Of a stretch of DNA of 64,000 bases, positions 1 through 64,000 are shown in pieces. Where the stretch lies: contig NZ_CP041238.1 in assembly GCF_013488225.1 (NCBI RefSeq), positions 2,567,501 through 2,631,500 on the forward strand, given 5' to 3'. Source of the stretch: Sinorhizobium mexicanum (GTDB lineage: Bacteria > Pseudomonadota > Alphaproteobacteria > Rhizobiales > Rhizobiaceae). The position numbers and the translations under genes are program-made. Numbering within the stretch: the first letter of the stretch is position 1; each line of letters opens with the position of its first letter. The notes under the pieces are model-generated. The model saw only the letters and a program-made list of their open reading frames with translations. It was not told where the DNA came from and made no database searches.

Positions 1-25
1 CCACGATAAGCACGGTCTTTTGCAC
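1..25 (-). CDS. Probable response regulator, N-terminal start only (cut by window edge)
   Basis: Only about eight codons are visible, read leftward from a GTG at position 25: V-Q-K-T-V-L-I-V. This matches the hydrophobic first beta strand of a receiver (REC) domain, which normally leads into an acidic pair. An in-frame stop lies just upstream, so GTG is the only start available in this frame. The gene follows the histidine kinase stop by only about 15 bases on the same strand, a spacing typical of a kinase/regulator operon. The REC identity is inferred from very little sequence. Confidence 0.35.
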
Positions 26-40
26 AGGACCATCTCGGTG

Positions 41-1036
41 TCATGAGACCGCTCCTATCGGGACGACGATCTCGACCACCAAACCCCCCGGCGCATAGTT
101 AAGTTCCACCCGTCCGCCGAGTTCGCGGTTCGCAGCGAACTCGATGAGCTGCGTGCCGAATCCCGAAGAGGCCGGTGGCGCAACCGGGGGGCCGCCACTC
201 TCTTGCCAGACCAGCCGCAGGCGCCGGGCGCTCGCCTGTTCCAACTCCCAGCGGAGGCGAATCTGTCCTGTGGGTACCGAAAGCGCGCCGTATTTGATCG
301 CATTGACCGCGAGTTCGTGCAGGATGAGGCTCAATGACATGATTTGCCTCGACTCCAGCCGCACGGCCGGCCCCGGCACAACGAGAACGGCCGTTGGCCC
401 CTCCGAATACGGCTCAAGCGTTCGCGCGAGCATCGCCTGAAGGTCAATCTCGCCCTCCGAGTAAGCCATGTCATGCGCCTGCACAAGCGCGTTGAACCTG
501 CCAAGGAAGGCGTCGCGGTACTCCGCGCCAGAGCGGCCCGCCGCCGTGGTCTGACGCGCCATTGCCTGCACCAACGCCAGCAGGTTCTTCATCCGATGCC
601 GGAGCTCGCCGAGCAGAATGTCCTTCTCTGCCTCGCGCCGAAGTCGCTCTGTGGCATCCACGACTGAAAGCAGCAAGGTGCGGCTGTTGTTGTCGGGATG
701 GAACAGACGGTGGGCACTGACGAGCATCGTCCTGTGACCGATGCTCGGAAAGTCGTGCTCCACCTCGAAGTCCACCACCGCCGAGCTTCTCGGGATTACT
801 TCTTCGAGCAGACGCCGCAACTCGGGGATGTCCCACTGCCGATTGCCGAGCTCGTAAAAGTGCTGCCCGATCGTCTCATCGCGATCGACTTTGAATGTTT
901 CAAAGAAGGCCCGGCTGGCGGTCATCACGCACAGCTTCTCGTCGAGGACGATTAAGGGATCCGGGACCGTGTCGATTATGCCTTGCGCCTGGACATGGCC
1001 CTTCCGCAGCAGGCGATAAAGATCCTCCAGATTCAT
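41..1036 (-). CDS. HWE-family sensor histidine kinase with N-terminal PAS domain
   Basis: Cytoplasmic sensor kinase with no membrane segment. Numbered from the upstream ATG at 1048, an N-terminal PAS-like domain spans about residues 17-135. The phosphoacceptor motif R-H-R-M-K-N-L-L follows, with His151. The N-box H-E-L-A-V-N-A-I-K-Y-G has Asn249, and W281-Q-E283 provides the W-x-E signature that defines HWE kinases. This family usually senses light, redox or stress through PAS and signals to a separate receiver protein; in alphaproteobacteria it often feeds the general stress response. I prefer the ATG at 1036, which has GGAG six bases upstream; an in-frame ATG at 1048 lacks a good ribosome site. 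A probable response regulator begins immediately downstream. The input signal cannot be read from the sequence. Confidence 0.88.
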   Translation of the reverse strand: MNLEDLYRLLRKGHVQAQGIIDTVPDPLIVLDEKLCVMTASRAFFETFKVDRDETIGQHFYELGNRQWDIPELRRLLEEVIPRSSAVVDFEVEHDFPSIGHRTMLVSAHRLFHPDNNSRTLLLSVVDATERLRREAEKDILLGELRHRMKNLLALVQAMARQTTAAGRSGAEYRDAFLGRFNALVQAHDMAYSEGEIDLQAMLARTLEPYSEGPTAVLVVPGPAVRLESRQIMSLSLILHELAVNAIKYGALSVPTGQIRLRWELEQASARRLRLVWQESGGPPVAPPASSGFGTQLIEFAANRELGGRVELNYAPGGLVVEIVVPIGAVS

Positions 1037-1327
1037 CTTTATCTCCATACGTTCAACTTCTCAGAAATTACCACACGCCTCGTTCTTGATGAAGGCGAGG
1101 ACGCAGCGCGGCAGCGCCTCGCCGGCGACGCGGACGACCTCCGCAGGGATAGCGCGCACGGCGGGTCAACGGGCCAGTCGCCCGCCGGTCCCCCGTCGAC
1201 ACTCTGAAGTTTTTCATTGCGCGACGCGCCGTGGCTCTCGTCCGCGTGACGAACGGAGCGCGCAAGCTCCCAACTCGGCCAGCATGGCCAACGCGCGCGC
1301 CGCCGCCCGTCAAGCAGGATAATATTC

Positions 1328-1948
1328 CTATCCGCGTTCAAACAAAGCACCGCCCTCCCCATATTCGCGCAAGCCCTTGTCGAAGAGGAGCGCATTCAGC
1401 CCGCGTTTCAGCCATGCGAGTTGCGGCTCCGGCATCAGCCTGAGGCCCTCGTAGTCCATGACGCAGACGTTGAAGACCGTGGTTTTGACCTGCCGCCCTT
1501 CCGCGCATCCGGAAAGCACGCCGTCGAGGCGCATCATCCGGTCGGCGGCCTTCAGCGCCGTGCGGGCGCGCTCCTCGGTCGTCTCGCCGGGATGCCCCGC
1601 CACGCGGTCGAGCGCCTGGGCGCGCACGCTGGGATAAGGAATGCCGCTCAGGTGATAGTAGCGCGCCATCGCCAGGGCATAGTCGTCGCCGGCCTCGCGC
1701 TGCTCGGCGGTGATGCGCCCGTCGAGGAACAGGCGGCCGAGCGTGTAGCCGGCAAAGGCACTTGTCGTGTCCAGCCCATGCATTCGCTTGCGTGCCGCGA
1801 GCGCCACCGCGATCGCCTCTTTTTCACTCTGCTGTCTCGACCATTCTGGCCGGATCTTGCCGCAGGCGAAGCGCTCGGCATTCACCTTGCGCGGGCGTCC
1901 AAGCTGGGCCTTGCGCTTTGCACGCAGCTTCTGGGCTTTGCTCGTCAT
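1328..1948 (-). CDS. Hypothetical protein of prophage-like region
   Basis: A 206-residue protein that I do not recognise. The first 20 residues are very basic (K/R-rich), which suggests nucleic-acid contact. The middle (about residues 40-150) is Ala/Arg-rich and predicted helical, with no membrane segment or signal peptide. AAAGGA lies about seven bases before the ATG. It is the last gene of a leftward block whose upstream members look like phage replication genes, so a phage accessory or replication role is inferred from position only. Its coding character is supported by the third-position GC and the helical composition of the product. Confidence 0.65.
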   Translation of the reverse strand: MTSKAQKLRAKRKAQLGRPRKVNAERFACGKIRPEWSRQQSEKEAIAVALAARKRMHGLDTTSAFAGYTLGRLFLDGRITAEQREAGDDYALAMARYYHLSGIPYPSVRAQALDRVAGHPGETTEERARTALKAADRMMRLDGVLSGCAEGRQVKTTVFNVCVMDYEGLRLMPEPQLAWLKRGLNALLFDKGLREYGEGGALFERG

Positions 1949-1965
1949 TTTCGGGTCCTTTCATA

Positions 1966-2111
1966 ACCGGGGTAGGAAAAGTGGGGGACGGTTTTCCGGT
2001 CCACCCCGCGCCAGCAAAGAAGCGGGGCAGGAAAAGTGGTTCCGGTTTGCCGTTCCGCCCCGCGCCAGCAAAGAAGCGGAGCAGGAAAAGTGTCTGCGGT
2101 CGTTGCCCCGG
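1966..2111 (+). repeat. Three tandem diverged palindromic units (GGAAAAG...GGTTTTCC type)
   Basis: Three consecutive hairpin units share the core C-A-G-G-A-A-A-A-G-T-G and, in the first, the matching arm CGGTTTTCCGG; they are joined by the linker CGCGCCAGCAAAGAAGCGG. They are diverged members of the family that forms the six-unit array at 5425-5756. They fill the gap upstream of the 1328-1948 gene and could act as transcription terminators or mRNA hairpins. Confidence 0.75.
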
Positions 2112-2199
2112 GTCGCGGCCAGAGAACATGAATCTGTTTCTCCGAAATCACGCCCAAACCATTGAAAGGCTTGCACGAAACACCAGCGCCACAACCGGC

Positions 2200-2715
2200 T
2201 CAGGCATCCGCCGATCTCCGTTGCACCACGCCGAGCACGGTCGTGTGCTTGCGGTGGAAGATGCGGCCGAGCAGCGGCAGTGAGAGGTCCTTGCGGGCGT
2301 CGTATACCGCGCGCATGCAGGCGTGCCGGGGTTCGACCAGGCGGCGCTCGCGTCGCACGCTGATGATGTCCTCCCAGGTGACACCGGGGAAACCTTCGAG
2401 CACCGCCGCAACGATCTGCTCGACCGGCGGCCGGTCGCCGTCCTCGGCCGCCTCGCCCGGCCTTTGCCCAAGCAGCGCCTGCGCCTGGGCGATCAGCCGC
2501 GCCCCGGCATCGGCTAACTCCGTCTCGAGCGCGGCGATCCGCCTCGCCTTCGCTGCATTGTCGCCCGCAAGCGCCTGAAGCCGCCTTTCGAGCTCCGCAG
2601 CCGCAGCCGCCGAGACGACCGCGTTTGCCGGCCTGACCAGCCGTTCGCGCACGGCGCCGTAATGCCGGGTGAGCCGCGTCAGTTGCGACTGTGTCCCTTC
2701 CAAATGATTCGTCAC
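2200..2715 (-). CDS. Stand-alone DnaA domain-IV (DNA-binding) protein, phage/accessory replication type
   Basis: The C-terminal 75 residues resemble the DnaA box-binding domain: the family helix-turn-helix appears as R-E-R-R-L-V-E-P-R-H, and the signature loop as K-H-T-T-V-L-G-V-V, equivalent to D-H-T-T-V-L in DnaA. The AAA+ ATPase domain is absent. Instead the first ~95 residues are Ala-rich and probably coiled-coil (E-L-E-R-R-L-Q-A-L, A-A-L-E-T-E-L). Such truncated DnaA-like proteins occur in rhizobial prophage and plasmid regions and may bind DnaA boxes to recruit or antagonise host initiation. The start is a GTG with AGGAG six bases upstream. It belongs to a leftward cluster with the 3543-4022 and 3961-5082 genes. 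Confidence 0.82.
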   Translation of the reverse strand: MTNHLEGTQSQLTRLTRHYGAVRERLVRPANAVVSAAAAAELERRLQALAGDNAAKARRIAALETELADAGARLIAQAQALLGQRPGEAAEDGDRPPVEQIVAAVLEGFPGVTWEDIISVRRERRLVEPRHACMRAVYDARKDLSLPLLGRIFHRKHTTVLGVVQRRSADA

Positions 2716-2872
2716 TGCTTACTCCTGTTTCCTGCCGGCGTGCTGCCGGCGTTTCGCGTTTCCGCGGCTCTTAAGGACTCAATCATTTCGCCGGCTAATG
2801 TTTTTCAGTCCTGCTGAACTTCATCGCCAATCCGCGCTCATTCCTGCACCCGTCTTGTGCGGCCACCCCCAG

Positions 2873-3412
2873 CACTCCCTCATCCCTGTGCCTGCCACAG
2901 GGATCCAGCCGCGGCGCGTCGGCGCCGTCGATGATTCCGTCTGGCCGCACAGACGCTGCGAAAGCGGCGCCAGAATCCCGCTTTGCGCAAGCTTCTCCCG
3001 CGCCCAAGGACTTGGGCGCACTGGATTCCTGTGACGAGCACAGGAATGACGGAGAGGGAGGCTGAAGCTGTGCTAGATCGAGCCGGCCGAGGCGTGTTCG
3101 ACGGTTGATGCTCTGTGCACTCAAGCCCGGCATTTTCGTCTCCCCCTGCACACGTCTTGGGCGGCCATTCCCTGCACCCGGCTTGGGCGACAAACACCCC
3201 TTCCCTGCACCACTCCTGGGCGACCATCCCAGCACGCCCTCATCCCTGTGCTCGTCACAGGGATCCAGCCACGGCGCGTCGGCGCCGTGGATGACTCCGT
3301 CTGGCCGCACAGACGCCGCGAAACCGGCGCCATCGTCCGGCCCAACGCAAGCTTCTCCCGCACCCCAGGACTTGGGCGCACTGGATTCCTGTGACGAGCA
3401 CGGGAGGACGGC
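2873..3412 (+). repeat. Two direct copies of a RIME-like mosaic repeat
   Basis: Two long related blocks, about 2873-3050 and 3235-3412, share the same order of modules. Each starts with the palindrome CTCATCCCTGTG...CACAGGGATCC, followed by GGCGCGTCGGCGCC, a CCGTCTGGCCGCACAGACG block, AAGCTTCTCCCGC, GGACTTGGGCGCACTGGATTC and a closing CCTGTGACGAGCAC palindrome. Between them lie several short CCCTGCAC...CTTGGGCG repeats. No gene is credible in 2716-3542. The arrangement resembles rhizobial intergenic mosaic elements. Confidence 0.8.
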
Positions 3413-3542
3413 GCTATGGCTGAGCCAGATCGAGCCGAGGCATGTTCTACGGTTGCTGCACTTTGTGCAGCCAACCGGGACTCCGTCATCCCACGTTCGT
3501 CACAGGCATGAGGTTCCACGGCGGCAGCCGCGCGCACTCCCG

Positions 3543-4022
3543 TCATCGGTCCTGCTCCGGGAAGGACGGCGCTTCCGGCTCGGCCTGCTCGCGAAAAGGG
3601 GCGAGGATCGCCCGCACCCGCTGCTTGCTTTCCGGCGAAGGCGCGGGACGCGCAAGCGCCTGCAGGGTCTCCGCCGTCGCACGCGCCCGGGACATATCCT
3701 CCCTGGCGCCCAGCGCCTCCTTTCGGGAAAGCGCCGCGAGTTCCGCCGGCATCGGCATGAAGGCGGGCTTCACCGTAGCATATTCGCCGCGCTTCAGCTT
3801 CACGATCGCCGCCATCAGCCCGCATGCCGGCACGTTCGAAAGTGCCAGCGTGTATTCGCGCAGGAAATCGGCGGGCGCGATCGTAGCCGGCGCCACCATG
3901 CCGCCGCGCTTCAGCGCATTGAGGCACTCGGCCACGCGCTCCGGCGGCGCCGGCTTCAGCCTATCGGCGAGCCTGCCAATCTCTTCGTTCAAGTTCGAAA
4001 GTCGTGCCGGTAAAGTCGTCAT
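3543..4022 (-). CDS. Hypothetical protein of phage-type replication block
   Basis: A 159-residue protein, unrecognised. It starts at an ATG inside the end of the upstream gene (61-base overlap), which suggests translational coupling. The N-terminal part is helical (L-P-A-R-L-S-N-L-N-E-E-I-G-R-L), with a charged Arg/Glu-rich C-terminus and no signal or membrane segment. The open frame continues upstream to 4733, but that part is Arg/Gly/Ser-rich low complexity overlapping another gene, so only the region from 4022 is accepted. Co-transcription with a DnaT/DUF1376-like gene and a DnaA-domain gene suggests a replication or recombination accessory. Confidence 0.68.
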   Translation of the reverse strand: MTTLPARLSNLNEEIGRLADRLKPAPPERVAECLNALKRGGMVAPATIAPADFLREYTLALSNVPACGLMAAIVKLKRGEYATVKPAFMPMPAELAALSRKEALGAREDMSRARATAETLQALARPAPSPESKQRVRAILAPFREQAEPEAPSFPEQDR

Positions 4023-5082
4023 CGCCTGCCCGTCCCAATGCCCTGTCGAGTTCGCGTTGCACCTCGTCCTGGTGCGCCCTGAAATTCCCCTTGCCGCCGA
4101 CGCCGCCGGGCGGCGCCCGCCCGCCAAAAGCCCGCGGCCGGCCGGCATTGCGGATCCAGTTGCGCCAGGTCGCCTGCCAGTCGAGCTTGGTCGCCTCGCG
4201 CCCGGCCTTGGCGCGCCAGTAGTCGCGGAATTTCTCGAACTCGGCCTCCGCCTCCGCCCGGCCGAAGCCCGCGCCCGCCGCGAAATCCCAGTCGGGCAGG
4301 AACGCGTCGGGCAGCCGCATCCCCCGCCGCCTACCCTCTCCGCGATTGGCCTCTGCTCGCGTGGCCTCTCCCCGATTGCCCTCGCCCCGGCTGGCCGGCC
4401 GATGCCTGGCTTGCCCGTGCTCCCGCTCCGGGCTTTCGCCGCCCCGGCGCGCAGCCGCTTCGAGCTCGTGACCCCTGGGCTGCCGATGCTCGGCCCATGG
4501 TCGCTCCGCACGCGCAGCATGCCCGTGTCCCGCCTCCGGACGCACAACCTCCCGATCTGCTGCGCCCTGATGCGCAGCCTGCCGGGTCCCAGCTTCGCCA
4601 GCTCCAGCCGGGAAAACCCCGGCGGCGGCATCAGGGCGCCGAAGACCCGAGCCGGCGAGGCCTGCGCCAGTCGGACTGAAGCCAGCCGGGCGTAGAGCGC
4701 CGAGCGCCGTGCCGGTGACGACCCGGCCAGCAACGGCCGACCCGGCGGCTATTGGGTTCGGGGTTGGGTTAATTTCTTTAGGGGGTGCGGGGGACCTTTC
4801 TTTATCGGGAAGGGGGGCGTCACGCTCCGTCACGGGGCTGTCACCGGCCGTCGCGTGACGCGGGCAAACCAGCCCCTCGCCCTGAACTCCCTCCGCTTCC
4901 TCCCGCGCCAGCCTTTGCCGGCGGCGCTGCTGGCGGGCGCGGTCGGACGCCCGGCGCTTCTCCAAGGCGTTGCGCGCATGTGCCTCGGCGGCCGAGACCG
5001 CCGAAAGGATAATCTCCGGCGTCGCCCCCGCCTCCACCAGCGCCGCCACGATCGCCGAGATCCGCAATACCGCTTCCCTCAT
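3961..5082 (-). CDS. Putative phage-type replication protein (DnaT/DUF1376-like C-terminus)
   Basis: A 373-residue cytoplasmic protein. The C-terminal third contains a block of the kind found at the end of phage primosomal and DUF1376-type proteins: L-P-D-A-F-L-P-D-W-D, F-E-K-F-R-D-Y-W-R-A-K and W-Q-A-T-W-R-N-W-I-R-N. The N-terminus is helical (residues 1-70), and a long Pro/Ala/Gly/Glu low-complexity linker (about 70-265) contains G-E-A-T-R-A-E-A-N-R-G-E repeats. It is the first gene of the leftward block, divergent from the repressor at 6140, as expected for a phage early operon. The linker is unusually long and probably expanded by slippage. Helicase-loader activity is inferred. Confidence 0.7.
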   Translation of the reverse strand: MREAVLRISAIVAALVEAGATPEIILSAVSAAEAHARNALEKRRASDRARQQRRRQRLAREEAEGVQGEGLVCPRHATAGDSPVTERDAPLPDKERSPAPPKEINPTPNPIAAGSAVAGRVVTGTALGALRPAGFSPTGAGLAGSGLRRPDAAAGVFPAGAGEAGTRQAAHQGAADREVVRPEAGHGHAARAERPWAEHRQPRGHELEAAARRGGESPEREHGQARHRPASRGEGNRGEATRAEANRGEGRRRGMRLPDAFLPDWDFAAGAGFGRAEAEAEFEKFRDYWRAKAGREATKLDWQATWRNWIRNAGRPRAFGGRAPPGGVGGKGNFRAHQDEVQRELDRALGRAGDDDFTGTTFELERRDWQARR

Positions 5083-5424
5083 TCCTGCCTTCCGCCTTTC
5101 ACGAGCAGCGCCGCGCCTCGCGGGACGCCGCTACCGTTTGAATTTCCACCTCACCCCTCGGACCGGCGCGCCGCCCCAAGAGACACAAGAGATCACGCGC
5201 CGCATCCTGCCCGCGCGGAGTTCCCCCTCGCGGCGCCGATTTCGCCGCGCATCCCATCGATGTTCTCGAATTCCCGCAGGCGCCGAACCGGCCGCAGGAC
5301 CTCCTCCCTCAGCCGCCCGGCCGCGGCCGGCCGAGATGAGCTGGTGCGAAGCCCTGTCGGTTGAAAGTCAGCCGACAGGGCTTCGCGCTGATCGCCGGGG
5401 AGGAGAGCGGCGATCAGTTCCTGC

Positions 5425-5756
5425 GGGGTGCAGGAAAAGTGCGAAGCGGTTTTCCGTCCGCACCCCGCATCCCAAGAGCCCCGGGGTGCAGGAAAAGTGC
5501 GGTTTTCCGTCCGCACCCCGCATCCCAGGAACCCCCGAGTGCAGGAAAAGTGCGGTTTTCCGTCCGCACCCCGCATCCCAAAAACCCCCGGGGTGCAGGA
5601 AAAGTGCGAAGCGGTTTTCCGTCCGCACCCCGCATCCCAGGAACCCCCGGGGTGCAGGAAAAGTGCGAAGCGGTTTTCCGTCCGCACCCCGCATCCCAGG
5701 AACCCCCGGGGTGCAGGAAAAGTGCGAAGCGGTTTTCCGTCCGCACCCCGCATCCC
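5425..5756 (+). repeat. Tandem array of six palindromic 53-59-bp units
   Basis: Six head-to-tail units begin near 5425, 5483, 5536, 5590, 5649 and 5708. Each has the core GGGGTGCAGGAAAAGTGCG, an optional AAGC insert, then GGTTTTCCGTCCGCACCCC and the linker GCATCCCAGGAACCCCC. Within a unit the two arms are imperfectly complementary (GGGGTGC...GCACCCC; GGAAAA...TTTTCC), so each can fold into a stem. Units 2 and 3 lack the GAAGC loop bases. There are no unique spacers. All six frames through the array are open, giving spurious proline-rich ORFs. Confidence 0.92.
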
Positions 5757-6041
5757 TATCCTCGGGAACGTGCGAAGGCGCTTTCCGTTCACACCCGCAC
5801 CCGAGAAACTCGGGCGCGGATTTGGGAAGCGGACTTCCGCCTCCACCAACACCTCAAAAACCGGGAAGATCGTGCGTCGCCCTTCTGCTGGCCCCGCCCA
5901 GTCCCCCGGGGCCCCCAAGGGATGCCCACAAGACTGATCTAGGGCACCGCCGAAGGCTTGAAAGGCGTAAGCCGGACGAAGGTCGGTAAAATCTCACGCT
6001 GCCGCCTCTACATCCCTCGCTCCGTTGTTCGCGTTTCCATG

Positions 6042-6094
6042 TCGTCATGAATGACACCATTCGTGTTGTCATGTCAACATGATTTGTGTTATGC
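6042..6094 (+). promoter_or_regulatory. Operator-like dyads upstream of the repressor gene
   Basis: This AT-richer segment contains CGTGTTGTCATG followed by CATGTCAACATGA (6070-6082). The 10-mer CATGTCAACA is the reverse complement of TGTTGACATG at 7308-7317, and CGTGTT half-sites (6062-6067) recur at 7306-7311. Shared motifs on both sides of a repressor gene suggest autoregulatory operators. Binding is inferred. Confidence 0.5.
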
Positions 6095-6139
6095 ATGTCG
6101 CTATGTTCCGGACGACGAGCGAGGAATATGTTCCGATCC

Positions 6140-6823
6140 ATGAGCGACAAAGCTGAAAGATTGCGCGAGGCGCGCCGCAAGGCCGGCTATCGGTTTGCCT
6201 CCGATGCCGCCAACGCGCTTGGCGTCATCGCCTCGACCTATCGCGCCCACGAAAACGGCCAGAACGACTTCGAGCTCGCCGAGGCCAAGTTCTACGGCCG
6301 CCGCTTCGATGTCGATCCGTACTGGCTGCTGGAAGGCGACCGGCGGACGGGCGACCGCGCCGCGCCCGCGGGGACCACGGGGGTCGAAGACCCGAACGGT
6401 ACCGTTCTCGCCCCGCTCGTCGGCCAGGGCAAAAAGATCCCCGTCTTCGGCCAGGCCGTCGGCGGGGTGGATGGTGAATTCCTGATGAATGGCAATGTGT
6501 TGTACGAAGTCATGGCGCCGCCGATCCTCTCGGACATTTCCGACGCCTATGCGGTCTCGGTTTCCGGCGATTCCATGTCTCCGCGCTACGAGGACGGCGA
6601 GATCTGCTTCGTCGACCCCAGACGCCCGGTGAGGCGCGGCGACTACGTGATCGCGCAGATCCGGCTCGAAGAAAACGGCGCGCCGCTTGCCTACGTCAAG
6701 AAGTTCGTCCGCCACAACACCGCCGAGCTGGTGCTCGAGCAGTTCAACCCGCCCAAGGAACTCCGCTTCGACGCCAACACCGTTCACTCGGTCCACTACA
6801 TCGCGCTCGCCGGCAATGCGTGA
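6140..6823 (+). CDS. Phage-type repressor: HTH domain plus S24 (LexA/CI-like) peptidase domain
   Basis: A 227-residue CI/C2-like regulator. Residues 1-65 form an XRE-like helix-turn-helix (R-L-R-E-A-R-R-K-A-G-Y, then S-D-A-A-N-A-L-G-V-I-A-S-T-Y-R). Residues 98-220 form an S24 domain with the catalytic serine in S-G-D-S145-M-S and the general-base lysine in Y-V-K187. The dyad is intact, so RecA-stimulated self-cleavage is possible, but no classic Ala-Gly cleavage pair is obvious; the segment G-Q-A-V-G-G (about 104-109) is the likely site. Starts at 6086 (GTG) and 6128 are also in frame. I chose 6140 because the HTH family begins there, with GAGGAA 13 bases upstream. It is divergent from the replication block. 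Confidence 0.9.
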   Translation: MSDKAERLREARRKAGYRFASDAANALGVIASTYRAHENGQNDFELAEAKFYGRRFDVDPYWLLEGDRRTGDRAAPAGTTGVEDPNGTVLAPLVGQGKKIPVFGQAVGGVDGEFLMNGNVLYEVMAPPILSDISDAYAVSVSGDSMSPRYEDGEICFVDPRRPVRRGDYVIAQIRLEENGAPLAYVKKFVRHNTAELVLEQFNPPKELRFDANTVHSVHYIALAGNA

Positions 6824-6905
6824 GCGGGAGTTGGTGCGCGGCTGGGCTGCTCGGTCGCCTTCGCTCCAGCCACGGCGCCTTGGATATCAACTCCCGCACT
6901 CGGCC

Positions 6906-7065
6906 GTCATCCTCGGGCTTGGCCCGAGGCACCGTCATCCTCGGGCTTGACGCAAGGCACAGTCATCCTCGGGCTTGACCCGAGGATCCAAACACAGGCA
7001 GCCGATGGTGCCCCGTGAACCAAGTACGGTCGCTCGATTCTAGATCCTCGGGTCAAGCCCGAGGA
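6906..7065 (+). repeat. Cluster of GTCATCCTCGGGCTTG... palindromic repeats
   Basis: Three direct copies of GTCATCCTCGGGCTTG(A/G)CCCGAGG sit at 6906-6989, the middle one mutated to CGCAAGG. A fourth, inverted copy GATCCTCGGGTCAAGCCCGAG lies at 7037-7065. Each is a perfect or near-perfect hairpin (CCTCGGG-CTTGA-CCCGAGG). This family is widespread between genes in alphaproteobacteria. It lies downstream of the repressor and may act as a terminator. Confidence 0.85.
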
Positions 7066-7296
7066 TGACGGAACAAGGGGAAAAGCCCGTCACCTCATCA
7101 AGCCAGTTGAGCGGCAGATAGCCGAACAATGCGCGCCTCATTCCGGTGCCCCTCACCAGCGCGCCCAAGTCCTTGGACACAAGAGACTTCCGGTTCCACA
7201 CCCTCACCGGACAAGCAAGCCGTCGGCGGCGCGCAGTCTCCATGCCCCCTCTCCCCGAATCCCATCAAACCCGAACCATGTCGCCAACACCAAAAC

Positions 7297-7362
7297 AACA
7301 CGATACGTGTTGACATGTTCCGTGTCGCATGAAATGTCGTTCCCAACACGAACAACACGACC
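7297..7362 (+). promoter_or_regulatory. Operator-like region with perfect AACACG-ATA-CGTGTT dyad
   Basis: A perfect 15-bp inverted repeat AACACG-ATA-CGTGTT occupies 7297-7311 and runs into TGTTGACATG (7308-7317), which is also found inverted upstream of the repressor. Further AACACG half-sites appear near 7344-7359, together with repeated TGTCG(C)ATG/AATGTCG elements. It precedes the rightward gene at 7411, so it may be the control region of a second repressor-regulated transcript. Confidence 0.55.
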
Positions 7363-7410
7363 GATGCCCGGCAGACCGGCCCATCGGAGACCGGGAGAGC
7401 GCGCGGCCGC

Positions 7411-7725
7411 ATGTCCATCCTCACGATAAAATCCGGCCTGCACGGCCATATCGACGAACTGTTTGCCGCCGATCTCCGCCGGTCGAGTGACGCCGAGAAC
7501 CAGCAGGCGCTGAAGACATTTGTGGCGAGCGTCTATTCGAGCCTCGCCTCGCTCGCCTGGCATCTCGGCGCCGATGGCAAAGTGTTCCAGCGCGAGGCCC
7601 TGCCCGCCTCCGAGCTCACCGACGACGCCTTCTTCGCCCTCAACCGCGAACGCGAATTTTCAGGCGGCGGCACCGGCCGCGACCAGCGCCTCGTCGGCAC
7701 CCACAATCACCGCCAGCAATTCTAA
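7411..7725 (+). CDS. Hypothetical protein, likely phage-associated
   Basis: A 104-residue protein of unknown family. It is mostly helical with a central A-S-V-Y-S-S-L-A-S-L-A-W-H-L segment too polar to be a clear membrane span, and the C-terminal 20 residues are Gly/Arg/His-rich. The first base of the ATG is 7411, with GGGAGAG about 12 bases upstream. It follows the operator-like region at 7297-7362 and precedes another short unknown gene by 71 bases, probably as one transcript. Confidence 0.55.
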   Translation: MSILTIKSGLHGHIDELFAADLRRSSDAENQQALKTFVASVYSSLASLAWHLGADGKVFQREALPASELTDDAFFALNREREFSGGGTGRDQRLVGTHNHRQQF

Positions 7726-7732
7726 ATTCTTT

Positions 7733-7781
7733 GATGCCGCAAGTCCGGACGGAAAACCGCTTCACACTTTTCCTGACTTGC
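7733..7781 (+). repeat. Single palindromic unit of the GGACGGAAAACCG family
   Basis: The core GCAAGTCCGGACGGAAAACC, with CACACTTTTCCTGACTTGC completing the dyad, lies between two small genes. It is a solitary member of the same broad hairpin family as the 5425-5756 array and the AATTCCGGACGGAAAACCG elements later in the window. Confidence 0.75.
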
Positions 7782-7796
7782 TTTGGAACCTCCCCA

Positions 7797-8153
7797 ATGC
7801 GCGCCGAAACCTACGCCGTCGTCAACCTCGCCGCCTTGAACCTGATCGAGGCGATGAGCGCCGCCTATTACGCGACCGAGGCCGAGGCCGCCGCGCGGCA
7901 TGCCTTTCGTGCGAGGGAAATGTTGAAGAAGATCGCCGCCGCGCTTGAACTGGAACATCGGCATGCGACCGTCGAGGCGGCACGCGGCGCCGAAATGGGC
8001 GAGGCGACAGGGAGCGAGGCGACAGGAGGCGAGGCAAGAGCGGGCGAAGCGAAGGCCGGCACCGCACCTCTTCGAGCGGCAAGGCCCACCTCCCCTTGCC
8101 TGACGCTCGTATCGGACCACTCGGCCGGGCCCGCAAGCCTGGCTGAACAGTAG
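7797..8153 (+). CDS. Hypothetical Ala/Glu-rich helical protein
   Basis: A 118-residue protein from the ATG at 7797; the open frame runs back to 7731, but that part lies inside a palindromic repeat and is rejected. Residues 1-55 are strongly helical (A-L-N-L-I-E-A-M-S-A-A-Y-Y-A-T-E-A-E-A). Residues 60-90 are a low-complexity E-A-x-G repeat (G-E-A-T-G-S-E-A-T-G-G-E-A). No motif is recognised. It is last in the rightward phage-like strand, 71 bases after the previous gene. Confidence 0.5.
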   Translation: MRAETYAVVNLAALNLIEAMSAAYYATEAEAAARHAFRAREMLKKIAAALELEHRHATVEAARGAEMGEATGSEATGGEARAGEAKAGTAPLRAARPTSPCLTLVSDHSAGPASLAEQ

Positions 8154-8458
8154 CCGGCTCAAGAGCAGGCGAGCGGCCAAGCACTGCTGGCACCTGTGCG
8201 TGCCTGAAAGGACACGGTCGGCGCTCCCGGGCGCTTCCGCAAAGAAGCCCGCCACCCTTCGCGGCTTCGCACTTGATCCGTATCAAGGCGCAAGCCTGCG
8301 CGAGGGCCTAACGCTTCCTTCGTGGATGGTATCCGGGCGGTTCCCGGCAATGGCCGTCCGGAGCTGCCCGCTGCAAGAAACACGCAGCAATTGAACGTGC
8401 TACAGTATCCTTCGCGCGGCCTCACAAGACCCGCGGCGCTGTCGTTCAGGAGGAAGTC
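8154..8458. other. Intergenic region with a partial repeat remnant
   Basis: No gene is supported. The segment GCTGC...GCAGCAATTGAACGTGCTACAG near 8366-8405 resembles one arm of the 100-bp double-hairpin repeat seen elsewhere, in decayed form. The last 30 bases carry the ribosome site of the next gene. Confidence 0.4.
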
Positions 8459-8917
8459 ATGTTCGTCAGGGAAATGACCGAGCAGGAATGCATCGCGCTC
8501 GTCGCCTCGGGGCGGCTCGGCCGGCTCGCCTGCTGCCGGGACGGCCGGCCCTATATCGTTCCGATCCACTATGCGCTCACCGGCCGATGCCTCTACGGCT
8601 TCTCGATGCTAGGGCAGAAGGTCGAGTGGATGCGCGACAACCCATTGGTCTGCGTCCAGATCGACGAGCTTGTGAGCCATGACCAATGGAAGAGCGTCAT
8701 CCTCTCGGGCCGCTACCAGGAATTGCCGGATACCGATCAATGGCGCCGCGAGCGCCTGCATGCCTGGTCGCTGCTCGAAAAACACGTCAACTGGTGGGAG
8801 CCCGGCGGCCTGAAGCCCGGCCCGCAGGAGATCGCCGATTCCGCCCCGCCCGTCTTCTATTGCATCGACATCGACGAGATCACCGGTCGCGCGGCGATGC
8901 CGGGCGATCCGACATGA
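8459..8917 (+). CDS. Pyridoxamine 5'-phosphate oxidase-like FMN-binding split-barrel protein
   Basis: A 152-residue cytoplasmic protein of the Pyridox_ox_2 type. The recognisable run is an N-terminal L-V-A-S-G-R-L-G-R-L-A-C, then G-R-P-Y-I-V-P-I-H-Y (residues 30-39, the usual flavin-contacting strands), Y-G-F-S-M-L-G-Q-K-V-E-W-M-R and V-C-V-Q-I-D-E. Such proteins bind FMN, F420 or haem and reduce or sequester small molecules; general-stress relatives exist. The start has a perfect CAGGAGG seven bases upstream. It stands alone: upstream is repeat debris, and downstream greA converges on it. The substrate is unknown. Confidence 0.85.
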   Translation: MFVREMTEQECIALVASGRLGRLACCRDGRPYIVPIHYALTGRCLYGFSMLGQKVEWMRDNPLVCVQIDELVSHDQWKSVILSGRYQELPDTDQWRRERLHAWSLLEKHVNWWEPGGLKPGPQEIADSAPPVFYCIDIDEITGRAAMPGDPT

Positions 8918-8968
8918 CGAAAAAGGCTTGCAGAGCCCTTGCACCCTCCGGGTGGCGACACCAGCACC

Positions 8969-9451
8969 CTACGCGATGGCGATGATCTCGAGCTCCTGAT
9001 CGCCGACGCTCACGACGTCGCCGACGGCCCTGCCCCTCAGAATCCTTGCCACCGGGGAAACATAGGAAATCGACCCGGCCTTGGGATCGGCTTCGTCCTC
9101 GCCGACGATCCGATAGGTCTGCACGCGCCCGTCGTCACGGCTGAAGGTGACCGTGCTGCCAAAGGCAACCGTTTCGGTCGATGTCGGGTCGGGAACAAGC
9201 TCAGCCGTGCGAACGCGCTCCGCAAAGTAGCGCAGGTCACGCAAGGGGCTTGCGGCCTGCCGCCGTCGTTCGTTCACGTCCTCGATCGCGCTCGTCGCAT
9301 CACAGGCCTCGCGCGCCTGCCGGAGCTGCATTTCGAGCGCCTTCAACCCCGCTTCCGTGACCAGGTTCGGATGGGGTGAAATCGGTCGATCGGGCAGCAG
9401 GGTTTCCGCAGCCGTTTCGGCACTCTCTTCCTTGACGAAGGCAACGCTCAA
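8969..9451 (-). CDS. GreA/GreB-family transcription elongation factor (paralogue)
   Basis: A 160-residue protein. After a divergent first 25 residues, the N-terminal coiled coil is recognisable (N-L-V-T-E-A-G-L-K-A-L-E-M-Q-L; E-D-V-N-E-R-R-R-Q-A-A). The C-terminal GreA/B domain has V-A-F-G-S-T-V-T-F, Y-R-I-V-G-E-D-E-A-D-P-K-A-G and a terminal I-S-Y-V-S-P-V-A-R-I-L-R-G. Gre factors insert the coiled coil into the RNA polymerase secondary channel and stimulate cleavage of backtracked RNA. The usual tip acids are not clearly placed, so it may be a regulatory variant. The most plausible start is a TTG at 9451 (L-S-V-A-F-V-K-E-E-S); no in-frame ATG exists before 9817. Its 5' part is duplicated at 18430-18635. 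Confidence 0.8.
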   Translation of the reverse strand: MSVAFVKEESAETAAETLLPDRPISPHPNLVTEAGLKALEMQLRQAREACDATSAIEDVNERRRQAASPLRDLRYFAERVRTAELVPDPTSTETVAFGSTVTFSRDDGRVQTYRIVGEDEADPKAGSISYVSPVARILRGRAVGDVVSVGDQELEIIAIA

Positions 9452-10085
9452 GATCGGACTCCATTCAGACGCGGTGGGCTCTTGCGGGGCATGGGGCAAA
9501 GCCCCTGTTCTAGCACCACGGTTGCGGCGACGATCGTCCACCGCTCGGCGGACGGCGCCAATCAACCTTATACGATGTTTCCGACGGTCAGCGCGACTGG
9601 AATAACGCGTCCCTGGACAAGGCAGTGCAGTGCCGAGCCTTGTCTGCGCCCGATGGTCGATGTCGCATTGCGCCAGAGCGGAAGTTTGCGGCTGGCTGAT
9701 CGATGACCGCTGTCGACCCAAAGCAGCCACTCGTTCCGGCGAGCCGACCGTCTGCAATGGGTGGAAATGCGATCCTCTCCAACATAGACGCTCTGGAGCG
9801 CCAACAGCAGCTACCAAACGTCCCTACAAAGGTAACGCAGATCAAGTGAGCACCCCCCCGGCTGGGCCACTGCAGTCGAGGCGGATGGTGAGATCGAGGG
9901 CACTGCGGTGGCCTCCCTGTAAACCAACGGTTTGCTGCGAGTGCAGCCGCTCACGACGGCAAAGACGAGAGATCGCGGCATCGGACGGCAGCGAGCGTGT
10001 TAACGATCGCATCTCTCGAGCTTACCCATAACGACATCTGTCCTCGGAAAGCAAAATTCGCCGAATAGGAAACTCCCTCGGCGCG
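9452..10085. other. Intergenic region between greA paralogue and outer-membrane protein gene
   Basis: No gene is supported in about 630 bases. The stretch 9247-9680 has a second, slightly diverged copy at 18430-18805. Inside it, the block 9568-9605 lies in the opposite orientation to the copy at 18693-18729. The rest (9700-10085) shows no recognised repeat or promoter. The in-frame upward extension of greA to 9817 looks non-coding. Confidence 0.5.
9568..9605 (+). repeat. 38-bp block inverted relative to its duplicate at 18693-18729
   Basis: The core here is CGATGTTTCCGACGGTCAGC. In the duplicate it reads as its reverse complement, while the sequence on the right-hand side (ACGCG(T/G)CCCT...) keeps the same orientation in both. 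Block ends are TTAT/ATAA. This points to a local inversion in one copy. Confidence 0.7.
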
Positions 10086-10877
10086 CTAGAACCGCGCCAC
10101 GAGGCCGAGAATTGGACCCTGCTGCACGACGTCGAATACGAATCCGTCATTGCTGTAGTCCACCCCGAGGGCACGGTAGCCGGCCACTGCCGAAACCGTG
10201 TCGCTGAACCGATAGCCGATCGCGGCGGCGACGTCCCAGTCAAGATCGGCCTGCCCGGCGCCGATCAGGCCCCATCCAGTCAGATAGATTTCCGGCGTCA
10301 ACGAATAGGTGCCGCGAAATCCGGCCAATCCATCCACCCACGTGGCGTCGTCCTTCCTGGAAACCCCATCGAGAAGGCCGCCGCTGAAGGAAAGCTCGCT
10401 TTCGACCGACCACACGCGTAGACCGCCGACGATATCAATCCGCGCGGAACTGTCTTCAAAGAGGGCGTAGCCGACGCCGAGCAACCCGGCGAAGGTTTCG
10501 GACGAAAGTTCGACGTCGTCCGCGAGGATACCCCTCGGCGTTCCATCTTGGCCTGATATCTTCGTGTACATCGCGTCGCCGAAGATGCTGTAGGGTCCGT
10601 AGCGGGCCTCGCCGATGGCCATGGCGCCGAAATCGAGATGATCGAAGATATCGCTGAAGCTCGCGTCGACATGGGATTCCGGCAATGCGAATTGTGCTAC
10701 GTCTCCGGACAGGCCCGCCGCCCAGAAATAGGGCGCGAATGAAAACGTCCAGCCGCTGTCCGTGGTCGTCTGCTGAACCTCAGGGGTCATTGGAGAATAG
10801 ATATCTGCCGCCCAGGCACCTCCGGCGATAAGACAGCTACCGATAGACGCCAGCGTTCGAATGATGCACGAGCCCAT
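10086..10877 (-). CDS. Outer-membrane beta-barrel protein, exported
   Basis: A 263-residue protein with a Sec signal peptide (M-G-S-C-I-I-R-T-L-A-S...G-G-A-W-A-A-D; cleavage near residue 24). The mature part alternates aromatic and glycine residues in strands typical of 8-strand barrels: W-T-F-S-F-A-P-Y-F-W-A-A-G-L, G-D-A-M-Y-T-K-I, A-G-L-L-G-V-G-Y, W-D-V-A-A-A-I-G-Y-R-F. It ends in the barrel C-terminal signature G-L-V-A-R-F with terminal Phe. The ATG at 10877 follows AGGGGGA. The frame is open to 10982, but the signal peptide fixes the start. It is single and divergent from the DUF3604 operon. Function is unknown. Confidence 0.8.
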   Translation of the reverse strand: MGSCIIRTLASIGSCLIAGGAWAADIYSPMTPEVQQTTTDSGWTFSFAPYFWAAGLSGDVAQFALPESHVDASFSDIFDHLDFGAMAIGEARYGPYSIFGDAMYTKISGQDGTPRGILADDVELSSETFAGLLGVGYALFEDSSARIDIVGGLRVWSVESELSFSGGLLDGVSRKDDATWVDGLAGFRGTYSLTPEIYLTGWGLIGAGQADLDWDVAAAIGYRFSDTVSAVAGYRALGVDYSNDGFVFDVVQQGPILGLVARF

Positions 10878-11211
10878 TGTTCCCCCTGATTTTCGATCAC
10901 TCGATGACCCTGGCTTCGCCAAGTCGAACGAGTCAACGTGGACGAATGTTCGCAAGCAAGCTGTCTTTCGCCCGAAGCACAAGCTATCGGAGTATTAGCT
11001 GAAAATCAAAAGACATCTCTGCCTTAAATCAGGGACATTCCCGTGACGCTTCGGCTGAAAGGCGGACGCGAGCAAAGCCCGCTGAACCATCCGAGTGGGC
11101 TATTGTCGTTGGGTATTAAATCTGCAACAACTAGCCGCAATACTACTCTGCATATCCATGCAGCTCGCATTGCAATTCACCGCAGGTTCCGCCGAGGGAA
11201 GGATGCATACG

Positions 11212-13419
11212 ATGTGCCGGATGAACAGACGACCATTCTTGCTTTCTTCAACAATCCTCGTTTTTGCCGCTACGTCCGTCGTCGCGCAGGAGCGCCACGC
11301 CTTTTTCGGGCAGACCCACCAGCACACGAGTTGGTCGCTGGATGCTTACATCATCGGCAACACGGTCACTGGGCCGGAGGAGGCCTACCAATACTCGATG
11401 GGGCGGACCATCAAGCATCCTGCGGGCTACGACGTGCAGATCAAGACGCCCCTCGATTTCCAAGGCGTTACGGATCATTCCGAGTATGTCGGCGTCGTCC
11501 GACTTGCCAACGATCCGACCTCGTCGATCAGCAAGCTTCCCGTTGCCGCGAAGCTGAAGGTCACCAAAGACAACGGCCCGATGAAAATCTTCCAATGGAT
11601 GGCTGGAAGTATCGCCAGCGGTAAACCCATCCCGGAACTGCTGGACCCAAAGCTCACCGGTTCGGTGTGGAGTCAGAACACTGCCATTGCCGACAAGTAC
11701 AATAAGCCGGGGCAATTCACGACCTTCTGTTCGTACGAGTGGACGTCGATGCCCAATAATCAGAACATGCACCGCAATGTTTTCTTCAAGGATTGTTCCA
11801 AATTACCGGAGGCTCCGTTCTCCGCGATTGAGTCCGACCACCCGGAGGACCTTTGGAACTGGATGGACGGCCAGCGCAAGGCGGGGAACGATGTGCTCGC
11901 CATTTCGCACAATGCCAACCTGTCCAACGGCATCATGTTTCCGACCGATGTGGACAGCAAGGGCAATCCGTTGGATGCGGCCTGGGCACAGCAGCGCATG
12001 ACCAACGAGCCTCTGACCGAGATCAAACAGGTGAAGGGCGTCTCAGAAACCCACCCCGATCTCTCGCCCAATGACGAATTCGCCAATTACGAGATCATGA
12101 ATTACCTCATCGGCCTCGACAACAGCACCTCGAAACTACACGGGAGCTATACGCGAGAAGCCTATGAAAACGGCCTGGCGATGCAGGCGACGCGTGGGTA
12201 CAACCCGTACAAATTCGGTGTGGTTGGCGCAGGCGACTCGCACAACACCGTGACCGCCTACTCGCAATCGAACTTTTTCGGCGCTCATGGTCTGGTCGAT
12301 GCCACGCCGGAAGCTCGTCTTGCGGGTAAGGTGGCGTCCGGCATGAACATCCTGCAGACCGGAACCTCGGGTCTGACGGTCGTCTGGGCGGAGGAGAACA
12401 CCCGCGAGTCGATCTTCGCCGCGATGCAGCGCAAGGAAGTCTATGGCACGAGTGGCGTGCGTATCCAGGCACGCATGTTCGGCGGATGGGATTATGACAA
12501 GGGACTTCTGGCGGATGCCGACTGGCCGAAGACTGCCTACGCCAGTGGCGTGCCGATGGGCGGCGATCTACCGGCGGCCGAGGGCAAGGTTCCCTCCTTC
12601 GTCGTCGCGGCGGTCAAAGACCCGGCGGACGGAAATCTCGACCGGATACAGATCATCAAGGGATGGACCAAACACGGCCAGGTTTTCGAGAAGGTTTTCG
12701 ACGTCGCCTGGTCCGGCACTCGCCAGCCCGATCCTGCGAGCGGCAAGCTGCCTCCTGTCGGCAGCACCGTCGACATCACCAAGGCAACCTACACCAACGA
12801 CATCGGTTCGGTGGAACTCAAGGCGGTCTGGACGGACCCGGAGTTCGATCCCAGCCTGCACGCTTTCTATTACGCACGCGTGCTGCAGATTCCGACGCCG
12901 CGCTGGAGCACCTACGATGCCGTGAAGCTCGGTATCCTGCCGCCGAGCAATGCGCCCGCCACCGTGCAGGAACGCGCCTGGACGACGCCGATCTGGTACA
13001 CGCCGACGCCAGGGCAGATCGCAAAGGGTGCACGTGGCCTGATGGTTGCCGATCTGACCAAATCTGGATCCACGGCCCTGACCGACGATCAACTGAAACA
13101 ACTCATCGTCGGCAAGGCTTTCAGAGTTCGCAACACGGTGACGGACGAGAACTTCCAGGTCTTGTTCGGTGACGATGGACAGCGCATCGTGACGCAGCTC
13201 AACGACGGCCCGCCCAAAGCAGACGACCTGCTGCAGGTCATGCACACGCCCATCTCGGGATCGACGGCGGCCTATGAAATCCGTGACGGTCACATCGTCA
13301 CGACGATCGACGGGACACCGTTCGAACTGACCGTCTATAGCTCCGGCGACAAATACATCGCCGCTCGCAGCAATGAGTTCGGCTACGCGAACTACGAGGT
13401 GCAGGCCGTGGTGCAGTGA
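11212..13419 (+). CDS. DUF3604 protein, exported PHP-like metal-dependent hydrolase
   Basis: About 735 residues. The signal peptide M-N-R-R-P-F-L-L-S-S-T-I-L-V-F-A-A-T-S ends at V-V-A-Q, so it acts in the periplasm. The mature start F-F-G-Q-T-H-Q-H-T-S-W-S-L-D-A carries the paired-His metal motif, and further ligands lie in G-V-T-D-H-S-E-Y-V, A-I-S-H-N-A-N-L and G-A-G-D-S-H-N. These are the hallmarks of DUF3604, whose substrates are not established. The ATG at 11212 has AGGGAAGG about nine bases upstream; 11203 and 11221 are alternatives. Downstream genes follow within 25 bases or overlap (parvulin isomerase, HupE/UreJ), forming an operon that looks conserved in organisation. Role in the operon is inferred. 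Confidence 0.87.
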   Translation: MCRMNRRPFLLSSTILVFAATSVVAQERHAFFGQTHQHTSWSLDAYIIGNTVTGPEEAYQYSMGRTIKHPAGYDVQIKTPLDFQGVTDHSEYVGVVRLANDPTSSISKLPVAAKLKVTKDNGPMKIFQWMAGSIASGKPIPELLDPKLTGSVWSQNTAIADKYNKPGQFTTFCSYEWTSMPNNQNMHRNVFFKDCSKLPEAPFSAIESDHPEDLWNWMDGQRKAGNDVLAISHNANLSNGIMFPTDVDSKGNPLDAAWAQQRMTNEPLTEIKQVKGVSETHPDLSPNDEFANYEIMNYLIGLDNSTSKLHGSYTREAYENGLAMQATRGYNPYKFGVVGAGDSHNTVTAYSQSNFFGAHGLVDATPEARLAGKVASGMNILQTGTSGLTVVWAEENTRESIFAAMQRKEVYGTSGVRIQARMFGGWDYDKGLLADADWPKTAYASGVPMGGDLPAAEGKVPSFVVAAVKDPADGNLDRIQIIKGWTKHGQVFEKVFDVAWSGTRQPDPASGKLPPVGSTVDITKATYTNDIGSVELKAVWTDPEFDPSLHAFYYARVLQIPTPRWSTYDAVKLGILPPSNAPATVQERAWTTPIWYTPTPGQIAKGARGLMVADLTKSGSTALTDDQLKQLIVGKAFRVRNTVTDENFQVLFGDDGQRIVTQLNDGPPKADDLLQVMHTPISGSTAAYEIRDGHIVTTIDGTPFELTVYSSGDKYIAARSNEFGYANYEVQAVVQ

Positions 13420-13444
13420 GGAAGGCGTCGGGGAGACGGCTACC

Positions 13445-14416
13445 ATGAAACTGTTTCCGATTGCACCTGAACCCTCGACCGAACCAGTCGACGACATGGT
13501 GAACAGCAAGTGGCAAAACGTTCTCCGCGAGCCGCTGCTGCACTTCCTCGTTGTTGGTTGCGTACTATTCGGCGGCTACCACTTCCTCAATCCCGGACAG
13601 GAAGAGGCGGCTGAAGCGCAAGAGATCGTGTTGACCAAGGACGATGTGCGGCAACTGGCGATTAGCTGGCTGGCGCAGGGACGGTCGGCTCCCACGCCCG
13701 AGCAGATTATTGGCTTGGCGGAGCAAAAGGTCACCCAGGAAATCCTCTTCCGCGAAGCCGTAGCCCTTGGGCTCGACCGGGACGACGAGGTGGTGAAACG
13801 CAGGCTCGCCCAGAAGATGGACTTCCTTGCCGCCGATGTGGCGACATTGCAGGAGCCGACCACCGAGCAACTGAAGACCTGGTTCAGTGTCAATTCGGGG
13901 CGATTCGCGCTGCCTGCGCATGCAAGCTTCCGGCATCTGTATTTCTCGCCCGACAAGCACGGCAAGGCAGCCCGCGTGGCTGCGGATGCCGCACTTGCGA
14001 GAATCGGCGGACGGCCGCCGGAGGAAGCTGCCGCCGTCGGCGACCCCTTCATGTTCCAGAGCCATTACCGGAACGCCACCCCCGAACAGATGGCGAAGGA
14101 GTTCGGGCCAGCGTTCTCCGAGGCGCTGTTTCAGCTCACGCCCGGCAAGTGGGAGGGACCTATCCAATCCGGATATGGATGGCATCTCGTCTGGGTCGAC
14201 GCCATGGAGCCCGGCCGCGTTCCGGCATTCACGGAGGTTATTCCCAGCGTCAAGGCCGGGTGGATCGAAGACCAATATCGCGAGATAAGACGCATTGCGT
14301 TGGATGAGATGCGGTCCCGATATGTCGTCACCGTTCCTGAGATCGACGCCACCGACCTCCGAGACCTGCGGGTGCCCGCTGGAGCCGGCGCTCAGTTCGA
14401 AGTGCCCACACAATGA
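13445..14416 (+). CDS. Membrane-anchored parvulin-type peptidyl-prolyl isomerase
   Basis: A 323-residue protein with a single N-terminal membrane segment (L-L-H-F-L-V-V-G-C-V-L-F-G-G-Y, about residues 33-50), then a helical SurA-like N-domain and a parvulin core. Core motifs are A-S-F-R-H-L-Y-F-S, A-F-S-E-A-L-F-Q-L-T-P-G-K-W-E-G-P-I and Q-S-G-Y-G-W-H-L-V-W-V. The domain should face the periplasm and fold exported clients. It begins 25 bases after the DUF3604 stop, and its stop overlaps the next start (ATGA), so translation is coupled. A foldase next to a large exported metalloenzyme suggests dedicated maturation (inference). The ATG at 13445 fits the hydrophilic N-tail before the membrane span. 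Confidence 0.88.
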   Translation: MKLFPIAPEPSTEPVDDMVNSKWQNVLREPLLHFLVVGCVLFGGYHFLNPGQEEAAEAQEIVLTKDDVRQLAISWLAQGRSAPTPEQIIGLAEQKVTQEILFREAVALGLDRDDEVVKRRLAQKMDFLAADVATLQEPTTEQLKTWFSVNSGRFALPAHASFRHLYFSPDKHGKAARVAADAALARIGGRPPEEAAAVGDPFMFQSHYRNATPEQMAKEFGPAFSEALFQLTPGKWEGPIQSGYGWHLVWVDAMEPGRVPAFTEVIPSVKAGWIEDQYREIRRIALDEMRSRYVVTVPEIDATDLRDLRVPAGAGAQFEVPTQ

Positions 14417-15438
14417 GCCTACGAATCCTGTTGCCAGCGACGCTTTGGCATTTGCTTGGCTGCCTCGCCCTAGCCGTTTTTGCGTCGACGTTGAACGCTG
14501 CTGCCCACGAGATACGGCCCGCCTACCTGCAGATCGATGAGACCGCCCCAGGCCGTTACACGGTCACATGGCGCACCCCCATCTTCTCCGGAATGCGCCT
14601 TCCGGTTGTTCTGCGATTTCCGGAGGGCGTACGCAACGTGACGGCTCCGGCAGTCCGCGACCTTCCGGATTCGCTTGTCGAAACGCGTCTGATCGAGACA
14701 GTCGATGGAAGTCTTTCCGACAAACGGATCGAGTTTGTCGGACTGGAAGCGACGATCACCAACGTCCTGGTGCGCGTGCATTCGCTTGAGGGCCTGGTCA
14801 CCACCGAGATGGTCCACCCGTCCCAGCCCTGGGTCGAGATTGCTGCTCGCCCTGAACGTCTCGATGTCGCCAGGACTTTCATTGCCCATGGCATAGAGCA
14901 CATCCTGTTCGGCTACGATCATTTGCTGTTCGTGCTGGCGTTGATCCTGATCGCGCGCGACTGGCGCGCACTGCTGTTGACGGTCACCGCATTTACCCTT
15001 GCCCATTCCATCACGCTCACGCTGGCGACACTGGGATTCGTCAACGTCCCCGGTCCCCCCGTCGAAGCGGCGATCGCCTTTAGCATCCTGCTGCTTGCAT
15101 GCGAGATCATTCGCATCGACCGCGGTCAGCCCAGTTTGACGGCGCGACGGCCATGGCTGGTCGCCTTTGCCTTCGGACTGTTGCACGGGTTGGGGTTTGC
15201 CGGTGCGCTGGCGGATCTGGCGCTTCCCAAGAGCGATATCCCCTTCACCCTGCTGTTCTTCAACGTCGGCGTCGAGCTCGGGCAACTATTGTTCATCGCG
15301 GCGGTGATCGCGATTGTCGCAGCCCTGAGGTTGGCCTTGCAGTCGATCCTGGACGGTCGCGCGGCATATCTCGCCTCAACTTACGCGGTCGGCGCGATGG
15401 CATCGTTCTGGTTCATCGAGCGCGTGGCAGCATTTTGA
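14413..15438 (+). CDS. HupE/UreJ-family membrane protein with large N-terminal periplasmic domain
   Basis: A 341-residue protein. A signal peptide ends near A-A-A-H-E, and mature His is followed by a ~135-residue periplasmic beta-rich domain (E-I-R-P-A-Y-L-Q-I-D-E). Next come about six membrane helices with HupE/UreJ signatures: G-I-E-H-I-L-F-G-Y-D-H-L-L-F-V, F-T-L-A-H-S-I-T-L and G-L-L-H-G-L-G-F-A-G. The conserved His/Asp in H-x(4)-G-x-D-H resemble the metal-binding helix of nickel/cobalt transporters; HupE and UreJ are linked to nickel uptake. The start overlaps the isomerase stop by four bases. No hydrogenase or urease gene is present here, so the metal is more likely meant for the DUF3604 enzyme (inference). 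Confidence 0.88.
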   Translation: MSLRILLPATLWHLLGCLALAVFASTLNAAAHEIRPAYLQIDETAPGRYTVTWRTPIFSGMRLPVVLRFPEGVRNVTAPAVRDLPDSLVETRLIETVDGSLSDKRIEFVGLEATITNVLVRVHSLEGLVTTEMVHPSQPWVEIAARPERLDVARTFIAHGIEHILFGYDHLLFVLALILIARDWRALLLTVTAFTLAHSITLTLATLGFVNVPGPPVEAAIAFSILLLACEIIRIDRGQPSLTARRPWLVAFAFGLLHGLGFAGALADLALPKSDIPFTLLFFNVGVELGQLLFIAAVIAIVAALRLALQSILDGRAAYLASTYAVGAMASFWFIERVAAF

Positions 15439-15489
15439 AGCGGCAGACGCGGCATAAACCAATGGCCAGTATCAAGGAGGAACAACGCC

Positions 15490-16140
15490 ATGCAGTTCAA
15501 ACTGGAATCTTTGGGTTTGGCGATCACGCTTGCGCTGGTGGTGATCGGGGGCGCATCGGCACAGGAACAGCAGAATGCCATCAGGGCTCCGGCGACGAAG
15601 ACGATTGGATCGGCAAAGCCCCAGGTTGAGCCGTCATTGATCGTACTCAATTCGAAGGGAGCAAGCATGAAGGACGGTAAACTCGTCCTGACCGGGGTAT
15701 CGCCCAATTCAATCGTTTTCGCCGACCGGCCGGTGCGGGCGGCGGGCCACGTGCTCACCGCACACCTCATCGAAGAATGGGGTTCCGGCAAGGACAGTTT
15801 TGCGGCCGATCCTCCCAATGCGACCGTGTCCGTACTCAGCAAGGACGGTGGTGACGTTGTTGACGCAGTCGTCACATTGGATGCGCCGAAGATGGAAGGG
15901 GACGAGCTGACTTTCAACGTCAATGTGCTGGAAGGCAGCCTCGAGGGCGGCGACGGGCCGGCATCGACCTTCATCGACATCATCGGCATGCCGCTCACCC
16001 CGCGTTCCTTCGCGGGCGTTGCCCGCCGAACCGCAGTCCGGGGGGCCTGGTATGGCGGCGCTGTCGCCGGAGCGGCCATGGCGGCTCCGTATTATGGGCG
16101 GCCAGCCTGCGGTTATTATCCCTATCCGCCCTGCTACTGA
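15490..16140 (+). CDS. Secreted protein with Gly/Tyr/Pro-rich tail, last gene of DUF3604 operon
   Basis: A 216-residue protein with a clear signal peptide (L-A-I-T-L-A-L-V-V-I-G-G-A-S-A-Q). The middle has alternating beta-type stretches (D-G-K-L-V-L-T-G-V-S; H-V-L-T-A-H-L-I-E-E-W), then a short hydrophobic A/G segment (G-G-A-V-A-G-A-A-M-A-A) and a tail Y-Y-G-R-P-A-C-G-Y-Y-P-Y-P-P-C-Y with two cysteines. It is unrecognised. CAAGGAGG lies before the ATG, 51 bases after the HupE stop. The tail could be a metal-binding or surface-exposed element; this is speculation from composition only. Confidence 0.75.
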   Translation: MQFKLESLGLAITLALVVIGGASAQEQQNAIRAPATKTIGSAKPQVEPSLIVLNSKGASMKDGKLVLTGVSPNSIVFADRPVRAAGHVLTAHLIEEWGSGKDSFAADPPNATVSVLSKDGGDVVDAVVTLDAPKMEGDELTFNVNVLEGSLEGGDGPASTFIDIIGMPLTPRSFAGVARRTAVRGAWYGGAVAGAAMAAPYYGRPACGYYPYPPCY

Positions 16141-16886
16141 TCGGACTCATTGAGGGGAGAGAACAACCAGAGCCAGTTGACGTCGGGTGGAAAAGAGCTG
16201 GCACGTTACAAAGATAGCACTGCGTCCGGCACCAATTGGAGCTATCTGCGCGCACTCGATTCCATGAAACCGGGGGAGAAGAAATATGCCGCTATCTGCC
16301 ATATTGGATGAACGGCGCGCGGAAGGGGAAACAGAGACTCCCGGCTTGAAAATTGCTCTTCCGTCTGGAGGCTCAGCGCATCTGTCATCTACGGCGTTCC
16401 GGGCGCGGCGTGGAACAATGCGATAATCGGCCGCGCCACGTGGCTGGCGAGCCTTCGTCATGAAAAGTGGCCACTGGAGGTCGCATTCTACCAGGCCGAC
16501 ACCCCGCAGGTCTGGGACTAGCGGCTCATGATGCTGCTCGACGATCCTGGAAGGTTCAACGCGATGTTTTCGATTTCCCGCTTCCACGTGAGGTGCCTTG
16601 GAATGCGGCTGCGAATGTCGTCTCATCCAATCGCTCTGTCTGAAACCGGACAGGAGCACACGGCCCAAACACGACATCTGATGATCGATTTGCCGAGGGC
16701 GGCTGATGGCGCATCGTGCCCATTCAGCTCCCGTCGTCTAACTTCCGCATACCACCCAATGCGGACCTCAGCATCCTGACGTGCGACGTCCGCTTCGGGC
16801 CAACAGCGGGAGACCTGTTTACAGCTCAATGTCATAATCGAGCCAACAACGACCTGACCCGGCAGGTCGCTTTGGGAGCGGAAACA
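16141..16886. other. Gene-poor region, possible decayed coding remnants
   Basis: About 745 bases with no convincing gene. A rightward open stretch ending at a TAG near 16521 contains A-A-W-N-N-A-I-I-G-R-A and W-P-L-E-V-A-F-Y-Q-A-D, which look protein-like, but it lacks a plausible start and beginning. The leftward frame 16147-16677 is open but has a composition unlike the neighbours. The region may hold remains of a broken gene. Confidence 0.35.
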
Positions 16887-17240
16887 ATGGCAAAACACAG
16901 GATTTATACGACGAGCTTTGCAAGCGTTTACCCCCACTACATCGCGAAGGCAGAGAAAAAGGGGCGGACCAAAGCGGAGGTCGATCAGGTCATCTCATGG
17001 TTGACCGGCTATGGTCCGAAAGAGTTCGAAGCTCAACTGGCCAGGAAAACCGACTTCGAGACGTTTTTTGCAGACGCTCCGAAAATGAATCCCTCGCGGG
17101 CCTTGATCAAGGGCGTTGTCTGCGGTGTCCGCGTCGAGGACATAGAGGAGCCGACCATGCGGGAGATTCGCTACCTGGACAAGCTGATCGATGAACTGGC
17201 GCGGGGCAAGGCGATGGACAAGATCCTGCGCGAGAATTGA
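16887..17240 (+). CDS. DUF2200 family protein, copy 1
   Basis: A 117-residue cytoplasmic basic protein of unknown function. DUF2200 features include [27 protein letters not shown] and [18 protein letters not shown]. The start is fixed by A-T-G after GGGAGCGG and by the family N-terminus M-A-K-H. A second gene at 20289-20642 encodes the same protein with one change (Ile19 to Val) but about nine silent differences, so both copies seem to have been maintained. It heads a small duplicated module (DUF2200, membrane peptide, hydrolase end). Confidence 0.85.
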
Positions 17241-17283
17241 CGCGCCCGCCAGGACGGTAAACTGCCGCCCGGAATTGTCGCTG

Positions 17284-17613
17284 TCATTTCGTCTGCAGGT
17301 TGCGGGCAATCTGCACCAGGGCAACATCGGTCGCATCCGCCCTCCCTGGTCGTTTTTGGTTTCCTGCTTCCAGCCAGAACTCGCTCATTACGCACAGAAT
17401 CTGCTCGTCCGTCTGCACCACGCCGGCGGCATTGAAGTCCTCGCGAACCTTCCTGAGCACGTCCGCGCGTTCAACGTCGAGCGTACCCTCGGCAAGTTCA
17501 TCCGAATATGCCTTGGCGCTTTCGCCGACGAGCCCCAGTTTTTCCGCCGCCCACATGCCAAGGAGCTTGTTGCGGCGTACCATTCTCAGCAGATCCCCGT
17601 GGTGGCCGTTCAT
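17284..17613 (-). CDS. DUF1476 / F1-ATPase zeta-inhibitor-like protein, N-terminally degenerate
   Basis: A 109-residue product with the DUF1476 core R-R-N-K-L-L-G-M-W-A-A-E-K-L-G-L, then V-L-R-K-V-R-E-D-F-N-A-A-G-V and T-D-E-Q-I. In alphaproteobacteria this family is the zeta subunit, whose N-terminal ~20 residues plug into the F1-ATPase and inhibit hydrolysis. Here only 12 residues precede the core, where about 28 are usual. Just upstream, in the +1 frame, an ATG at 17645 reads M-P-K-D-A-E-G-E-G-F-P then stops; this resembles the missing start (family D-R-E-x-G-F). One frameshift would join them. The C-terminus also carries an unusual ~20-residue extension. It is probably a decaying paralogue that could not inhibit ATPase in the normal way. 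Confidence 0.6.
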   Translation of the reverse strand: MNGHHGDLLRMVRRNKLLGMWAAEKLGLVGESAKAYSDELAEGTLDVERADVLRKVREDFNAAGVVQTDEQILCVMSEFWLEAGNQKRPGRADATDVALVQIARNLQTK

Positions 17614-17765
17614 GGGAAACCTTCCCCCTCCGCGTCTTTCGGCATCCTGAGGCCGGACCCTCGCCGCACAGGAACGCGTCCCTCAACATGGCATCCTCCA
17701 CGTTTGGCATCGCGTTCTCTCTGTTGCATTCCTTAAATCGTACCCCGGTTGGAGGCGGTCGATGA

Positions 17766-17903
17766 CTACAGAGTCAGGACAAGCAAAACCAGAAACGCGA
17801 TGGGTATCGCGACCAACAAGGTGAGCAACAGTTCTGTGCCGACATTTTCCCAATAGCGCCGGCGCCAATATTTGTCAGGACGCCGCATCTGCGTGTCCTC
17901 CAT
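17766..17903 (-). CDS. 45-residue single-span membrane peptide, copy 1
   Basis: A very short gene, ATG at 17903 to TAG at 17766. A basic, aromatic N-terminus (M-R-R-P-D-K-Y-W-R-R-R-Y-W-E-N) precedes one strong membrane helix (L-L-L-T-L-L-V-A-I-P-I-A-F-L-V-L-L-V). By the positive-inside rule the N-terminus is cytoplasmic. A diverged homologue lies at 20717-20854 in the same relative place between DUF2200 and the hydrolase; most differences in the C-terminal half are silent, which supports real coding. Function is unknown. Confidence 0.65.
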   Translation of the reverse strand: MEDTQMRRPDKYWRRRYWENVGTELLLTLLVAIPIAFLVLLVLTL

Positions 17904-18044
17904 CTCTCAATGCATTTTACCGCGATCTCGACTGGAAATCACCGACATGGAGATCACCAGCGAGCGGGAGTGACGTGTCCTTGGACAAGGACAGTGGTAG
18001 CTCCATGACCCGGCGGTGGAGGTGCCCGCGGTCATCATTTCTTC

Positions 18045-18635
18045 TCAGCGGGAATGCATGGCAGTGCGACTGAGAATGCTCCAGAAAGGACGTTTTATTT
18101 CCACCAGCGGCCGACCGCGATCACCGGCCTTGAGACCGTCCCGAATCAAGGCAGCCAGATCCTTTTGAACCGCCGGGTCGGACAAGAAATAGCTATGCCC
18201 CGCAAAGCCCGAAATGCCCTTGTATTCGATAAAGTCGGCGATGCCCGACATCTGCGAATTCTTCCACAGCGCGCTCGAGCCCGCCTCTTTGGAGTCGATG
18301 CTCGCGCTGGTCAGACGCCCCAGTCGAACAACGCTTCCGAACAGCCCGCTCGAAATGGCAAGCGCCTGGTCGTTGGGGGACGAATACACGGTCAGATGCA
18401 GCGCACCTATGCGCGGCAAGAGGCCGTAGGGGCTTGCGGCCTGCCGCCGTCGTTCGTTCACGTCCTCGATCACGCTCGTCGCATCATAGGCCTCGCGCGC
18501 CTGCCGGAGCTGCATTTCGAGCGCCTTCAACCCCGCTTCCGTGACCAGGTTCGGATGGGGTGAAATCGGTCGATCGGGCAGCAGGGTTTCCGCAGCCGTT
18601 TCGGCACTTTCTTCCTTGACGAAGGCAACGCTCAA
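18045..18635 (-). CDS. Chimeric ORF: GreA N-terminal coiled coil fused to C-terminus of DUF900 hydrolase
   Basis: An intact 196-codon frame from the same TTG start as the greA paralogue. Residues 1 to about 67 equal the GreA N-part (N-L-V-T-E-A-G-L-K-A-L-E; N-E-R-R-R-Q-A-A-S). From P-Y-G-L-L-P-R-I-G onward it equals the last ~129 residues of the hydrolase at 21062. The junction is at 18429/18430, at GGCCGTAGGGGCTTGCGG. Over about 380 bp the hydrolase part differs from the full copy by about one base, and the greA part by about three in 207. It lacks the GreA C-terminal domain and the hydrolase Ser260, so it is probably non-functional for either activity. It was likely created by recent recombination. 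Confidence 0.75.
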   Translation of the reverse strand: MSVAFVKEESAETAAETLLPDRPISPHPNLVTEAGLKALEMQLRQAREAYDATSVIEDVNERRRQAASPYGLLPRIGALHLTVYSSPNDQALAISSGLFGSVVRLGRLTSASIDSKEAGSSALWKNSQMSGIADFIEYKGISGFAGHSYFLSDPAVQKDLAALIRDGLKAGDRGRPLVEIKRPFWSILSRTAMHSR

Positions 18636-18692
18636 GATCGGACTCCATTCAGACGCGGCGGCTCTTGCAGGGCATGGGGACAGCCCCTGTTG

Positions 18693-18729
18693 TATTCCGA
18701 TCGCGCTGACCGTCGGAAACATCGTATAA
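18693..18729 (+). repeat. 37-bp block, inverted counterpart of 9568-9605
   Basis: The core GCTGACCGTCGGAAACATCG is the reverse complement of the block near greA, while the right flank ACGCGGCCCTTGGCAAGG matches the greA flank in direct orientation. It lies about 60 bases upstream of the chimeric ORF start, where a promoter would sit. Confidence 0.7.
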
Positions 18730-18984
18730 CGCGGCCCTTGGCAAGGGTAGTGCCGGGCGTTGTCTCCGCGCGATGGTCGATGTGCTCATTGCGCCGCAGG
18801 CGGACGCACGGTTTGAGAGACGTTAATAGAGGTCCGGCTTGCGTCAAACTCGCCGTCCAATCATCACCTCGCGAAGTGCTGCCGTCCTCGACTTTGGCCA
18901 TGCGGAGCCGCAACGCCGTACTGGACAGCGGACCGTTTACTGATTTCACGAAGTACAATAGGCTGACGGCCAGAGGGGAACGCA

Positions 18985-20247
18985 ATGACAAGCGCAACGG
19001 ACATCCTTGATGCCGTCGTCATCGGTGCCGGCTGGGCGGGGCTAGGTGTCAGTCATGCGCTGATGCAGCGCGGCTTGCGTCATAGAGTGCTGGAGCGAGA
19101 TCGCATAGGGGAGACCTGGCGGACCCAGCGCTGGGACTCATTTCGGCTGAATACCGCGAACATCCAAACGGTCATGCCCGGGGATAGCTATGTCGGCGCC
19201 GATCCCGACGGCGCAATGACCAGCGGCGAGTTTGTTGCGATGTTGGAGGACTATGCACGCCGTCATGCCCTCCCGGTGGAAACCGGTACGCCGGTGACCG
19301 ACCTCGTTGCGAGCGACGGCCTGTACCGGCTTACCCTTCCGCGCGGTTCCCTGTGTGCGAGAAACGTGGTGATCGCCAGCAGTAACCAGAACTGCCCGGT
19401 GCGCCCATCCTTCTCCGCCTTGTTGCCGCCCGAAATACGGCAGATCGACGCATCAGCCTACCGCAACGCATCCGGTCTCGACAGTGGAGCGGTGTTGGTG
19501 GTCGGTAGTGCCCAGTCGGGCGGCCAAATCGCCGAGGACTTGGCCCAGGCGGGGCGAACCGTGTTTCTCGCAACGAGCCGGGTCGGCCGGCTGCCCCGAA
19601 CCTATCGAGGTCGTCACATCAGTATCTGGCTGGTTCTTAGCGGACTGATAGACGTGACGCGCAAGGAAATACTTGAACAGGGCCCAATCCCAGGAAGGCC
19701 GCTGCAAGGAGCGCTCCATACGATCAGCCTGCAGTCCCTCAGTGCGCAAGGCGTCGTCGTATTGGGTCGGCTCACGGGCGTCGACGACGGCCGCCTGTCA
19801 TTCAGCGACGAAGCGGAAGCGCATGTTCGGCATGCTGACGAGGGCTCCGCCAGAGTTCGAAGCCAGATCGACGATTATATCGCGCGCAACGGGATCGATG
19901 CCCCTGAGGCTGAGCCCGACCCGGCGGAGACGATTGAAGCGCGTCTGCCCAATCCACCGATCCGATCAATTGATCTCGCGGCGCGGGGGATCACAACGGT
20001 GATCTGGTGCACCGGGTTCAGGGGGGATTTCGGGTGGGTGCGCGTTCCCAATGTGCTCGATGCAGAAGGCCAGCCATTGCACGAGAACGGGTTCGCAAGC
20101 GTCCCGGGTGTGTATTTTGCCGGCCTGCCTTTTGCAATCACCCGGCGGTCGGGCACAATATTGGCCATTGCGGAGGAAGCAGCCCTGTTGGCCGACGATA
20201 TCCGGCGTCGGTCGGTAAGGACCGCCTCCGACGTCCGGACGCAGTGA
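18985..20247 (+). CDS. FAD/NAD(P)-dependent flavin monooxygenase-like protein
   Basis: A 420-residue cytoplasmic oxidoreductase with two Rossmann motifs: G14-A-G-W-A-G19 for FAD and G174-S-A-Q-S-G179 for [15 protein letters not shown] is the family segment that follows the first strand. It ends with the FAD-closing motif [10 protein letters not shown]. The classical F-x-G-x-x-x-H monooxygenase fingerprint is not intact (I-R-Q-I-D-A-S-A-Y instead), so it may belong to the looser FMO/thioredoxin-reductase-like group. Possible roles are N- or S-oxygenation or small-molecule oxidation. AGGGGAACGC precedes the ATG. It sits between the two copies of the DUF2200 module and may be the cargo of that duplication. 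Confidence 0.85.
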
Positions 20248-20288
20248 TCCCGACCGCAGACGAATTTCATCCGGTGGGAGCGGAAACA

Positions 20289-20642
20289 ATGGCAAAACAC
20301 AGGATTTATACGACGAGCTTTGCAAGCGTTTACCCCCACTACGTCGCCAAGGCAGAGAAAAAAGGGCGGACCAAGGCGGAGGTCGATCAGGTCATCTCGT
20401 GGTTGACCGGCTATGGTCCGAAGGAGTTCGAAGCTCAACTGGCCAGGAAAACTGACTTTGAAACGTTTTTTGCAGACGCTCCGAAAATGAATCCCTCGCG
20501 GGCCTTGATCAAGGGCGTCGTCTGCGGTGTCCGCGTCGAGGACATAGAGGAGCCGACCATGCGGGAGATTCGCTACCTGGACAAGCTGATCGATGAACTG
20601 GCGCGGGGCAAGGCGATGGACAAGATCCTGCGCGAGAATTGA
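20289..20642 (+). CDS. DUF2200 family protein, copy 2
   Basis: Encodes 117 residues identical to copy 1 at 16887 except Val19 for Ile. About ten bases differ, nine silently (for example TCA/TCG, ACC/ACT, TTC/TTT), which suggests purifying selection after duplication or two related imports. The identical ribosome site GGGAGCGGAAACA shows that the duplication includes at least ~10 bases upstream. It is followed, on the opposite strand, by the second 45-residue membrane peptide and the complete hydrolase gene. Confidence 0.85.
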
Positions 20643-20716
20643 CGCGCCCGCCAATCTCCGTTCGCGTGACGTTCTCGCAGGGGACGCGGGCGCCCGCTTG
20701 GTGGAGACGACGCCCG

Positions 20717-20854
20717 CTACAGAGTCAGGACAAGGAGGACCAGGAACGCGATGGGTATGGCGACCAACACGGTGAGAAGCACCTCCGCGCCAACATTTTC
20801 CCAATAGCGCCGGCTCCAATGTCTGCGAGGACGCCGCATCTCCGTGCCCTCCAC
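20717..20854 (-). CDS. 45-residue single-span membrane peptide, copy 2
   Basis: GTG at 20854 (or the internal ATG six codons on) to TAG at 20717. It shares R-R-Y-W-E-N-V-G and V-A-I-P-I-A-F-L-V-L-L-V-L-T-L with copy 1 at 17766. The N-terminal half has several amino-acid changes, whereas the membrane helix is almost unchanged at protein level despite silent base changes. The conserved basic-aromatic N-tail plus one helix suggests a small membrane regulator or toxin-like peptide; there is no direct evidence for either. Confidence 0.62.
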   Translation of the reverse strand: MEGTEMRRPRRHWSRRYWENVGAEVLLTVLVAIPIAFLVLLVLTL

Positions 20855-20964
20855 TCTTCAGCTCATTCTACTGCGATCTCGACTGGAATTCACCGGCGTG
20901 GAGATCACCGAGGAACCGGGTGGCTGCTGCGCTGGAGGTGCTTGTAATCGTCGTTCTTCTCAGC

Positions 20965-21064
20965 TCATTTCACTGTTTCATTGAAACAGTGAAATGATCT
21001 AACTCTTTGAAACTACGCAATTCCGGACGGAAAACCGTTACACACTTTTCCTGGAATTGCTCTA
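20965..21064 (+). repeat. Palindromic repeat pair: TTTCACTGTTTCA dyad plus GGACGGAAAACCG hairpin
   Basis: A 33-bp near-perfect palindrome (TCATTTCACTGTTTCA-t-TGAAACAGTGAAATGA) is followed by GCAATTCCGGACGGAAAACC, with ACACTTTTCCTGGAATTGC completing the second hairpin, ending CTCTAG. The final CTA forms the TAG stop of the leftward hydrolase gene. Relatives occur at 26350-26543, 37603-37706 (inverted) and 39096-39199, and a decayed one at 34433-34540. Confidence 0.9.
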
Positions 21065-22423
21065 GCGGGAATGCATGGCAGTGCGACTGAGAATGCTCCA
21101 GAAAGGACGTTTTATTTCCACCAGCGGCCGACCGCGATCACCGGCCTTGAGACCGTCCCGAATCAAGGCAGCCAGATCCTTTTGAACCGCCGGGTCGGAC
21201 AAGAAATAGCTATGCCCCGCAAAGCCCGAAATGCCCTTGTATTCGATAAAGTCGGCGATGCCCGACATCTGCGAATTCTTCCACAGCGCGCTCGAGCCCG
21301 CCTCCTTGGAGTCGATGCTCGCGCTGGTCAGACGCCCCAGTCGAACAACGCTTCCGAACAGCCCGCTCGAAATGGCAAGCGCCTGGTCGTTGGGGGACGA
21401 ATACACGGTCAGATGCAGCGCACCTATGCGCGGCAAGAGGCCGTAGGGCGTTGCCTTTGCTCCGTAGGGCGTATCGGGATCGGATATGAAGCCGAACAAT
21501 TTTGTCGTGGCAACATCCAGATCGATGTCAGGAGCGAACAGCACGGCATTGGCGATTTTGTAGCGCTCGGCCGGCGAAGACCGCGCGGCATAGGCCTCCA
21601 TTCCAAGTTGCCCAAGGGCGGACAACAGAACGTCTGCGCCGCGGCTGTGCGCGATGAAGTGGAGGCGTCTGACACCCTTGGTCGCTGAAATGATGCGAAC
21701 CGCCTTCTTGACATCCGCTACCGCGAACTCGCCGGACTCGCGGTCGATATTATAACCGTAGAAAGCGCCGCCGGTGCCGCCCGCCGGCCATGAAAGCGAC
21801 ACGCACACAAACTCCCTAGAAAGGGCGTTGCATATCTTGCCGGTGGCCTTGGCGGCATCGTCGAAACTGTTGGCATAACCATGAATGAAGATGACCACTT
21901 CCTTGCGCTTCGCGGTCGCAAGCCGCCGGGCCACCTCGCCCTGCAGCCCCGCGACGGCTCGCGTGTGGGCATCTACGGTTGCGCGCGCCCGACGGGGCCC
22001 CTCAGGCGTGAGTTCGATCGGGTACGGCGATTGCGGAAATTGGCCGAGCTTGGTCGTATGTGAAACACGCAGCGAGCCGTCATGCTGTCCCGTTGCCCCA
22101 CCGTGGAAACGCGACCGCTCCGGAACAAGCGTAACGGAACCGAAGCTCAGCGAATGACCCCGAACCGCGCTGTAGGCGGGTTCGCCATTGGCGGAAGCGG
22201 TAGGCGCTCGATCAGTGACGTAAAGGATATCGAGGGGACTATCGTCTTTGACACTGGAAGCAGCGGCCTTTGGCTGAGCCCCCAGGTCGCCGACCAGGTC
22301 CTTTTCACTCAGGCAGGCAGAGAGGACGAGAATGCACGGGAGCAATAAAAAAGTCAGGATTATTCGCAACAGCCGACCGAACGGGCAATATTTCTTCAGC
22401 TTTATTTTGAAAAGTATCTCCAT
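21062..22423 (-). CDS. DUF900-type alpha/beta hydrolase lipoprotein
   Basis: A 453-residue protein. The N-terminal membrane segment ends in the lipobox L-S-A-C37, so it is predicted to be a lipoprotein. The alpha/beta-hydrolase fold shows V-V-I-F-I-H-G-Y-A-N-S (oxyanion region, residues 177-186), the nucleophile in A-H-S260-R-G-A-D, a likely acid in L-F-A-P-D-I-D, and a late histidine in F-A-G-H-S-Y-F. DUF900 proteins are exported esterase/lipase-like enzymes of unknown substrate. An internal duplication T-P-Y-G-A-K-A-T-P-Y-G coincides with the recombination point used in the chimera at 18045. The stop codon lies in a palindromic repeat. The ATG at 22423 is the first before the signal sequence. 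Confidence 0.85.
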   Translation of the reverse strand: MEILFKIKLKKYCPFGRLLRIILTFLLLPCILVLSACLSEKDLVGDLGAQPKAAASSVKDDSPLDILYVTDRAPTASANGEPAYSAVRGHSLSFGSVTLVPERSRFHGGATGQHDGSLRVSHTTKLGQFPQSPYPIELTPEGPRRARATVDAHTRAVAGLQGEVARRLATAKRKEVVIFIHGYANSFDDAAKATGKICNALSREFVCVSLSWPAGGTGGAFYGYNIDRESGEFAVADVKKAVRIISATKGVRRLHFIAHSRGADVLLSALGQLGMEAYAARSSPAERYKIANAVLFAPDIDLDVATTKLFGFISDPDTPYGAKATPYGLLPRIGALHLTVYSSPNDQALAISSGLFGSVVRLGRLTSASIDSKEAGSSALWKNSQMSGIADFIEYKGISGFAGHSYFLSDPAVQKDLAALIRDGLKAGDRGRPLVEIKRPFWSILSRTAMHSR

Positions 22424-22938
22424 GTTTATGACAACACAACATCCTACCTATGGAGAATAACAATTCATTTATGCGGCAGAAATTTAGTATACACAAAGGA
22501 GAGATATCACCTATACATTGGTTTAGCTCGCATCGAGTGTTCCATCCATGGGCGCGATGTCACTCCGTCCCCCCTGCTCCCTGCAGCGCCGCGTCCAATC
22601 GAACGCCACAGTACGCCACAGCAAGCCCTACTGCTGCCTCGTCGATTGCGGTGCAGTAAGCTTCGCCCCACCCTCATCCCTGTGCTTGTCACAGGAATCC
22701 TGTCAGCCCAAGTCCTTGGGCTGAAAGGACTCTTCCGCGCCGCGGACGCGGCGCTGCTGGATCCCTGTGACGAGCACAGGGATGAGGGCGAAGAAGGCGT
22801 CCGAGCAAACCCAGCACGCTGCTGTCGTGTACTATGATCGGACGCCCGCGGTTCGCTCCAGCATTTTGAATCGCGCATGATTTTGTCCTTAGATCGATTC
22901 CGATTTACGGAATCATGCAGCAGGCGCAAGCTGGCCAC
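22424..22938. other. Intergenic region with AT-rich promoter zone and two repeats
   Basis: 22424-22530 is AT-rich and probably carries the leftward promoter of the hydrolase. 22675-22800 holds a RIME-like unit (CATCCCTGTGCTTGTCACAGG ... TGTGACGAGCACAGGGATGAGG). 22858-22924 is half of the 100-bp double-hairpin repeat, ending ATGCAGCAGG. No gene is seen. Confidence 0.6.
22675..22800 (+). repeat. RIME-like mosaic repeat
   Basis: The opening palindrome CTGTGCTTGTCACAGG, the module CCAAGTCCTTGGGCTG, a GCGCCGCGGACGCGGCGC hairpin and the closing CCCTGTGACGAGCACAGGG are present, in the order seen in the copies at 2873 and 48470. It is complete but with a shortened centre. Confidence 0.8.
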
Positions 22939-23682
22939 ATGATCGTGCTATTTACGGATTTCGGCCTCAGCGGACCCTATACGGGGCAGATGAAGGCGGT
23001 GCTGCACCGGGAAGCGCCGGGCATTCCCGTCATCGATCTCTTCGCCGATGCACCGGCCACCAATCCGGCAGCGTCGGCCTATCTGCTGGCGGCCTATGCC
23101 GTGTGGTTTCCGGCCGACGCGGTCTTTCTCTGCGTCGTCGATCCGGGCGTCGGCGGCAAGCGGCCGGCCGTGGTCGTGGAGGCCGATCAGCGGTGGTATG
23201 TCGGCCCGGGAAACGGCCTGTTCGAACTGGTCCAGCGGCGCGCTCGCAAGACGCGCTCGTGGGAGATCGACTGGAGGCCTGAGCAACTGTCGGCCAGCTT
23301 CCACGGGCGCGACCTGTTCGCGCCGGTGGCCGCAAAGCTGGCGCGCGGCGAGCCGCCGCCCGGCCGGCCGCGCGACGATGTCGGCCGGCGGCCGGACTGG
23401 CCGGACGACCTTGCCGAGATCGTCTATCTTGATCACTACGGCAATGCCATGACCGCGCTCCGGGCGGCCATGCTGCCGCCCGGAGCGAAACTTGTGGCGG
23501 CCGGCCGAACGCTGGAGCGGGCGAGAACGTTCAGCGACCGCTTGTCGGGCAGCGCGTTCTGGTACGAGAATTCGAACGGGCTTGCCGAGATCGCGGTCAA
23601 CCAGGGACGCGCGGACCGGGAGCTTGGCCTCGCGGTCGGCAGCCCCGTCGAAATCGCCTCTCCAGAAAGGAGGAACTCATGA
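22939..23682 (+). CDS. S-adenosyl-L-methionine hydrolase (SAM hydroxide adenosyltransferase, DUF62 family)
   Basis: A 247-residue enzyme predicted to cleave SAM to adenosine and methionine using activated water. Family motifs are V-L-F-T-D-F-G at the N-terminus (conserved Asp), Y-T-G-Q-M-K, V-V-D-P-G-V-G, S-F-H-G-R-D-L-F-A-P with the His/Arg of the active site, and Y-L-D-H-Y-G-N-A-M-T in the C-terminal barrel. I place the start at 22939 because family members begin right at this strand. An upstream ATG at 22915 lies in a palindromic repeat (ATGCAGCAGG), so it would add repeat-derived residues. The stop overlaps the next start (ATGA). Pairing with phhB hints at shared cofactor or methyl-cycle housekeeping (inference). 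Confidence 0.87.
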   Translation: MIVLFTDFGLSGPYTGQMKAVLHREAPGIPVIDLFADAPATNPAASAYLLAAYAVWFPADAVFLCVVDPGVGGKRPAVVVEADQRWYVGPGNGLFELVQRRARKTRSWEIDWRPEQLSASFHGRDLFAPVAAKLARGEPPPGRPRDDVGRRPDWPDDLAEIVYLDHYGNAMTALRAAMLPPGAKLVAAGRTLERARTFSDRLSGSAFWYENSNGLAEIAVNQGRADRELGLAVGSPVEIASPERRNS

Positions 23683-24020
23683 CCGAGAATATCGCCAAGA
23701 AGTCCTGCACACCCTGCCGCGGCGGCATACCGCCGCTGACCAGGGACGAAGCCGCCGGCTTTCTTTCACAGACACCAGGCTGGGATCTCCTGGACGACGG
23801 GCACCTGATCCGCCGCAAGTTCAAATTCGGTGATTTCAAACAGGCGCTGGCCTTCGTCGACGAGGTCGGCCGGCTGGCGGAGGAGGAAGGCCATCACCCC
23901 GACGTCTGCTTCGGCTGGGGCCATGCGGAGGTCTCGCTGTGGACCCACAAGATCAACGGCCTGCACGAGAACGATTTCATCATGGCGGCGAAGATCAACG
24001 AGTTGCAGAAGGCATCCTGA
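23679..24020 (+). CDS. phhB: 4a-hydroxytetrahydrobiopterin dehydratase (PCD/DCoH)
   Basis: A 113-residue cytoplasmic enzyme that dehydrates pterin-4a-carbinolamine, regenerating pterin cofactor after aromatic amino acid hydroxylation. The hallmark is E-E-G-H-H-P-D-V, then W-G-H-A-E-V-S-L-W-T-H-K-I-N-G-L-H, with the conserved His-His-Pro and Thr-His. The N-terminal extension has C-T-P-C, seen in some family members. It overlaps the SAM hydrolase stop by four bases; a strong AGAAAGGAGG lies in the end of that gene. No phenylalanine hydroxylase gene is in the window. Confidence 0.92.
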   Translation: MTENIAKKSCTPCRGGIPPLTRDEAAGFLSQTPGWDLLDDGHLIRRKFKFGDFKQALAFVDEVGRLAEEEGHHPDVCFGWGHAEVSLWTHKINGLHENDFIMAAKINELQKAS

Positions 24021-24326
24021 ATTTCAGGTGAGGCCTGCCAGCGCCGTTTCGGAAATTGCTGCAGCGTCCGTTGCGCGTCCGACAAGACAGTGCGGCGACG
24101 CAGGGATGAAACATGCAGCGACCTTTGCGCGCCTGATCATAGCACGCGGCAGCAGGGTGCTGCGCCCTGTCGGTACGGGACAACTCTCCCCCTCCCTCAT
24201 TCCTGTGACGAGCACAGGAATGAGGGAGGAGAACCGTGCCCCCAAGCCGCCGTTGCCACCACTGAACGTCACAGTCTAAGTTTGGGTGTCAGAAATTGAT
24301 TGGCAACCTTCTCAAGGAGGAAACTG

Positions 24327-24635
24327 ATGGCCAGGCTTGTCGTCCTTTACAGAATGCCCAAGGACACCGCGGCTTTCGACCGGTACTACCGCTCCACCCA
24401 CATTCCATTGGCCAAGAAGCTGCCCGGTCTCAGAAAGTACGAAATCAGCAGTGGCGGGATTTCGACCCCCGGCGGCGCGGCCGACCTCCATCTTGTCGCC
24501 ACGCTTCATTTCGATTCGATAGCCGACATCCAGAGCGCGTTCGCCTCGCCGGAGGGTCAGGCTGCGGCCGGCGATCTGGCGAACTTCGCAGATGGCGGCG
24601 TCGATCTTTATCTCTTTGATACCGAAGAGGTTTGA
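24327..24635 (+). CDS. EthD family protein (ferredoxin-like dimeric alpha/beta barrel)
   Basis: A 102-residue protein with M-A-R-L-V-V-L-Y-R-M-P-K-D-T-A-A-F-D-R-Y-Y, T-H-I-P-L-A-K-K-L-P-G-L-R-K-Y and a C-terminal F-A-D-G-G-V-D-L-Y-L-F. The EthD family is named after a gene needed for ethyl-tert-butyl-ether degradation; most members are small dimeric proteins of unknown role. The ATG at 24327 follows CAAGGAGG. It is flanked by palindromic repeats (24200-24226 and 24661-24767), so it is probably monocistronic. Confidence 0.82.
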   Translation: MARLVVLYRMPKDTAAFDRYYRSTHIPLAKKLPGLRKYEISSGGISTPGGAADLHLVATLHFDSIADIQSAFASPEGQAAAGDLANFADGGVDLYLFDTEEV

Positions 24636-24660
24636 TTCATTTGCACGACGGACGGGGCGC

Positions 24661-24767
24661 CTACAGCGCCGCGCGTCTTATCAGACGCGCAAAGGTCGCT
24701 GTGGCACTTTGAATTGCTGCATGTCTTTGTCCTTAAGCCGAGGTCGATTTAAGGAGACATGCAGTAG
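24661..24767 (+). repeat. 100-bp double-hairpin intergenic repeat (CTACAGCGCC ... ATGCAGTAG)
   Basis: First hairpin CAGCGCCGCGCGTCTTATCA-GACGCGC-AAAGGTCGCTG, spacer GCACTTTGAATTGCTGCATG, second hairpin TCCTTAAG...CGATTTAAGGA, end CATGCAGTAG. It is a full-length representative of the commonest repeat in this window. Other copies or parts lie at 22858, 26374, 27226, 42762, 44128, 46123, 51459, 51794, 55878, 59108, 60849 and 61122. Confidence 0.9.
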
Positions 24768-24851
24768 GAGCCCGCGAACCGGTATCGGTCAGCTTTCGGT
24801 TGGTCGCCGACCGACAGTCGCTGCCGGTCGGCCCCTCCGAAGCGGCCTCGC

Positions 24852-25643
24852 TTATCGCTTCTCCGTGTCCTGCTTGCGCATCGCCGCCTCGCCGGCGTCC
24901 GACACCTCGACCCATTTCCTGTCGGGCGCGGCATCGGCGACGTAGCTGTCGTGCCAGTTCCACCACTTGTATGTCGGGGTCTGGGGATAGCCGTCGGGCG
25001 AGTCCTCCCAGACCTCCTGCCGGCCGAGCGGCGTGATGTCGAGGTAGTTCCAGGTGCTGCCCATCTGCTCGTCGCCACGGTTGTTGACGAAATAGGTGCG
25101 GAAGATGCGCTTGCCGTCACGGTAGAACACGTTGGTGCCGTGCCATTCGTCCACGCCGAAGTCGGCGTCGAAGCTGTCGGTGATGGTGAACCACGGCATC
25201 TCCCAGCCCATCCGCGCCTTCAGCCGCGCGATTTCCGCCTGTGGCGCGCGCGAGACAAAAACGAGCGTCGTGTCGCGGGCGTTGAGGTGAGCGACGTGGG
25301 CCACCTGGTCGGCGACCAGGGAGCAGCCGCGACAGGCGTGCTCGGGCCAGCCGAACACGCCCGGCTCGTAGAAGGCGCGGTAGACGATCAACTGGTGCCG
25401 GCCGTCGAAAAGGTCGGCGAGGCTGACCTTGCCGTCAGGCCCCTCGAACACGTAATCCTTCGTCACGGCCATCCACGGCATGCGCCGGCGCTCGGCGGCA
25501 AGCGCATCGCGCGCGCGGGTCTGGGCCTTTTCCTTGACAAGCAGCTTCTGCCGGGCCGCCTCCCACGCCTCGGGCGATACGACCGCTGGCGTGTGCATGG
25601 CAGGCTGTGCGTCTCTCCGTCCGTTTTCCGCTGGCGTAGTCAT
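24852..25643 (-). CDS. DUF899 family thioredoxin-fold protein
   Basis: A 263-residue cytoplasmic protein. It has the DUF899 pattern R-R-R-M-P-W-M-A-V-T-K-D-Y-V-F, D-L-F-D-G-R-H-Q-L-I-V-Y-R-A-F, H-A-C-R-G-C-S-L-V-A-D-Q-V (a C-x-x-C-S site where thioredoxin-like active cysteines lie), F-V-S-R-A-P and Y-L-D-I-T-P-L-G-R. Family function is unproven; the fold and CxxC suggest a redox role. CAGGAGG is nine bases before the ATG at 25643. The frame is open to 26060, but that extension is Arg-rich and untypical. It stands alone between a repeat and an AT-richer gap. Confidence 0.87.
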   Translation of the reverse strand: MTTPAENGRRDAQPAMHTPAVVSPEAWEAARQKLLVKEKAQTRARDALAAERRRMPWMAVTKDYVFEGPDGKVSLADLFDGRHQLIVYRAFYEPGVFGWPEHACRGCSLVADQVAHVAHLNARDTTLVFVSRAPQAEIARLKARMGWEMPWFTITDSFDADFGVDEWHGTNVFYRDGKRIFRTYFVNNRGDEQMGSTWNYLDITPLGRQEVWEDSPDGYPQTPTYKWWNWHDSYVADAAPDRKWVEVSDAGEAAMRKQDTEKR

Positions 25644-26019
25644 CGCTCTTGAACCTCCTGATCTTGGGGCGACATGTGGGCAACATCGCCCGTCGTTGTC
25701 CGTAGGGACAGTCTGGCTCCGGATCGCGAAGGGTGCGAGTAACAAGTGTGTCGCCATTTTGTTGGCGCCGAATTGCAACTGCGGCGCGTGTATCGGCGGC
25801 CCCCGGCACCGGTAATACGGCTTTGCCGGGCTTGTCATCGCGCGTTCCGGCCATACCTTTATTAACGCACACAACCGGAAGAACGGCGCGTGTGACACAC
25901 TGATTAATATTTTTAATAGCCAGCGCCCCGCACGAGAACGCATCATCTGGCCGTCCGCGGGAATATTCAGGGCCCCGCTGATGTCATAGCGCTGTCGCGC
26001 CAACGGAGGAAGATGCGCT
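25644..26019. other. Intergenic region, probable divergent promoters
   Basis: About 375 bases separate the DUF899 gene and a small rightward gene. The centre (25880-25925) is AT-rich (TTAATATTTTTAATAG), suitable for promoters. No repeat family or gene was recognised. Confidence 0.4.
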
Positions 26020-26238
26020 ATGCCGATCCGACCCCACATTCCCTTGCACGATGTCGACATGCTCAGCGCGGTATTCGAGGAGTTACTGGAGGATCATCAG
26101 ATACTCCGCGCCAGCACCGTGGCGGAGGGCACCCTCACACGCCTGATTTTCAACTACGACCTCGGCATTCGCGATCCGGCGCTATTGAAAATGCTCACCG
26201 TGCCCTTCCTGCGGCAGCGCCTGTCAGGAACGCAGTGA
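26020..26238 (+). CDS. Small hypothetical protein
   Basis: A 72-residue protein, unrecognised, mixed charge, helical (V-F-E-E-L-L-E-D-H-Q-I-L-R-A), without membrane span or cysteines. Coding is supported by the ribosome site GGAGGAAG ten bases before the ATG and by a codon usage like the neighbours. No partner gene is evident; it is followed by repeats. Confidence 0.5.
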   Translation: MPIRPHIPLHDVDMLSAVFEELLEDHQILRASTVAEGTLTRLIFNYDLGIRDPALLKMLTVPFLRQRLSGTQ

Positions 26239-26349
26239 TCGCAACAGGGACCGCCTCGATCTGCCCTGTCCAAAATCCAGGCAGGACCGGGATACCTCTG
26301 CGCTCTCCGCCGCACCGCCTGAATGACCGATGCACAGGACGCCGGGAGT

Positions 26350-26543
26350 TGTTTCATTGAAACGGCGAAATGACCTACAGCGCCGTGCGTCCTTCAGGAC
26401 GCACAAAGGACGCTGTAAGTCTTTGAATCTACGCATCGTGCTTTGCGAAAATCGATTCCGATTTTCGGACCGATGCGCTAGCTCTTTGAAACTACGCAAT
26501 TCCGGACGGAAAACCGTTACACACTTTTCCTGGAATTGCTCTA
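26350..26543 (+). repeat. Composite of three palindromic repeats
   Basis: It starts with a partial GTTTCATTGAAAC dyad. A full 100-bp-type unit follows in which the second hairpin has changed to GAAAATCGATTCCGATTTTC (26374-26480), then the AATTCCGGACGGAAAACCG hairpin (about 26490-26541). The terminal CTA supplies the stop codon of the leftward gene at 26541. The altered second hairpin recurs at 59160-59205, so it is a subfamily. Confidence 0.88.
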
Positions 26544-26786
26544 ATTCGACGGTTCCTTTCCCGTTACCGCCTTCATTTCCCCGATGAGCCGGTCGCGCTC
26601 GACGAGGTAGAAGGCAAGGTTCATTTCGAACGTGAACAGCAACTGCCGAGCGATCCTGGTGTCGCTGCCGAGTCGCTCCAGTTTCAAGATGATTTCCCGC
26701 TGGATCAGCACGTGACGGGCGCCCTCGGCGATCCGCCTTTCCGCTGCGTCCAGGCGTCGATTGACGTACATCAGCCGCCACCACAC
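26541..26786 (-). CDS. Small hypothetical protein, possible truncated membrane protein
   Basis: An 81-residue product from a GTG at 26786. Helical and charged (R-R-L-D-A-A-E-R-R-I-A-E-G-A-R-H-V). The in-frame codons just upstream read L-G-I-F-L-I-V-W-W-R-L, part of a membrane helix, but a stop lies before them and no ATG is available. It is therefore either a TTG/GTG-started small membrane protein or the remnant of a longer one. The stop codon is inside a palindromic repeat. Confidence 0.45.
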   Translation of the reverse strand: MWWRLMYVNRRLDAAERRIAEGARHVLIQREIILKLERLGSDTRIARQLLFTFEMNLAFYLVERDRLIGEMKAVTGKEPSN

Positions 26787-27116
26787 GATCAGGAAAATCC
26801 CAAGCGGCCATTAACGCACAAATCACGAGAAAAGTCGCGCTGACTATTGGGATGATGAGAACATATTGAGCGCGTCGCCGGGCGATGGGCGGGGAAAAAA
26901 CAACCGAAGCCGAATGCGGCGCTGCAGGCGCACCGCTGAAGGGAAATTCCTGGAAGCAAGCACATCCCGCACAAGCGGGGTCCCGCGCGCTTTTCTGCGG
27001 AAAGGGGCCCCCGCTCTAAATCACTTCTGAAATAAATTTAGGTTTGTGTCGGTGCATGCCGCCCGGCACCCTCCCAAAGATTGCGAAGTATCGTCCTCCG
27101 ACACCCCGTGGTCCAT

Positions 27117-27151
27117 GGACTTTAGTCCCAGCGCGATGGGACAAAGGTCCC
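27117..27151 (+). promoter_or_regulatory. Two GGGAC-N4-GTCCC dyads (putative regulator sites)
   Basis: GGAC-TTTA-GTCCC (27117-27129) and GGGAC-AAAG-GTCCC (27138-27151) lie nine bases apart. A third site of the same form, GGAC-TTAA-GTCCC, lies at 27845-27857 upstream of the DUF1236 gene. Repeated dyads with constant 4-base spacing suggest binding of a dimeric regulator. Which gene this pair would control is unclear. Confidence 0.45.
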
Positions 27152-27225
27152 ATATTCGATTTTGGCATGAACTTGCAGGAAGAGCCCGCCAGGAGGGGCG
27201 AACGACGGACTCCTGTCGATGATCG

Positions 27226-27330
27226 CAGCGCCGCGCGTCTTATCGTACGCTCAAGGGACGCTGCACTCCTTCGGTTTGCTGCATGTTCTTGTCCTTGGAT
27301 CGGCTAGGATTCGAGGAAACATGCAGGAGA
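27226..27330 (+). repeat. 100-bp double-hairpin repeat, diverged
   Basis: CAGCGCCGCGCGTCTTATCG is followed by a mutated return arm, TTTGCTGCATGTTCTTGTCC, and a degenerate second hairpin ending ATGCAGGAG. It is immediately downstream of the DUF1236 stop on the opposite strand. Confidence 0.8.
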
Positions 27331-27375
27331 GGTCGGCCGAATGATCGGCCGAACGCGGCGCTTCAGATCAGCTCG

Positions 27376-27783
27376 TTAGTTGAGGATCTGAACGACGGTG
27401 CGCGACCTCGGATCGACAATCACCCGCTGATCGTTGACGACAGCCACCGAGTATTCCGGAGTGTCCGGAATGGGGGTCAGCGCCACCGTCTGCGGAAGAG
27501 GCTTGCCAACGACGATCCGTTCCTGAACGACGACGGAAGGCGGCGGGGGCATTTGTTCGACCAGGGTAACCACCTTCGGCGGCGGCGGTGCAAGCGCGCC
27601 GCCAAGTGCGCCGCCGACAACTGCGCCGACGCCAGCGCCGACCGGCCCGCCGATAATGGCGCCCGTGGCCGCGCCACCGACGATACCCGTGGCGGTACTG
27701 CGATTACCGTTGTTGTTGTTCTGAGCGATCGCGGGGCCGCCAAGCAGGGCAGCTGCCGCAGCGATGAGTATAAGTTTTCTCAT
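27376..27783 (-). CDS. Exported DUF1236 protein with glycine-rich segment
   Basis: A 135-residue protein with signal peptide M-R-K-L-I-L-I-A-A-A-A-A-L-L-G-G-P-A-I-A. An Asn run follows, then a Gly/Ala-rich hydrophobic hairpin (G-A-I-I-G-G-P-V-G-A-G-V-G-A-V-V-G-G) like glycine-zipper proteins, a Pro-rich hinge, and the DUF1236 end Y-S-V-A-V-V-N-D-Q-R-V-I-V-D-P-R-S-R-T-V-V. This family is common in rhizobia, envelope-located and of unknown function; the glycine zipper suggests membrane insertion. GGAGATGACC lies before the ATG. A GGAC-TTAA-GTCCC dyad lies about 62 bases upstream. Confidence 0.87.
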   Translation of the reverse strand: MRKLILIAAAAALLGGPAIAQNNNNGNRSTATGIVGGAATGAIIGGPVGAGVGAVVGGALGGALAPPPPKVVTLVEQMPPPPSVVVQERIVVGKPLPQTVALTPIPDTPEYSVAVVNDQRVIVDPRSRTVVQILN

Positions 27784-28193
27784 TGGTCATCTCCTTCGTT
27801 GGATGAAGGGTCAACGACCTCCCGGGAAAACTGTTCCAGCCGCAGGACTTAAGTCCCACAGGCAAAGCCAAAGGTCCTAGGACGGTTGCGGGCCCTGCGC
27901 CTGAAACATATTGTGACAACAGAGCGCCGACGACACCACTAGTCCCCGACACCGCTGTTGGCGCGAAAAGGTCCCAGAGCCACCGCGATTGTCCCTTCTA
28001 ACCGCTCTGGGACCCTCTTTTCACAGGACAGCGCCGCGCGCCGTGTCAGGCGCCACAGGACACGCCAGTGGCCTTGGTGAGGCCGCAGACGTTGAGAGGT
28101 TGCAGTCACGAGCCTGTCACAACCGATGCAAAAGTGATAGTTTCGCGGCCGCTCACCCTACAGGAGTGCCCTCCAGTTACAGGAGCGAGAGAG
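27784..28193. other. Divergent intergenic region
   Basis: This holds the GTCC/GGAC dyads described for the DUF1236 gene and the start region of the rightward gene at 28194. No gene is supported in the rest. Confidence 0.4.
27845..27881 (-). promoter_or_regulatory. GGAC-TTAA-GTCCC dyad upstream of DUF1236 gene
   Basis: The perfect core GGACTTAAGTCC is at 27845-27856. Sixteen bases further is AAAGGTCCTAGGACGG, another palindromic element. A longer interrupted inverted repeat GTCCCAGAG...CTCTGGGAC lies at 27970-28012. The position 60-100 bases before the DUF1236 start suits regulation of that gene. Confidence 0.45.
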
Positions 28194-28565
28194 ATGTGCG
28201 CAGGCGCGATGCTCGATGATGCTGCGACGGGGCCCTTCTGGACGCCGCCATTGCCTGTCGACCGGGACAAGCTCACCCCATCGATCCTGCGCGAACTCGA
28301 CCAGCGAGGCGAGCGCCAGGCCTTCAAGGGTTACGTGCTGCAAATCTACGACGCGCCCGACGGCAGGCCGTCCGGCGTGTTCGAAATCGCCTTCTGCCCG
28401 AAGACCGGGATGGCATGCGCAGTCTACGAATCCGAAGCGCCGGAGGAGCCCGACACGACGCGGCGCGTCGTAATGACGGAGCCTCACTGGCTTGCCGCCG
28501 CCACGCCCCGGGATGCCGCCGGCACTTTCTTCCAGTTGCTCGTGGACACCGCCCCGGAAGCCTGA
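28194..28565 (+). CDS. Hypothetical protein
   Basis: A 123-residue cytoplasmic protein, unrecognised. It is acidic, beta-rich in the middle (G-Y-V-L-Q-I-Y-D-A-P-D-G-R-P-S-G-V-F), with a C-terminal helix (A-G-T-F-F-Q-L-L-V-D-T). The ATG at 28194 follows CAGGAGCGAGAGAG. The longer frame from 28068 is rejected because its first 40 codons lie before this ribosome site and cross the dyad region. No operon partner. Confidence 0.6.
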   Translation: MCAGAMLDDAATGPFWTPPLPVDRDKLTPSILRELDQRGERQAFKGYVLQIYDAPDGRPSGVFEIAFCPKTGMACAVYESEAPEEPDTTRRVVMTEPHWLAAATPRDAAGTFFQLLVDTAPEA

Positions 28566-28663
28566 GCAGGACCAGCGCCGGCGATTTGTCGACATGCTAT
28601 CGCACGGACAAAGGACGCTGCAGAGCGCACTGTATGCCGGCGGGCCTCTATCAGCCGCGGCAT

Positions 28664-28900
28664 TCATTCGCGCCGCTTGCGCACGGCCAGACCTATCTCT
28701 GCAAGCGTTCCGAGCGCGACAGCGAACATGATCCAGTAAAGCCCTTCATCCAGGCCCTCGCTCAACGACGAAACCGTCGTGAACCGCGACACCAAATCCG
28801 GATCCAGATACCCCGTCGAGATGACCAGCCCCAGCACGATCTGCCAGACCCCGGCCACAAGCGTCACGATTGCCACAAGGCGAGCAGCGTATGAAAACAC
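28664..28900 (-). CDS. Small two-span membrane protein
   Basis: A 78-residue product from a GTG at 28900 that has an excellent GGAGGAGGTGG just upstream; the longer frame to 28969 is untypically Ser-rich. Two predicted membrane helices (L-V-A-I-V-T-L-V-A-G-V-W-Q-I-V-L-G-L-V-I and L-Y-W-I-M-F-A-V-A-L-G-T-L-A-E-I) are separated by a short polar loop, with a basic C-terminus R-K-R-R-E. Function is unknown. Confidence 0.65.
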   Translation of the reverse strand: MFSYAARLVAIVTLVAGVWQIVLGLVISTGYLDPDLVSRFTTVSSLSEGLDEGLYWIMFAVALGTLAEIGLAVRKRRE

Positions 28901-29255
28901 CGTTCCACCTCCTCCCTGTTGTCGGGGAAGACTATCTGAAAGGTGCAGGAAAGACGATGACGAGGGCACCGGCCGTCAAGGGACCAGACCCTGCCCCACA
29001 CCGTCGAGAGATGTCGCGCGGCGCCGCGCCGATCCGGAATTGCCTGATTTCCCGGAATTGCTTGATTTCAGAGAGTCAGATCATTTCAACACCGAGCGTC
29101 GCCAGCGACCCGGCGTCTCTCCAACGTGCTGGGAAAAAACGCGGTTGAAATGGCCGCTTGGACCAGGCAGTCGCCAAGGCAGACACGGCGTGGTAGATCG
29201 GCTCGATACAACCAAAATTTGCATTTGATGTGGCGTTCATTCAAAGGACCAGTCC
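28901..29255. other. Intergenic region
   Basis: No gene is supported. Short direct repeats of GGAATTGC(C/T)TGATTTC occur at 29035-29065. Nothing else is recognised. Confidence 0.35.
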
Positions 29256-29798
29256 ATGATCATTGTCCTCAACGGCTACCCCGGGGTGGGGAAGCTCACG
29301 ATCGGTCAGGAACTCATATCGAAGATCTCGGGCCGCCTGCTGGACATCCACAGTGTCTACAATATCGCTTTCGCATTGACGGAATTCAAATCGCCCGAGT
29401 TCATCGAAACCGTCGAGAAGATCGAAGCGATCGCGCATGACCTGATCCTTAAACTTCCGGCCGAAACTCCGGTCGTACTGACGACGGTTCTTGCCGGACG
29501 CAGCGATTGGGGCGACGCAGAATGGCAACGGATCGTGCGCCTTGGCCGCGAGCGGGCACCGCTCTTCGTTGTGCACCTGCACTGCGATCTTGAAGAGAAT
29601 ATCCGCCGGATCGAGGCAGGCGAGCGGGCCGCAATGCGCAAACCGCGCGATGCCGAGATGGCGAGGAGAAACCACGCACAGGGCAAAACCCTCGCCGGTA
29701 TCGACGAGACGAACCTGCTAAAGCTCGATGTGACGCGCCTCTCCCCGTCAGATGCGGCGGCCAGAATTGCAGGGTGGGTCCAGAGAGCGGAGGTTTGA
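29256..29798 (+). CDS. P-loop kinase-like protein (AAA_33/zeta-toxin-like fold)
   Basis: A 180-residue cytoplasmic protein. Walker A is G7-Y-P-G-V-G-K-L-T15. A second strand ends in P-V-V-L-T-T-V-L-A-G, and a lid-like segment has R-R-I-E-A-G-E-R-A-A-M-R-K-P-R-D. Such small P-loop proteins phosphorylate nucleosides, shikimate-like metabolites, antibiotics or UDP-sugars; the substrate cannot be told. AAAGGACC is eight bases before the ATG. It converges on the MFS pump gene. There is no antitoxin-like neighbour, which argues against a zeta toxin. Confidence 0.78.
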   Translation: MIIVLNGYPGVGKLTIGQELISKISGRLLDIHSVYNIAFALTEFKSPEFIETVEKIEAIAHDLILKLPAETPVVLTTVLAGRSDWGDAEWQRIVRLGRERAPLFVVHLHCDLEENIRRIEAGERAAMRKPRDAEMARRNHAQGKTLAGIDETNLLKLDVTRLSPSDAAARIAGWVQRAEV

Positions 29799-29838
29799 AG
29801 CTCGATCCGGAAGTGTCCTGTCTGCGCTCGATCGAGCT

Positions 29839-31050
29839 TCATGGCGTTGAGGTGGCCGTGCGCTTGGCGGCCGACGCCACCGCGACAAAGGCCGCCATGC
29901 CCACTGCACCAAGGCACGCATTGGCCATCAAGGCGACGTTGCTTCCGAAACGCTCCATCAGCACGGAGAAAACGAACGGTGCCATCGCGCCCGCAGCCAG
30001 CCGCGCGGCGGCCATGCGGCCCGTTATCGCTCCGTAGCCCCCTGATCCGAACATCCAGAGCGGCAGAGAGCCCTGCGCGATGCTGTTGATACCTGACCCA
30101 AGGCCACGGAAGATCGCGAAAGCCACCGCCCCGGGCAGCCAGGTCCCGGACAGGCCGAGGATAAGGACGCCGGCGACGATGAGCGCGGCGGACAGCGTCG
30201 CGAGTGCAGGTGGCGGCAGGTTTTTGCCGAATGCCATGTTGACCAGCCTGCTGAGGACTTGCGAGGGCCCGAACAACGAGCCGATCACGACCGCTGCCGT
30301 CCCGAAGCCGATCGCCCCCAGCATCGGAACCATGTGGGTCAGCATCGCCGAAAGCGTGAACCCCTGCAGGGCAAAAGCCAGCGACACAAGGAGCATGCCG
30401 CGTCGCCTGACCTCGACCGGAAGCGCGCCGACAACCACGTGCCCGTCCCTGCCGGTGAATTTGGCCGCTTCGGACCTCCTGCTCCGCATGATCCAATAAT
30501 GAAGCGGAAGGCAGACGGTGAGATTCAACGCCGCGTAAGCGATGTAGATTTCCCGCCAGGAGAAATGCTCGTGAAGGCTCGCGGCGATCGGCCAGAAGAT
30601 TGTCGAGGCGAAACCCCCGATCAAGGTGAGACAGGTGATACTGCGTGAAGCCGCCATTGGGCGGCTTTCCACGAGCGCCGCGAAAGCCGCCTGGTACTGC
30701 ACCATGCCGGATGCAACTTCCAAGAGGACGATGGAGAGCGCGAACACCGCGATCGAGGGCGACCAGGCGCACAGCACGAGGGCGAGCGCCGAGACGGCCG
30801 AGCCGATAGTCATGACCATCGCCGCGCCCAACCGATCCATCCATCCCCCGACGAATGGAGCCGAAAGCCCGCCCGCAAATAGCGAGGCGGAAAAGACGCC
30901 GAACACCTGCTCGACGGTCAGCCCGAGGTCGCGCGCCATTCCTGGCGCGAGGATGCTGAAGCTGTAGTAGAGCGTGCCGTAGCCGATGATCTGGGTTAAT
31001 CCGAGCGCAGCGACTGTGGCGACGGGAATGCCGGGCTTCATATCAGACAT
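29839..31050 (-). CDS. MFS efflux transporter of ars-type cluster
   Basis: A 403-residue, 12-helix MFS protein. The helix 1 region T-Q-I-I-G-Y-G-T-L-Y-Y-S-F-S and the loop G-W-M-D-R-L-G-A-A (helix 2-3 motif) are clear. It starts eight bases inside the end of the ArsR-type gene, so the two are co-translated. MFS pumps next to arsR in rhizobia and agrobacteria (ArsK-like) export trivalent arsenic or antimony species. Substrate assignment here is by context only, as no arsC, arsB or arsH is nearby. Confidence 0.85.
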   Translation of the reverse strand: MSDMKPGIPVATVAALGLTQIIGYGTLYYSFSILAPGMARDLGLTVEQVFGVFSASLFAGGLSAPFVGGWMDRLGAAMVMTIGSAVSALALVLCAWSPSIAVFALSIVLLEVASGMVQYQAAFAALVESRPMAASRSITCLTLIGGFASTIFWPIAASLHEHFSWREIYIAYAALNLTVCLPLHYWIMRSRRSEAAKFTGRDGHVVVGALPVEVRRRGMLLVSLAFALQGFTLSAMLTHMVPMLGAIGFGTAAVVIGSLFGPSQVLSRLVNMAFGKNLPPPALATLSAALIVAGVLILGLSGTWLPGAVAFAIFRGLGSGINSIAQGSLPLWMFGSGGYGAITGRMAAARLAAGAMAPFVFSVLMERFGSNVALMANACLGAVGMAAFVAVASAAKRTATSTP

Positions 31051-31411
31051 TCTCGCCTTCGGTCGACGCGGAAGACGGCGCGCAGCAGCCGTCGTCGGCG
31101 CCGGTCAATGGCGCCCGTACACTGGGGTGCCCGGCGCAGCAGTCCTCCATGAGGAACTTCACAAGACCGGACAGCGTATCGTAGCTGGCGCTGTAGACGA
31201 TCGAGCGGGCCTCCCGCCTCTGCGCGATCAATCCAGCCCGCTCCAGCTCCTTCAGGTGGAAGGAGACGTTCGAGGGCGAGACGCCCATCGTCTCCGCGAT
31301 CGCGCCGGCGGCCATGCCCGCGGGCCCCGCCACGACGAGCGTTCTGACGATCCCCAACCGGGTCTCCTGAGACAGTGCCGCGAATGACATCAGGGCTTGA
31401 CGTTCTTCCAT
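31043..31411 (-). CDS. ArsR-family metalloregulator
   Basis: A 122-residue winged-helix repressor: L-S-Q-E-T-R-L-G-I-V-R-T-L (helix 1-2), M-G-V-S-P-S-N-V-S-F-H-L-K-E-L-E-R-A-G-L (recognition helix) and the wing R-R-E-A-R-S-I-V-Y. The C-terminus has D-C-C-A-G-H and D-G-C-C-A-P, two vicinal cysteine pairs well placed to bind As(III) or Sb(III). This differs from the E. coli ArsR site in the recognition helix and resembles C-terminal-cysteine ArsR types. It is divergent from the DUF6428 gene, with an operator-like dyad between. Confidence 0.92.
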   Translation of the reverse strand: MEERQALMSFAALSQETRLGIVRTLVVAGPAGMAAGAIAETMGVSPSNVSFHLKELERAGLIAQRREARSIVYSASYDTLSGLVKFLMEDCCAGHPSVRAPLTGADDGCCAPSSASTEGENV

Positions 31412-31412
31412 A

Positions 31413-31438
31413 TTTCAAGAATCCTACAAATGTTGAAA
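31413..31438 (+). promoter_or_regulatory. ArsR operator candidate (TTTCAA-N14-TTGAAA)
   Basis: Perfect arms TTTCAA (31413-31418) and TTGAAA (31433-31438) lie entirely in the 42-base gap between the divergent arsR and DUF6428 starts. ArsR-family operators are typically imperfect 12-2-12 dyads with such A/T-rich hexamers. Its location would let one dimer repress both transcripts. Confidence 0.6.
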
Positions 31439-31453
31439 CGAGGAATAACCGAA

Positions 31454-31978
31454 ATGACGCTGATCGACAATAGCCCGCATACACAGAGCGACATCACACT
31501 TGGATCGCTGCTCGAGCGGCTGAAGGAAACAGCCGCCAAGCGGCTCGTCTTCGAATATGACGGAAAGATCGTCCGTCCCGGATATCACGTCACGGAGGTA
31601 AAGGCAGGCCGGTTCTCCGCCCTCGACTGCGGCGCGAACCCCGAGGCATGGACGGAAATCTTCGTCCAACTGTGGGACGTCGACGGCGGCGAACGCACGC
31701 ACATGCCAGCGGGAAAGTTCTCGGCAATCATCAGGAAGGTCTCCGAACACGTTGCCCTCGACGGATCGGCCAGACTGACGTTCGAGGTCAGTGATGGCGT
31801 GAGGCCGATGCAGCTTTACTGCGCAGACGAGCCCGTCGAGCGGGACGACGTTCTTTTCGTTCGTCTCTCGCCCCGACCCGCGAGCTGCAAGCCCCGCGAC
31901 CGATGGCTCGCCGAGCAGGCCATGCCCTCGCAATCGAGTTGCTGCGGCCCCTCGAACACCTCGAAGTGCTGCGCATAG
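31454..31978 (+). CDS. DUF6428 family protein with C-terminal cysteine motif, ars-linked
   Basis: A 174-residue cytoplasmic protein. The core G-Y-H-V-T-E-V-K-A-G-R-F-S-A-L-D-C-G, W-T-E-I-F-V-Q-L-W-D and L-T-F-E-V-S-D-G-V-R-P-M-Q-L is the DUF6428 pattern often found beside arsR. The end Q-S-S-C-C-G-P-S-N-T-S-K-C-C-A provides four cysteines. The ATG at 31454 has GAGGAA eight bases upstream. A role in binding or sensing arsenite, or as a chaperone to the pump, is inferred from the cysteines and context. Confidence 0.82.
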   Translation: MTLIDNSPHTQSDITLGSLLERLKETAAKRLVFEYDGKIVRPGYHVTEVKAGRFSALDCGANPEAWTEIFVQLWDVDGGERTHMPAGKFSAIIRKVSEHVALDGSARLTFEVSDGVRPMQLYCADEPVERDDVLFVRLSPRPASCKPRDRWLAEQAMPSQSSCCGPSNTSKCCA

Positions 31979-32030
31979 CCGCGCCGCGCTCCACGTTGCC
32001 ATCAGCGGAATTCCCTCCCTATACTCCGCC

Positions 32031-32996
32031 ATGGAGAAGACCTTCGTCTCAGCGCGGGAGGACCGGCCCGGAGAGGACTGGCTTTCCCGGTTCATGGCCG
32101 GCCGGGCGGGCGCAGAAAGCTGGTATTTCGGCAAGGCGGTGACTTCGAGACCCATCGCCCCCACCGCCACGGAGTGTCGCGCCGCGCTTGCGCAGCACAT
32201 GCCCGAACTCATCCCGCACTATGAGCATGTCTGCGCCCTCGTCGGAGACGATGAGCTCGCCCACCGGGTGCTCAGCCACTACCGTCCCGCGCCCGAGGGC
32301 TATGGTTGCAGCCAGGCAATCTGGCTCGGGGACGAAGGCCCGGCGCTCGTCCGCAACTTCGACTATCCGCCCGACATCGTCTCGGATCGCTTCGAGCTCA
32401 CCGCCTGGTCGGGTCTCAAGGTGATCGCGAAGGCGCAGCGGCCCTGGGGAGGCTGCGTCGACGGCATGAACGAGGAAGGGCTGGTCGCGAGCGTCACGCT
32501 CGGCGGCGGCCGCGTGCAGGGCCGCGGCTTCTCGATCATTCTCATGATCCGCTACGTGCTCGAGACCTGCCATCGCGTCAGCCAGGCGGTGGACGCCCTT
32601 TGCCGCATCCCCGTGGCGCTTGCGCAGAACGTCACCCTGCTCGACCGATCGGGGACCTACGCCACCCTCCTCCTCGGCCCCGGCCAGCGGCCGGTCATCA
32701 CCCGGCTCAAGGCCTGCGCCAACCATCAGCGCAGCGAACGGGCGACGCCAAATTCGCTGGCGCGGCAACAGGCGCTCCTGCAGGCACTTGCGGACCCTTC
32801 AATGTCGCTCGAGGGCCTGACCGACCGCTTCCTTCAGCCGCCGGTCCATGCGCGAAATCCGCGCTTCCCCACCCTCTACACCGCCGTCTACCGGCCGGAG
32901 GAAGGCCGGGTGGATTATGTCTGGCCCGGCAAACGCTGGTCCCAGGGGTTCATGGATTTTCAGCCTGGCGAATACACGCACCACTATGGATGCTAA
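32031..32996 (+). CDS. C45-family autoproteolytic acyltransferase/hydrolase (Ntn fold)
   Basis: A 321-residue protein related to acyl-CoA:6-APA acyltransferase and rhizobial C45 peptidases. The candidate nucleophile is Cys93 in E-G-Y-G-C-S-Q-A-I-W, exposed by self-cleavage in this family. R-N-F-D-Y, W-G-G-C-V-D-G-M-N-E-E-G-L and Q-N-V-T-L-L-D-R-S-G follow the family order. An amide substrate (peptide, beta-lactam or acyl-homoserine-type) is possible but unknown. The start ATG has only a weak ribosome site, 52 bases after the DUF6428 stop, so it may be read from the same transcript. Confidence 0.83.
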   Translation: MEKTFVSAREDRPGEDWLSRFMAGRAGAESWYFGKAVTSRPIAPTATECRAALAQHMPELIPHYEHVCALVGDDELAHRVLSHYRPAPEGYGCSQAIWLGDEGPALVRNFDYPPDIVSDRFELTAWSGLKVIAKAQRPWGGCVDGMNEEGLVASVTLGGGRVQGRGFSIILMIRYVLETCHRVSQAVDALCRIPVALAQNVTLLDRSGTYATLLLGPGQRPVITRLKACANHQRSERATPNSLARQQALLQALADPSMSLEGLTDRFLQPPVHARNPRFPTLYTAVYRPEEGRVDYVWPGKRWSQGFMDFQPGEYTHHYGC

Positions 32997-33404
32997 AGGG
33001 CCTTGAAGGCTCAGCCCTTCACGGCGCCGGCGCGCCATGGCTCTCTGTCAACGCCTTACTCCACGCTCATTCCCATATTCCACCGCCATCCTCGGGCTTG
33101 AGGAAAGCCGGCGGCCGAATGCGCCGCCAGCTCTCTTGGTCCGCCATCACCACACGCGCTGCGCAATAGGATCACGCCATTCATATCAATTGGTGCTAAA
33201 ACAGGCTATTCTACATCGCCAAGTTTCATTGAATCGAAGAACCCCTTGTGCGCCAGAGAGGACGCACAAGCGCCCTGCAGCGCCGCGTGTCTCATGTAAG
33301 TGGCGTGCATTGCCTGAAGTATTTTGTCGGTTACTCCCGTTGAGTCCTCTGACCCGTAGGGCGCCAAGGCGCCGGTCTCGCATCCTCATCCGCGAGGTGC
33401 TCAG
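32997..33404. other. Intergenic region with decayed repeats
   Basis: There is no gene. A broken RIME-like fragment (GGCGCCGGCGCGCC near 33021) and a degenerate 100-bp-type repeat (GCCCTGCAGCGCCGCGTGTC near 33271) are visible. Confidence 0.4.
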
Positions 33405-34400
33405 ATGAAGCCGAAGCAACTGCATTCTCTCGCCATTGCCGCCCTTTTCGCGGTCGGCTTTCCAGCGTTCGCGGCCGCGCAGCAGTCCCCGCCGCGCATC
33501 GGGCTTCTCGCCTATTGGCCCTGCGAGATGCAGCGCTACATGGACGGGTCCGGCGAGTTCGGAGCGTTCCTGCACGGACTTCGCGAGCTCGGATACAAAG
33601 CCGGTCAGTCGGTCACCGTCGACTGCCGGAGTGCCGGCAAGCAATACGATGGCCTGACGGTGGCGGCGTTGGAGCTGACCGGCATACCGGTCGACGTGAT
33701 CGTCACCATGTCCCAGCCGGCGGGACATGCCGCCCGAAAGGCGACGGAGACGATCCCGATCGTCACGATCGTCAGCGGCGATCCAGTCGGCGCGGGTCTG
33801 GCGCAGAGCCTCGCCAGGCCCGGCGGCAATCTCACCGGCGTCAGCTACTATGCCACCGAACTCTCCGCCAAGCGGCTGGAGTTGTTGCTGGAGGCCGTAC
33901 CGGGGCTGAAGAAGATCGGCATGTTGGCCAATCCCAAGCTTTCTTATCTGCCTTTCGAAGAGGATGCGCGAAAAGAAATCCGGCGGCTCGGCCTTACCGC
34001 GCTCGTCGAGCAGGTCAGTGCGCCGCACGAACTCGATGCTGCGTTCTCACGCATGAAGGCGGAGGGCGCTGAGGCGGTTTTCATCCTGCCCGATCTCATG
34101 TTGGCCGATCAGTCACCGCACCTCGCTGCGCTCGCGATCAAGCATCGCCTGCCGATGATCGGTTGGGGGGACTGGTTCACCGAGGCCGGCTGCCTGATGG
34201 CCTATTCGGCCGACTATAGCGGGATGGGCAGTCGACTTGCCTTCTATGTCGACCGCATCCTCCACGGAGCGAAGCCGGGCAACCTTCCCATCGAACAACC
34301 GACAACATTCACGCTGTCCGTCAACCTGAAGACCGCCAAAACCCTCGGCATCGATCTGCCGCAGACGTTGCTGCTCATGGCGGGAGAAGTTGTCGAATGA
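33405..34400 (+). CDS. ABC transporter substrate-binding protein (ABC_sub_bind family)
   Basis: A 331-residue periplasmic protein with signal peptide S-L-A-I-A-A-L-F-A-V-G-F-P-A-F-A-A-A-Q. The family signature includes R-I-G-L-L-A-Y-W, F-L-H-G-L-R-E-L-G-Y, I-P-I-V-T-I-V-S-G-D-P-V-G-A-G-L, S-L-A-R-P-G-G-N-L-T-G-V-S and the terminal N-L-K-T-A-K-T-L-G-I-D-L-P-Q-T-L-L. Relatives bind aromatic amino acids or remain unassigned. No permease or ATPase gene adjoins it, so it is an orphan receptor here. GAGGTG is five bases before the ATG. Confidence 0.9.
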   Translation: MKPKQLHSLAIAALFAVGFPAFAAAQQSPPRIGLLAYWPCEMQRYMDGSGEFGAFLHGLRELGYKAGQSVTVDCRSAGKQYDGLTVAALELTGIPVDVIVTMSQPAGHAARKATETIPIVTIVSGDPVGAGLAQSLARPGGNLTGVSYYATELSAKRLELLLEAVPGLKKIGMLANPKLSYLPFEEDARKEIRRLGLTALVEQVSAPHELDAAFSRMKAEGAEAVFILPDLMLADQSPHLAALAIKHRLPMIGWGDWFTEAGCLMAYSADYSGMGSRLAFYVDRILHGAKPGNLPIEQPTTFTLSVNLKTAKTLGIDLPQTLLLMAGEVVE

Positions 34401-34432
34401 CGATGGTCCCGACCTGATCCAGCCTGCAGCGC

Positions 34433-34540
34433 CGGGGAGCAATTCCAGGACATGTGCCTAACGGCTTTCCGTTCAGAATTGGGTCGAATCAAGAAGTTGG
34501 TTCATTTCACTGTTTCAATGAACACAGTGCAAAACAGTGG
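34433..34540 (+). repeat. Decayed palindromic repeat (AATTCCAGGA... type)
   Basis: GAGCAATTCCAGGACATGTG, CTTTCCGTTCAGAATTGGG and TTCATTTCACTGTTTCAATG match the composite at 37603-37706 in order, with many mismatches. It is an old copy. A CCTGTGACAAGCACAGG palindrome follows at 34579. Confidence 0.7.
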
Positions 34541-34691
34541 CGTAATGGGCTTGGCGGATGCTTTTTCCGCCCTCATTCCTGTGACAAGCACAGGCATGAG
34601 GATGGAGGAGAGGCCTACAGTAGCCGTGCATCGAGACGGTGAAATGATCTCAAACGCTGTGGCACTTTGAATTGGTGCAAGGCCGCGCCCC

Positions 34692-36452
34692 ATGCGCTTT
34701 TCGCTGTTCTGGAAGTATTTTGTGGCCCTGTTCGCCGCCGTCACCGTTCCGCTGGTCGCGAGCGGCATCAGTGACGCCTGGTTCAGCTATCGCGATCAGC
34801 GGGCCATGCTCAGCACCCTGCTGCGCGTCGAGGCTGCCGCCGCGGCCGGCAAGATCCAGGGCTTTCTCGACGGCGTCGAGGCCCAGCTCCGCTGGACCGT
34901 CCAGCGCGGCTGGGACGTGGGCGAGGAAAGCCAGCATCGGTCCGATGTGCTGCGGGCGATGCGCCAGGCGCCCGCCATCATCAGCCTCAGCCTTGTCGAT
35001 GCAGCCGGCACGGAGCGGCTGCACGTCTCCCGCATCGAGCTGAACAGGACGGCCGGGACGGACCGCTCGGGCGATCCCGCCGTGGTGGGTGCCCGGTCGG
35101 ACGGCATCTGGTATGGCCCGGTCACTTACCGCCAGGGCTCCGAACCCTTCATGACCATGGCGATCGCCGGCCAGCGCCAGGCCTTCGGCGCGGCCGTCGC
35201 CGACATCAACCTGAAGCTCATCTGGACCGTCATTGCCGAAATTCGCGTCGGCGAAAAAGGCCGGGCCTTCGTTCTCGATGGCGCCGGCCGGCTGATCGCC
35301 CATCCCGATATCAGTAAGGTGCTGCAGGGCGGCGACGAGAATGACGCCGCCGCAAAGCTCAGGCGGATGCAGGACGAAATCACGGCCGCGGGAGGCCGGG
35401 CGATTGCGGCCCGGAACGCCGACGACGATGCGGTCGTGACCGCCATGGCAGAGATCCCCCGGCCCGGCTGGACCGTGTTTGTCGAGCAGCCGCAGGCGGA
35501 AGCCCTCGCGCCCCTCCTCGCGTCCCTCTGGCGCTCCGCCGGCCTGCTCTTCGCCGCCACCATCATTGCCGCCGCACTCGCCTACTGGCTGGCGAGAAGG
35601 CTCACCGAGCCGATCCGCCGCCTGGAGGAAGGCACGGAGAAAATCGGCGCCGGCGAATTCGACCACCGCATAGAGATCGCCACCGGCGACGAACTCGAGC
35701 GGCTGGCGGTCGGTTTCAACCAGATGGCGGAAGAGCTCGCGGTCTCCAAGGAGCGATCCGAGCGGATCGCGCGGCTGAAGCGCTTCCTCGCGCCGCAGGT
35801 CGCGGAAATCGTGGAGAAGGCCGGCGACGAAAGCGTCCTTGCCGGACAACGCGCCGAAGTGGTCGTGATCTTTTGCGACCTGCGCGGCTTCACCGCCTTT
35901 TCGGCGCACACCGAGCCCGAGGAGATCATGGAGGTGCTGCAGGCCTACTACGAGGCGCTCGGCGCGATCATCACGCGCTATGCGGCGACGCTTACCAATG
36001 TCTCGGCTGACGGCCTGATGGTCCTCGTCAACGCGCCGATCGCCTGCGTGGATCCGGCATTTCGCGCCGTCGAGATGGCGCGCGAGATGCAGGACGCCGT
36101 CCAGCGGCTGATCTCGGACTGGAGAAAGCGCGGCCATACGATCGGCTTCGGCATCGGTATCGCCATGGGCTCGGCGACGGTCGGCAAGGTCGGTTATGAG
36201 GGCCGGCTCGACTACACGGCAATCGGCCATGTCGTGAACCTCGCGTCGCGTCTGTGCTCGTCCGCCGCCGACCGACAGATCCTCATCGACAGTTCGCTTG
36301 CCCATTCCGTCGGCGGCCGGATCCCGATGACGGCGCTCGGCTCGATCCAGTTGAAGGGGTTCGACGAAGAGGTTCCTGTCTATGACCTTGGAATGGCAGG
36401 CGCGAGCGCCGACGCGGCGGACGGCGCAAGCAAAACCGAAGCCAAAAGGTAG
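34692..36452 (+). CDS. Membrane-bound class III nucleotide cyclase with Cache sensor and HAMP
   Basis: A 586-residue sensor cyclase. Membrane helix 1 is at about residues 8-27, and the periplasmic Cache-like domain at 30-275 (W-Y-G-P-V, G-R-A-F-V-L-D-G-A-G-R-L-I-A-H-P). Helix 2 is at 280-300, and HAMP follows (R-R-L-T-E-P-I-R-R-L, G-D-E-L-E-R-L-A-V-G-F-N-Q-M). The catalytic domain at 385-560 has metal aspartates D396 (I-F-C-D-L-R-G-F) and D440 (V-S-A-D-G-L), and the N/R transition-state motif V-V-N-L-A-S-R-L. It should make cAMP (or cGMP) in response to a periplasmic ligand. The ribosome site is weak. An orphan ABC substrate-binding protein lies just upstream. Confidence 0.92.
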   Translation: MRFSLFWKYFVALFAAVTVPLVASGISDAWFSYRDQRAMLSTLLRVEAAAAAGKIQGFLDGVEAQLRWTVQRGWDVGEESQHRSDVLRAMRQAPAIISLSLVDAAGTERLHVSRIELNRTAGTDRSGDPAVVGARSDGIWYGPVTYRQGSEPFMTMAIAGQRQAFGAAVADINLKLIWTVIAEIRVGEKGRAFVLDGAGRLIAHPDISKVLQGGDENDAAAKLRRMQDEITAAGGRAIAARNADDDAVVTAMAEIPRPGWTVFVEQPQAEALAPLLASLWRSAGLLFAATIIAAALAYWLARRLTEPIRRLEEGTEKIGAGEFDHRIEIATGDELERLAVGFNQMAEELAVSKERSERIARLKRFLAPQVAEIVEKAGDESVLAGQRAEVVVIFCDLRGFTAFSAHTEPEEIMEVLQAYYEALGAIITRYAATLTNVSADGLMVLVNAPIACVDPAFRAVEMAREMQDAVQRLISDWRKRGHTIGFGIGIAMGSATVGKVGYEGRLDYTAIGHVVNLASRLCSSAADRQILIDSSLAHSVGGRIPMTALGSIQLKGFDEEVPVYDLGMAGASADAADGASKTEAKR

Positions 36453-36764
36453 ATGCGCTACAGCGATGCCACAGTATAAGACTGTAGCGTGCGGGCTTGG
36501 CGCATGCCATTTTTCGCCCTCCATCCCGTCAGTTGAGCCGGCAGCCGCCCCCACCCACCTCATTCCTGTGCGCGTCACAGGAATCCAGCAGCGCCGCGTC
36601 CGCGGCGCGGGGGACCCTTCCTGATCGATGGTGTGATTGGTCGCCGGTCACCCGCAGGATGCCCGTTCGCATCTCGTCCGTCTCGAATACTGCCAGTCAT
36701 TCACGGCGCCGACGCGCCGTGGCTGGATTCCTGTGACGAGCACAGGAATGACGGGGAGTTCTAG
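36453..36764. other. Intergenic region with RIME-like repeat fragments
   Basis: Palindromes CCTGTGCGCGTCACAGG (36565) and CCTGTGACGAGCACAGG (36730) with GCAGCGCCGCGTCCGCGGCG and GGCGCCGACGCGCCGTGGC between form a RIME-like mosaic, cut on the right by the IS element. No gene. Confidence 0.65.
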
Positions 36765-37600
36765 GCTCCAGACTCAATTGGTCCACCAGATGATGATAGC
36801 GGCGATGTGGACGGCAGCCTGGAAGTTTGTGGCGAGCTTGTCGTAGCGGGTGGCGATCCGCCGCCAATCCTTGAGACGGCAGAACATCCGCTCGATGACG
36901 TTGCGCTGGCGATAGGCCGTTGCATCGAAGGGATGGCGGCGCTTTCTGGTCGGGTTGTTGGGAATGACCGGAATGGTGCCGCGTGCGGTCAGATACTGGC
37001 GCAGGGCATCGCTGTCGTAAGCGGTGTCGGCGGCGAGGAAATAGGCGGGTGGCAGGTGCTGGAGTAACGGCACGGCGGCGCGCACATCGCCCATCTGCCC
37101 CGGCGAGATCTGCAGGCCGAGCGGCCGGCCGCGCCCGTCTACGACGGCGTGGATTTTCGTCGTCCGGCCGCCGCGGGAGCGACCAATCGCCTGCGTCTGC
37201 GCCCCCCTTTTCCACCAGCGGCGGAGCGATGGACCTTCGCGGTGGTACTGTCGATCATCTGCATATCGCATGGACTGGCCGCGACCAGGGCCGAAAACAG
37301 CTTCTGCCACAGGCCGCGGCCGGCCCAGCGATGAAAGCGGTTGTAAATCGTGGTTGGCGGGCCATAGACGGCCGGGCAATCCTGCCAACGGCAGCCGACA
37401 CGCAACACATGGACAATGCCGCTGATGACGCGGCGGTCATCGACCCGGCGCGCACCGGGCCGGTTCTTCGGCAGCAGCGGTTCGATCACGGACCATTGCT
37501 GATCACTTAGCCAGAATTCGCTTCCCATGCCTCACCTCCGCTATTTCGGAATAGAATCATGGAAATCAAACGCCATCAATAGGCTGATTGAGTTTTAACC
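36765..37600 (-). mobile_element. IS5-family insertion sequence (IS427-like group), 836 bp, apparently intact
   Basis: The inverted ends are GGCTCCAGACTCAAT on the left and, read inward, GGGTTAAAACTCAAT on the right, flanked by CTAG on both sides (36761-36764 and 37601-37604) as the likely target duplication. The element holds two overlapping transposase frames joined by a slippery A4G6 run (37202-37211 on the minus strand). It has landed between two different palindromic repeats, a common safe site. No internal stop or deletion was seen, so it may be active. Confidence 0.9.
36774..37528 (-). CDS. IS5-family DDE transposase, made by programmed -1 frameshift
   Basis: The first frame (37528 leftward to 37139) carries the helix-turn-helix N-domain W-L-S-D-Q-Q-W-S-V-I-E-P-L-L-P and the first catalytic Asp in M-Q-M-I-D-S-T-T-A-K-V-H-R-S. 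The second frame (ending 36774) carries G-G-R-T-T-K-I-H-A-V-V-D-G-R-G-R-P, L-A-A-D-T-A-Y-D-S-D (second Asp) and the E motif R-N-V-I-E-R-M-F-C-R-L-K-D-W-R-R. Shifting one base back on GGA-AAA-GGG-GGG joins them without loss. This is the usual arrangement of this IS group. Confidence 0.9.
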
Positions 37601-37602
37601 CT

Positions 37603-37706
37603 AGAGCAATTCCAGGAAAAGTGTGTAACGGTTTTCCGTCCGGAATTGCGTAACTTCAAAGAGTTAGATCATTTCACCGTTTCAATGAAACTGTGAAATG
37701 ATCTAA
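37603..37706 (-). repeat. Palindromic repeat pair, inverted copy of 20965-21064
   Basis: AGCAATTCCAGGAAAAGTGT, AACGGTTTTCCGTCCGGAATTGC, a linker CAAAGAGTTAGATC and the TTTCACCGTTTCA-TTGAAAC dyad form a complete element in reverse orientation. It directly adjoins the right target duplication of the IS. Confidence 0.9.
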
Positions 37707-37768
37707 AGGAAACCCGCAACAGCTGGCGCATGGCCCGCTCGATTGCCGGGCCATGTGGCTGCCGGGCC

Positions 37769-38965
37769 TCAGGCCCAGTAGTTGTATTCGAGTTGAACGG
37801 CGACGGTGGAACCGTTCGCGACCTGCTGGCTGAACGTACCGTTGAATGCAATCGTACCGTCTGCGAAATCGGTGTCGCTGAGGACCACTGTCTTGGAATA
37901 AGGGTTCAGCGTTTCCGTGGTGCTGCTGTTCGAGTCGCTGCCGACGATGCTGAACGAGCCACTGTCGACCGTGCCCCCGAGGCTTTCTCTTATGCTGTTC
38001 AGGTCGGCGAGACCGCTCACGGTGACGATGCCGTCGAAACCGTCCACATCGACCGTGAAAGAGCCCGAAAACGACCGTTCCGTGATATCGCCGCCGATCT
38101 TCTGGAAATTGAAGGACTCGGTTCCAGTGTAGACGTCCGCGGAGCCGGCGATTTCGATCGTCAGCGCGTTGGTGGTCGTGCCGCCGTGGCCATCCTCGAT
38201 CGTGTAATTGACGACGACGGTGAGCGTCTCGCCGAGCCTCAGATCGATTGCCCCTCCGGGCTGCAGATCGGGATGCGACGTGTCGACGGTCACGATGTTG
38301 TCCACGACGGTGATGTAACCGGGAGGCGTTGTGGACCCGGTGCCGCCGTCAACGGAAAAGCTCAGGCTGCCGCCGACGACGGAGAGCGTGTCGCCGTCCG
38401 GATCCGAAGCCGTTGCGAGGAGGTCGATCGGAGACGCAGCAACGTCCTCGGTCAGTTCCTTCAGGATCGGTTCGGCACTCGGAGGCTGGTTGTCCACGGA
38501 CCAACCGGCGTCGTAGTCGGCCGGCTCGCGCGTATCCGTGTAGAACTCGCGGGTATGGTAGATCGTTTCGGCTTTCTTGCCGCCCCCCTGCACCGTCGAC
38601 CAGGTTTCCGTGTCGATACCGGTGAGGATGGCGGTCAGGTCGATTTCAACGCCGTTGACCAGCATCGTCGGCGCCGGATTCGTGATGCTGGCGCCGTCGA
38701 CAGGGCCAAGCTTGCTCTGCGCGGCTCCGAAGAGGTTCGAAAGCGTGAAGTCCCCGGCGATGACCGCGGCCTTTACCGCCAGGGCGTCATCGACCGAAAG
38801 ACCGCCCTGATTGGCCAGGAAGCCGATGTAGTCGGCGACGGCTGCATCCTCCAGCGCTCCCGTGAGCGCCTCGGTGTAGCTCGACGAGAGCTGCCCCTGC
38901 GCGGATTGGCTGAGGCCGGAATTATACGTTCCGTCCGTCATGAAGCTTGTCGTGAAGAAACTCAT
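37769..38965 (-). CDS. Putative exported/surface protein with cadherin-like or VCBS-type beta domains
   Basis: A 398-residue acidic protein rich in Asp, Gly, Ser and Thr, with no cysteine. A segment resembling cadherin/VCBS repeats begins D-L-L-A-T-A-S-D-P-D-G-D-T-L-S-V-V-G-G and continues Y-T-I-E-D-G-H-G-G-T-T-T-N-A-L-T-I-E-I-A-G. Flanking regions are beta-rich. There is no N-terminal signal and no clear G-G-x-G-x-D RTX repeats, so type I secretion is possible but not shown. A strong AGGGGG precedes the ATG. It ends in E-Y-N-Y-W-A. It may be an adhesin or matrix protein. Confidence 0.72.
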   Translation of the reverse strand: MSFFTTSFMTDGTYNSGLSQSAQGQLSSSYTEALTGALEDAAVADYIGFLANQGGLSVDDALAVKAAVIAGDFTLSNLFGAAQSKLGPVDGASITNPAPTMLVNGVEIDLTAILTGIDTETWSTVQGGGKKAETIYHTREFYTDTREPADYDAGWSVDNQPPSAEPILKELTEDVAASPIDLLATASDPDGDTLSVVGGSLSFSVDGGTGSTTPPGYITVVDNIVTVDTSHPDLQPGGAIDLRLGETLTVVVNYTIEDGHGGTTTNALTIEIAGSADVYTGTESFNFQKIGGDITERSFSGSFTVDVDGFDGIVTVSGLADLNSIRESLGGTVDSGSFSIVGSDSNSSTTETLNPYSKTVVLSDTDFADGTIAFNGTFSQQVANGSTVAVQLEYNYWA

Positions 38966-39703
38966 GCTGCTTGCCCCCTAACCCCGATGCTGGTGCATCG
39001 ATCGATGGATCCTGTTGACTCAAAAAATTCAGTTACCTTTCCCGTCCTCTTGAGCGCCCCCGCGTTCGGAAGATTTGGGAAATTCGTCGCGACCAGATCA
39101 TTTCATTGTTTCACTGAAACAGTGAAATGACCTAACTCGTTGAAACTACGCAATTCCGGACGGAAAACCGTTACACACTTTTCCTGGAATTGCTCTAACT
39201 CGCGTTCTCGAAGAGGGTGGAAACCGGCCAATGACGGCCGGTTTCCCCTCGCTGAAGCCGGAGCCCCTCATCGGGCGAATACTCTGCACACGCCCTCGCC
39301 CTCTCCGGCCAGCGCGTTCAAAATGGCTGGCCAGGCAACATGTTGAAAATTTGTCTTGATTCCCCTCAGCCGCACTCACGCTCGCGCGTCAGCTGCCGCA
39401 GTAGAATCCCCTATCCCCTTGTACCTCTTACCATATTCCATAGTTTAAGAAACGAATATTTCTGAGTAGTACTTTAATTCGAAAGGAGTAGATTTAAGCC
39501 GTCTCGCATTTCAACCATTGGACGGTGAGACAATCTATATCGAAGTGCTTTCCGCTTGTCGTTAGCGCTGCGTCCGGGAAATTATCGCCGCGTACATTCT
39601 CGCTGCGACGACGGGAAAATTACTAGGGGCGGGTTGGCGACCCGATGCGATTGGCTGGGCCTGAGACATGCGGCACGCTCGCGGCCCACATCGCTGCCTG
39701 GCG
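38966..39703. other. Intergenic region, AT-rich centre, no gene seen
   Basis: Apart from the repeat at 39096-39199, 39400-39500 is markedly AT-richer than its surroundings. It contains TTTAATTCGAAAGGAGTAG, which looks like a promoter or ribosome-site remnant without a following gene. A weak dyad GTCTCGC...GTGAGAC spans about 39500-39532. Possible small RNA or lost gene. Confidence 0.4.
39096..39199 (+). repeat. Palindromic repeat pair, close copy of 20965-21064
   Basis: The GATCATTTCATTGTTTCA-CTGAAAC dyad is followed by AATTCCGGACGGAAAACCG and CACTTTTCCTGGAATTGCTC. Only a few bases differ from the 20965 copy. Confidence 0.9.
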
Positions 39704-39919
39704 CTACCAATTGCCGGGATCTGCCGTATGGTCGAGACTGGCAAACTCGTCCGCCTCTTCCCGGTCCAGCGTCAGCTCGGTTGCGGTCCCTGTCTCGTCC
39801 GCGACCGAATAATCGAGCGGCGCCGGCGCTTTGGTCAGTTCCTGATACATCAGCAGGGCGGCCTCCTCGGCAGTGTCGGCTTCGAAGTGTTGCCTGATGG
39901 TGACTGTGAACTTGTGCAT
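39704..39919 (-). CDS. Small hypothetical protein (71 aa)
   Basis: From the ATG at 39919 (AGGCGAGG upstream), the product begins M-H-K-F-T-V-T-I-R-Q-H-F-E-A-D-T-A-E-E-A and ends D-H-T-A-D-P-G-N-W. It is acidic, with one beta strand followed by a helix, like a small ferredoxin-fold or DUF-type protein. The longer open frame to 40393 is rejected since its upstream part runs through non-coding sequence. Divergent from the 40208 gene. Confidence 0.6.
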   Translation of the reverse strand: MHKFTVTIRQHFEADTAEEAALLMYQELTKAPAPLDYSVADETGTATELTLDREEADEFASLDHTADPGNW

Positions 39920-40207
39920 GGCCCTGACCTCGCCTGTGCTGGTTTCGACGCCTCGCCTCGATGTGTCCGAGCCCGAAGCGGATGCGCCCCGATCCAAGCG
40001 GTACTCTACTGCATGTTTCCCTGAATCGTAGCCGAACAAAAGCATGCGGCAATTCAAAGCGGCCAAGCGCCGCTTGCGCCTGCCAAGAAGCGCGGCGCTG
40101 CACCGCCCCTGCCGCCCAAGCTCTGCGGACAACCCGAAGGGGCCGACGGAACAATCGGCATAGTGCTCGATTACAGCTAACAAGTCTTCCAACGACGCAG
40201 GTGTGCG

Positions 40208-41314
40208 ATGTCCAAAAGCCCCATAAAGCCGCCGCCGGCAGCCATCGAGCCGCGCAAGGGAACGCCAAGTCCGAGGCTCGCGGAGACCGAATTTCGCCGC
40301 CGCTTCCTGAGCCGGTTTCAGGATCCGGCCTTCGATGGTCTTCAATCGGAACTGGACAAGATCGCTTCGGCGGCATGGGACGCCTATGAGCATCAGCGAA
40401 AGTCACCGCGCACCCGCAAGGCCGGTGCTGCGTTCAAGGATGCGGACTACGATCTATCCGTCGACTGGCTTGCGGCGCGCGATGCTGTTCATGCCGCGCA
40501 AGAGCGTCACATGGACGCCAACGGTCCCGCGCGCATCCTTCTGATCAGCGGCTCGTCACGCAGCGAACACACCTGCCCCGGCGAAATGTCGAAATCCTAC
40601 CGGCTGATGCGGATCGCACAGGAAACGATGGACCAGACGGCCGGGGTGAAGACGACTGTGCTCGAACTGCACCGGCTCGCTTCGGAATATGGGCGAACGA
40701 TCCATCCGTGCAAGGCGTGCTTCTCCACCTCGCCGGCACTCTGTCATTGGCCGTGCTCCTGCTACCCGAACTATTCGCTCGGACAGGTCGACGACTGGAT
40801 GAACGAGATCTATCCGATGTGGGTCGAGGCGCACGGCATCATGATCGTCACACCGGTCAACTGGTATCAGGTGTCCTCGCCGGTAAAGCTGATGATGGAC
40901 CGGTTGGTCTGCGCCGACGGCGGCAACCCCGATCCGACCTTGACCAAGGGCAAGGATGCGAAGCTCGCCAAGGCGATCGAGCTGGAGGGCTGGGACTATC
41001 CCCGCCATCTGGCCGGGCGACTATTCTCCGTCATCGTGCATGGCGACGTGGAGGGTGCAGAGAACGTTCGGCGCAGCCTGTCGGATTGGCTTTGCTACAT
41101 GCGCCTCGAACCGGCCGGCCCTTTGGCGGAGCTGGATCGCTACATCGGCTACTGGAAACCTTACGCATCAAGCCACGAGGAGCTGGATGCCGACGAGGCG
41201 GTACAGGAAGAGGTCCGCAACGCGGCACGGACATTGGTCGAAGCGGTTGCGGCCAAGCGGACCGGAAAACGGGTTTCAGCGGGAGGAGAGCTCTCGCAAC
41301 CACGACAGAAGTAA
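40208..41314 (+). CDS. FMN-dependent NAD(P)H reductase-like flavoprotein with N-terminal extension and Cys cluster
   Basis: A 368-residue protein. Residues 1-107 are a charged helical extension. The flavodoxin-like NADPH-dependent FMN reductase domain starts at A-R-I-L-L-I-S-G-S-S-R-S-E (FMN phosphate loop, 114-129) and includes I-V-T-P-V-N-W-Y-Q-V-S-S-P-V-K-L-M-M-D-R-L. A cysteine cluster (Cys168, 171, 179, 183, 185; C-K-A-C-F ... C-H-W-P-C-S-C) lies between, as in iron-sulfur flavoproteins, although the spacing is not the standard one. Reduction of quinones, nitro compounds or metals is possible. The start has GCAGGTG upstream. Confidence 0.85.
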   Translation: MSKSPIKPPPAAIEPRKGTPSPRLAETEFRRRFLSRFQDPAFDGLQSELDKIASAAWDAYEHQRKSPRTRKAGAAFKDADYDLSVDWLAARDAVHAAQERHMDANGPARILLISGSSRSEHTCPGEMSKSYRLMRIAQETMDQTAGVKTTVLELHRLASEYGRTIHPCKACFSTSPALCHWPCSCYPNYSLGQVDDWMNEIYPMWVEAHGIMIVTPVNWYQVSSPVKLMMDRLVCADGGNPDPTLTKGKDAKLAKAIELEGWDYPRHLAGRLFSVIVHGDVEGAENVRRSLSDWLCYMRLEPAGPLAELDRYIGYWKPYASSHEELDADEAVQEEVRNAARTLVEAVAAKRTGKRVSAGGELSQPRQK

Positions 41315-41504
41315 GCGGAGCAGGGTCGCGTCTATTTGATCGGAGCCTCGGTGCAGGCGACATCACGCTCCACCCACGACGCGTCGGGCCGTGAATGTCT
41401 CGAAAGCTTGTCGTCAAGCGGACAGGAGCTCTTGCGCCAAGGACTTGGGCTGAAAAGGCCCTTCCGCGCCGCAAGGTTGGGCCGCGGCTGGATCCGCCAT
41501 GCCG

Positions 41505-42494
41505 TCAATCCGTGAACTCCACGATTACCCCCGGCTTGACCATCCCCGCCAGTTCCTCGGCATCCCAGTTTGTAAGGCGCACGCATCCGTGTGACCCCGC
41601 CTTGTCGATGAGCGACGGTTCCGGCGTGCCGTGGATCCCGTAGGTTGGCTCGGTCAGGTCGATCCAGACGCTTCCGACCGGGTTGTTGGGGCCGCTGGGC
41701 AGCGTCAGGCGCTTGGTGTTGTTGCCCTGCTTGAAGTTGATTTTGGGGTTGTAGACGTAGACGGGCGTTCGACCCACCCCTTTCACCTTGTGCGTGCCGG
41801 AAGGCGAAGGCGTCTCTTCGCTGCCGATCGTGGCCGGATAAACGGCAATCAGCGAGCCGTCTTCCGCGAAGGCCGCGACCTGGCCCGCGCGCCTGCGCGC
41901 CTCGATCCGCTTGACCCTGCCCTTGCCCTCCTGCGCGGCGCCGGGCATTGCAACCGACACCGTGTCCCCAACGGCAAACGCCGAGCCCGGATTGAGCGCC
42001 TTCAAGAGGTCGATATCCATGTGAAACCGCTCGGACAGCTTCTCCGCGACGCTCGTATAGCCAAGGTGCTTCATCTCGGCCTGCTTGGCGTAGTCGTCGG
42101 GGATGCGCTCGACGAGATCCTTTGCATCCTCTTCGCTGACTCGATAGGGCTCGATGACGGGTTTGTCGTCGGGAAGTCTGCCGATGACTTCCGGGTCCGG
42201 CTTTCCATCGACGGGAAGATGCTGCATGGCCTCGAACCCGGCGATCGCCTTGGTGACGTTCTCGCCATAGTAACCGTCGATCACGCCGGGAGACGAACCT
42301 GCGCGGTCGAGAAGCACCTGGAGATGGACGATGGCGGGGTCCGGCCGGGGCGAGTCCTCGGCCGGCCGTTCCGGCGGGATGGAGGCGAGCGAAGCCTTGT
42401 TGATGGCTTCCGGCTGAAGCTCCTGAGCACCGGCGGTGCCGCAGAGACCCAATGTCAGCGATGCTGCGAAAAGAGCCATGTTCTTCATGAACAT
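41505..42494 (-). CDS. Exported L,D-transpeptidase (YkuD) with peptidoglycan-binding domain
   Basis: A 329-residue periplasmic enzyme that would form 3-3 crosslinks or anchor proteins on peptidoglycan. The signal peptide is M-A-L-F-A-A-S-L-T-L-G-L-C-G-T-A-G-A-Q. The peptidoglycan-binding segment has L-Q-V-L-L-D-R-A-G-S-S-P-G-V-I-D-G-Y-Y-G. The YkuD domain is near the C-terminus, with Y-G-I-H-G-T-P and the catalytic S-H-G-C-V-R-L-T-N. The start may be 42494 or 42488 (M-F-M-K-N-M); neither has a strong ribosome site. It is single, with a RIME-like fragment on each side. Confidence 0.92.
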   Translation of the reverse strand: MFMKNMALFAASLTLGLCGTAGAQELQPEAINKASLASIPPERPAEDSPRPDPAIVHLQVLLDRAGSSPGVIDGYYGENVTKAIAGFEAMQHLPVDGKPDPEVIGRLPDDKPVIEPYRVSEEDAKDLVERIPDDYAKQAEMKHLGYTSVAEKLSERFHMDIDLLKALNPGSAFAVGDTVSVAMPGAAQEGKGRVKRIEARRRAGQVAAFAEDGSLIAVYPATIGSEETPSPSGTHKVKGVGRTPVYVYNPKINFKQGNNTKRLTLPSGPNNPVGSVWIDLTEPTYGIHGTPEPSLIDKAGSHGCVRLTNWDAEELAGMVKPGVIVEFTD

Positions 42495-42761
42495 CACAAT
42501 TCCGCAGCAGCCGAACTTGTTCCACTGGCGGGTTCTGGGGAGCGCGGCGCAGCGTCTCCAAACCGACCGCGGTTGCACCTCCCTCTGCCCTGCCGATCTC
42601 CCCCCTTGTGGGGGAGATGCCCGGCAGGGCAGAGGGGGGTATCGACACCGGCGTCCCCGATTTGCAGAAAATGTTTCCCCCTGGCCATGAAAGGCTGTCG
42701 ACTCGCGCAATCCGAAGTGGCGCGCCTGCTGTCCGAAACACGCGCCCTCCGCCCCGCCTGC

Positions 42762-42870
42762 CGCCTGCTGGATGTTTCCTTAAATCGGAATCGATTTAAG
42801 GATAAAACAGGCAGCAGCTGAAACTGCTCCAGCGCCCTTTGCGCGTCTCGACAAACGCGCGACGCTGGGG
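42762..42870 (-). repeat. 100-bp double-hairpin repeat, inverted copy
   Basis: GCTGGATGTTTCCTTAAATC, CGATTTAAGGATAAAACAGGC, then GCTCCAGCGCCCTTTGCGCG and ACAAACGCGCGACGCTGG. It runs up to about 30 bases before the cyclase gene start. Confidence 0.85.
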
Positions 42871-42898
42871 GCGGACCCGAAGCAAGGACGAAGCCATC

Positions 42899-44044
42899 AT
42901 GCCCGAGACCCGCCGCAAGCTGACGACGATCTTCTGCGCCGATGTGCAGGACTATTCGCGCCTGATGGGGGCGGACGAGGAAGGCACGCTCGCGACGCTG
43001 AAGCGCTATCGCGATGCCATGGCACGGCTGATCGAGACGCATCACGGCCGCATCGTCAACACCTGGGGCGACGGGCTGATCGCCGAATTCCCGAGCGTGG
43101 TCGAGGCGGTGCGCGCCGCGATCGACGTCCAGAACGAACTTGCGGGGCTGAATGCCGAGCGGTCGCGCGAGACCCAGATGCTCCTTCGCATCGGCATCAA
43201 TCTCGGCGACGTCATCGCCGAGGGCGACGACCTCTATGGCGACGGCGTCAACATCGCCGCCCGCCTGCAGGCCACGGCGCCGGCCGGCGGCATCGTCATC
43301 TCCAACACCGTCTACGACCAGGTGCGCAACAAGGTCGCCGTCAGCTTCGATTTCCTGGGCCAGTTGGAGGTGAAGAACATCGAGGGCGGCGTGGCGAGCT
43401 ACGCGGTCAGGATCGGCGCCGGGGATGGCAGCAGGCAAGACGCCTACGGGAACGGCGCGGCGGCGCCCGGACGCACCCGGGACGTGCACCCCTCTCCCGG
43501 GCCAGCACCAACGCAACAGCCCGCCGAGGCAGGCGGTGCACCCCGGCACGCAGCGTCGGCCGCATCGTCCGCCATCTGGGGCCGGCAATCCGCTTCCAAC
43601 GCAGCGCCCGGGTCGGCCACCGGGGCGAGCGTCGCTCCCGGGGACACGGCCGCAGCGGAACGTTCCGGCACCCGGGGCCGCGAACGCGCTCCGGATGGCA
43701 ATCGGCCACAAGCGCCTTCCGGGACGACCTCCGCGTCAACGTCCGGCAACCGCAAGCTCGCCGTCATCGCCGTGATCGCCGCCACTCTCGTCGCGATAAA
43801 CCTCCTCACCTGGGACGGTGTGCTGTGGGCCGTCTGGCCGCTGCTCGGGCTCTCGATCCTCTACGCCCTCCTCTGGCTCCGGCGGAGAAAGGACATCAAC
43901 CGCACCCTCGGCCTGCTTGCCATCGCCGCCCTCACCGTCGTCGCCGTCAACCTCCTCACTTTCGATGGAGTCTTCTGGGCCGTCTGGCCGCTCCTCGGCC
44001 TCGCCATCGCCGCCGCGCTCCGCTGGGTGCTGCGCCGGGAGTGA
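42899..44044 (+). CDS. Class III nucleotide cyclase with long linker and duplicated C-terminal 2TM module
   Basis: A 381-residue protein. Residues 5-170 form a cytoplasmic cyclase domain with metal aspartates D15 (F-C-A-D-V-Q-D-Y-S) and D58 (T-W-G-D-G-L) and D-G-V-N-I-A-A-R-L. A ~110-residue Pro/Ala/Gly/Ser linker follows. The end is two copies of a membrane pair: L-L-T-W-D-G-V-L-W-A-V-W-P-L-L-G-L and L-L-T-F-D-G-V-F-W-A-V-W-P-L-L-G-L, each with flanking helices. The membrane part at the C-terminus is unusual for this class and may serve as anchor or sensor. AAGGACG precedes the ATG at 42899. Confidence 0.88.
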   Translation: MPETRRKLTTIFCADVQDYSRLMGADEEGTLATLKRYRDAMARLIETHHGRIVNTWGDGLIAEFPSVVEAVRAAIDVQNELAGLNAERSRETQMLLRIGINLGDVIAEGDDLYGDGVNIAARLQATAPAGGIVISNTVYDQVRNKVAVSFDFLGQLEVKNIEGGVASYAVRIGAGDGSRQDAYGNGAAAPGRTRDVHPSPGPAPTQQPAEAGGAPRHAASAASSAIWGRQSASNAAPGSATGASVAPGDTAAAERSGTRGRERAPDGNRPQAPSGTTSASTSGNRKLAVIAVIAATLVAINLLTWDGVLWAVWPLLGLSILYALLWLRRRKDINRTLGLLAIAALTVVAVNLLTFDGVFWAVWPLLGLAIAAALRWVLRRE

Positions 44045-44059
44045 GCCGATCACCTCACC

Positions 44060-44195
44060 CTCCCTCATCGCTGTGCCCGTCACAGGGACCAGCCACGGCG
44101 CGTCGGCGCCGTGAAGGACAGCGCAGATGCTGCGATCTAGAATCAAAGTGCTGGAGCTTCCTTTGTGCGTTCATTTGAACGCACGGCGCTCCAGG
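44060..44195 (+). repeat. Partial RIME-like fragment plus partial 100-bp-type repeat (inverted)
   Basis: A CATCGCTGTGCCCGTCACAGG palindrome with CACGGCGCGTCGGCGCCGTG is followed by AAAGTGCTGGAGC and the hairpin TGTGCGTTCATTTGAACGCAC with CGGCGCTCCAG. It lies between two convergent cyclase genes and may help terminate both. Confidence 0.75.
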
Positions 44196-44279
44196 GTCAG
44201 GACCCATAATTAAGCGAAGGCGATAGATTAGGCTTTCGGCCCCAAAAGGGGACCGAGACTGAATCTCAAATGGCACCGG

Positions 44280-46028
44280 TTAGAGAGGCAGCGGTATCTT
44301 CTTGAGAGCGTTCGCCAGCGATTGCACTGACGCGGGTCGAAAAGGCCCCATTCGAGTGAAGGCGCTGATTGTGAAAGACGGTGCGAGCTCGATCAGGCGC
44401 TTTGCCGCCACTCGTGCCGCGTCGAAATTGCCCAACTCGACATATGCCGCCGCGAGGTAGGCGTAGGTGACGCTGAAGTTCGGGTTCGCGCCAACGGCGA
44501 GCGCTGCATAGGTGGCGGCCTCCTCGAACCGGCCACTGAACCAGTGGGCCAACGTCAGCGCACAGTACGGGTGATAGTTCAAGGGATCGAACGGACTGAG
44601 CCTCAACGCAAGCAGTGCATGCTCGATGGCTCTTTCATTTCGCTGGCAATGGGCATTCACCAAGGCACTAAAGCCGTATGCGAGCGCCGAATTGTGATTG
44701 AGCTCCAGCGACCGATCCAGAACAAGAATGGCCGCTTCGTAGTCATGCGTGAGATTGGCCTGGACAAAGGCGGCGATGCTCAGGACCTGCGGGTCATCGA
44801 CGCCAAAGTTGAACGCAGCATTGCAGTGTTCCAGCGCGAGGGATTTATCTCGTTCATCGAGGCCACCGCGAAAGTAACTTTGCTCACGGCACCACGCCGC
44901 ATAGGCATGTGCAAGTGCATAGTTCGGGTCGCGCTTCAGCGCCTCCTCCAACAGTTGCAGCGCTTTTTGGGCTTCAGCAGGTGAATTCGCATGGGTGTGG
45001 GGAAGTGCTTTCAAATACAGATCGTAGGCGTCTAGTGTATCTGGCCGTTTTCGGAGCGCTCGTTCAATTTCAGCGCGGCGCATTGACGGCTCCAACGCAC
45101 CGACGATGCTCGTTACGAAACGGTCTTGAAGGTCAAACAAGTCCTCGGCGAAGCCCTCGAGCCTGTCCGCCCATACATGAGTCGCACCCGCCCCCTCCAC
45201 AAGCTGTCCCGTGATGCGGATTCGGTTGGCAGATTGTCGGACGCTGCCTTCAAGCACGTAGCGTACGCCCAGATCTCGTGCGACTTGCTTCACATCGACC
45301 GACCTGCCTTTGTAGGAAAAGCTCGAGTTACGCGCGATCACGAAGAGGCTGTGAATCTTGGCCAGTTCAGTAATGAGATCGTCGACCAGGCCGTCGGCGA
45401 AATAGTCTTGCCGCGGATCGCCGCTCATGTTTTCAAACGGCAACACCGCAATTGACGGTCGTTTCGGCAGAGCAAAGGGCGTGTCGATCAGGTTGGCTGC
45501 TTTCGGCGTCTGCTTCCCTAAGTGAAGCTGATAAACGCGGATCGGTCGGGTGATGTTCTTGAGGTGCTGGTCTCCGGTGTCTTCGAACGCGATGTCCAGC
45601 CGTTCTCGGACAAGATCGCGCACCGCGGCCGACACGGCGATGCCGCCTGGTCTTGCCACTCCCTCCAGCCTTGACGCAACGTTCACGCCGTCGCCGAAAA
45701 TGTCACCGTTCTCCAGGATGACGTCTCCCAGATTGATGCCGATCCGAAATTCAATGCGGCGATCTGGTGGGATTGGGTCATTACGAACAATCATCGCGCG
45801 TTGTATGTCGACAGCACATGCGACCGCGTCCAATACACTTTGGAACTCGGCGAGAATGCCGTCGCCGATGAATTTGACCACCCGGCCGCTGTGCTCTGCA
45901 ATCTTTGGATTGAGGAGCTCGCTTTGGTGAGTCATCAACGAAGTGAGCGTACCGGGTTCATCGGCCTCCATGAGCCGACTGAAGCCAACGACGTCAGCGG
46001 CGAGGATCGCGGCCAGCCTGCGGTCCAT
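44280..46028 (-). CDS. Class III nucleotide cyclase with TolB-like and TPR domains
   Basis: A 582-residue cytoplasmic protein common in rhizobia in many copies. The N-terminal cyclase domain has D12 (L-A-A-D-V-V-G-F-S-R), D56 (F-I-G-D-G-I-L-A-E-F) and G-D-G-V-N-V-A-S-R-L. Then comes the TolB-N-like segment S-I-A-V-L-P-F-E-N-M-S-G-D-P (about 190-300). The C-terminal ~280 residues are tetratricopeptide repeats (A-L-K-R-D-P-N-Y-A-L-A-H-A-Y, S-L-E-L-N-H-N-S-A-L-A-Y). The TPR part likely binds a regulatory partner. The ATG at 46028 has GGAGGAG seven bases upstream; 46052 and 46106 lack this. It converges on the 42899 cyclase. Confidence 0.92.
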   Translation of the reverse strand: MDRRLAAILAADVVGFSRLMEADEPGTLTSLMTHQSELLNPKIAEHSGRVVKFIGDGILAEFQSVLDAVACAVDIQRAMIVRNDPIPPDRRIEFRIGINLGDVILENGDIFGDGVNVASRLEGVARPGGIAVSAAVRDLVRERLDIAFEDTGDQHLKNITRPIRVYQLHLGKQTPKAANLIDTPFALPKRPSIAVLPFENMSGDPRQDYFADGLVDDLITELAKIHSLFVIARNSSFSYKGRSVDVKQVARDLGVRYVLEGSVRQSANRIRITGQLVEGAGATHVWADRLEGFAEDLFDLQDRFVTSIVGALEPSMRRAEIERALRKRPDTLDAYDLYLKALPHTHANSPAEAQKALQLLEEALKRDPNYALAHAYAAWCREQSYFRGGLDERDKSLALEHCNAAFNFGVDDPQVLSIAAFVQANLTHDYEAAILVLDRSLELNHNSALAYGFSALVNAHCQRNERAIEHALLALRLSPFDPLNYHPYCALTLAHWFSGRFEEAATYAALAVGANPNFSVTYAYLAAAYVELGNFDAARVAAKRLIELAPSFTISAFTRMGPFRPASVQSLANALKKIPLPL

Positions 46029-46122
46029 GGACGCTCTCCTCCGGGATTGCATCAGGCAGCATGCCATAGAATTTATTTTAGGGCATTCAAAATTAAGGGT
46101 ATTCAAAATCCGCTCTTTGCGC

Positions 46123-46166
46123 GCCTACAGGGCCGCGCGTCCAATCACGCGCAAAGGACGCTGCAG
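46123..46166 (+). repeat. First half of 100-bp-type repeat
   Basis: CCTACAGGGCCGCGCGTCCAATCACGCGC with AAAGGACGCTGCAG is the first hairpin only; the second half is missing. A similar hairpin fragment (GCATCCATTGCGCGTCTGAC) follows near 46236-46270. Confidence 0.7.
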
Positions 46167-46540
46167 CAGCCCTGCAAAAGTGACCGCTTCTGACGCAAAG
46201 GGGCGGTTATGAACTCCAGATCCCTTGCGACAGCATCCATTGCGCGTCTGACAGGACGCCCGGCGCCGTAGACCGGGCGGACAGGTCAGGCAGCGGAAGG
46301 CCCGGTAATTATTGGATTTTTTCAAGGGTACTTAACGAAAGGGCCCCGGTAGGGGTATCCGGGGCCGCAAGGTTTTCGCCCATTTGGGAGGGGCTGGGGG
46401 CGGGCGAAATGCGGGAAGAATATTTCCCGTCTTGTTTGAGTTTGCCACCGCTCCAACGCATCTCAAAGTAGCGAAAATTAGCCATGCGTTGTGAATGAAG
46501 GCGTTGCGGTGAGCAGTTGTCGGCCGAGGCGGCTCCGCCC
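46167..46540. other. Intergenic region, no gene seen
   Basis: This lies between the tail-to-head ends of a cyclase promoter region and the LysR gene stop. 46340-46375 contains GGGGCCCC-type inverted repeats (AAGGGCCCCGGTAGGGGTATCCGGGGCC), a possible terminator for the leftward LysR gene. Confidence 0.4.
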
Positions 46541-47455
46541 TCACGACAGCGCGACCGCCTCCAGGCGCCCGCGCAGGCGCGGTGCCGCGAAATCGAGGAA
46601 GCTGCGCATCTTGACCGGCAGTTCGCCCCGTCCCTGATAAAGAATATGGACCGGCAGCGGTGCCGGCTCGAAGGCCTGCAGCACCACCTGAAGCAGGCCC
46701 TCCTTCACCGCCCTGGCCGCCTGGTAGGAGAGAACGCGGGTCACGCCGACGCCGGCGATTGCTGCGTCCAGCGCCGCCTCCGCCGTATTGACGCAAAGGC
46801 GCGGGCGGATCTCCACGACCGCCTCGCGCGCCTTTCCACCCTTGCCAAAGGGCCAGGGGTTCGGCGACCCCATCATGTCGAAGGTGACGCAGGGCAGCCG
46901 CTCGAGGTCCGCCGGGCTTGCCGGAACGCCATAGCGCTCGAAACAGCCGGGGCTTCCGCAAACCACGCGGCGCACGGAACCGACGCGCCTTGCGACCATC
47001 GTGCTGTCGGGCAGCGCGCCGATGCGAACGGCGAGGTCGATATCGTCCTCGAGCAGGTGCACATTGCGGTCGGAAAGCAGCATCCGGACATTGATGTCCG
47101 GATAGAGCGCCAGGAACGCGCTGACGACCGGCAGGACATGCAGCCGGCCGAACACGATCGGCGTCGTCACCACGAGTTCGCCCTTCGGCGCGCTCTGCTC
47201 GCCCGCCGCCTTCCGCTCCGCATCGCCCACCTCTTCGAGGATGCGCTTGCAGGACTGGAAATAGTCTTTGCCCGCATCGGTCAGTGTCAGCTTGCGCGTG
47301 GTGCGCGTCAGCAGCCGGGTTCCGAGATGATCCTCGAGTTCCGCGAGCTTCCGGCTGACGCTCGGCAGCGGCATGTTCAGCCGGCGGCCGGCACCGGTGA
47401 GGCTGCCCGCTTCCACCGCCGCAACAAGGATCGACATCGCTTCGAAACGGTCCAT
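46541..47455 (-). CDS. LysR-family transcriptional regulator
   Basis: A 304-residue regulator. The winged helix is at 1-60 (M-D-R-F-E-A-M-S-I-L-V-A-A-V-E-A-G-S-L; P-S-V-S-R-K-L-A-E-L-E-D-H-L-G; L-L-T-R-T-T-R-K), and the effector-binding domain from about 90 has G-E-L-V-V-T-T-P-I-V-F-G and M-R-S-F-L-D-F. It is divergent from the hydrolase gene at 47581, with 125 bases between; LysR proteins usually control such a divergent target and themselves. Confidence 0.92.
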   Translation of the reverse strand: MDRFEAMSILVAAVEAGSLTGAGRRLNMPLPSVSRKLAELEDHLGTRLLTRTTRKLTLTDAGKDYFQSCKRILEEVGDAERKAAGEQSAPKGELVVTTPIVFGRLHVLPVVSAFLALYPDINVRMLLSDRNVHLLEDDIDLAVRIGALPDSTMVARRVGSVRRVVCGSPGCFERYGVPASPADLERLPCVTFDMMGSPNPWPFGKGGKAREAVVEIRPRLCVNTAEAALDAAIAGVGVTRVLSYQAARAVKEGLLQVVLQAFEPAPLPVHILYQGRGELPVKMRSFLDFAAPRLRGRLEAVALS

Positions 47456-47580
47456 GATTATCTCAATTTATGAAACTATGCCTCTTGAGCGTAGGCGATT
47501 ATCGCACCTGCTGGAAGATCATATCTTGCCCGCATCCCTCAACGGCGCCCGGCAAAGTCCGGCCAGCAAGGAGAAAGACG

Positions 47581-48420
47581 ATGACCGAGATCCACTATCG
47601 CAGCACCGACGTCGACGGCCTGAAGATCTTCTATCGCGAGGCAGGCGCGCCGGGTGCGCAGAAGCTGCTGCTGTTGCACGGCTTTCCGACGTCGAGCCAT
47701 ATGTTCCGGGACCTGATTCCGCTGCTTGCCGACCGCTACCACATCATTGCGCCCGACCTGCCGGGCTTCGGCCAGTCGGACGACCCGAAGACAAACAGCT
47801 TCGACTCGATCGCCGAGACGATCGAGCGCTTCACCGAAATCGTCGGCTTCGACCGTTTTGCCGTCTACGTCTTCGACTACGGCGCGCCGACCGGCTTCCG
47901 CCTCGCCGTCCGCCATCCGGAGCGGATCACCGCAATCATTTCCCAGAACGGCAACGCTTATACCGAGGGCCTGAGTGAGGACTGGAACCCGATCCGCGCC
48001 TATTGGCAGGAGGCCTCGGACGCCAATCGCAACGCACTCCGCATGATGCTGAGCCCGGAGACGACCCGCTGGCAATATACGCACGGCGTGCCGGACGCCA
48101 CGAAGGTCTCGCCGGATGGCTACACGCTCGACGACCATTACCTCGGCCGCCCCGGCGCCGACGACGTGCAGCTCGACCTCTTCGGCGACTACAAGAGCAA
48201 TGTCGCGCTCTATCCGGTGTTCCAGGAATATTTCCGCACCCACCGGCCGCGCTTCCTGGCGGCCTGGGGCCGCAACGACCCCTTCTTCCTGCCGCCCGGC
48301 GCCGAAGCCTTCAAGCGGGACAATCCGGAAGCGCAGGTGATCTTCTTCGACACCGGGCACTTCGCATTGGAGACCCACGCCAGGGAAATCGCCGCCGCCA
48401 TCCGGGACTTTCTCGGCTGA
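47581..48420 (+). CDS. Alpha/beta hydrolase, haloalkane-dehalogenase/epoxide-hydrolase-like (Asp nucleophile)
   Basis: A 279-residue enzyme. H-G-F-P-T-S-S-H-M-F is the oxyanion H-G-x-P motif. The nucleophile elbow is V-F-D99-Y-G-A-P-T-G-F, an Asp as in dehalogenases and epoxide hydrolases rather than Ser. The acid is probably in W-G-R-N-D-P-F-F, and the catalytic His in D-T-G-H-F-A-L-E. The ATG at 47581 follows AAGGAGAAAGACG. The frame is open to 47470, but that overlaps the regulatory gap. It is divergent from a LysR gene that likely regulates it. Substrate unknown. Confidence 0.88.
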   Translation: MTEIHYRSTDVDGLKIFYREAGAPGAQKLLLLHGFPTSSHMFRDLIPLLADRYHIIAPDLPGFGQSDDPKTNSFDSIAETIERFTEIVGFDRFAVYVFDYGAPTGFRLAVRHPERITAIISQNGNAYTEGLSEDWNPIRAYWQEASDANRNALRMMLSPETTRWQYTHGVPDATKVSPDGYTLDDHYLGRPGADDVQLDLFGDYKSNVALYPVFQEYFRTHRPRFLAAWGRNDPFFLPPGAEAFKRDNPEAQVIFFDTGHFALETHAREIAAAIRDFLG

Positions 48421-48469
48421 CTGCTTGATTCGGTTGGCACAATCCGGCGCGGCGATAGCGCCGAACTCC

Positions 48470-48640
48470 CTCGTTCCTGTGCCCGTCACAGGAATCCAGT
48501 GCGCCCAAGTCCTTGGGCGCGAAAGACTCCGGCGCACTTGGTAGCAAGCTCGTCTGCGTTTTCCGGAAAAGGCGAGTCATCCACGGCGCCGACGCGCCGT
48601 GGCCTGGATCCCTGTGACGAGCACAGGGATGACTGGCGGA
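48470..48640 (+). repeat. RIME-like mosaic repeat, complete
   Basis: CTCGTTCCTGTGCCCGTCAC-AGG, GCGCCCAAGTCCTTGGGCGC, a variable centre, CCACGGCGCCGACGCGCCGTGG and CCTGTGACGAGCACAGGGATG. It has the same module order as 2873-3050 read on the opposite strand. Confidence 0.82.
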
Positions 48641-48722
48641 AGGGGCGGTCCTCATCGGTCCGTTGCGCCGCCAAACATTCTTCGGTTGGCGCGATCCCGG
48701 GTCGGTCGGATGCTGCCCGCGC

Positions 48723-49607
48723 TCAGCTGGCAGGCGTCCGCTCAAGCGCACTCCAATCATAGGCGCGCGCCCAGTCCGCGAAGCTCAGCCAGTGAACCTC
48801 CGGAAACTCCCGGCGCAGTGCCGCGATGTCGGCGTCGTAGCCGACGCGGTCGAACCACTCGAACATCAGCGCCGCATCCTCGCTTTGCTGGCGAGCCTTG
48901 GCGATCGGGACCTCCTGATAGTGGATGGGGCGCCCGATCGCCTGCGAGAGGATATCCGCCTGCTCTTCGCCGGTGAGTTCGTCCCCGGCGATATCGAAGC
49001 GCGTGCCGAAGACATGCGCGCCGCGCTCGACCAGTGCCGCAACGAAGGCACCGATGTCCGCGAGCGCCACCAGCTGCAGGCGGCGGTGGGCGGGCATCGC
49101 AAAGGCGTGAGTGCCCTGGCGCAGCGCATCGATCGACCACGGCGCGACAATGTTCTCCATGAAGGCGACCGGCGCGCTGATCGTGTAGGGGATGCCGAGC
49201 TCTGCGACATGCTTCTCGACGCGATACTTGCTTTCGAAGTGCGGGATGCCCGTCTTCTTGTCGGCATCGGCAACGGACGAATAGATCAGGTGCCCGACGC
49301 CGGCAGCCTTCGCCGCATCGGCGGCAATGATCCCCTGGCGGATCTCCTCCTCTGTCCCGGCCTCGTAGCTGTTGCCCATCAGGTACATGGCGTCCACGCC
49401 GCGTGCGGCCTTCACGATGGAGGCCGGATCGCCGAGATCGCCGCCCACGACCTCCGCACCGGCAGAGGCCAGCTGCCGCGCGGCATCGCTGTCGGGCTTT
49501 CGCGTCAACGCCTTGACGCGGTGTCCCCTGGCAAGCAGCGCGTGCGCGACGGCGCCTCCCTGCTGGCCGGTGGCGCCGGTGACGAGAACGTTTCGCTTCG
49601 TGGTCAT
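48723..49607 (-). CDS. NmrA/NAD(P)-binding family protein (atypical SDR)
   Basis: A 294-residue Rossmann protein: V-L-V-T-G-A-T-G-Q-Q-G-G is the G-x-x-G-x-x-G dinucleotide site at the N-terminus, followed by A-L-T-R-K-P, V-V-G-G-D-L-G-D, and H-L-I-Y-S-S-V-A-D. It lacks the Y-x-x-x-K active site in its usual place, fitting NmrA-like redox sensors or quinone reductases. It is divergent from a LysR gene at 49706 with a 98-base gap, so probably that regulator's target. Confidence 0.9.
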   Translation of the reverse strand: MTTKRNVLVTGATGQQGGAVAHALLARGHRVKALTRKPDSDAARQLASAGAEVVGGDLGDPASIVKAARGVDAMYLMGNSYEAGTEEEIRQGIIAADAAKAAGVGHLIYSSVADADKKTGIPHFESKYRVEKHVAELGIPYTISAPVAFMENIVAPWSIDALRQGTHAFAMPAHRRLQLVALADIGAFVAALVERGAHVFGTRFDIAGDELTGEEQADILSQAIGRPIHYQEVPIAKARQQSEDAALMFEWFDRVGYDADIAALRREFPEVHWLSFADWARAYDWSALERTPAS

Positions 49608-49705
49608 GTGTCTGCTCCTTGGTTTTCAACAGAGCGAAGTTAGGGTCTGCCGCTTTGGTCCATAATTGCCTATAATCGGGAAACTTTGTCCCAAGACAGG
49701 ATACA

Positions 49706-50632
49706 ATGCTCGATCTCAACGATATCGCGGTCTTCGCTCGCGTCGTCGAAGCCGGCAGTTTCACCGCTGCGGCGCGACAGCTCGGCATGCCCAAGACGAC
49801 CGTCAGCCGCCGCATTGCCGCGCTCGAGCGCGAGGTCGGGGTCCGCCTGCTCCAGCGCACGACGCGCAGCCTCAACGTGACCGACGCCGGGCGTCTCTAC
49901 TACGAGCAGAGCAGCCAGGCGCTGAGGACGATAGAGGAAGCAAATCTGCGCCTCGCGGAAGCGAGGGCGGAGCCGTCAGGCACAATTCGCATTTCCGCTC
50001 CCGTCGGCTTCGGCGGCCATTTCCTGACCCGCGCCGTGGTCGACTTTCTGGCAATCTATCCGAAAACCAAGGTCGAACTGCGCCTGACCGACGACAATCT
50101 CAACCTGGTCGAGAACGGCATCGATCTCGCCTTCCGTACCGGCATCCTTGCGGACTCAACGCTGATCGCGCGCAAGCTGGGGTCCACGCACAGGCTGCTC
50201 TGCGCCAGTCCCAACTACGTCGCCCGTTCAGGGGTTCCGGACGGACCGGCAGATCTCGCCCGCCATCAGTGCGTCATCGCGGGCCTCTCGGCCGCCAGCG
50301 CCCACTGGGTGCTGGACGGGCCGCACGGCCAGGAAACGGTCACCGTGGCTGGACGCTTCGCCGCCAATGAAATGCAGGCGGTCGTGGCCGCCGCGATCGC
50401 TGGCTACGGCATCGCCCAGGTGCCGCAGGGGATCGCGGAGGCGCTTGTCAGCGAGGGGCGATTGCGCCGCGTTCTCCACGATTACACGACGCCAGCCGGC
50501 GGCCTCTATGTTCTTTACCCGAGCAGTCGGCACCTTTCGCCGCTGGTCAAGGCATTCATCGAGCTTGCAGCCGAGCAATGGAGCGCCGCCCGAGCCGGCA
50601 AGACGGACGAGGCCGCGGCCGCATCAAGCTGA
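49706..50632 (+). CDS. LysR-family transcriptional regulator
   Basis: A 308-residue protein with the HTH L-N-D-I-A-V-F-A-R-V-V-E-A-G-S-F, M-P-K-T-T-V-S-R-R-I-A-A-L-E and L-L-Q-R-T-T-R-S-L, and an effector domain from about residue 90 (G-T-I-R-I-S-A-P-V-G-F-G-G-H-F). It is not closely similar to the LysR at 46541. In the gap to the NmrA gene, the direct repeat ATAAT-TGCCT-ATAAT (about 49662-49676) may be part of its promoter or binding site. Confidence 0.92.
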   Translation: MLDLNDIAVFARVVEAGSFTAAARQLGMPKTTVSRRIAALEREVGVRLLQRTTRSLNVTDAGRLYYEQSSQALRTIEEANLRLAEARAEPSGTIRISAPVGFGGHFLTRAVVDFLAIYPKTKVELRLTDDNLNLVENGIDLAFRTGILADSTLIARKLGSTHRLLCASPNYVARSGVPDGPADLARHQCVIAGLSAASAHWVLDGPHGQETVTVAGRFAANEMQAVVAAAIAGYGIAQVPQGIAEALVSEGRLRRVLHDYTTPAGGLYVLYPSSRHLSPLVKAFIELAAEQWSAARAGKTDEAAAASS

Positions 50633-50726
50633 CAAATGAGAAAAAGTGCTCGGTTTTCCGCCCGCATCCCGCGTCTCGACCTATCGGGCCGTAGACTCTC
50701 CGCAGTCCGCCGGGCTCGTGGCGCGA

Positions 50727-51257
50727 TTATGCGGGAACGTATGTCAACCTGATCGCATCCCCGCCAATTCGATCGCTCGCCACGAGGCGCAGCCGCGGCC
50801 GCGGGCCCGCGAAATACGGCTTGCCGCGACCAAGCACGACGGGATGGAGGTACAGGCGATATTCGTCAACAAGACCAAGGTCGGTCAAACTTTGCGCTAG
50901 CTCAGGTCCCGCGACTTCAATCTCCCCATCCAGTCGAGCCTTCAGCCCGCGTATCGCCGCCTCGATGTCATCCGCGACAAGCGTGGCGTTCGGGCCGACG
51001 GACTTCAGCGAGCGCGACACGACCCATTTCGGTTGGCTCCGCCACGCCGCTGCATAGTCGCGTTCCTCCTCGTCCCACTCGGGATGGTCTTCGTCCCAAT
51101 ACCGCATCACCTCGTACATGCGGCGACCGTACACGCTGCCGGCAAGGCCGCGCACGTCGTCGATGAAATGGCGAAAGAGCGCGGGATCGGGCGCAAACTC
51201 CGTGTGGTCGACATACCCATCCAGGGACTGGTTCAAAGCGTACACTAGCTTCGCCAT
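50727..51257 (-). CDS. Dihydrofolate reductase-like (RibD C-terminal) family protein
   Basis: A 176-residue protein with M-A-K-L-V-Y-A-L-N-Q-S-L-D-G-Y-V-D, G-S-V-Y-G-R-R-M-Y-E-V-M, W-V-V-S-R-S-L, I-E-V-A-G-P-E-L-A and the end L-Y-L-H-P-V-V-L-G-R-G-K-P-Y-F. This is the RibD-C/YwjB-type group, whose physiological reductase substrates are mostly unknown; true folate reduction is unlikely. GGAGGT is eight bases before the ATG at 51257; the frame beyond is rejected. Confidence 0.88.
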   Translation of the reverse strand: MAKLVYALNQSLDGYVDHTEFAPDPALFRHFIDDVRGLAGSVYGRRMYEVMRYWDEDHPEWDEEERDYAAAWRSQPKWVVSRSLKSVGPNATLVADDIEAAIRGLKARLDGEIEVAGPELAQSLTDLGLVDEYRLYLHPVVLGRGKPYFAGPRPRLRLVASDRIGGDAIRLTYVPA

Positions 51258-51458
51258 GCTGCAGGACCTCCTCCCCAAGTTCCTCAAAAACGCTTGGGCC
51301 GATGCTATGCAGAAATGAAGTTGGCTACAACCTGGCCACCGCTTCGTTGGTGAGACCAATAACAGAGCCACTTTGCACGTCGTTCGAAAAAGGTCGCCTG
51401 CACAAGGTATGCGTGTCCACTTTTGCTCGACCGGGGCGCGCTGCCGTTGTATATAGGG

Positions 51459-51566
51459 CTACAGCGCCGCGCGTCTCGTCAGACGCACAAAGGACGCTGT
51501 AACACTTTGAAGTGCTGCATGTTTTTATCCTTAAATCGGCTACGATTTAAGGATACATGCAGCAGG
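51459..51566 (+). repeat. 100-bp double-hairpin repeat, complete
   Basis: CTACAGCGCCGCGCGTCTCG, GACGCACAAAGGACGCTGTA, AAGTGCTGCATGTTTTTATC, then AAATCGGCTACGATTTAAGG, ending CATGCAGCAGG. It lies 28 bases before the next start, so it is probably in its leader. Confidence 0.9.
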
Positions 51567-51593
51567 TGGCTCCACGTGACGGGGAGGTTCGTC

Positions 51594-51791
51594 ATGGCCT
51601 TAGAGGAAGAGAAGTCCAACCTGTTTTTCGGCAAGGTCGGCGGATTGATTTTCGTCGTAATCGGTTTCCTCCTGGCGGCGTCCGGCTACCGCTACGGGGC
51701 GGCAGGATATATGATTGCAGGCGTCGTTTTCATCGCGATCGGGATCATGCTGCTGATGGGCAAGGTCCTCCGTCGCAATCAACACAAGTAG
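51594..51791 (+). CDS. Small two-span membrane protein
   Basis: A 65-residue product: a charged N-tail M-A-L-E-E-E-K-S-N-L, helix 1 G-G-L-I-F-V-V-I-G-F-L-L-A-A-S-G, a Y-R-Y-G turn, helix 2 Y-M-I-A-G-V-V-F-I-A-I-G-I-M-L-L-M and a basic end R-R-N-Q-H-K. GGGGAGG is seven bases before the ATG. It sits between two palindromic repeats in opposite orientation. Function unknown. Confidence 0.7.
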   Translation: MALEEEKSNLFFGKVGGLIFVVIGFLLAASGYRYGAAGYMIAGVVFIAIGIMLLMGKVLRRNQHK

Positions 51792-51793
51792 AT

Positions 51794-51905
51794 CTACAGC
51801 GCGGCCTTTCATTTTCCTTGGATCGCAGCGATCTAAGGAAAGACCATGCAGCAATTCAAAATGTTACAGCGCCCTATGCGCGTCTGATAAAGACGCGGGC
51901 GCTGT
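51794..51905 (-). repeat. 100-bp double-hairpin repeat, inverted and shortened
   Basis: CTACAGCGCGGCCTTTCATT leads into TCCTTGGATCGCAGCGATCTAAGGA, CATGCAGCAATTCAAAATG, and TACAGCGCCCTATGCGCGTC. It starts two bases after the membrane-protein stop. Confidence 0.82.
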
Positions 51906-52009
51906 TGGCGGCTGCTTCTTCGCCCTCGTCCCTGTGACAAGCAGGAGTGAGGTGGAGGAGAAGCCTTGCCGTACCGCCACCGAAGGAAGCATGCAGGAGG
52001 GAGAACGGC

Positions 52010-53473
52010 ATGTTTGACTGCTCGGCAGCAACGACGGCGACACCCGGCCACATTGGATGCCTCTGCCACGGGCCCGAAATCCGATACATCGCCGAGCGCG
52101 TCAAACTTCGGTTTTCCCGCCGCGACTTCATGACGGGAATAGCCGCAGCGGCGACCGGCGTCGGCCTCGGAACCACCGCTTCGGCGCAACTGCAGCCGCC
52201 TCCCCCGGCAACGGCTCGGCCAATCCTCTTCACCAACATCCGCCTCTTCGATGGCACCTCTCCGACCCTTCGCGAGGGTGCGCGCGTGCTCGTCGAAGGC
52301 AACCGGATCAAATCGGTCGAGGATGGCGGGGCGGAGGCACCCGAGGAAGCGATGACGATCGACGGCGCCGGCGGGGTATTGATGCCGGGGCTGATCGACG
52401 CCCACACACATTTGACCTTCTCGTCCGTTCCCCTGGCGGTGGCGCTGACCGCCGATCCCAATTATCTGGCGTTGCGCTCGGCCCGGACTGCCGGCGATTA
52501 CCTGATGCAGGGGTTCACCTCCGCGCGCGATGCCGGTGGACCCGTATTTGCGCTGCAGCGGGCGATCGACGATGGCACGATCGTCGGTCCCCGCATCTGG
52601 CCGGCCGGGGCGATGATCTCGCAGACGTCCGGCCACGGAGACTTTCGCACGCGCCACGATCTGCCCCGCCAGGACGGCGACCAGCTGCATTTTTCCGAAC
52701 GCAGCGGAGCGGCCGCGATCGCCGATGGCGTCGACGAGGTGCTGCGGCGAACGCGCGAGCAACTTTTCCTCGGCGCCAGCCACATCAAGGTGATGGCGGG
52801 CGGCGGCGTCACCTCAGACCATGATCCGCTCGACTCCTCCCAATATACCGAAGCCGAGCTCCGCGCCGCGGTCGATGCGGCGGCGGGTTGGAACACTTAC
52901 GTCACCGTGCACGCCTATACGCCAAAGGCGATCCGGCTGGCGATCGCGGCGGGCGTCAGATGCATCGAGCACGGGCACCTCGCCGACGAGGACACCGCGA
53001 GACTGATGGCGGAAAAAGGCATATGGTGGAGCCTTCAGCCGTTTCTGGATGACGAGGACGCCGCGCCATTTCCGGAGGGGTCGCCGCAACGCTTTTCCCA
53101 GATGCAGGTCATCAGCGGCACGGACACCGCTTACGAGCTGGCGAAGAAGCACGGGATCAGGACGGCATTCGGGACCGACACGCTGTTTTCGGAAAGGATC
53201 GCCGCCCGCCAGGGAGCGCAGCTCGCCAAGCTCACCCGGTGGCATGCGCCGGCGGCGGTGCTGAGGATGGCAACCGCGGACAATGCCGAACTGCTTGCCC
53301 TCTCCGGGCCGCGCAGCCCCTATACCGGCAAGCTCGGCGTCATCGAAGCGGACGCGCTGGCCGATTTGCTGGTGGTTGGCGGAGACCCGCTGGCGGACAT
53401 GTCGCTGATCGCCGACCGGAACAATCTGAAGCTCATCATGAAGGACGGACAGATCTACAAGAATACGCTTTGA
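52010..53473 (+). CDS. Tat-exported amidohydrolase-superfamily metalloenzyme
   Basis: A 487-residue protein. The Tat motif F-S-R-R-D-F-M-T-G is at about residues 35-43, unusually far from the start because of a 30-residue leader (M-F-D-C-S-A-A-T), and is followed by a hydrophobic stretch and A-S-A-Q. The TIM-barrel amidohydrolase shows the metal motif G-L-I-D-A-H-T-H-L, the lysine segment H-I-K-V-M-A-G-G-G-V, H-A-Y-T-P-K-A-I, E-H-G-H-L and F-G-T-D-T. It resembles imidazolonepropionase- and prolidase-like hydrolases of peptides or cyclic amides. The ATG at 52010 follows GGAGGGAGAACGGC. It is first of a run of exported proteins. Confidence 0.88.
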   Translation: MFDCSAATTATPGHIGCLCHGPEIRYIAERVKLRFSRRDFMTGIAAAATGVGLGTTASAQLQPPPPATARPILFTNIRLFDGTSPTLREGARVLVEGNRIKSVEDGGAEAPEEAMTIDGAGGVLMPGLIDAHTHLTFSSVPLAVALTADPNYLALRSARTAGDYLMQGFTSARDAGGPVFALQRAIDDGTIVGPRIWPAGAMISQTSGHGDFRTRHDLPRQDGDQLHFSERSGAAAIADGVDEVLRRTREQLFLGASHIKVMAGGGVTSDHDPLDSSQYTEAELRAAVDAAAGWNTYVTVHAYTPKAIRLAIAAGVRCIEHGHLADEDTARLMAEKGIWWSLQPFLDDEDAAPFPEGSPQRFSQMQVISGTDTAYELAKKHGIRTAFGTDTLFSERIAARQGAQLAKLTRWHAPAAVLRMATADNAELLALSGPRSPYTGKLGVIEADALADLLVVGGDPLADMSLIADRNNLKLIMKDGQIYKNTL

Positions 53474-53610
53474 TCGATCTCCTTCCCCCTCGGCGATGAT
53501 GCTTCCCGTCTCAGTTTCCAGAGCTGTAATTCAGACGACATACAATGTTTGGTAGTATCGAATAGCGCGTGCTAACCTCGAAAATGCCATGAGGGAAATA
53601 GGAGGCGATT

Positions 53611-55047
53611 ATGGAATTGACACGCCGTGCCGTCGCATTGGGGGGATCCGGTTTGCTCGCCAGTGCCGCATTTTCACCCGCGAATGCCTTGGAGTCCCCG
53701 CTCATCGACCCCGTCGAGGCGGCCGATGAGTTCTGGCTGGCCGTCGACGCCTACATCTACGGCTACCCGCTCGTAACGACGGAAATGACCCGCCGGGTCA
53801 TCACCAATGTCGAAAAGCCCGAGGGCAGCAAGGGCCCGATGGGCCACATCATCAAGCTTCGCGAATACCCGAATGCGTCCTTCAAGGACGTTACGGCGCC
53901 GAACGCCGACACCCTCTATACGACCGCGTTCATCGACGTGGCGAAGGAGCCATGGGTGCTGTCGATCCCGGATATGAAGGATCGCTACTTCCTGTTTCCG
54001 ATGCTCGATGGGTGGACAACGGTGTTTCAGGTGCCGGGAAAACGAACGACCGGCGACGGCGCGCAATCCTACGCGATCACGGGCCCCGGCTGGCAGGGCG
54101 ATATTCCCGATGGTGTCACCGAGTACAAGTCGCCGACGGGCATCGTCTGGATTCTCGGCCGGATCTATTGCGACGGCACGGCGGAAGATTACAAGGCCGT
54201 CCATGAATTGCAGGATCAGTGCAAGCTGGTGCCGCTCAGCGCCTACGGCAAGGACTGGACCCCACCGCCTGCCAAGGTCGATCCGAGCATCGACATGAAG
54301 ACCGCAGTGCGCGAGCAGGTCAACCGCATGGATGCGATCGAATATTTCACCCTGCTGAGCGAACTCTTGAAAACCAATCCGCCGACAGCCGCGGATGCGG
54401 ACATGGTGGCGAAATTCGCACAAATCGGCATCGTCCCGGGCCAGGACTTCGACAAAAGCAAGCTGGACGCTGCCTTCATCAAGCGGATTCCCGAGATCGC
54501 CTTCCACCGCATCATGCTGCATTTCAAGTTCAGCGACGGGGACGTCAAGGACATCAACGGCTGGGGTTACACCACCAGGACCGGCATCTACGGTGACAAT
54601 TACCTCCAGCGGGCCCTCGTAACGGCCATAGGGCTCGGGGCCAACCGCCCGCAGGACGCCGTCTATCCGACCTCGCTGAAATCGAAGGACGGCCTTTTTT
54701 CTCGTGCCTATCACGGGACGAACAAGTACGTGCTGACCTTCCCCAAGGGACACCTGCCGCCCGTCCGGGGCTTTTGGTCGATCACGATGTACAACGACAA
54801 GTACTTCTTCGTCGACAACCCGATCAACCGCTACTCGATCAGCGCAAGGCAGGATCTCAAGGTGAATGCGGACGGGTCGACGGATATCTACATCCAGAAC
54901 GAATCCCCCGGTGCAGACAAGGAGGCCAACTGGCTGCCGGCGCCAAAGGAAAAGTTCATCCTGATGATGCGGCTCTACTGGCCCGACGACAGCCCGCCGT
55001 CCATTCTGGATGGTTCGTGGGTCATCCCGCCGGTCAGGAAGGCGTGA
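53611..55047 (+). CDS. Exported DUF1254/DUF1214 protein
   Basis: A 478-residue protein with signal M-E-L-T-R-R-A-V-A-L-G-G-S-G-L-L-A-S-A-A (twin Arg). DUF1254: Y-I-Y-G-Y-P-L-V-T-T-E-M-T and P-N-A-D-T-L-Y-T-T-A-F-I-D. DUF1214 at the end: G-F-W-S-I-T-M-Y-N-D-K-Y-F-F, N-R-Y-S-I and Y-I-Q-N-E-S-P-G, W-L-P-A-P. The pair is common in soil bacteria and associated with xenobiotic or lipid stress, but function is not established. GGAGG is seven bases before the ATG. It follows the amidohydrolase by 137 bases. Confidence 0.9.
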   Translation: MELTRRAVALGGSGLLASAAFSPANALESPLIDPVEAADEFWLAVDAYIYGYPLVTTEMTRRVITNVEKPEGSKGPMGHIIKLREYPNASFKDVTAPNADTLYTTAFIDVAKEPWVLSIPDMKDRYFLFPMLDGWTTVFQVPGKRTTGDGAQSYAITGPGWQGDIPDGVTEYKSPTGIVWILGRIYCDGTAEDYKAVHELQDQCKLVPLSAYGKDWTPPPAKVDPSIDMKTAVREQVNRMDAIEYFTLLSELLKTNPPTAADADMVAKFAQIGIVPGQDFDKSKLDAAFIKRIPEIAFHRIMLHFKFSDGDVKDINGWGYTTRTGIYGDNYLQRALVTAIGLGANRPQDAVYPTSLKSKDGLFSRAYHGTNKYVLTFPKGHLPPVRGFWSITMYNDKYFFVDNPINRYSISARQDLKVNADGSTDIYIQNESPGADKEANWLPAPKEKFILMMRLYWPDDSPPSILDGSWVIPPVRKA

Positions 55048-55381
55048 TAGCATCTCGTATCGGATACGGTACCGGGCGCGAGGACACCCTCTCGCGTCCG
55101 CTTCTGATTGCAATCCAGCGTCCATGGGGGCGAGCCGACGCGCCTTGGCGGCAATTCGGGCTGCAGACGCGATAAAGCGTCAACCACGCCGGCCGCCTCG
55201 ATGGCGGCGACGTGGAGCCGAGGCGGCGGCTGCTTTCAGCCATTGGCTTTCTCCGAAGTTCGCTCGGATCACCGAGAAGCGCTTGCCCAGGTGTGGTCCG
55301 CGGACCTAATCTGAACGCCTCGCGGGCCTGCCCCAGCGCGCAGCCGAGGCACAAGGGCCTGGCAATAGAGGGAGGTCTATC
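55048..55381. other. Intergenic region, no gene seen
   Basis: About 330 bases with only short direct repeats (GATACGGTACC type near 55060) and GC-rich hairpins. No repeat family or promoter is confidently recognised. Confidence 0.35.
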
Positions 55382-55852
55382 ATGAAGATCGCATCGATAA
55401 TCGCAGTGGGCTGGATTGGACTCTGCGGAGCCGCCTCCTTTGCCTCGGCGGGGGATGAGCACACAATGGTCGCTCCCGATGATATCAAGTGGGGTCCGGC
55501 CCCCAAGATCCTTCCTGCCGGAGCACAAGCGGCGGTCTTGTTCGGCGATCCCACCAAGCAGGGTTTGTTTGCCCTCAGGCTTAAGGTGCCGCCCGGGTAT
55601 GCGGTTCCGCCGCACACCCATCCTGCGGATGAGGTGGTCACTGTCATATCAGGGACTTTCAATCTTGGGATGGGCGAAACCGCGGACAAGGGTTCCGCCC
55701 ACGCGCTGCCTGCGGGCAGTTTCTTCGCGCTGCCGCCCGGCACCGCGCATTTCGCCTACTTCGACGAGGAAACGGTAATCCAGATCACCACCAATGGCCC
55801 ATGGGGGCTCAACTATGTCAATCCGGCCGACGATCCACAAAAGTCGCAATAG
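55382..55852 (+). CDS. Exported cupin protein
   Basis: A 156-residue single-domain cupin with signal peptide I-I-A-V-G-W-I-G-L-C-G-A-A-S-F-A-S-A-G. The metal motif begins P-P-H-T-H-P-A-D-E-V-V-T-V-I-S-G (two His and Glu), and motif 2 is L-P-P-G-T-A-H-F-A with the third His. The four ligands are intact. Such periplasmic cupins can be dioxygenases, isomerases or ligand binders. GAGGGAGG precedes the ATG. It is third in the run of exported enzymes. Confidence 0.9.
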   Translation: MKIASIIAVGWIGLCGAASFASAGDEHTMVAPDDIKWGPAPKILPAGAQAAVLFGDPTKQGLFALRLKVPPGYAVPPHTHPADEVVTVISGTFNLGMGETADKGSAHALPAGSFFALPPGTAHFAYFDEETVIQITTNGPWGLNYVNPADDPQKSQ

Positions 55853-55877
55853 CCAGCCGCAGACTTGTAGACCAACT

Positions 55878-55921
55878 ACAGCGCCGCGCGTCTTCTCTAC
55901 GATTAGGCGACATGCAGTAGC
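55878..55921 (+). repeat. 100-bp-type repeat with internal deletion
   Basis: ACAGCGCCGCGCGTCTTCTC joins directly to CTACGATTAGGCGACATGCAG, so the middle 60 bases are lost while both ends remain. Confidence 0.78.
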
Positions 55922-56101
55922 CCCACCGCCAGCGCGGCGGGGCTTTCGCCTCCCACCAAATGCGGTCTGGTCCACACTGCATGAGCCGTTGCATCACGCG
56001 TACCGTCGTACTCCTGATGCCGGCCATTTTCCTCAATCTGTTTGATCGAGAGCATATTCAAGTGAGATCTTCGCTGATAGACAGGTGATCGATCGGAGCA
56101 A

Positions 56102-56533
56102 ATGATGCTGAAGCAGTTGCGCAGTGGAAAGAGCATATGGGTGGCGCTTGTCGCCGCCTGCCTGCTCGTCCTAGAGGCTGCGAGCGGAGTTGCGGCCAGC
56201 GCCGCACCGGTTGTGCTGGATAGCTTCGGAAACCCGCTTTGCATCTCGGACGCGGACCACGGACACCACGGCCAACACGAGCAGGCGCCAGCGAGCGATC
56301 ACTCGGGAAAGCAGGACTGCTGCACGCTGGCTTGCGGGATGTTTGCGCATCCGGCAATTCCGGGGAGACAGCTTTACGTTTTTGACGCGCAGTATGCGAC
56401 ACCCGTCGATCTCCCTGCGAAAAGGGACGGTCCCGGCCTTCGCCAATGGCTGAACGAGTTTCAAGGAAGCCCACGGGCGCCTCCTCACCAGATGCGAAAC
56501 CATCTGCATCACGCTGATTTCGCGAACGTTTAG
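56102..56533 (+). CDS. Exported DUF2946-like protein (copper-linked)
   Basis: A 143-residue protein with signal peptide W-V-A-L-V-A-A-C-L-L-V-L-E-A-A-S-G-V-A. It has G-N-P-L-C-I-S, a His-rich patch D-H-G-H-H-G-Q-H-E and the C-C-T-L-A-C-G-M-F cysteine motif, then P-R-A-P-P near the end. These are typical of DUF2946 proteins found with copper uptake or resistance genes; the His and Cys clusters suggest periplasmic copper binding. GGAGCAA precedes two adjacent ATGs (56102, 56105). It is followed 134 bases later by YcnI. Confidence 0.8.
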   Translation: MMLKQLRSGKSIWVALVAACLLVLEAASGVAASAAPVVLDSFGNPLCISDADHGHHGQHEQAPASDHSGKQDCCTLACGMFAHPAIPGRQLYVFDAQYATPVDLPAKRDGPGLRQWLNEFQGSPRAPPHQMRNHLHHADFANV

Positions 56534-56667
56534 TCGCTCAGCGCATCCAATCCAATATGAGCCGACCCACAGCGCCTGACATTCGCAGGCGGAAGACCCT
56601 CGGCATCAGGCCCTCGTGCCGCTAAAATCACCGCCGCGCTGAAGCGCCGGCGACATGGAGAAGAAAT

Positions 56668-57198
56668 ATGTTCAAGACGTTCATCACGACCGCAGCCATC
56701 CTGGCGCTTGGAACCGGCGCCGCGCTGGCGCATGTCAGCCTGCAGGTCAAGGAAGCGCCCGTCGGCTCGACCTTCAAGGCGATCCTGCAGGTGCCGCACG
56801 GTTGCGAGGGCAAGCCGACGACAGCCATCCGGGTGCAGATCCCGGAAGGCGTCATTGCGGTCAAGCCGCAGCCGAAGGCCGGCTGGACCATCGAGAAGGT
56901 CAAGGGCGCCTATACCAAGTCCTATGACTACTACGGCACGCCGACCAGCGAAGGCGTGAAGGAACTGATCTGGAGCGGCGGAAGCCTCGCCGACGACGAG
57001 TATGACGAATTCGCGTTGCGCGTCTTCCTGACCCCTGACCTCAAGGCCGGCGAAACGCTGTATTTCCCGGTCGTGCAGGAGTGCCCCGATGGCCTTGCCG
57101 AACGCTGGATCGAGATTCCGGCTGCCGGCCAGACTTCCGACGATCTCGAATTGCCGGCGCCGGGTCTGAAACTGCTCAAAAAAGCCTCTGGACATTGA
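56668..57198 (+). CDS. ycnI: YcnI-like copper-binding protein (DUF1775)
   Basis: A 176-residue exported protein. The signal peptide ends at A-A-L-A and the mature N-terminus is H-V-S-L, giving the N-terminal His that ligates copper in the family. The family segments V-P-H-G-C-E-G-K-P-T-T-A-I-R-V-Q-I-P-E-G-V and P-K-A-G-W-T-I-E-K-V-K-G follow, with conserved W-S-G-G-S-L. GGAGAA is five bases before the ATG. It probably delivers or holds copper for the CopC-CopD protein encoded next. Confidence 0.92.
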   Translation: MFKTFITTAAILALGTGAALAHVSLQVKEAPVGSTFKAILQVPHGCEGKPTTAIRVQIPEGVIAVKPQPKAGWTIEKVKGAYTKSYDYYGTPTSEGVKELIWSGGSLADDEYDEFALRVFLTPDLKAGETLYFPVVQECPDGLAERWIEIPAAGQTSDDLELPAPGLKLLKKASGH

Positions 57199-57220
57199 GT
57201 TCGCAATATTGAGCAAATGA

Positions 57221-57247
57221 GCCGGCGCTTCGGCGCCGGCTTCCTTT
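57221..57247 (+). terminator. UUCG-capped perfect hairpin between ycnI and copCD
   Basis: GCCGGCGC-TTCG-GCGCCGGC is an 8-bp GC stem with the extra-stable UUCG loop, followed by TTCCTTT. It fits a rho-independent terminator or attenuator, though the T-run is poor. It lies 22 bases after the ycnI stop and before the next gene, so read-through could set the ratio of the two proteins. Confidence 0.7.
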
Positions 57248-57265
57248 CGATGTCAGGATCTTCCG

Positions 57266-58876
57266 GTGAATACGCTCGCGGCCACGAAGTTTCCGCCCGG
57301 CCTTGGCCGGGTAACGATCGCCGTTCTGGCCTGGCTTTTCCTGGCGACGGCGGCGCTTGCCCATGCGTCGCTGACCGCGACCGAGCCGCGGGATGGCGCG
57401 GTCGTTCCCACTTCGCCCACAACACTTGCGCTGTCGTTCAGCGAGCCGGTGTCACCTCTGGCGTTGAAACTGGTCAAGCCGGATGGTTCCGCGGTCGCGC
57501 TCGAGCGGTTTTCGCTCCGGGATCGCACGGTGGAAATCGAGGTGCCGCCCGGCCTTACCGCCGGCACGCACGTCCTTTCCTGGCGCGTCGTCTCCGAAGA
57601 CGGACATCCGGTCAGCGGCTCGATCCTTTTTTCCATAGGCTCGCCGAGCGGGTCGACTTATGCCGGCGAAGCGATCGACTGGCCGGTGCGCGCTGCGCTC
57701 TGGACAAGCCGTGTCGCGCTCTATGCCGGTCTTTTTTTCGGCATCGGCGGCGTCTTCGCCTTGAGCTGGCTCCTGCAGGGCGCGCGAGCCGGGCGGCGGT
57801 TCATTGCGGCAATGCTTGGCATCGGGCTTGCGGGAACGGCTCTTTCCGCCGGGTTTCAGGGACTGGACGCGCTCGGCAGACCGCTTTCGGCGCTGGCTGA
57901 GCCCTCGGCGTGGTCGACAGGACTCGGAACAAGTTTCGGCAAGACGGTCATCGTGATGACCGTCGCGCTCGCCCTTGCAGGCGTTGCGCTCGTCTCGCGC
58001 CGCGAGCAGCTCGCGCGGTGGATTTCACTCACGGCACTGATCGCGGGTTCGCTGGCTCTCTCCCTCAGCGGCCACGCCAGCGCCGCCGAGCCGCAATGGC
58101 TGATGCGCCCGAGCGTCTTCCTGCATGCAATCACGATCGCGCTGTGGGTCGGCGCCCTGGTGCCCATCGCAAGACTGCTCCAGGCCGGCCACCCGCATGC
58201 ACTGAAGGCGCTGCATCGCTTCTCGGTTTTCATCCCCTTCTCAGTCGCCGTTCTCGTGGCGGCAGGCATCGTGCTGCTGATCGTGCAGGTGGGGCAGCCC
58301 TCGGCACTCCTCGATACGGCCTATGGCAATATCTTTCTCGTCAAGCTCGCTCTCCTCGTCGTGCTTTTCGCCCTGGCCGCAATCAATCGATGGGTGCTGA
58401 CCGACCGCGTCGAAGCCGGCGATCGAGGCGCCGCCCGGCATCTCGTGCACTCGATCGCTGCCGAGACGCTGCTGGTGCTGCTGGTTTTCGGCGTGACGGC
58501 TTCGTGGCGTTTCACGCCGCCGCCGCGAGCCCTCGTGACGGTCGCCGCGGAGCCCGCCTCGGTCCACATTCACGGGGAAAAGGCGATGGCGGAAATAACC
58601 ATCACACCGGGCCAACCGGGACCGGTCGAAGCCTCTGCCCTTGTCATGGACGGCGACTTTTCTGCCCTTGACCCGAAGGAGGTCACCTTCGTCTTCTCCA
58701 ACCCGTCCGCCGGCGTCACCGAGATAAAGCGCAAGGCCAGCAAGGCCGCGGACGGAACATGGCGGACCTCCGACCTCCTGCTGCCCCTCCCCGGCCTCTG
58801 GAAAGTCCGGCTCGACATATTGATCAGCGATTTCGAGATCGCCCGGATCGAGGGGGAAATCCAGATCGGGCCGTAG
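57266..58876 (+). CDS. CopC-CopD fusion (YcnJ-like) copper transport protein
   Basis: A 536-residue protein. After a signal peptide, the CopC domain starts at H-A-S-L-T-A-T-E-P-R-D-G (N-terminal His ligand) and ends near E-D-G-H-P-V-S-G-S. The CopD part follows with about eight membrane helices (W-T-S-R-V-A-L-Y-A-G-L-F-F-G-I-G-G, A-L-S-L-S-G-H-A-S-A-A). A C-terminal periplasmic beta domain (about 420-536) is added. The family imports copper into the cytoplasm. The start is GTG at 57266 with AGGATC seven bases before it. It is last in the copper set. Confidence 0.93.
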   Translation: MNTLAATKFPPGLGRVTIAVLAWLFLATAALAHASLTATEPRDGAVVPTSPTTLALSFSEPVSPLALKLVKPDGSAVALERFSLRDRTVEIEVPPGLTAGTHVLSWRVVSEDGHPVSGSILFSIGSPSGSTYAGEAIDWPVRAALWTSRVALYAGLFFGIGGVFALSWLLQGARAGRRFIAAMLGIGLAGTALSAGFQGLDALGRPLSALAEPSAWSTGLGTSFGKTVIVMTVALALAGVALVSRREQLARWISLTALIAGSLALSLSGHASAAEPQWLMRPSVFLHAITIALWVGALVPIARLLQAGHPHALKALHRFSVFIPFSVAVLVAAGIVLLIVQVGQPSALLDTAYGNIFLVKLALLVVLFALAAINRWVLTDRVEAGDRGAARHLVHSIAAETLLVLLVFGVTASWRFTPPPRALVTVAAEPASVHIHGEKAMAEITITPGQPGPVEASALVMDGDFSALDPKEVTFVFSNPSAGVTEIKRKASKAADGTWRTSDLLLPLPGLWKVRLDILISDFEIARIEGEIQIGP

Positions 58877-59592
58877 GGGGCAAGCGGTCGATATTGAATC
58901 GACTTCCGGACCTTTACCGTTAAGCCACAAAGGCGCGTCCCGCTCCACTTCGGTCATCGGCGGCGGGCCAAATGAACGGCTCGATTGAGCCCCAAGCTGG
59001 CATCGCCGCGTCGGGCTCGCCGACTGATGCGGTACCTCACGCGGCGCGCTTGAGTTCTTTCGTGCTGTCGTTGCCCCAAATCTGCTGCCCACTTCTGGGC
59101 GCATGTATTACAGCGCCGTGCGTCCTTCAGGACGCACAAAGGACGCTGTAAGTCTTTGAATCTACGCATCGTGCTTTCCGAAAATCGATTCCGATTTTCG
59201 GGCCGATGCGCTACAGCGCCGCGCGTCTTTTCAGACGCGCAAAGGACGCTGTAGCACTTTGAATTGCTGCATGTCTTTGTCCTTTAATCGGCTACGATTA
59301 AAGGCGACATGCAGTAGACGCGGAGGGTAAGAATCGGTTCTTGAAGCGGTCGCCGTTCCCCGCATCGCCTGCGTCGTTTGGGAAGACGAGAAAACCGCAC
59401 GCTGTTTCCGCTCGCATCCCGCGCTCCAGCCTGATAAAATCAATCACGAGGCGCACCGGTACCGGGCGCTTCGCTCTATACTGCATGGACACATGATGGC
59501 CGTTAGGCCCCAGATTTTTTATTTCAGATTTTATTATATTAGATCAACGTTTTATTGGTCGGTATCGCGTATACCGCCTCAGAGAGGCGAAG
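58877..59592. other. Intergenic region with two full repeats and AT-rich promoter zone
   Basis: 59108-59317 holds two 100-bp-type repeats. 59505-59580 is very AT-rich (TTTTTATTTCAGATTTTATT) with a short dyad GCGTATACCGC, likely the promoter of the next gene. No gene is seen. Confidence 0.55.
59108..59317 (+). repeat. Two adjacent 100-bp double-hairpin repeats of different subfamilies
   Basis: The first (59108-59208) has the CAGCGCCGTGCGTCCTTCAG hairpin and the GAAAATCGATTCCGATTTTC second stem seen at 26374. The second (59210-59317) is a standard CTACAGCGCCGCGCGTC unit with TTTAATCGGCTACGATTAAA, ending CATGCAGTAG. They overlap at CTACAGCGCC. Confidence 0.9.
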
Positions 59593-60837
59593 ATGACAAT
59601 AGATGTTATTGGCTATTCTAGAGAATTTAAGAAAATTCGAAAAAATTGGAACCGGGTATATCTTTCAGATCCAGAATCTCATCCTTTACTCTCCTGGTCC
59701 TGGCTGAACGAATACTTGTCCAGGCGGGAACAATGGTTCATTCTGGCCTTCGGGCAGGAGCAGACTGACCATCGCTACGACGCTTTTCTGCCGCTGGAGG
59801 TTACGACTCTCCAGGATGACGACACGGGGCTTTTCTCAGACCAGCTTCTGATGATCGGCAATCGCGACAGCGGCGAGAGTGGCTTTCTCTGCATGCCCGG
59901 CCTGGAGAACGCGGCGGCGGACGCCTTCGCCGGCTTCCTCATGAGCGAAAGTTGGACGAGCATGCGGTTCGAACGTTGCGAGCCCTCTTCCGCCAGGCTC
60001 GAACACTTGCTGCAGGCGTTTCCCGACGGGCCGCTTTCCCGAAGCTCCGAGGATCGAGCGAGAGGCGAGATCGACAAGGGTCCGGTTCACAGCGTGCTCA
60101 TTAGAACCCGGACGGGCCGAAACCTGCATGACAGGCTGAACCGCCGCAGCGTCGGCTTCGTGTTCGAGCGGGCGATGGCGCTGCATGCCGAGGGCAAGCT
60201 CGACGTGGCGGAAGCGGGATATCGTCAAGTGATCCGTACCATCCCCGGCCATGTGCAGGCCCGCTACGCACTTGCGCAGCTCTACAGCGACAGGGGCGAC
60301 CACGCCGAGGCGGAATATCTCTATCGCGGGCTGTTAGCGACGCTTCCCGACGCCGACGAAATCCTTCATCGGCTTGGCGACACGCAAATGGAGCAGGGCT
60401 CCTATGGCGAGGCAAGCAAAACCTTCGAGAAGCTCGTTGGGCGGCACCCCCATCGGGGTATCCTGCGCTACAAGCTCGCGGTCACGCTTCTGGCCGCCGG
60501 ACGCAGAGATACTGCCATTGCAGTCTTTCTCAGTTTCGACGAGGTCGCGTCCGACGACTCGGACCACATTCGCTGCAAGCTGAAGGCACGCGAGGTCCTG
60601 CGCCGTCTGGAACCCGTCTGCGGCATGGAGGAGCAGTCGGAGGTGCAACAGCAGCGGATTTCCTTCGAGCCGACCGGCCTGCTGTTTGGCTATTCGGTTC
60701 CGGTCGCCGTGCCTTCGGCGCGCTTCCAGACACTTGCGCCGTGGTTGCTCGAGCCTTCTCTTCCCAGCGGCGCCTGGGCACACCTGCACGCCAGATCGGG
60801 CGATCGCGACTGCAAGTGCTCGAGGCTGAAGCATTAA
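59593..60837 (+). CDS. Fusion of N-terminal half of GNAT/FemAB-like (CelD) domain with TPR repeats
   Basis: A 414-residue cytoplasmic protein. Residues 1-150 resemble the front half of CelD/BcsL-type acetyltransferases (W-N-R-V-Y-L-S-D-P-E-S-H-P-L-L-S-W-S-W, F-L-P-L-E-V-T-T-L). The acetyl-CoA-binding half is not seen. Residues 175-310 are TPRs (A-M-A-L-H-A-E-G-K-L-D-V-A-E-A, A-Q-L-Y-S-D-R-G-D-H-A-E-A-E). The last ~60 residues look unusual, and the gene ends 12 bases before a palindromic repeat, so the C-terminus may be truncated. GAGAGGCG precedes the ATG, with an AT-rich promoter zone. Exopolysaccharide-related function is a guess. Confidence 0.65.
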   Translation: MTIDVIGYSREFKKIRKNWNRVYLSDPESHPLLSWSWLNEYLSRREQWFILAFGQEQTDHRYDAFLPLEVTTLQDDDTGLFSDQLLMIGNRDSGESGFLCMPGLENAAADAFAGFLMSESWTSMRFERCEPSSARLEHLLQAFPDGPLSRSSEDRARGEIDKGPVHSVLIRTRTGRNLHDRLNRRSVGFVFERAMALHAEGKLDVAEAGYRQVIRTIPGHVQARYALAQLYSDRGDHAEAEYLYRGLLATLPDADEILHRLGDTQMEQGSYGEASKTFEKLVGRHPHRGILRYKLAVTLLAAGRRDTAIAVFLSFDEVASDDSDHIRCKLKAREVLRRLEPVCGMEEQSEVQQQRISFEPTGLLFGYSVPVAVPSARFQTLAPWLLEPSLPSGAWAHLHARSGDRDCKCSRLKH

Positions 60838-60848
60838 TGCATGTCGCC

Positions 60849-60954
60849 TACTGCATGTCGCCTTTAATCGTAGCCGATTAAAGGACAAAGACATGCAGCA
60901 ATTCAAAGTGCTACAGCGTCCTTTGCGCGTCTGAAAAGACGCGCGGCGCTGTAG
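60849..60954 (-). repeat. 100-bp double-hairpin repeat, inverted, complete
   Basis: CTACTGCATGTCGCCTTTAATC, GATTAAAGGACAAAGACATG, CAGCAATTCAAAGTGCTACA and CGCGTCTGAAAAGACGCGC with GGCGCTGTAG. It is nearly identical, in reverse, to the unit at 59210-59317; the two flank the TPR fusion gene as inverted repeats 1.5 kb apart. Confidence 0.92.
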
Positions 60955-61194
60955 GAGTCTGCAGCGGTTTGGGGCAACGACATGCTTACAGAGATCTGAA
61001 GCGCGTTAAGCCGTTCGGCGAACGACGCCGAATGGCTGTTTCCTACCCGACCCAGACCTTTAAGGTTGTAGGTAAAATGGCGACTCCTGGGCGCGAAGCT
61101 GACTTGCGGGGGCCCCCGCAATTTTCTCCTTAAATCGGTCGCGATTTAAGGAAATGCAGTAGGCCATACAAACCCGATTCCGTGGGAGCTTTTC
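60955..61194. other. Leader region of the ligase gene with half repeat
   Basis: 61122-61163 is the second half of a 100-bp-type repeat (TCCTTAAATCGGTCGCGATTTAAGGA ... ATGCAGTAGG). No small gene is seen. Confidence 0.55.
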
Positions 61195-62271
61195 GTGGCC
61201 ACTTCTTCGAACAGACTGCGCATTGCCGTGCTCTTCGGCGGGCGCTCCGCCGAGCATGACGTATCCGTGCTTTCGGCAACCAATGTCATGCGCGCGCTGG
61301 AACCCGAAAAATACGATGCGGTCCCGATCTTCATCACCCGCGAAGGGCAATGGCTGCTGAGCCGCTTCGAGAATGGCACGCTCTCAAAGCCGGTAAGCGG
61401 CACGGAAGTCTCGCTCGTGCCGGGCGGCAAGGGACGCATGCTGGCGATCCCGGCCGATGGCGCGCCCTATGCGCTGCCGGAGATCGGTGCTCTCTTTCCG
61501 GTGCTGCATGGCCTCCACGGCGAGGATGGTGCCGTGCAGGGACTCGCCGAGGTAGCCTGCGTGCCGCTCGTCGGCTGTGGCATTCTCGGTTCCGCCACCG
61601 CGCTCGACAAGGACATCGCCAAGCGGCTCCTCCACGAGGCGGACCTGCCGACCGCGCGGTCCGTCACCATCCACCAGGGTGCAGCACCAACCTTGGCCGA
61701 GCTTCAACGCGCGCTCGGGCTTCCGCTTTTCATCAAGCCCGCACGCCAGGGCTCCTCCGTCGGCGTCAGCAAGGTTGCGACCGAAGGGGACTACACGGCC
61801 GCACTTGAGGAGGGTTTCAGGCACGACCGCAAGCTCCTGGCCGAAGAGTTCATCCGCGGCCGCGAGATCGAGTTGAGCGTGCTGGAGGATCCGGAAGGCG
61901 GCCTCTTCGTTTCCCGCCCCGGCGAGATCGTGCCGGCCGAAAGCCACGGTTTCTACAGCTACGACGCCAAATATATCGACGAGGATGGCGCGGCGCTGAA
62001 GGTGCCGGCGGAGCTGCCGGAAGAGATCGAAGTCCGCATCCGCGCAACGGCCGCGATGGCCTTCCGGGCGGTCGGCTGCGACGGCATGGCGCGCGTCGAT
62101 TTCTTCCTGACGCCGGACATGCGCTTCCTCATCAACGAGCTCAACACCATTCCCGGCTTCACCGACATCAGCATGTATCCGAAGGCGATGGCCGCAAGCG
62201 GCGTCAGCTATGCCGAGCTCATCGACCGGCTGGTGGCGCACGGGCTGGCGCGCGCCGGTCTAACTCCTTGA
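61195..62271 (+). CDS. ddlA: D-alanine--D-alanine ligase, long (DdlA-type) form
   Basis: A 358-residue ATP-grasp enzyme making D-Ala-D-Ala for peptidoglycan. The recognisable order is V-L-F-G-G-R-S-A-E-H-D-V-S, F-P-V-L-H-G-L-H-G-E-D-G, P-A-R-Q-G-S-S-V-G-V-S-K (ATP loop), L-L-A-E-E-F-I-R-G-R-E-I-E, and F-L-I-N-E-L-N-T-I-P-G-F-T (metal ligands). The length matches DdlA or VanA-type ligases rather than the ~305-residue DdlB of the division cluster, so it is probably a second ligase. The start is GTG at 61195 with GGGAGC eight bases upstream. No neighbouring cell-wall genes. Confidence 0.93.
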   Translation: MATSSNRLRIAVLFGGRSAEHDVSVLSATNVMRALEPEKYDAVPIFITREGQWLLSRFENGTLSKPVSGTEVSLVPGGKGRMLAIPADGAPYALPEIGALFPVLHGLHGEDGAVQGLAEVACVPLVGCGILGSATALDKDIAKRLLHEADLPTARSVTIHQGAAPTLAELQRALGLPLFIKPARQGSSVGVSKVATEGDYTAALEEGFRHDRKLLAEEFIRGREIELSVLEDPEGGLFVSRPGEIVPAESHGFYSYDAKYIDEDGAALKVPAELPEEIEVRIRATAAMAFRAVGCDGMARVDFFLTPDMRFLINELNTIPGFTDISMYPKAMAASGVSYAELIDRLVAHGLARAGLTP

Positions 62272-62313
62272 AATTGCGCATTCCGTACCGCAGTGCGGTC
62301 CTGCGTTTGGCAG

Positions 62314-62931
62314 TCACTGTTTTCGCCCATCCTTGGGAAACCGTGCTGCGACGCCCGCCACTACATCTTCAACGATCTCCTGCAGTTCCGCTAGCTCGCA
62401 ACCGTCGCGCGCCTGGATCGAAATACCCTGCATGACGGCAGCCAGATGGCGCGCCAAGCGCTGAACCTCGTCCACGCGGGCAAAGGGCTGGAGCGCTTCC
62501 GCAATCCGCTCGCGCATAGCATCACGCCGCGTGGCCGCGTCGCGGGCGAGCGGGGCATGTTCCGGATGACAAGCGACCATACCGCTTGAGATCAGGCAGC
62601 CACGTTCACGGTGAGGGTCGGTTACGGCTCTCACGGCTCCCTCGAGCAATACTCGTACTGCGTCCGCCAGCGCCCCCCCCGATTTGATGGATGCCACATC
62701 CAGGCATCCGAGCGTCTGCTCGTAGCGTGCAACCGCTTCCCGGTAGAGATCCGCCTTGCTGCCAAAGGCAGCGTAGAGGCTTGGAGGCGCTATCCCTATC
62801 TCCGTCGTGAGATCACCGATCGACACCCCTTCATAGCCGTGCCGCCAGAACAGCCGCATCGCGGTCTCGACCGCCTTTTGTCGGTCGAAACTCCAAGGTC
62901 GTCCGCCGCGTGATTTTGCTTTGCTTTCCAT
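62314..62931 (-). CDS. TetR-family transcriptional repressor
   Basis: A 205-residue regulator. The HTH is at 10-60: R-Q-K-A-V-E-T-A-M-R-L-F-W-R-H-G-Y-E-G-V-S-I-G-D-L-T, then A-P-P-S-L-Y-A-A-F-G-S-K. The ligand domain has G-C-L-I-S-S-G-M-V-A, typical of the AcrR/TetR_C subgroup that responds to small reactive compounds. The start at 62931 fits the family; the longer frame runs antisense into the next gene. It is divergent from the exported hydrolase, with two operator-like sites between. Confidence 0.93.
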   Translation of the reverse strand: MESKAKSRGGRPWSFDRQKAVETAMRLFWRHGYEGVSIGDLTTEIGIAPPSLYAAFGSKADLYREAVARYEQTLGCLDVASIKSGGALADAVRVLLEGAVRAVTDPHRERGCLISSGMVACHPEHAPLARDAATRRDAMRERIAEALQPFARVDEVQRLARHLAAVMQGISIQARDGCELAELQEIVEDVVAGVAARFPKDGRKQ

Positions 62932-62995
62932 AGCGGCCACTAAACAACCCTTGACAGGCGAAGTCAAGTAGGTTGAATAGCGTTCGCTAAACAAC
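62930..62995 (+). promoter_or_regulatory. Two 19-bp TetR operator candidates and divergent promoters
   Basis: ATAGCGGCCACTAAACAAC (62930-62948) and ATAGCGTTCGCTAAACAAC (62977-62995) match at 16 of 19 positions. The second contains the dyad TAGCG-TT-CGCTA. Between them TTGACA (62951-62956) and, on the other strand, CTTGAC are good -35 boxes. The first site overlaps the TetR start codon and the second lies just before the hydrolase start, so repression of both genes is expected. Confidence 0.7.
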
Positions 62996-63009
62996 GCGGA
63001 GCAACACTC

Positions 63010-63984
63010 ATGAATCACTCGAGACGTACCTTCCTCGCCGGCGCGGCCGGCCTCGCCACCTTGGCCATCGAAGCCGCCCATGCCGCGCGGCAAGCTCATG
63101 CGGCATCCGCCGGCAGCGCTGCCCCTCGGTCGAAGGCCGATGGAGCGCCTGCGGCAGCGCGCGAGCCATTCGTCGTCCGCTCGGCGGATGGCGTGATGCT
63201 GACAGGCGAGGCGCAGGGCGACAGCCAGGCGCCGGAGGTCCTGTTCATCCATGGCCTGCGTCAGAGCCGCCTGAGCTGGGAAAAGCAGTTCGCCGATCCT
63301 GCGCTGGCGGGCTTTCGCATGGCGAGCTTCGACCTTCGCGGCCATGGCGATTCCGACAAGCCGACTGCACTCGACGCCTATTCCGATGCCGATCGATGGG
63401 CGGACGACGTCGCCGCCGTAATCGCCGCCGCCAAGCTTCGCCGGCCGGTGCTCGTGGGATGGTCACTCGGCGGCTTCGTGGCCGGCGCCTATCTGCGCAA
63501 ATACGGGGGTTCGGCAGTTGCCGGCGTCAATCTGGTCGACGCCGTCACCAGGCTGTCGCCGGATCTCCTCACCGAGGAGGCGGCGACCTTCACCGGCACC
63601 TGCACCTCGCACGATCTGGCAGAGCGCACCGCGGCCACGGCCGACTTCCTCGCCGCCTGCTTCCACCGGCCGCCGACCGCTGTGGAGATGCAGCGCATGC
63701 TGGTCATCAACGGCATGACCGCCCGCGCGGTGAACGAGGGCTTCATCAAGACAGCGACAACCGATCTCGAACCCGTATTCAACGCCTTTGCCGGCCCGAT
63801 ACTGCTGACGCATGGCGTCCACGACCGGCTGGTTCGCGTCGCGATGTCGGAACGGATCAAGTCCATCCACGCTAACAGCAGGCTCTCGCTTTTCTCCGAC
63901 AGCGGACACAGCCCATTTTATGAGGAGCCGGTACAGTACGGACAGGAGCTTGCCGCCTTCGTGCAGGCCGCCAACAGGGGCTGA
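63010..63984 (+). CDS. Tat/Sec-exported alpha/beta hydrolase (Ser nucleophile)
   Basis: A 324-residue protein. The Tat-like signal N-H-S-R-R-T-F-L-A-G-A-A-G-L-A ends near A-H-A-A. Catalytic features are F-I-H-G-L-R-Q-S (oxyanion), F-D-L-R-G-H-G-D-S, the nucleophile G-W-S-L-G-G, the acid in T-H-G-V-H-D-R-L-V and the histidine in S-G-H-S-P-F. The protein is a peroxidase/esterase-like hydrolase; the substrate is unknown. It lies 78 bases from the divergent TetR gene, a common pair in which the hydrolase removes the compound sensed by the repressor. The weak ribosome site GCGGAGC is ten bases before the ATG. Confidence 0.9.
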   Translation: MNHSRRTFLAGAAGLATLAIEAAHAARQAHAASAGSAAPRSKADGAPAAAREPFVVRSADGVMLTGEAQGDSQAPEVLFIHGLRQSRLSWEKQFADPALAGFRMASFDLRGHGDSDKPTALDAYSDADRWADDVAAVIAAAKLRRPVLVGWSLGGFVAGAYLRKYGGSAVAGVNLVDAVTRLSPDLLTEEAATFTGTCTSHDLAERTAATADFLAACFHRPPTAVEMQRMLVINGMTARAVNEGFIKTATTDLEPVFNAFAGPILLTHGVHDRLVRVAMSERIKSIHANSRLSLFSDSGHSPFYEEPVQYGQELAAFVQAANRG

Positions 63985-64000
63985 GGATCGACGTGAACCT

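Follow-up and report, generated by a model that had tools for sequence, protein, structure and literature searches.

Near-constant co-encoding of DUF3604 with a PpiC-type parvulin and a HupE/UreJ permease suggests a dedicated system for an enzyme outside the cytoplasm

The near-constant co-encoding of DUF3604, PpiC and HupE suggests a dedicated system for an enzyme located outside the cytoplasm. In the reading tentatively preferred here, to which slightly less than even weight is given, the three proteins form a conserved module in which a DUF3604 metallohydrolase is matured, often in trans, by a dedicated pair consisting of a foldase and a metal-capturing permease. A broader proposition is held with more reserve, namely that this is a previously undescribed two-protein maturation system, in which an anchored parvulin and a histidine-capped permease would fold exported PHP metallohydrolases and load their metal outside the cytoplasm. 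Such a system would act in trans on several clients and come in two paralogous forms. No description of the module was found in the literature searched, which includes few subscription papers. The preliminary description of this DNA had proposed a four-gene operon building and metallating a PHP-like hydrolase; the linkage of DUF3604, PpiC and HupE and the metal ligands have stood, while the part given to the fourth gene has not.

The four same-strand genes occupy 11212-16140 of the window, i.e. the whole 64-kb stretch of DNA that was analysed (Table 1), with spacings of exactly 25, -4 and 51 bases, the HupE gene overlapping the parvulin gene by 4 bases. The positions and spacings first given for the DUF3604, PpiC and HupE/UreJ genes were correct, the starts of all four proteins read by eye as signal peptides or membrane anchors, and no hydrogenase or urease was present among the 38 window ORFs scanned with Pfam, as had been described. 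Compared with the relative L172, whose DUF3604 protein is 93% identical to the window copy, dN/dS was 0.07 for DUF3604, 0.25 for PpiC and 0.19 for HupE; these values, together with the recurrence of the linkage in several phyla, indicate that the observation is more than chance. Clear similarity in the upstream-region alignment was confined to the window and L172. No Rfam match was obtained in the window, the promoter scan showed no excess (2 found, 1.8 expected), and the terminator-like sites (8 found, 4.4 expected) are not used in the argument. By tblastn, the divergent 269-aa protein has homologues close to the cassette in several Rhizobiaceae (L002, L003, L006, L007, L059 and L171).

Table 1. 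Positions of the features discussed, numbered along the window
Feature	Position	Strand	Basis or remark
Divergent exported protein, 269 aa	10086..10895	-	No Pfam match; possibly outer-membrane barrel (by eye)
DUF3604 protein, 735 aa, exported	11212..13419	+	PF12228, 711 bits
C-terminal extension of DUF3604 protein, 137 aa (residues 599-735)	13006..13416	+	Past end of PF12228 match
PpiC-type parvulin, 323 aa, N-terminal membrane anchor	13445..14416	+	PF13145, 60 bits
HupE/UreJ-2 permease, 341 aa	14413..15438	+	PF13795 (HupE_UreJ_2), 167 bits, residues 156-306
Codon of His32, predicted first residue of mature HupE	14506..14508	+	Cleavage site by eye
Exported protein with Gly/Tyr-rich tail (fourth gene)	15490..16140	+	No Pfam or NCBIfam match

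The DUF3604 protein matches PF12228 far above the curated cut-off (20.4 bits), covering profile positions 2-591 of 591. The paired-histidine motifs reported at the outset are intact (HxH 36/38, DH 88/89 and DxH 342/344), and the ten positions H36, H38, D44, D88, H89, E176, H187, H233, D342 and H344 are all invariant in 41 of 41 rows; we take them to be the PHP-type trinuclear ligand set, complete and in order. In addition, a remote profile alignment links DUF3604 with the CehA/McbA metallohydrolases and brings the E, H and DxH ligand columns into register. On these two grounds the assignment of DUF3604 as a PHP-like metal-site hydrolase is supported as a sequence-based prediction, and the metal site first suggested is backed to the same extent. 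With regard to the CehA/McbA family itself (NF038032), DUF3604 differs in being longer, exported and tied to PpiC-HupE, and membership proper was rejected, since the cut-off is 80 bits and no DUF3604 match appeared at E 0.1; nor did the window protein match any NCBIfam family at that value. The Pfam PHP domain, PF02811, gave no match to DUF3604, and a single member of the 41 gave a PHP_C hit, at E 0.22. The N-termini of the DUF3604 proteins read are mostly Sec- or lipoprotein-type in appearance; that of the window protein carries a twin-arginine-like NRRPFLL, which its nearest relatives lack. Of the other aligned members, L002, L003, L007 and L014 alone share the C-terminal extension of the window protein; judging by tblastn coverage, L059-L068 may have it too. 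No assigned function was found for DUF3604 in the literature searched, most subscription papers lying outside it, the single mention in the accessible texts being a table entry; PF12228 is not mentioned in the same literature.

A linkage confined to this strain, the weak point named in the preliminary description, is not what was found. Linkage and co-occurrence extend far beyond it, and a strain oddity was rejected on surveys of Pseudomonadota, Alphaproteobacteria and named DUF3604 loci. The three genes were linked in all six annotated plasmid regions opened. Each of the 13 parvulins of the subfamily seen in 200 Pseudomonadota genomes (above 150 bits, the next best reaching 61) adjoins a HupE gene as well as a DUF3604 gene, the latter in one case a fragment; G122 holds a diverged family member without the cassette. 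The PpiC-HupE pair lay within the fetched stretch at 38 of 80 named DUF3604 loci. In 289 Alphaproteobacteria, the parvulin was present in 26 of 28 genomes with DUF3604 versus 1 of 261 others, and HupE in 24 of 28 versus 0 of 261. These genomes were drawn evenly over the larger group and their family labels are mostly different; the Fisher test values on the counts ignore shared ancestry. The thresholds (400 bits for DUF3604, 80 for the parvulin, 240 for HupE) were set after viewing the score lists, parvulin scores falling without a wide gap (159, 139, 133, 92, 83, 82 and 70 bits), and counted among the 261 others are G335, whose DUF3604 fragment scores 175 bits, and genomes in which diverged relatives stay under 400 bits. 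As for the exceptions, G267 and G408 have DUF3604 without a parvulin match, G382 and G474 a parvulin with no cassette-type HupE at 240 bits, and G394 a parvulin and a HupE (175 bits), both partial, with no DUF3604.

The partnership also holds where the genes are apart. Of 23 genomes in which no partner lay in the DUF3604 stretch sampled, 21 carry both partners at another place, PpiC and HupE being mutually adjacent in 19 of these 21, and no clear partners were seen elsewhere in G200 and G221; this check followed 23 of 37 partnerless loci, and some contigs end just past DUF3604, so that a near partner was possibly missed. In the same Alphaproteobacteria genomes, at least 63 DUF3604 matches were counted by hand against 34 parvulin genes, a lower bound since at most four candidates were scored per genome, and several genomes, G231 and G354 among them, carry at least four matches to one parvulin. 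This surplus fits one helper serving several clients. Moreover, linked and unlinked DUF3604 proteins are interspersed in the tree, with 20 changes, at least 17 of them forced by supported branches. A second, diverged paralogous trio consists of the same three families in the same arrangement, and its DUF3604 members keep the ten ligand positions in 4 of 4 rows. No constant extra partner was seen, the largest BLAST neighbour cluster covering 16 of 80 loci, and the commonest neighbour Pfam family, among the 25 listed in each case, accounted for 5 of 100 flanking ORFs at linked loci and 3 of 118 at unlinked ones (scanned from 149 and 126 respectively; these are mechanical ORF calls, not all of them genes).

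The parvulin exceeds the curated PF13145 cut-off (60.2 against 27 bits), and its subfamily alignments show the N-terminal anchor with a conserved EPLLHF motif. At the two positions that we take to be the active-site histidines, the window protein has both; within the main subfamily the second is His in 32 of 32 and the first His in 20 and Gln in 12, and in the second cassette only 1 of 5 parvulins has His at each. NifM is a parvulin with one dedicated client; the window parvulin shows weak similarity to it (E 2.9e-7) and the client differs, membership being rejected at 30.6 bits against the TIGR02933 equivalog cut-off of 168.2. Viral contigs contained no relative of the parvulin.

The permease matches PF13795 at 167.4 bits, the curated cut-off being 24.5. 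Its metal helix, first given as H-x4-G-x-D-H, in fact reads H-x3-G-x-D-H (H163 to D169-H170, i.e. H-x5-D-H). The H-x5-D-H helix is the motif of the classical HupE/UreJ nickel permeases, and the window HupE also matches PF04955 with 38 bits; the classical proteins belong to hydrogenase or urease clusters, whereas the window protein has an extra exported domain and the tie to DUF3604. This N-terminal domain, of about 125 aa, precedes the PF13795 region (alignment A6), and the position predicted to start the mature chain is His in 37 of 39 proteins and Asp in two. Five further linked HupE proteins have His (L051, L056) or Asp (L050, L052, L058) there. A comparison of A6 with A8 was set aside because the window protein is in both. 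No significant PDB sequence match was obtained for HupE with A6 (best E 0.58) or with A10, in a PDB copy that may lack 9GCE. Among the closest parallels in features is the Ang-1-HupE/UreJ-2 anglerase (PMC12537917, PDB 9GCE), which, in the accessible part of that paper, shares the PF13795 domain, the exported N-terminal domain and the predicted mature His, and differs in that its linker lies at residues 176-184, as against an N-terminal domain of about 125 aa in the window HupE. Further hallmarks of the anglerase are an Ang-1 beta-sandwich domain and the binding of copper or nickel. Its neighbours are given there as DUF4198, indigoidine A-like and PfkB proteins, and neither PpiC nor isomerase turned up on searching the text of the paper.

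What the sequences show is the module, the co-occurrence, the conserved ligands and the place of the histidine; from this evidence we infer a folding role for the parvulin, a transfer of metal and a substrate class. DUF3604 would be an exported PHP-type metallohydrolase, with phosphodiesters or related esters as the most likely substrates, crossing the inner membrane mostly unfolded through Sec. The membrane-anchored parvulin would hold or fold it at the outer face, and HupE, whose mature chain would begin with a metal-binding histidine, would capture the transition metal that fills the metal site of the hydrolase. A single PpiC-HupE pair could serve several DUF3604 enzymes whose genes lie elsewhere in the genome. 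Nevertheless, proteins of the HupE family are described as working as importers, which is the opposite of what a periplasmic client requires and counts against maturation by this pair. If DUF3604 is exported through Sec, metal brought into the cytoplasm would have no obvious route to it. A further comparison is offered by Sb-PDE of Sphingobium sp. TCM1, an exported PHP phosphodiesterase with 2.1 Zn, which, compared by features and not homology, and as far as the available portion of the paper goes, is alike in being an exported PHP-superfamily hydrolase with a Sec-type signal and a divalent metal, and differs in its 441 aa and in the presence of PF02811 (PMC5460133). According to the same text it is active when produced in E. 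coli, so exported PHP enzymes do not in general need PpiC-HupE helpers. The exception genomes, the replacement of His by Asp in HupE and of the first His by Gln in the parvulin, and Chlamydia also tell against maturation by the pair; the accessible sources credit Chlamydia with a DUF3604 protein, and in the part available of a 2009 survey table the Chlamydiae row holds dashes only, its seeds possibly missing PF13795.

Among the alternatives, a function in metal or nutrient salvage is unlikely, and yet the one that survives best. Here, periplasmic DUF3604 would cleave an organic ligand, ester or metallophore and free a transition metal, to be captured by the His domain of HupE and imported by the permease, the parvulin folding one of the two. 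This matches the working by capture and import that the accessible text of PMC12537917 proposes for anglerase permeases, and TonB receptors make up 4 of 100 ORFs scanned near linked cassettes, a count without a background rate; it sits badly with genomes such as G231 and G354, where several DUF3604 copies face one parvulin, and neither metallophore nor metal ABC importer is among the neighbour families listed (25 of 152 and 25 of 113). Rather improbable is a second alternative, that the three genes co-travel in the catabolism of periplasmic esters, sulfates or phosphates, HupE supplying cytoplasmic metal to other enzymes with no direct tie to DUF3604. Sulfatases (5 of 100) and Phenol_MetA_deg proteins (4 of 100) among ORFs near linked cassettes, and short-chain dehydrogenases (3 of 118) and enoyl-CoA hydratases (2 of 118) near unlinked DUF3604, would agree with it, but co-occurrence holds even where the genes are unlinked and the paralogous trio is made of the same three families.

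The fourth gene, originally seen as a structural or metal-binding partner, proved to be a facultative neighbour and was rejected as a core one on family size, genomes without DUF3604 and neighbourhoods. It is common in Rhizobiales-type genomes, its family numbering at least 6255 proteins at E <= 0.001 (8000 candidates scored), and only occasionally adjoins the cassette in rhizobia. That all four genes form one functional unit is highly improbable: the gene lies directly downstream in the window as it does in G496 (L171), and no more than about 3 kb past the HupE gene in L003, L007, L059 and L176, but in the genus survey it occurs without a DUF3604 match in G533 and G534 (likewise in G532, as a weaker copy of 99 bits), on a different contig from DUF3604 in G499 and G531, and in G493 as a best copy on another contig together with a weaker copy 44 kb or more distant, while G494 has a cassette 80-93% identical to that of the window and no fourth-gene match, and none was found at the four loci compared outside Rhizobiaceae.

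The strict partnership of the three remaining genes gives a strong handle on DUF3604, since it names two accessory genes and predicts a need for metal and for a foldase. As a consequence, DUF3604 proteins produced in standard hosts without their partners may be metal-free or inactive. Furthermore, should metal indeed be loaded by the PpiC-HupE pair after export, this would represent an unusual answer to the question of how exported metalloenzymes obtain the right metal.

The four co-directional genes attributed in the preliminary description to one operon were recovered at the positions claimed for them, with intervals of 25, -4 and 51 bases, while the metal helix of HupE, described there as H-x4-G-x-D-H, had to be corrected to H-x3-G-x-D-H. 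Purifying selection is acting on the three core genes, since dN/dS against the relative L172 is 0.07 for DUF3604, 0.25 for PpiC and 0.19 for HupE.

Features of the window (direct repeats as first copy / second copy)
Feature	Position	Family match
DUF3604 gene	11212-13419	PF12228, 711 bits (Pfam)
PpiC-type parvulin gene	13445-14416	PF13145, 60 bits (Pfam)
HupE/UreJ-2 gene	14413-15438	PF13795, 167 bits (Pfam)
Fourth gene, small exported protein	15490-16140	no Pfam or NCBIfam match
Direct repeat pair 1	9244-9477 / 18428-18661	
Direct repeat pair 2	16873-17172 / 20275-20574	
Direct repeat pair 3	17766-17958 / 20717-20909	
Direct repeat pair 4	18047-18346 / 21064-21363	
DUF900 hydrolase	21062-22423	
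TPR adenylate cyclase	44280-46106	
DUF1254/DUF1214 protein	53611-55047	

The four pairs of direct repeats (193-300 bases, 83-100% identical) cover two DUF2200 genes, together with parts of a GreA/GreB-like gene and parts of a DUF900 hydrolase. The ORF at 18045-18722 appears by eye to be a fusion of these last two, a sign of recent rearrangement. Proteins of the DUF900 hydrolase, TPR adenylate cyclase and DUF1254/DUF1214 kinds occur on the flanks of the cassette in Rhizobium plasmids (L002, L003, L007) and are scattered in the window. A CopC-CopD fusion protein at 57266-58876 is a further example there of a membrane domain with a metal-related exported domain attached.

Linkage of the core trio, proposed from this one sequence, was found beyond the strain. 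DUF3604 stood together with genes for a peptidylprolyl isomerase and HupE/UreJ in all six annotated plasmid regions inspected (of 78 records with a match; five Rhizobiaceae, one Rhodobacter); in two of them, DUF3604 and the isomerase are separated by an extra gene coding for about 400 aa. Across 200 Pseudomonadota genomes, nine held 16 full-length DUF3604 matches, 13 of them clustered with PpiC and HupE, and the other three (two in G174, one in G075) lying outside clusters in genomes with a cassette elsewhere. All 13 parvulins above 150 bits in this set adjoined HupE and DUF3604, the latter being a fragment only in G162, and the next best parvulin reached 61 bits. HupE_UreJ_2 is far commoner (53 of the 200 genomes, 42 above the cut-off), so the tie to DUF3604 holds for just a part of the family. 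The order of the genes is not constant, being PpiC-HupE-DUF3604 in G070 and convergent in G067.

Flanks of up to 10 kb on each side were fetched for the best 80 of at least 579 DUF3604 relatives on GTDB contigs, loci assigned by their record titles to Pseudomonadota, Bacteroidetes, Acidobacteria, Myxococcota and other groups. Within these stretches, PpiC and HupE were adjacent to each other in 38 loci and on opposite sides of DUF3604 in two (L088, L097); a single partner was present in three and neither in 37, many of the contigs being short. In a phylogeny of 103 DUF3604 proteins, of which 85 were labelled as linked to or without the PpiC-HupE pair, it takes 20 changes to explain these states, and supported branches require at least 17 of them, so that linkage has often been gained and lost.

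Several loci depart from the usual arrangement. At L017 and L149 (G162) the DUF3604 match is a fragment with a stop alongside open PpiC and HupE genes, possibly a cassette after losing its enzyme, and at L018 and L146 (G031) a single ORF (about 330 aa) combines matches to the beginning of DUF3604 and to the last part of HupE, as a deletion joining the two genes would produce. Flavobacteria-type organisms (L069, L070, L071, L119) carry three to five DUF3604 genes with one PpiC-HupE pair. A diverged relative without cassette (L148, G122) has neighbours resembling, by eye, acyl-CoA, thiolase and dehydrogenase genes of a lipid/steroid catabolic cluster.

Whole genomes were examined for 23 of the 37 partnerless loci, and all except G200 and G221 encode elsewhere both a parvulin (at least 90 bits) and a HupE (at least 280 bits), adjacent in 19 of these 21 and separate in G214 and G216. 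In 289 Alphaproteobacteria, with thresholds of at least 400 bits for DUF3604, 80 for the parvulin and 240 for cassette-type HupE, DUF3604 was present in 28 genomes and the parvulin in 27, both occurring in 26; G267 and G408 have DUF3604 without parvulin, and only G394 has a parvulin, itself partial, without DUF3604, together with a partial HupE copy of 175 bits. The 24 genomes with cassette-type HupE all belong to the 28, those below its threshold being G267, G408, G382 and G474. Fisher co-occurrence with DUF3604, uncorrected for shared ancestry, gave 1.4e-33 for the parvulin and 2.9e-31 for HupE. DUF3604 matches in the 28 genomes number at least 63, versus 34 parvulins, 31 of which adjoin a DUF3604 gene, the other three being in G348, G229 and G433.

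The fourth gene, presented at first as a fixed member of the operon, is instead a facultative rhizobial neighbour. Homologues made up 6255 of the 8000 candidates scored. Among 33 genomes of the genus, it adjoins the cassette in G000 and G496, lies on a different contig from DUF3604 in G499 and G531 (mainly so in G493), and is present in G533 and G534, neither of which has a DUF3604 match; G494 has the closest cassette, yet no match to this gene. It was found near the cassette in five of twelve distinct Rhizobiaceae loci (L003, L007, L059, L171, L176), L060 and L174 being counted as apparently one. A divergent possible barrel protein (L002, L003, L006, L007, L059, L171) behaves likewise, and DUF1254/DUF1214 proteins beside or inside the cassette (L065:8954-10357, L176:5709-7403, L007, L003; an Edaphobacter locus included) could be another facultative partner. 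The cassette of Pseudomonas sp. GM48 is followed by a LacI-type regulator (L061:12251-13288) and by what looks, by eye, like an MFS transporter, a hint of a small-molecule inducer.

Ten DUF3604 residues (H36, H38, D44, D88, H89, E176, H187, H233, D342, H344) are invariant in 41/41 rows, a set which we take to match the ligand pattern of trinuclear PHP enzymes. A profile match to six CehA/McbA-type proteins (probability 97.7%, E 1.5e-12) spans the protein from E176 onward, the first HxH motif lying outside; neither the Pfam PHP domain nor the sequence of any solved protein chain matched DUF3604, whose PHP-type fold is putative. At its C-terminus the window protein has 137 additional residues, absent from most aligned members. 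The exported PHP phosphodiesterase Sb-PDE (PMC5460133) provides a biochemical precedent, homology not being implied.

Following up weak matches to DUF3604 revealed a paralogous trio in L139, L140, L141 and L142. It consists of a DUF3604 relative of 742-801 aa, which scores 82-105 bits against PF12228 and is truncated at the contig end in L141, together with a parvulin and a HupE protein about 400 aa long. The relative keeps the ten ligand positions in 4/4 rows and aligns with DUF3604 at 99.9% probability, and in its HupE 5/5 rows read A-H where cleavage is predicted. In G239, relative (L145) and pair (L144) are on different contigs.

In the subfamily alignments, the N-terminal membrane anchor of the parvulin carries EPLLHF as a conserved motif. 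Two columns presumably correspond to the active-site histidines: in the main subfamily the second is His in 32/32 and the first in 20/32, with Gln in the remainder, and in the second cassette each is present in 1/5. Since these histidines are incompletely kept, it is possible that some parvulins act as chaperones without full isomerase activity.

The residue after the predicted HupE signal peptide is His in 37 and Asp in two of 39 cassette-type proteins, the window protein included; five further linked proteins have His (two) or Asp (three) at the predicted mature N-terminus. HupE/UreJ-2 proteins with such a histidine have been described, and the paper in question reports one such domain binding copper (Kd 74 nM) and nickel (220 nM) and proposes metal capture and import (PMC12537917). 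The N-terminal domain of the window cassette, a candidate Ang-1 domain, is shorter than that of Ang-1-HupE and found no significant sequence match among solved chains. A search of the paper's text returned neither PpiC nor isomerase, and the DUF3604 literature search did not return the paper.

PpiC and HupE could be read as a maturation pair for an exported metalloenzyme, an interpretation that we favour, albeit tentatively. Their genes share 4 bases in the window, mostly stay together away from DUF3604 and are outnumbered by it, which fits helpers for several clients better than a one-to-one pathway and therefore favours maturation. Its chief difficulty is direction, HupE proteins being described as importers while DUF3604 works outside. 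Import is consistent with a salvage role, in which HupE would take up metal set free by the hydrolase, an explanation that we regard as rather unlikely. Sulfatases and a few phosphodiesterases near linked cassettes, and dehydrogenase-type genes near unlinked DUF3604, hint weakly at ester breakdown.

The three families are individually known already, and no description of their partnership was found in the literature searched, subscription papers lying mostly outside it. As regards its class, the trio would count as a dedicated accessory operon of a metalloenzyme.
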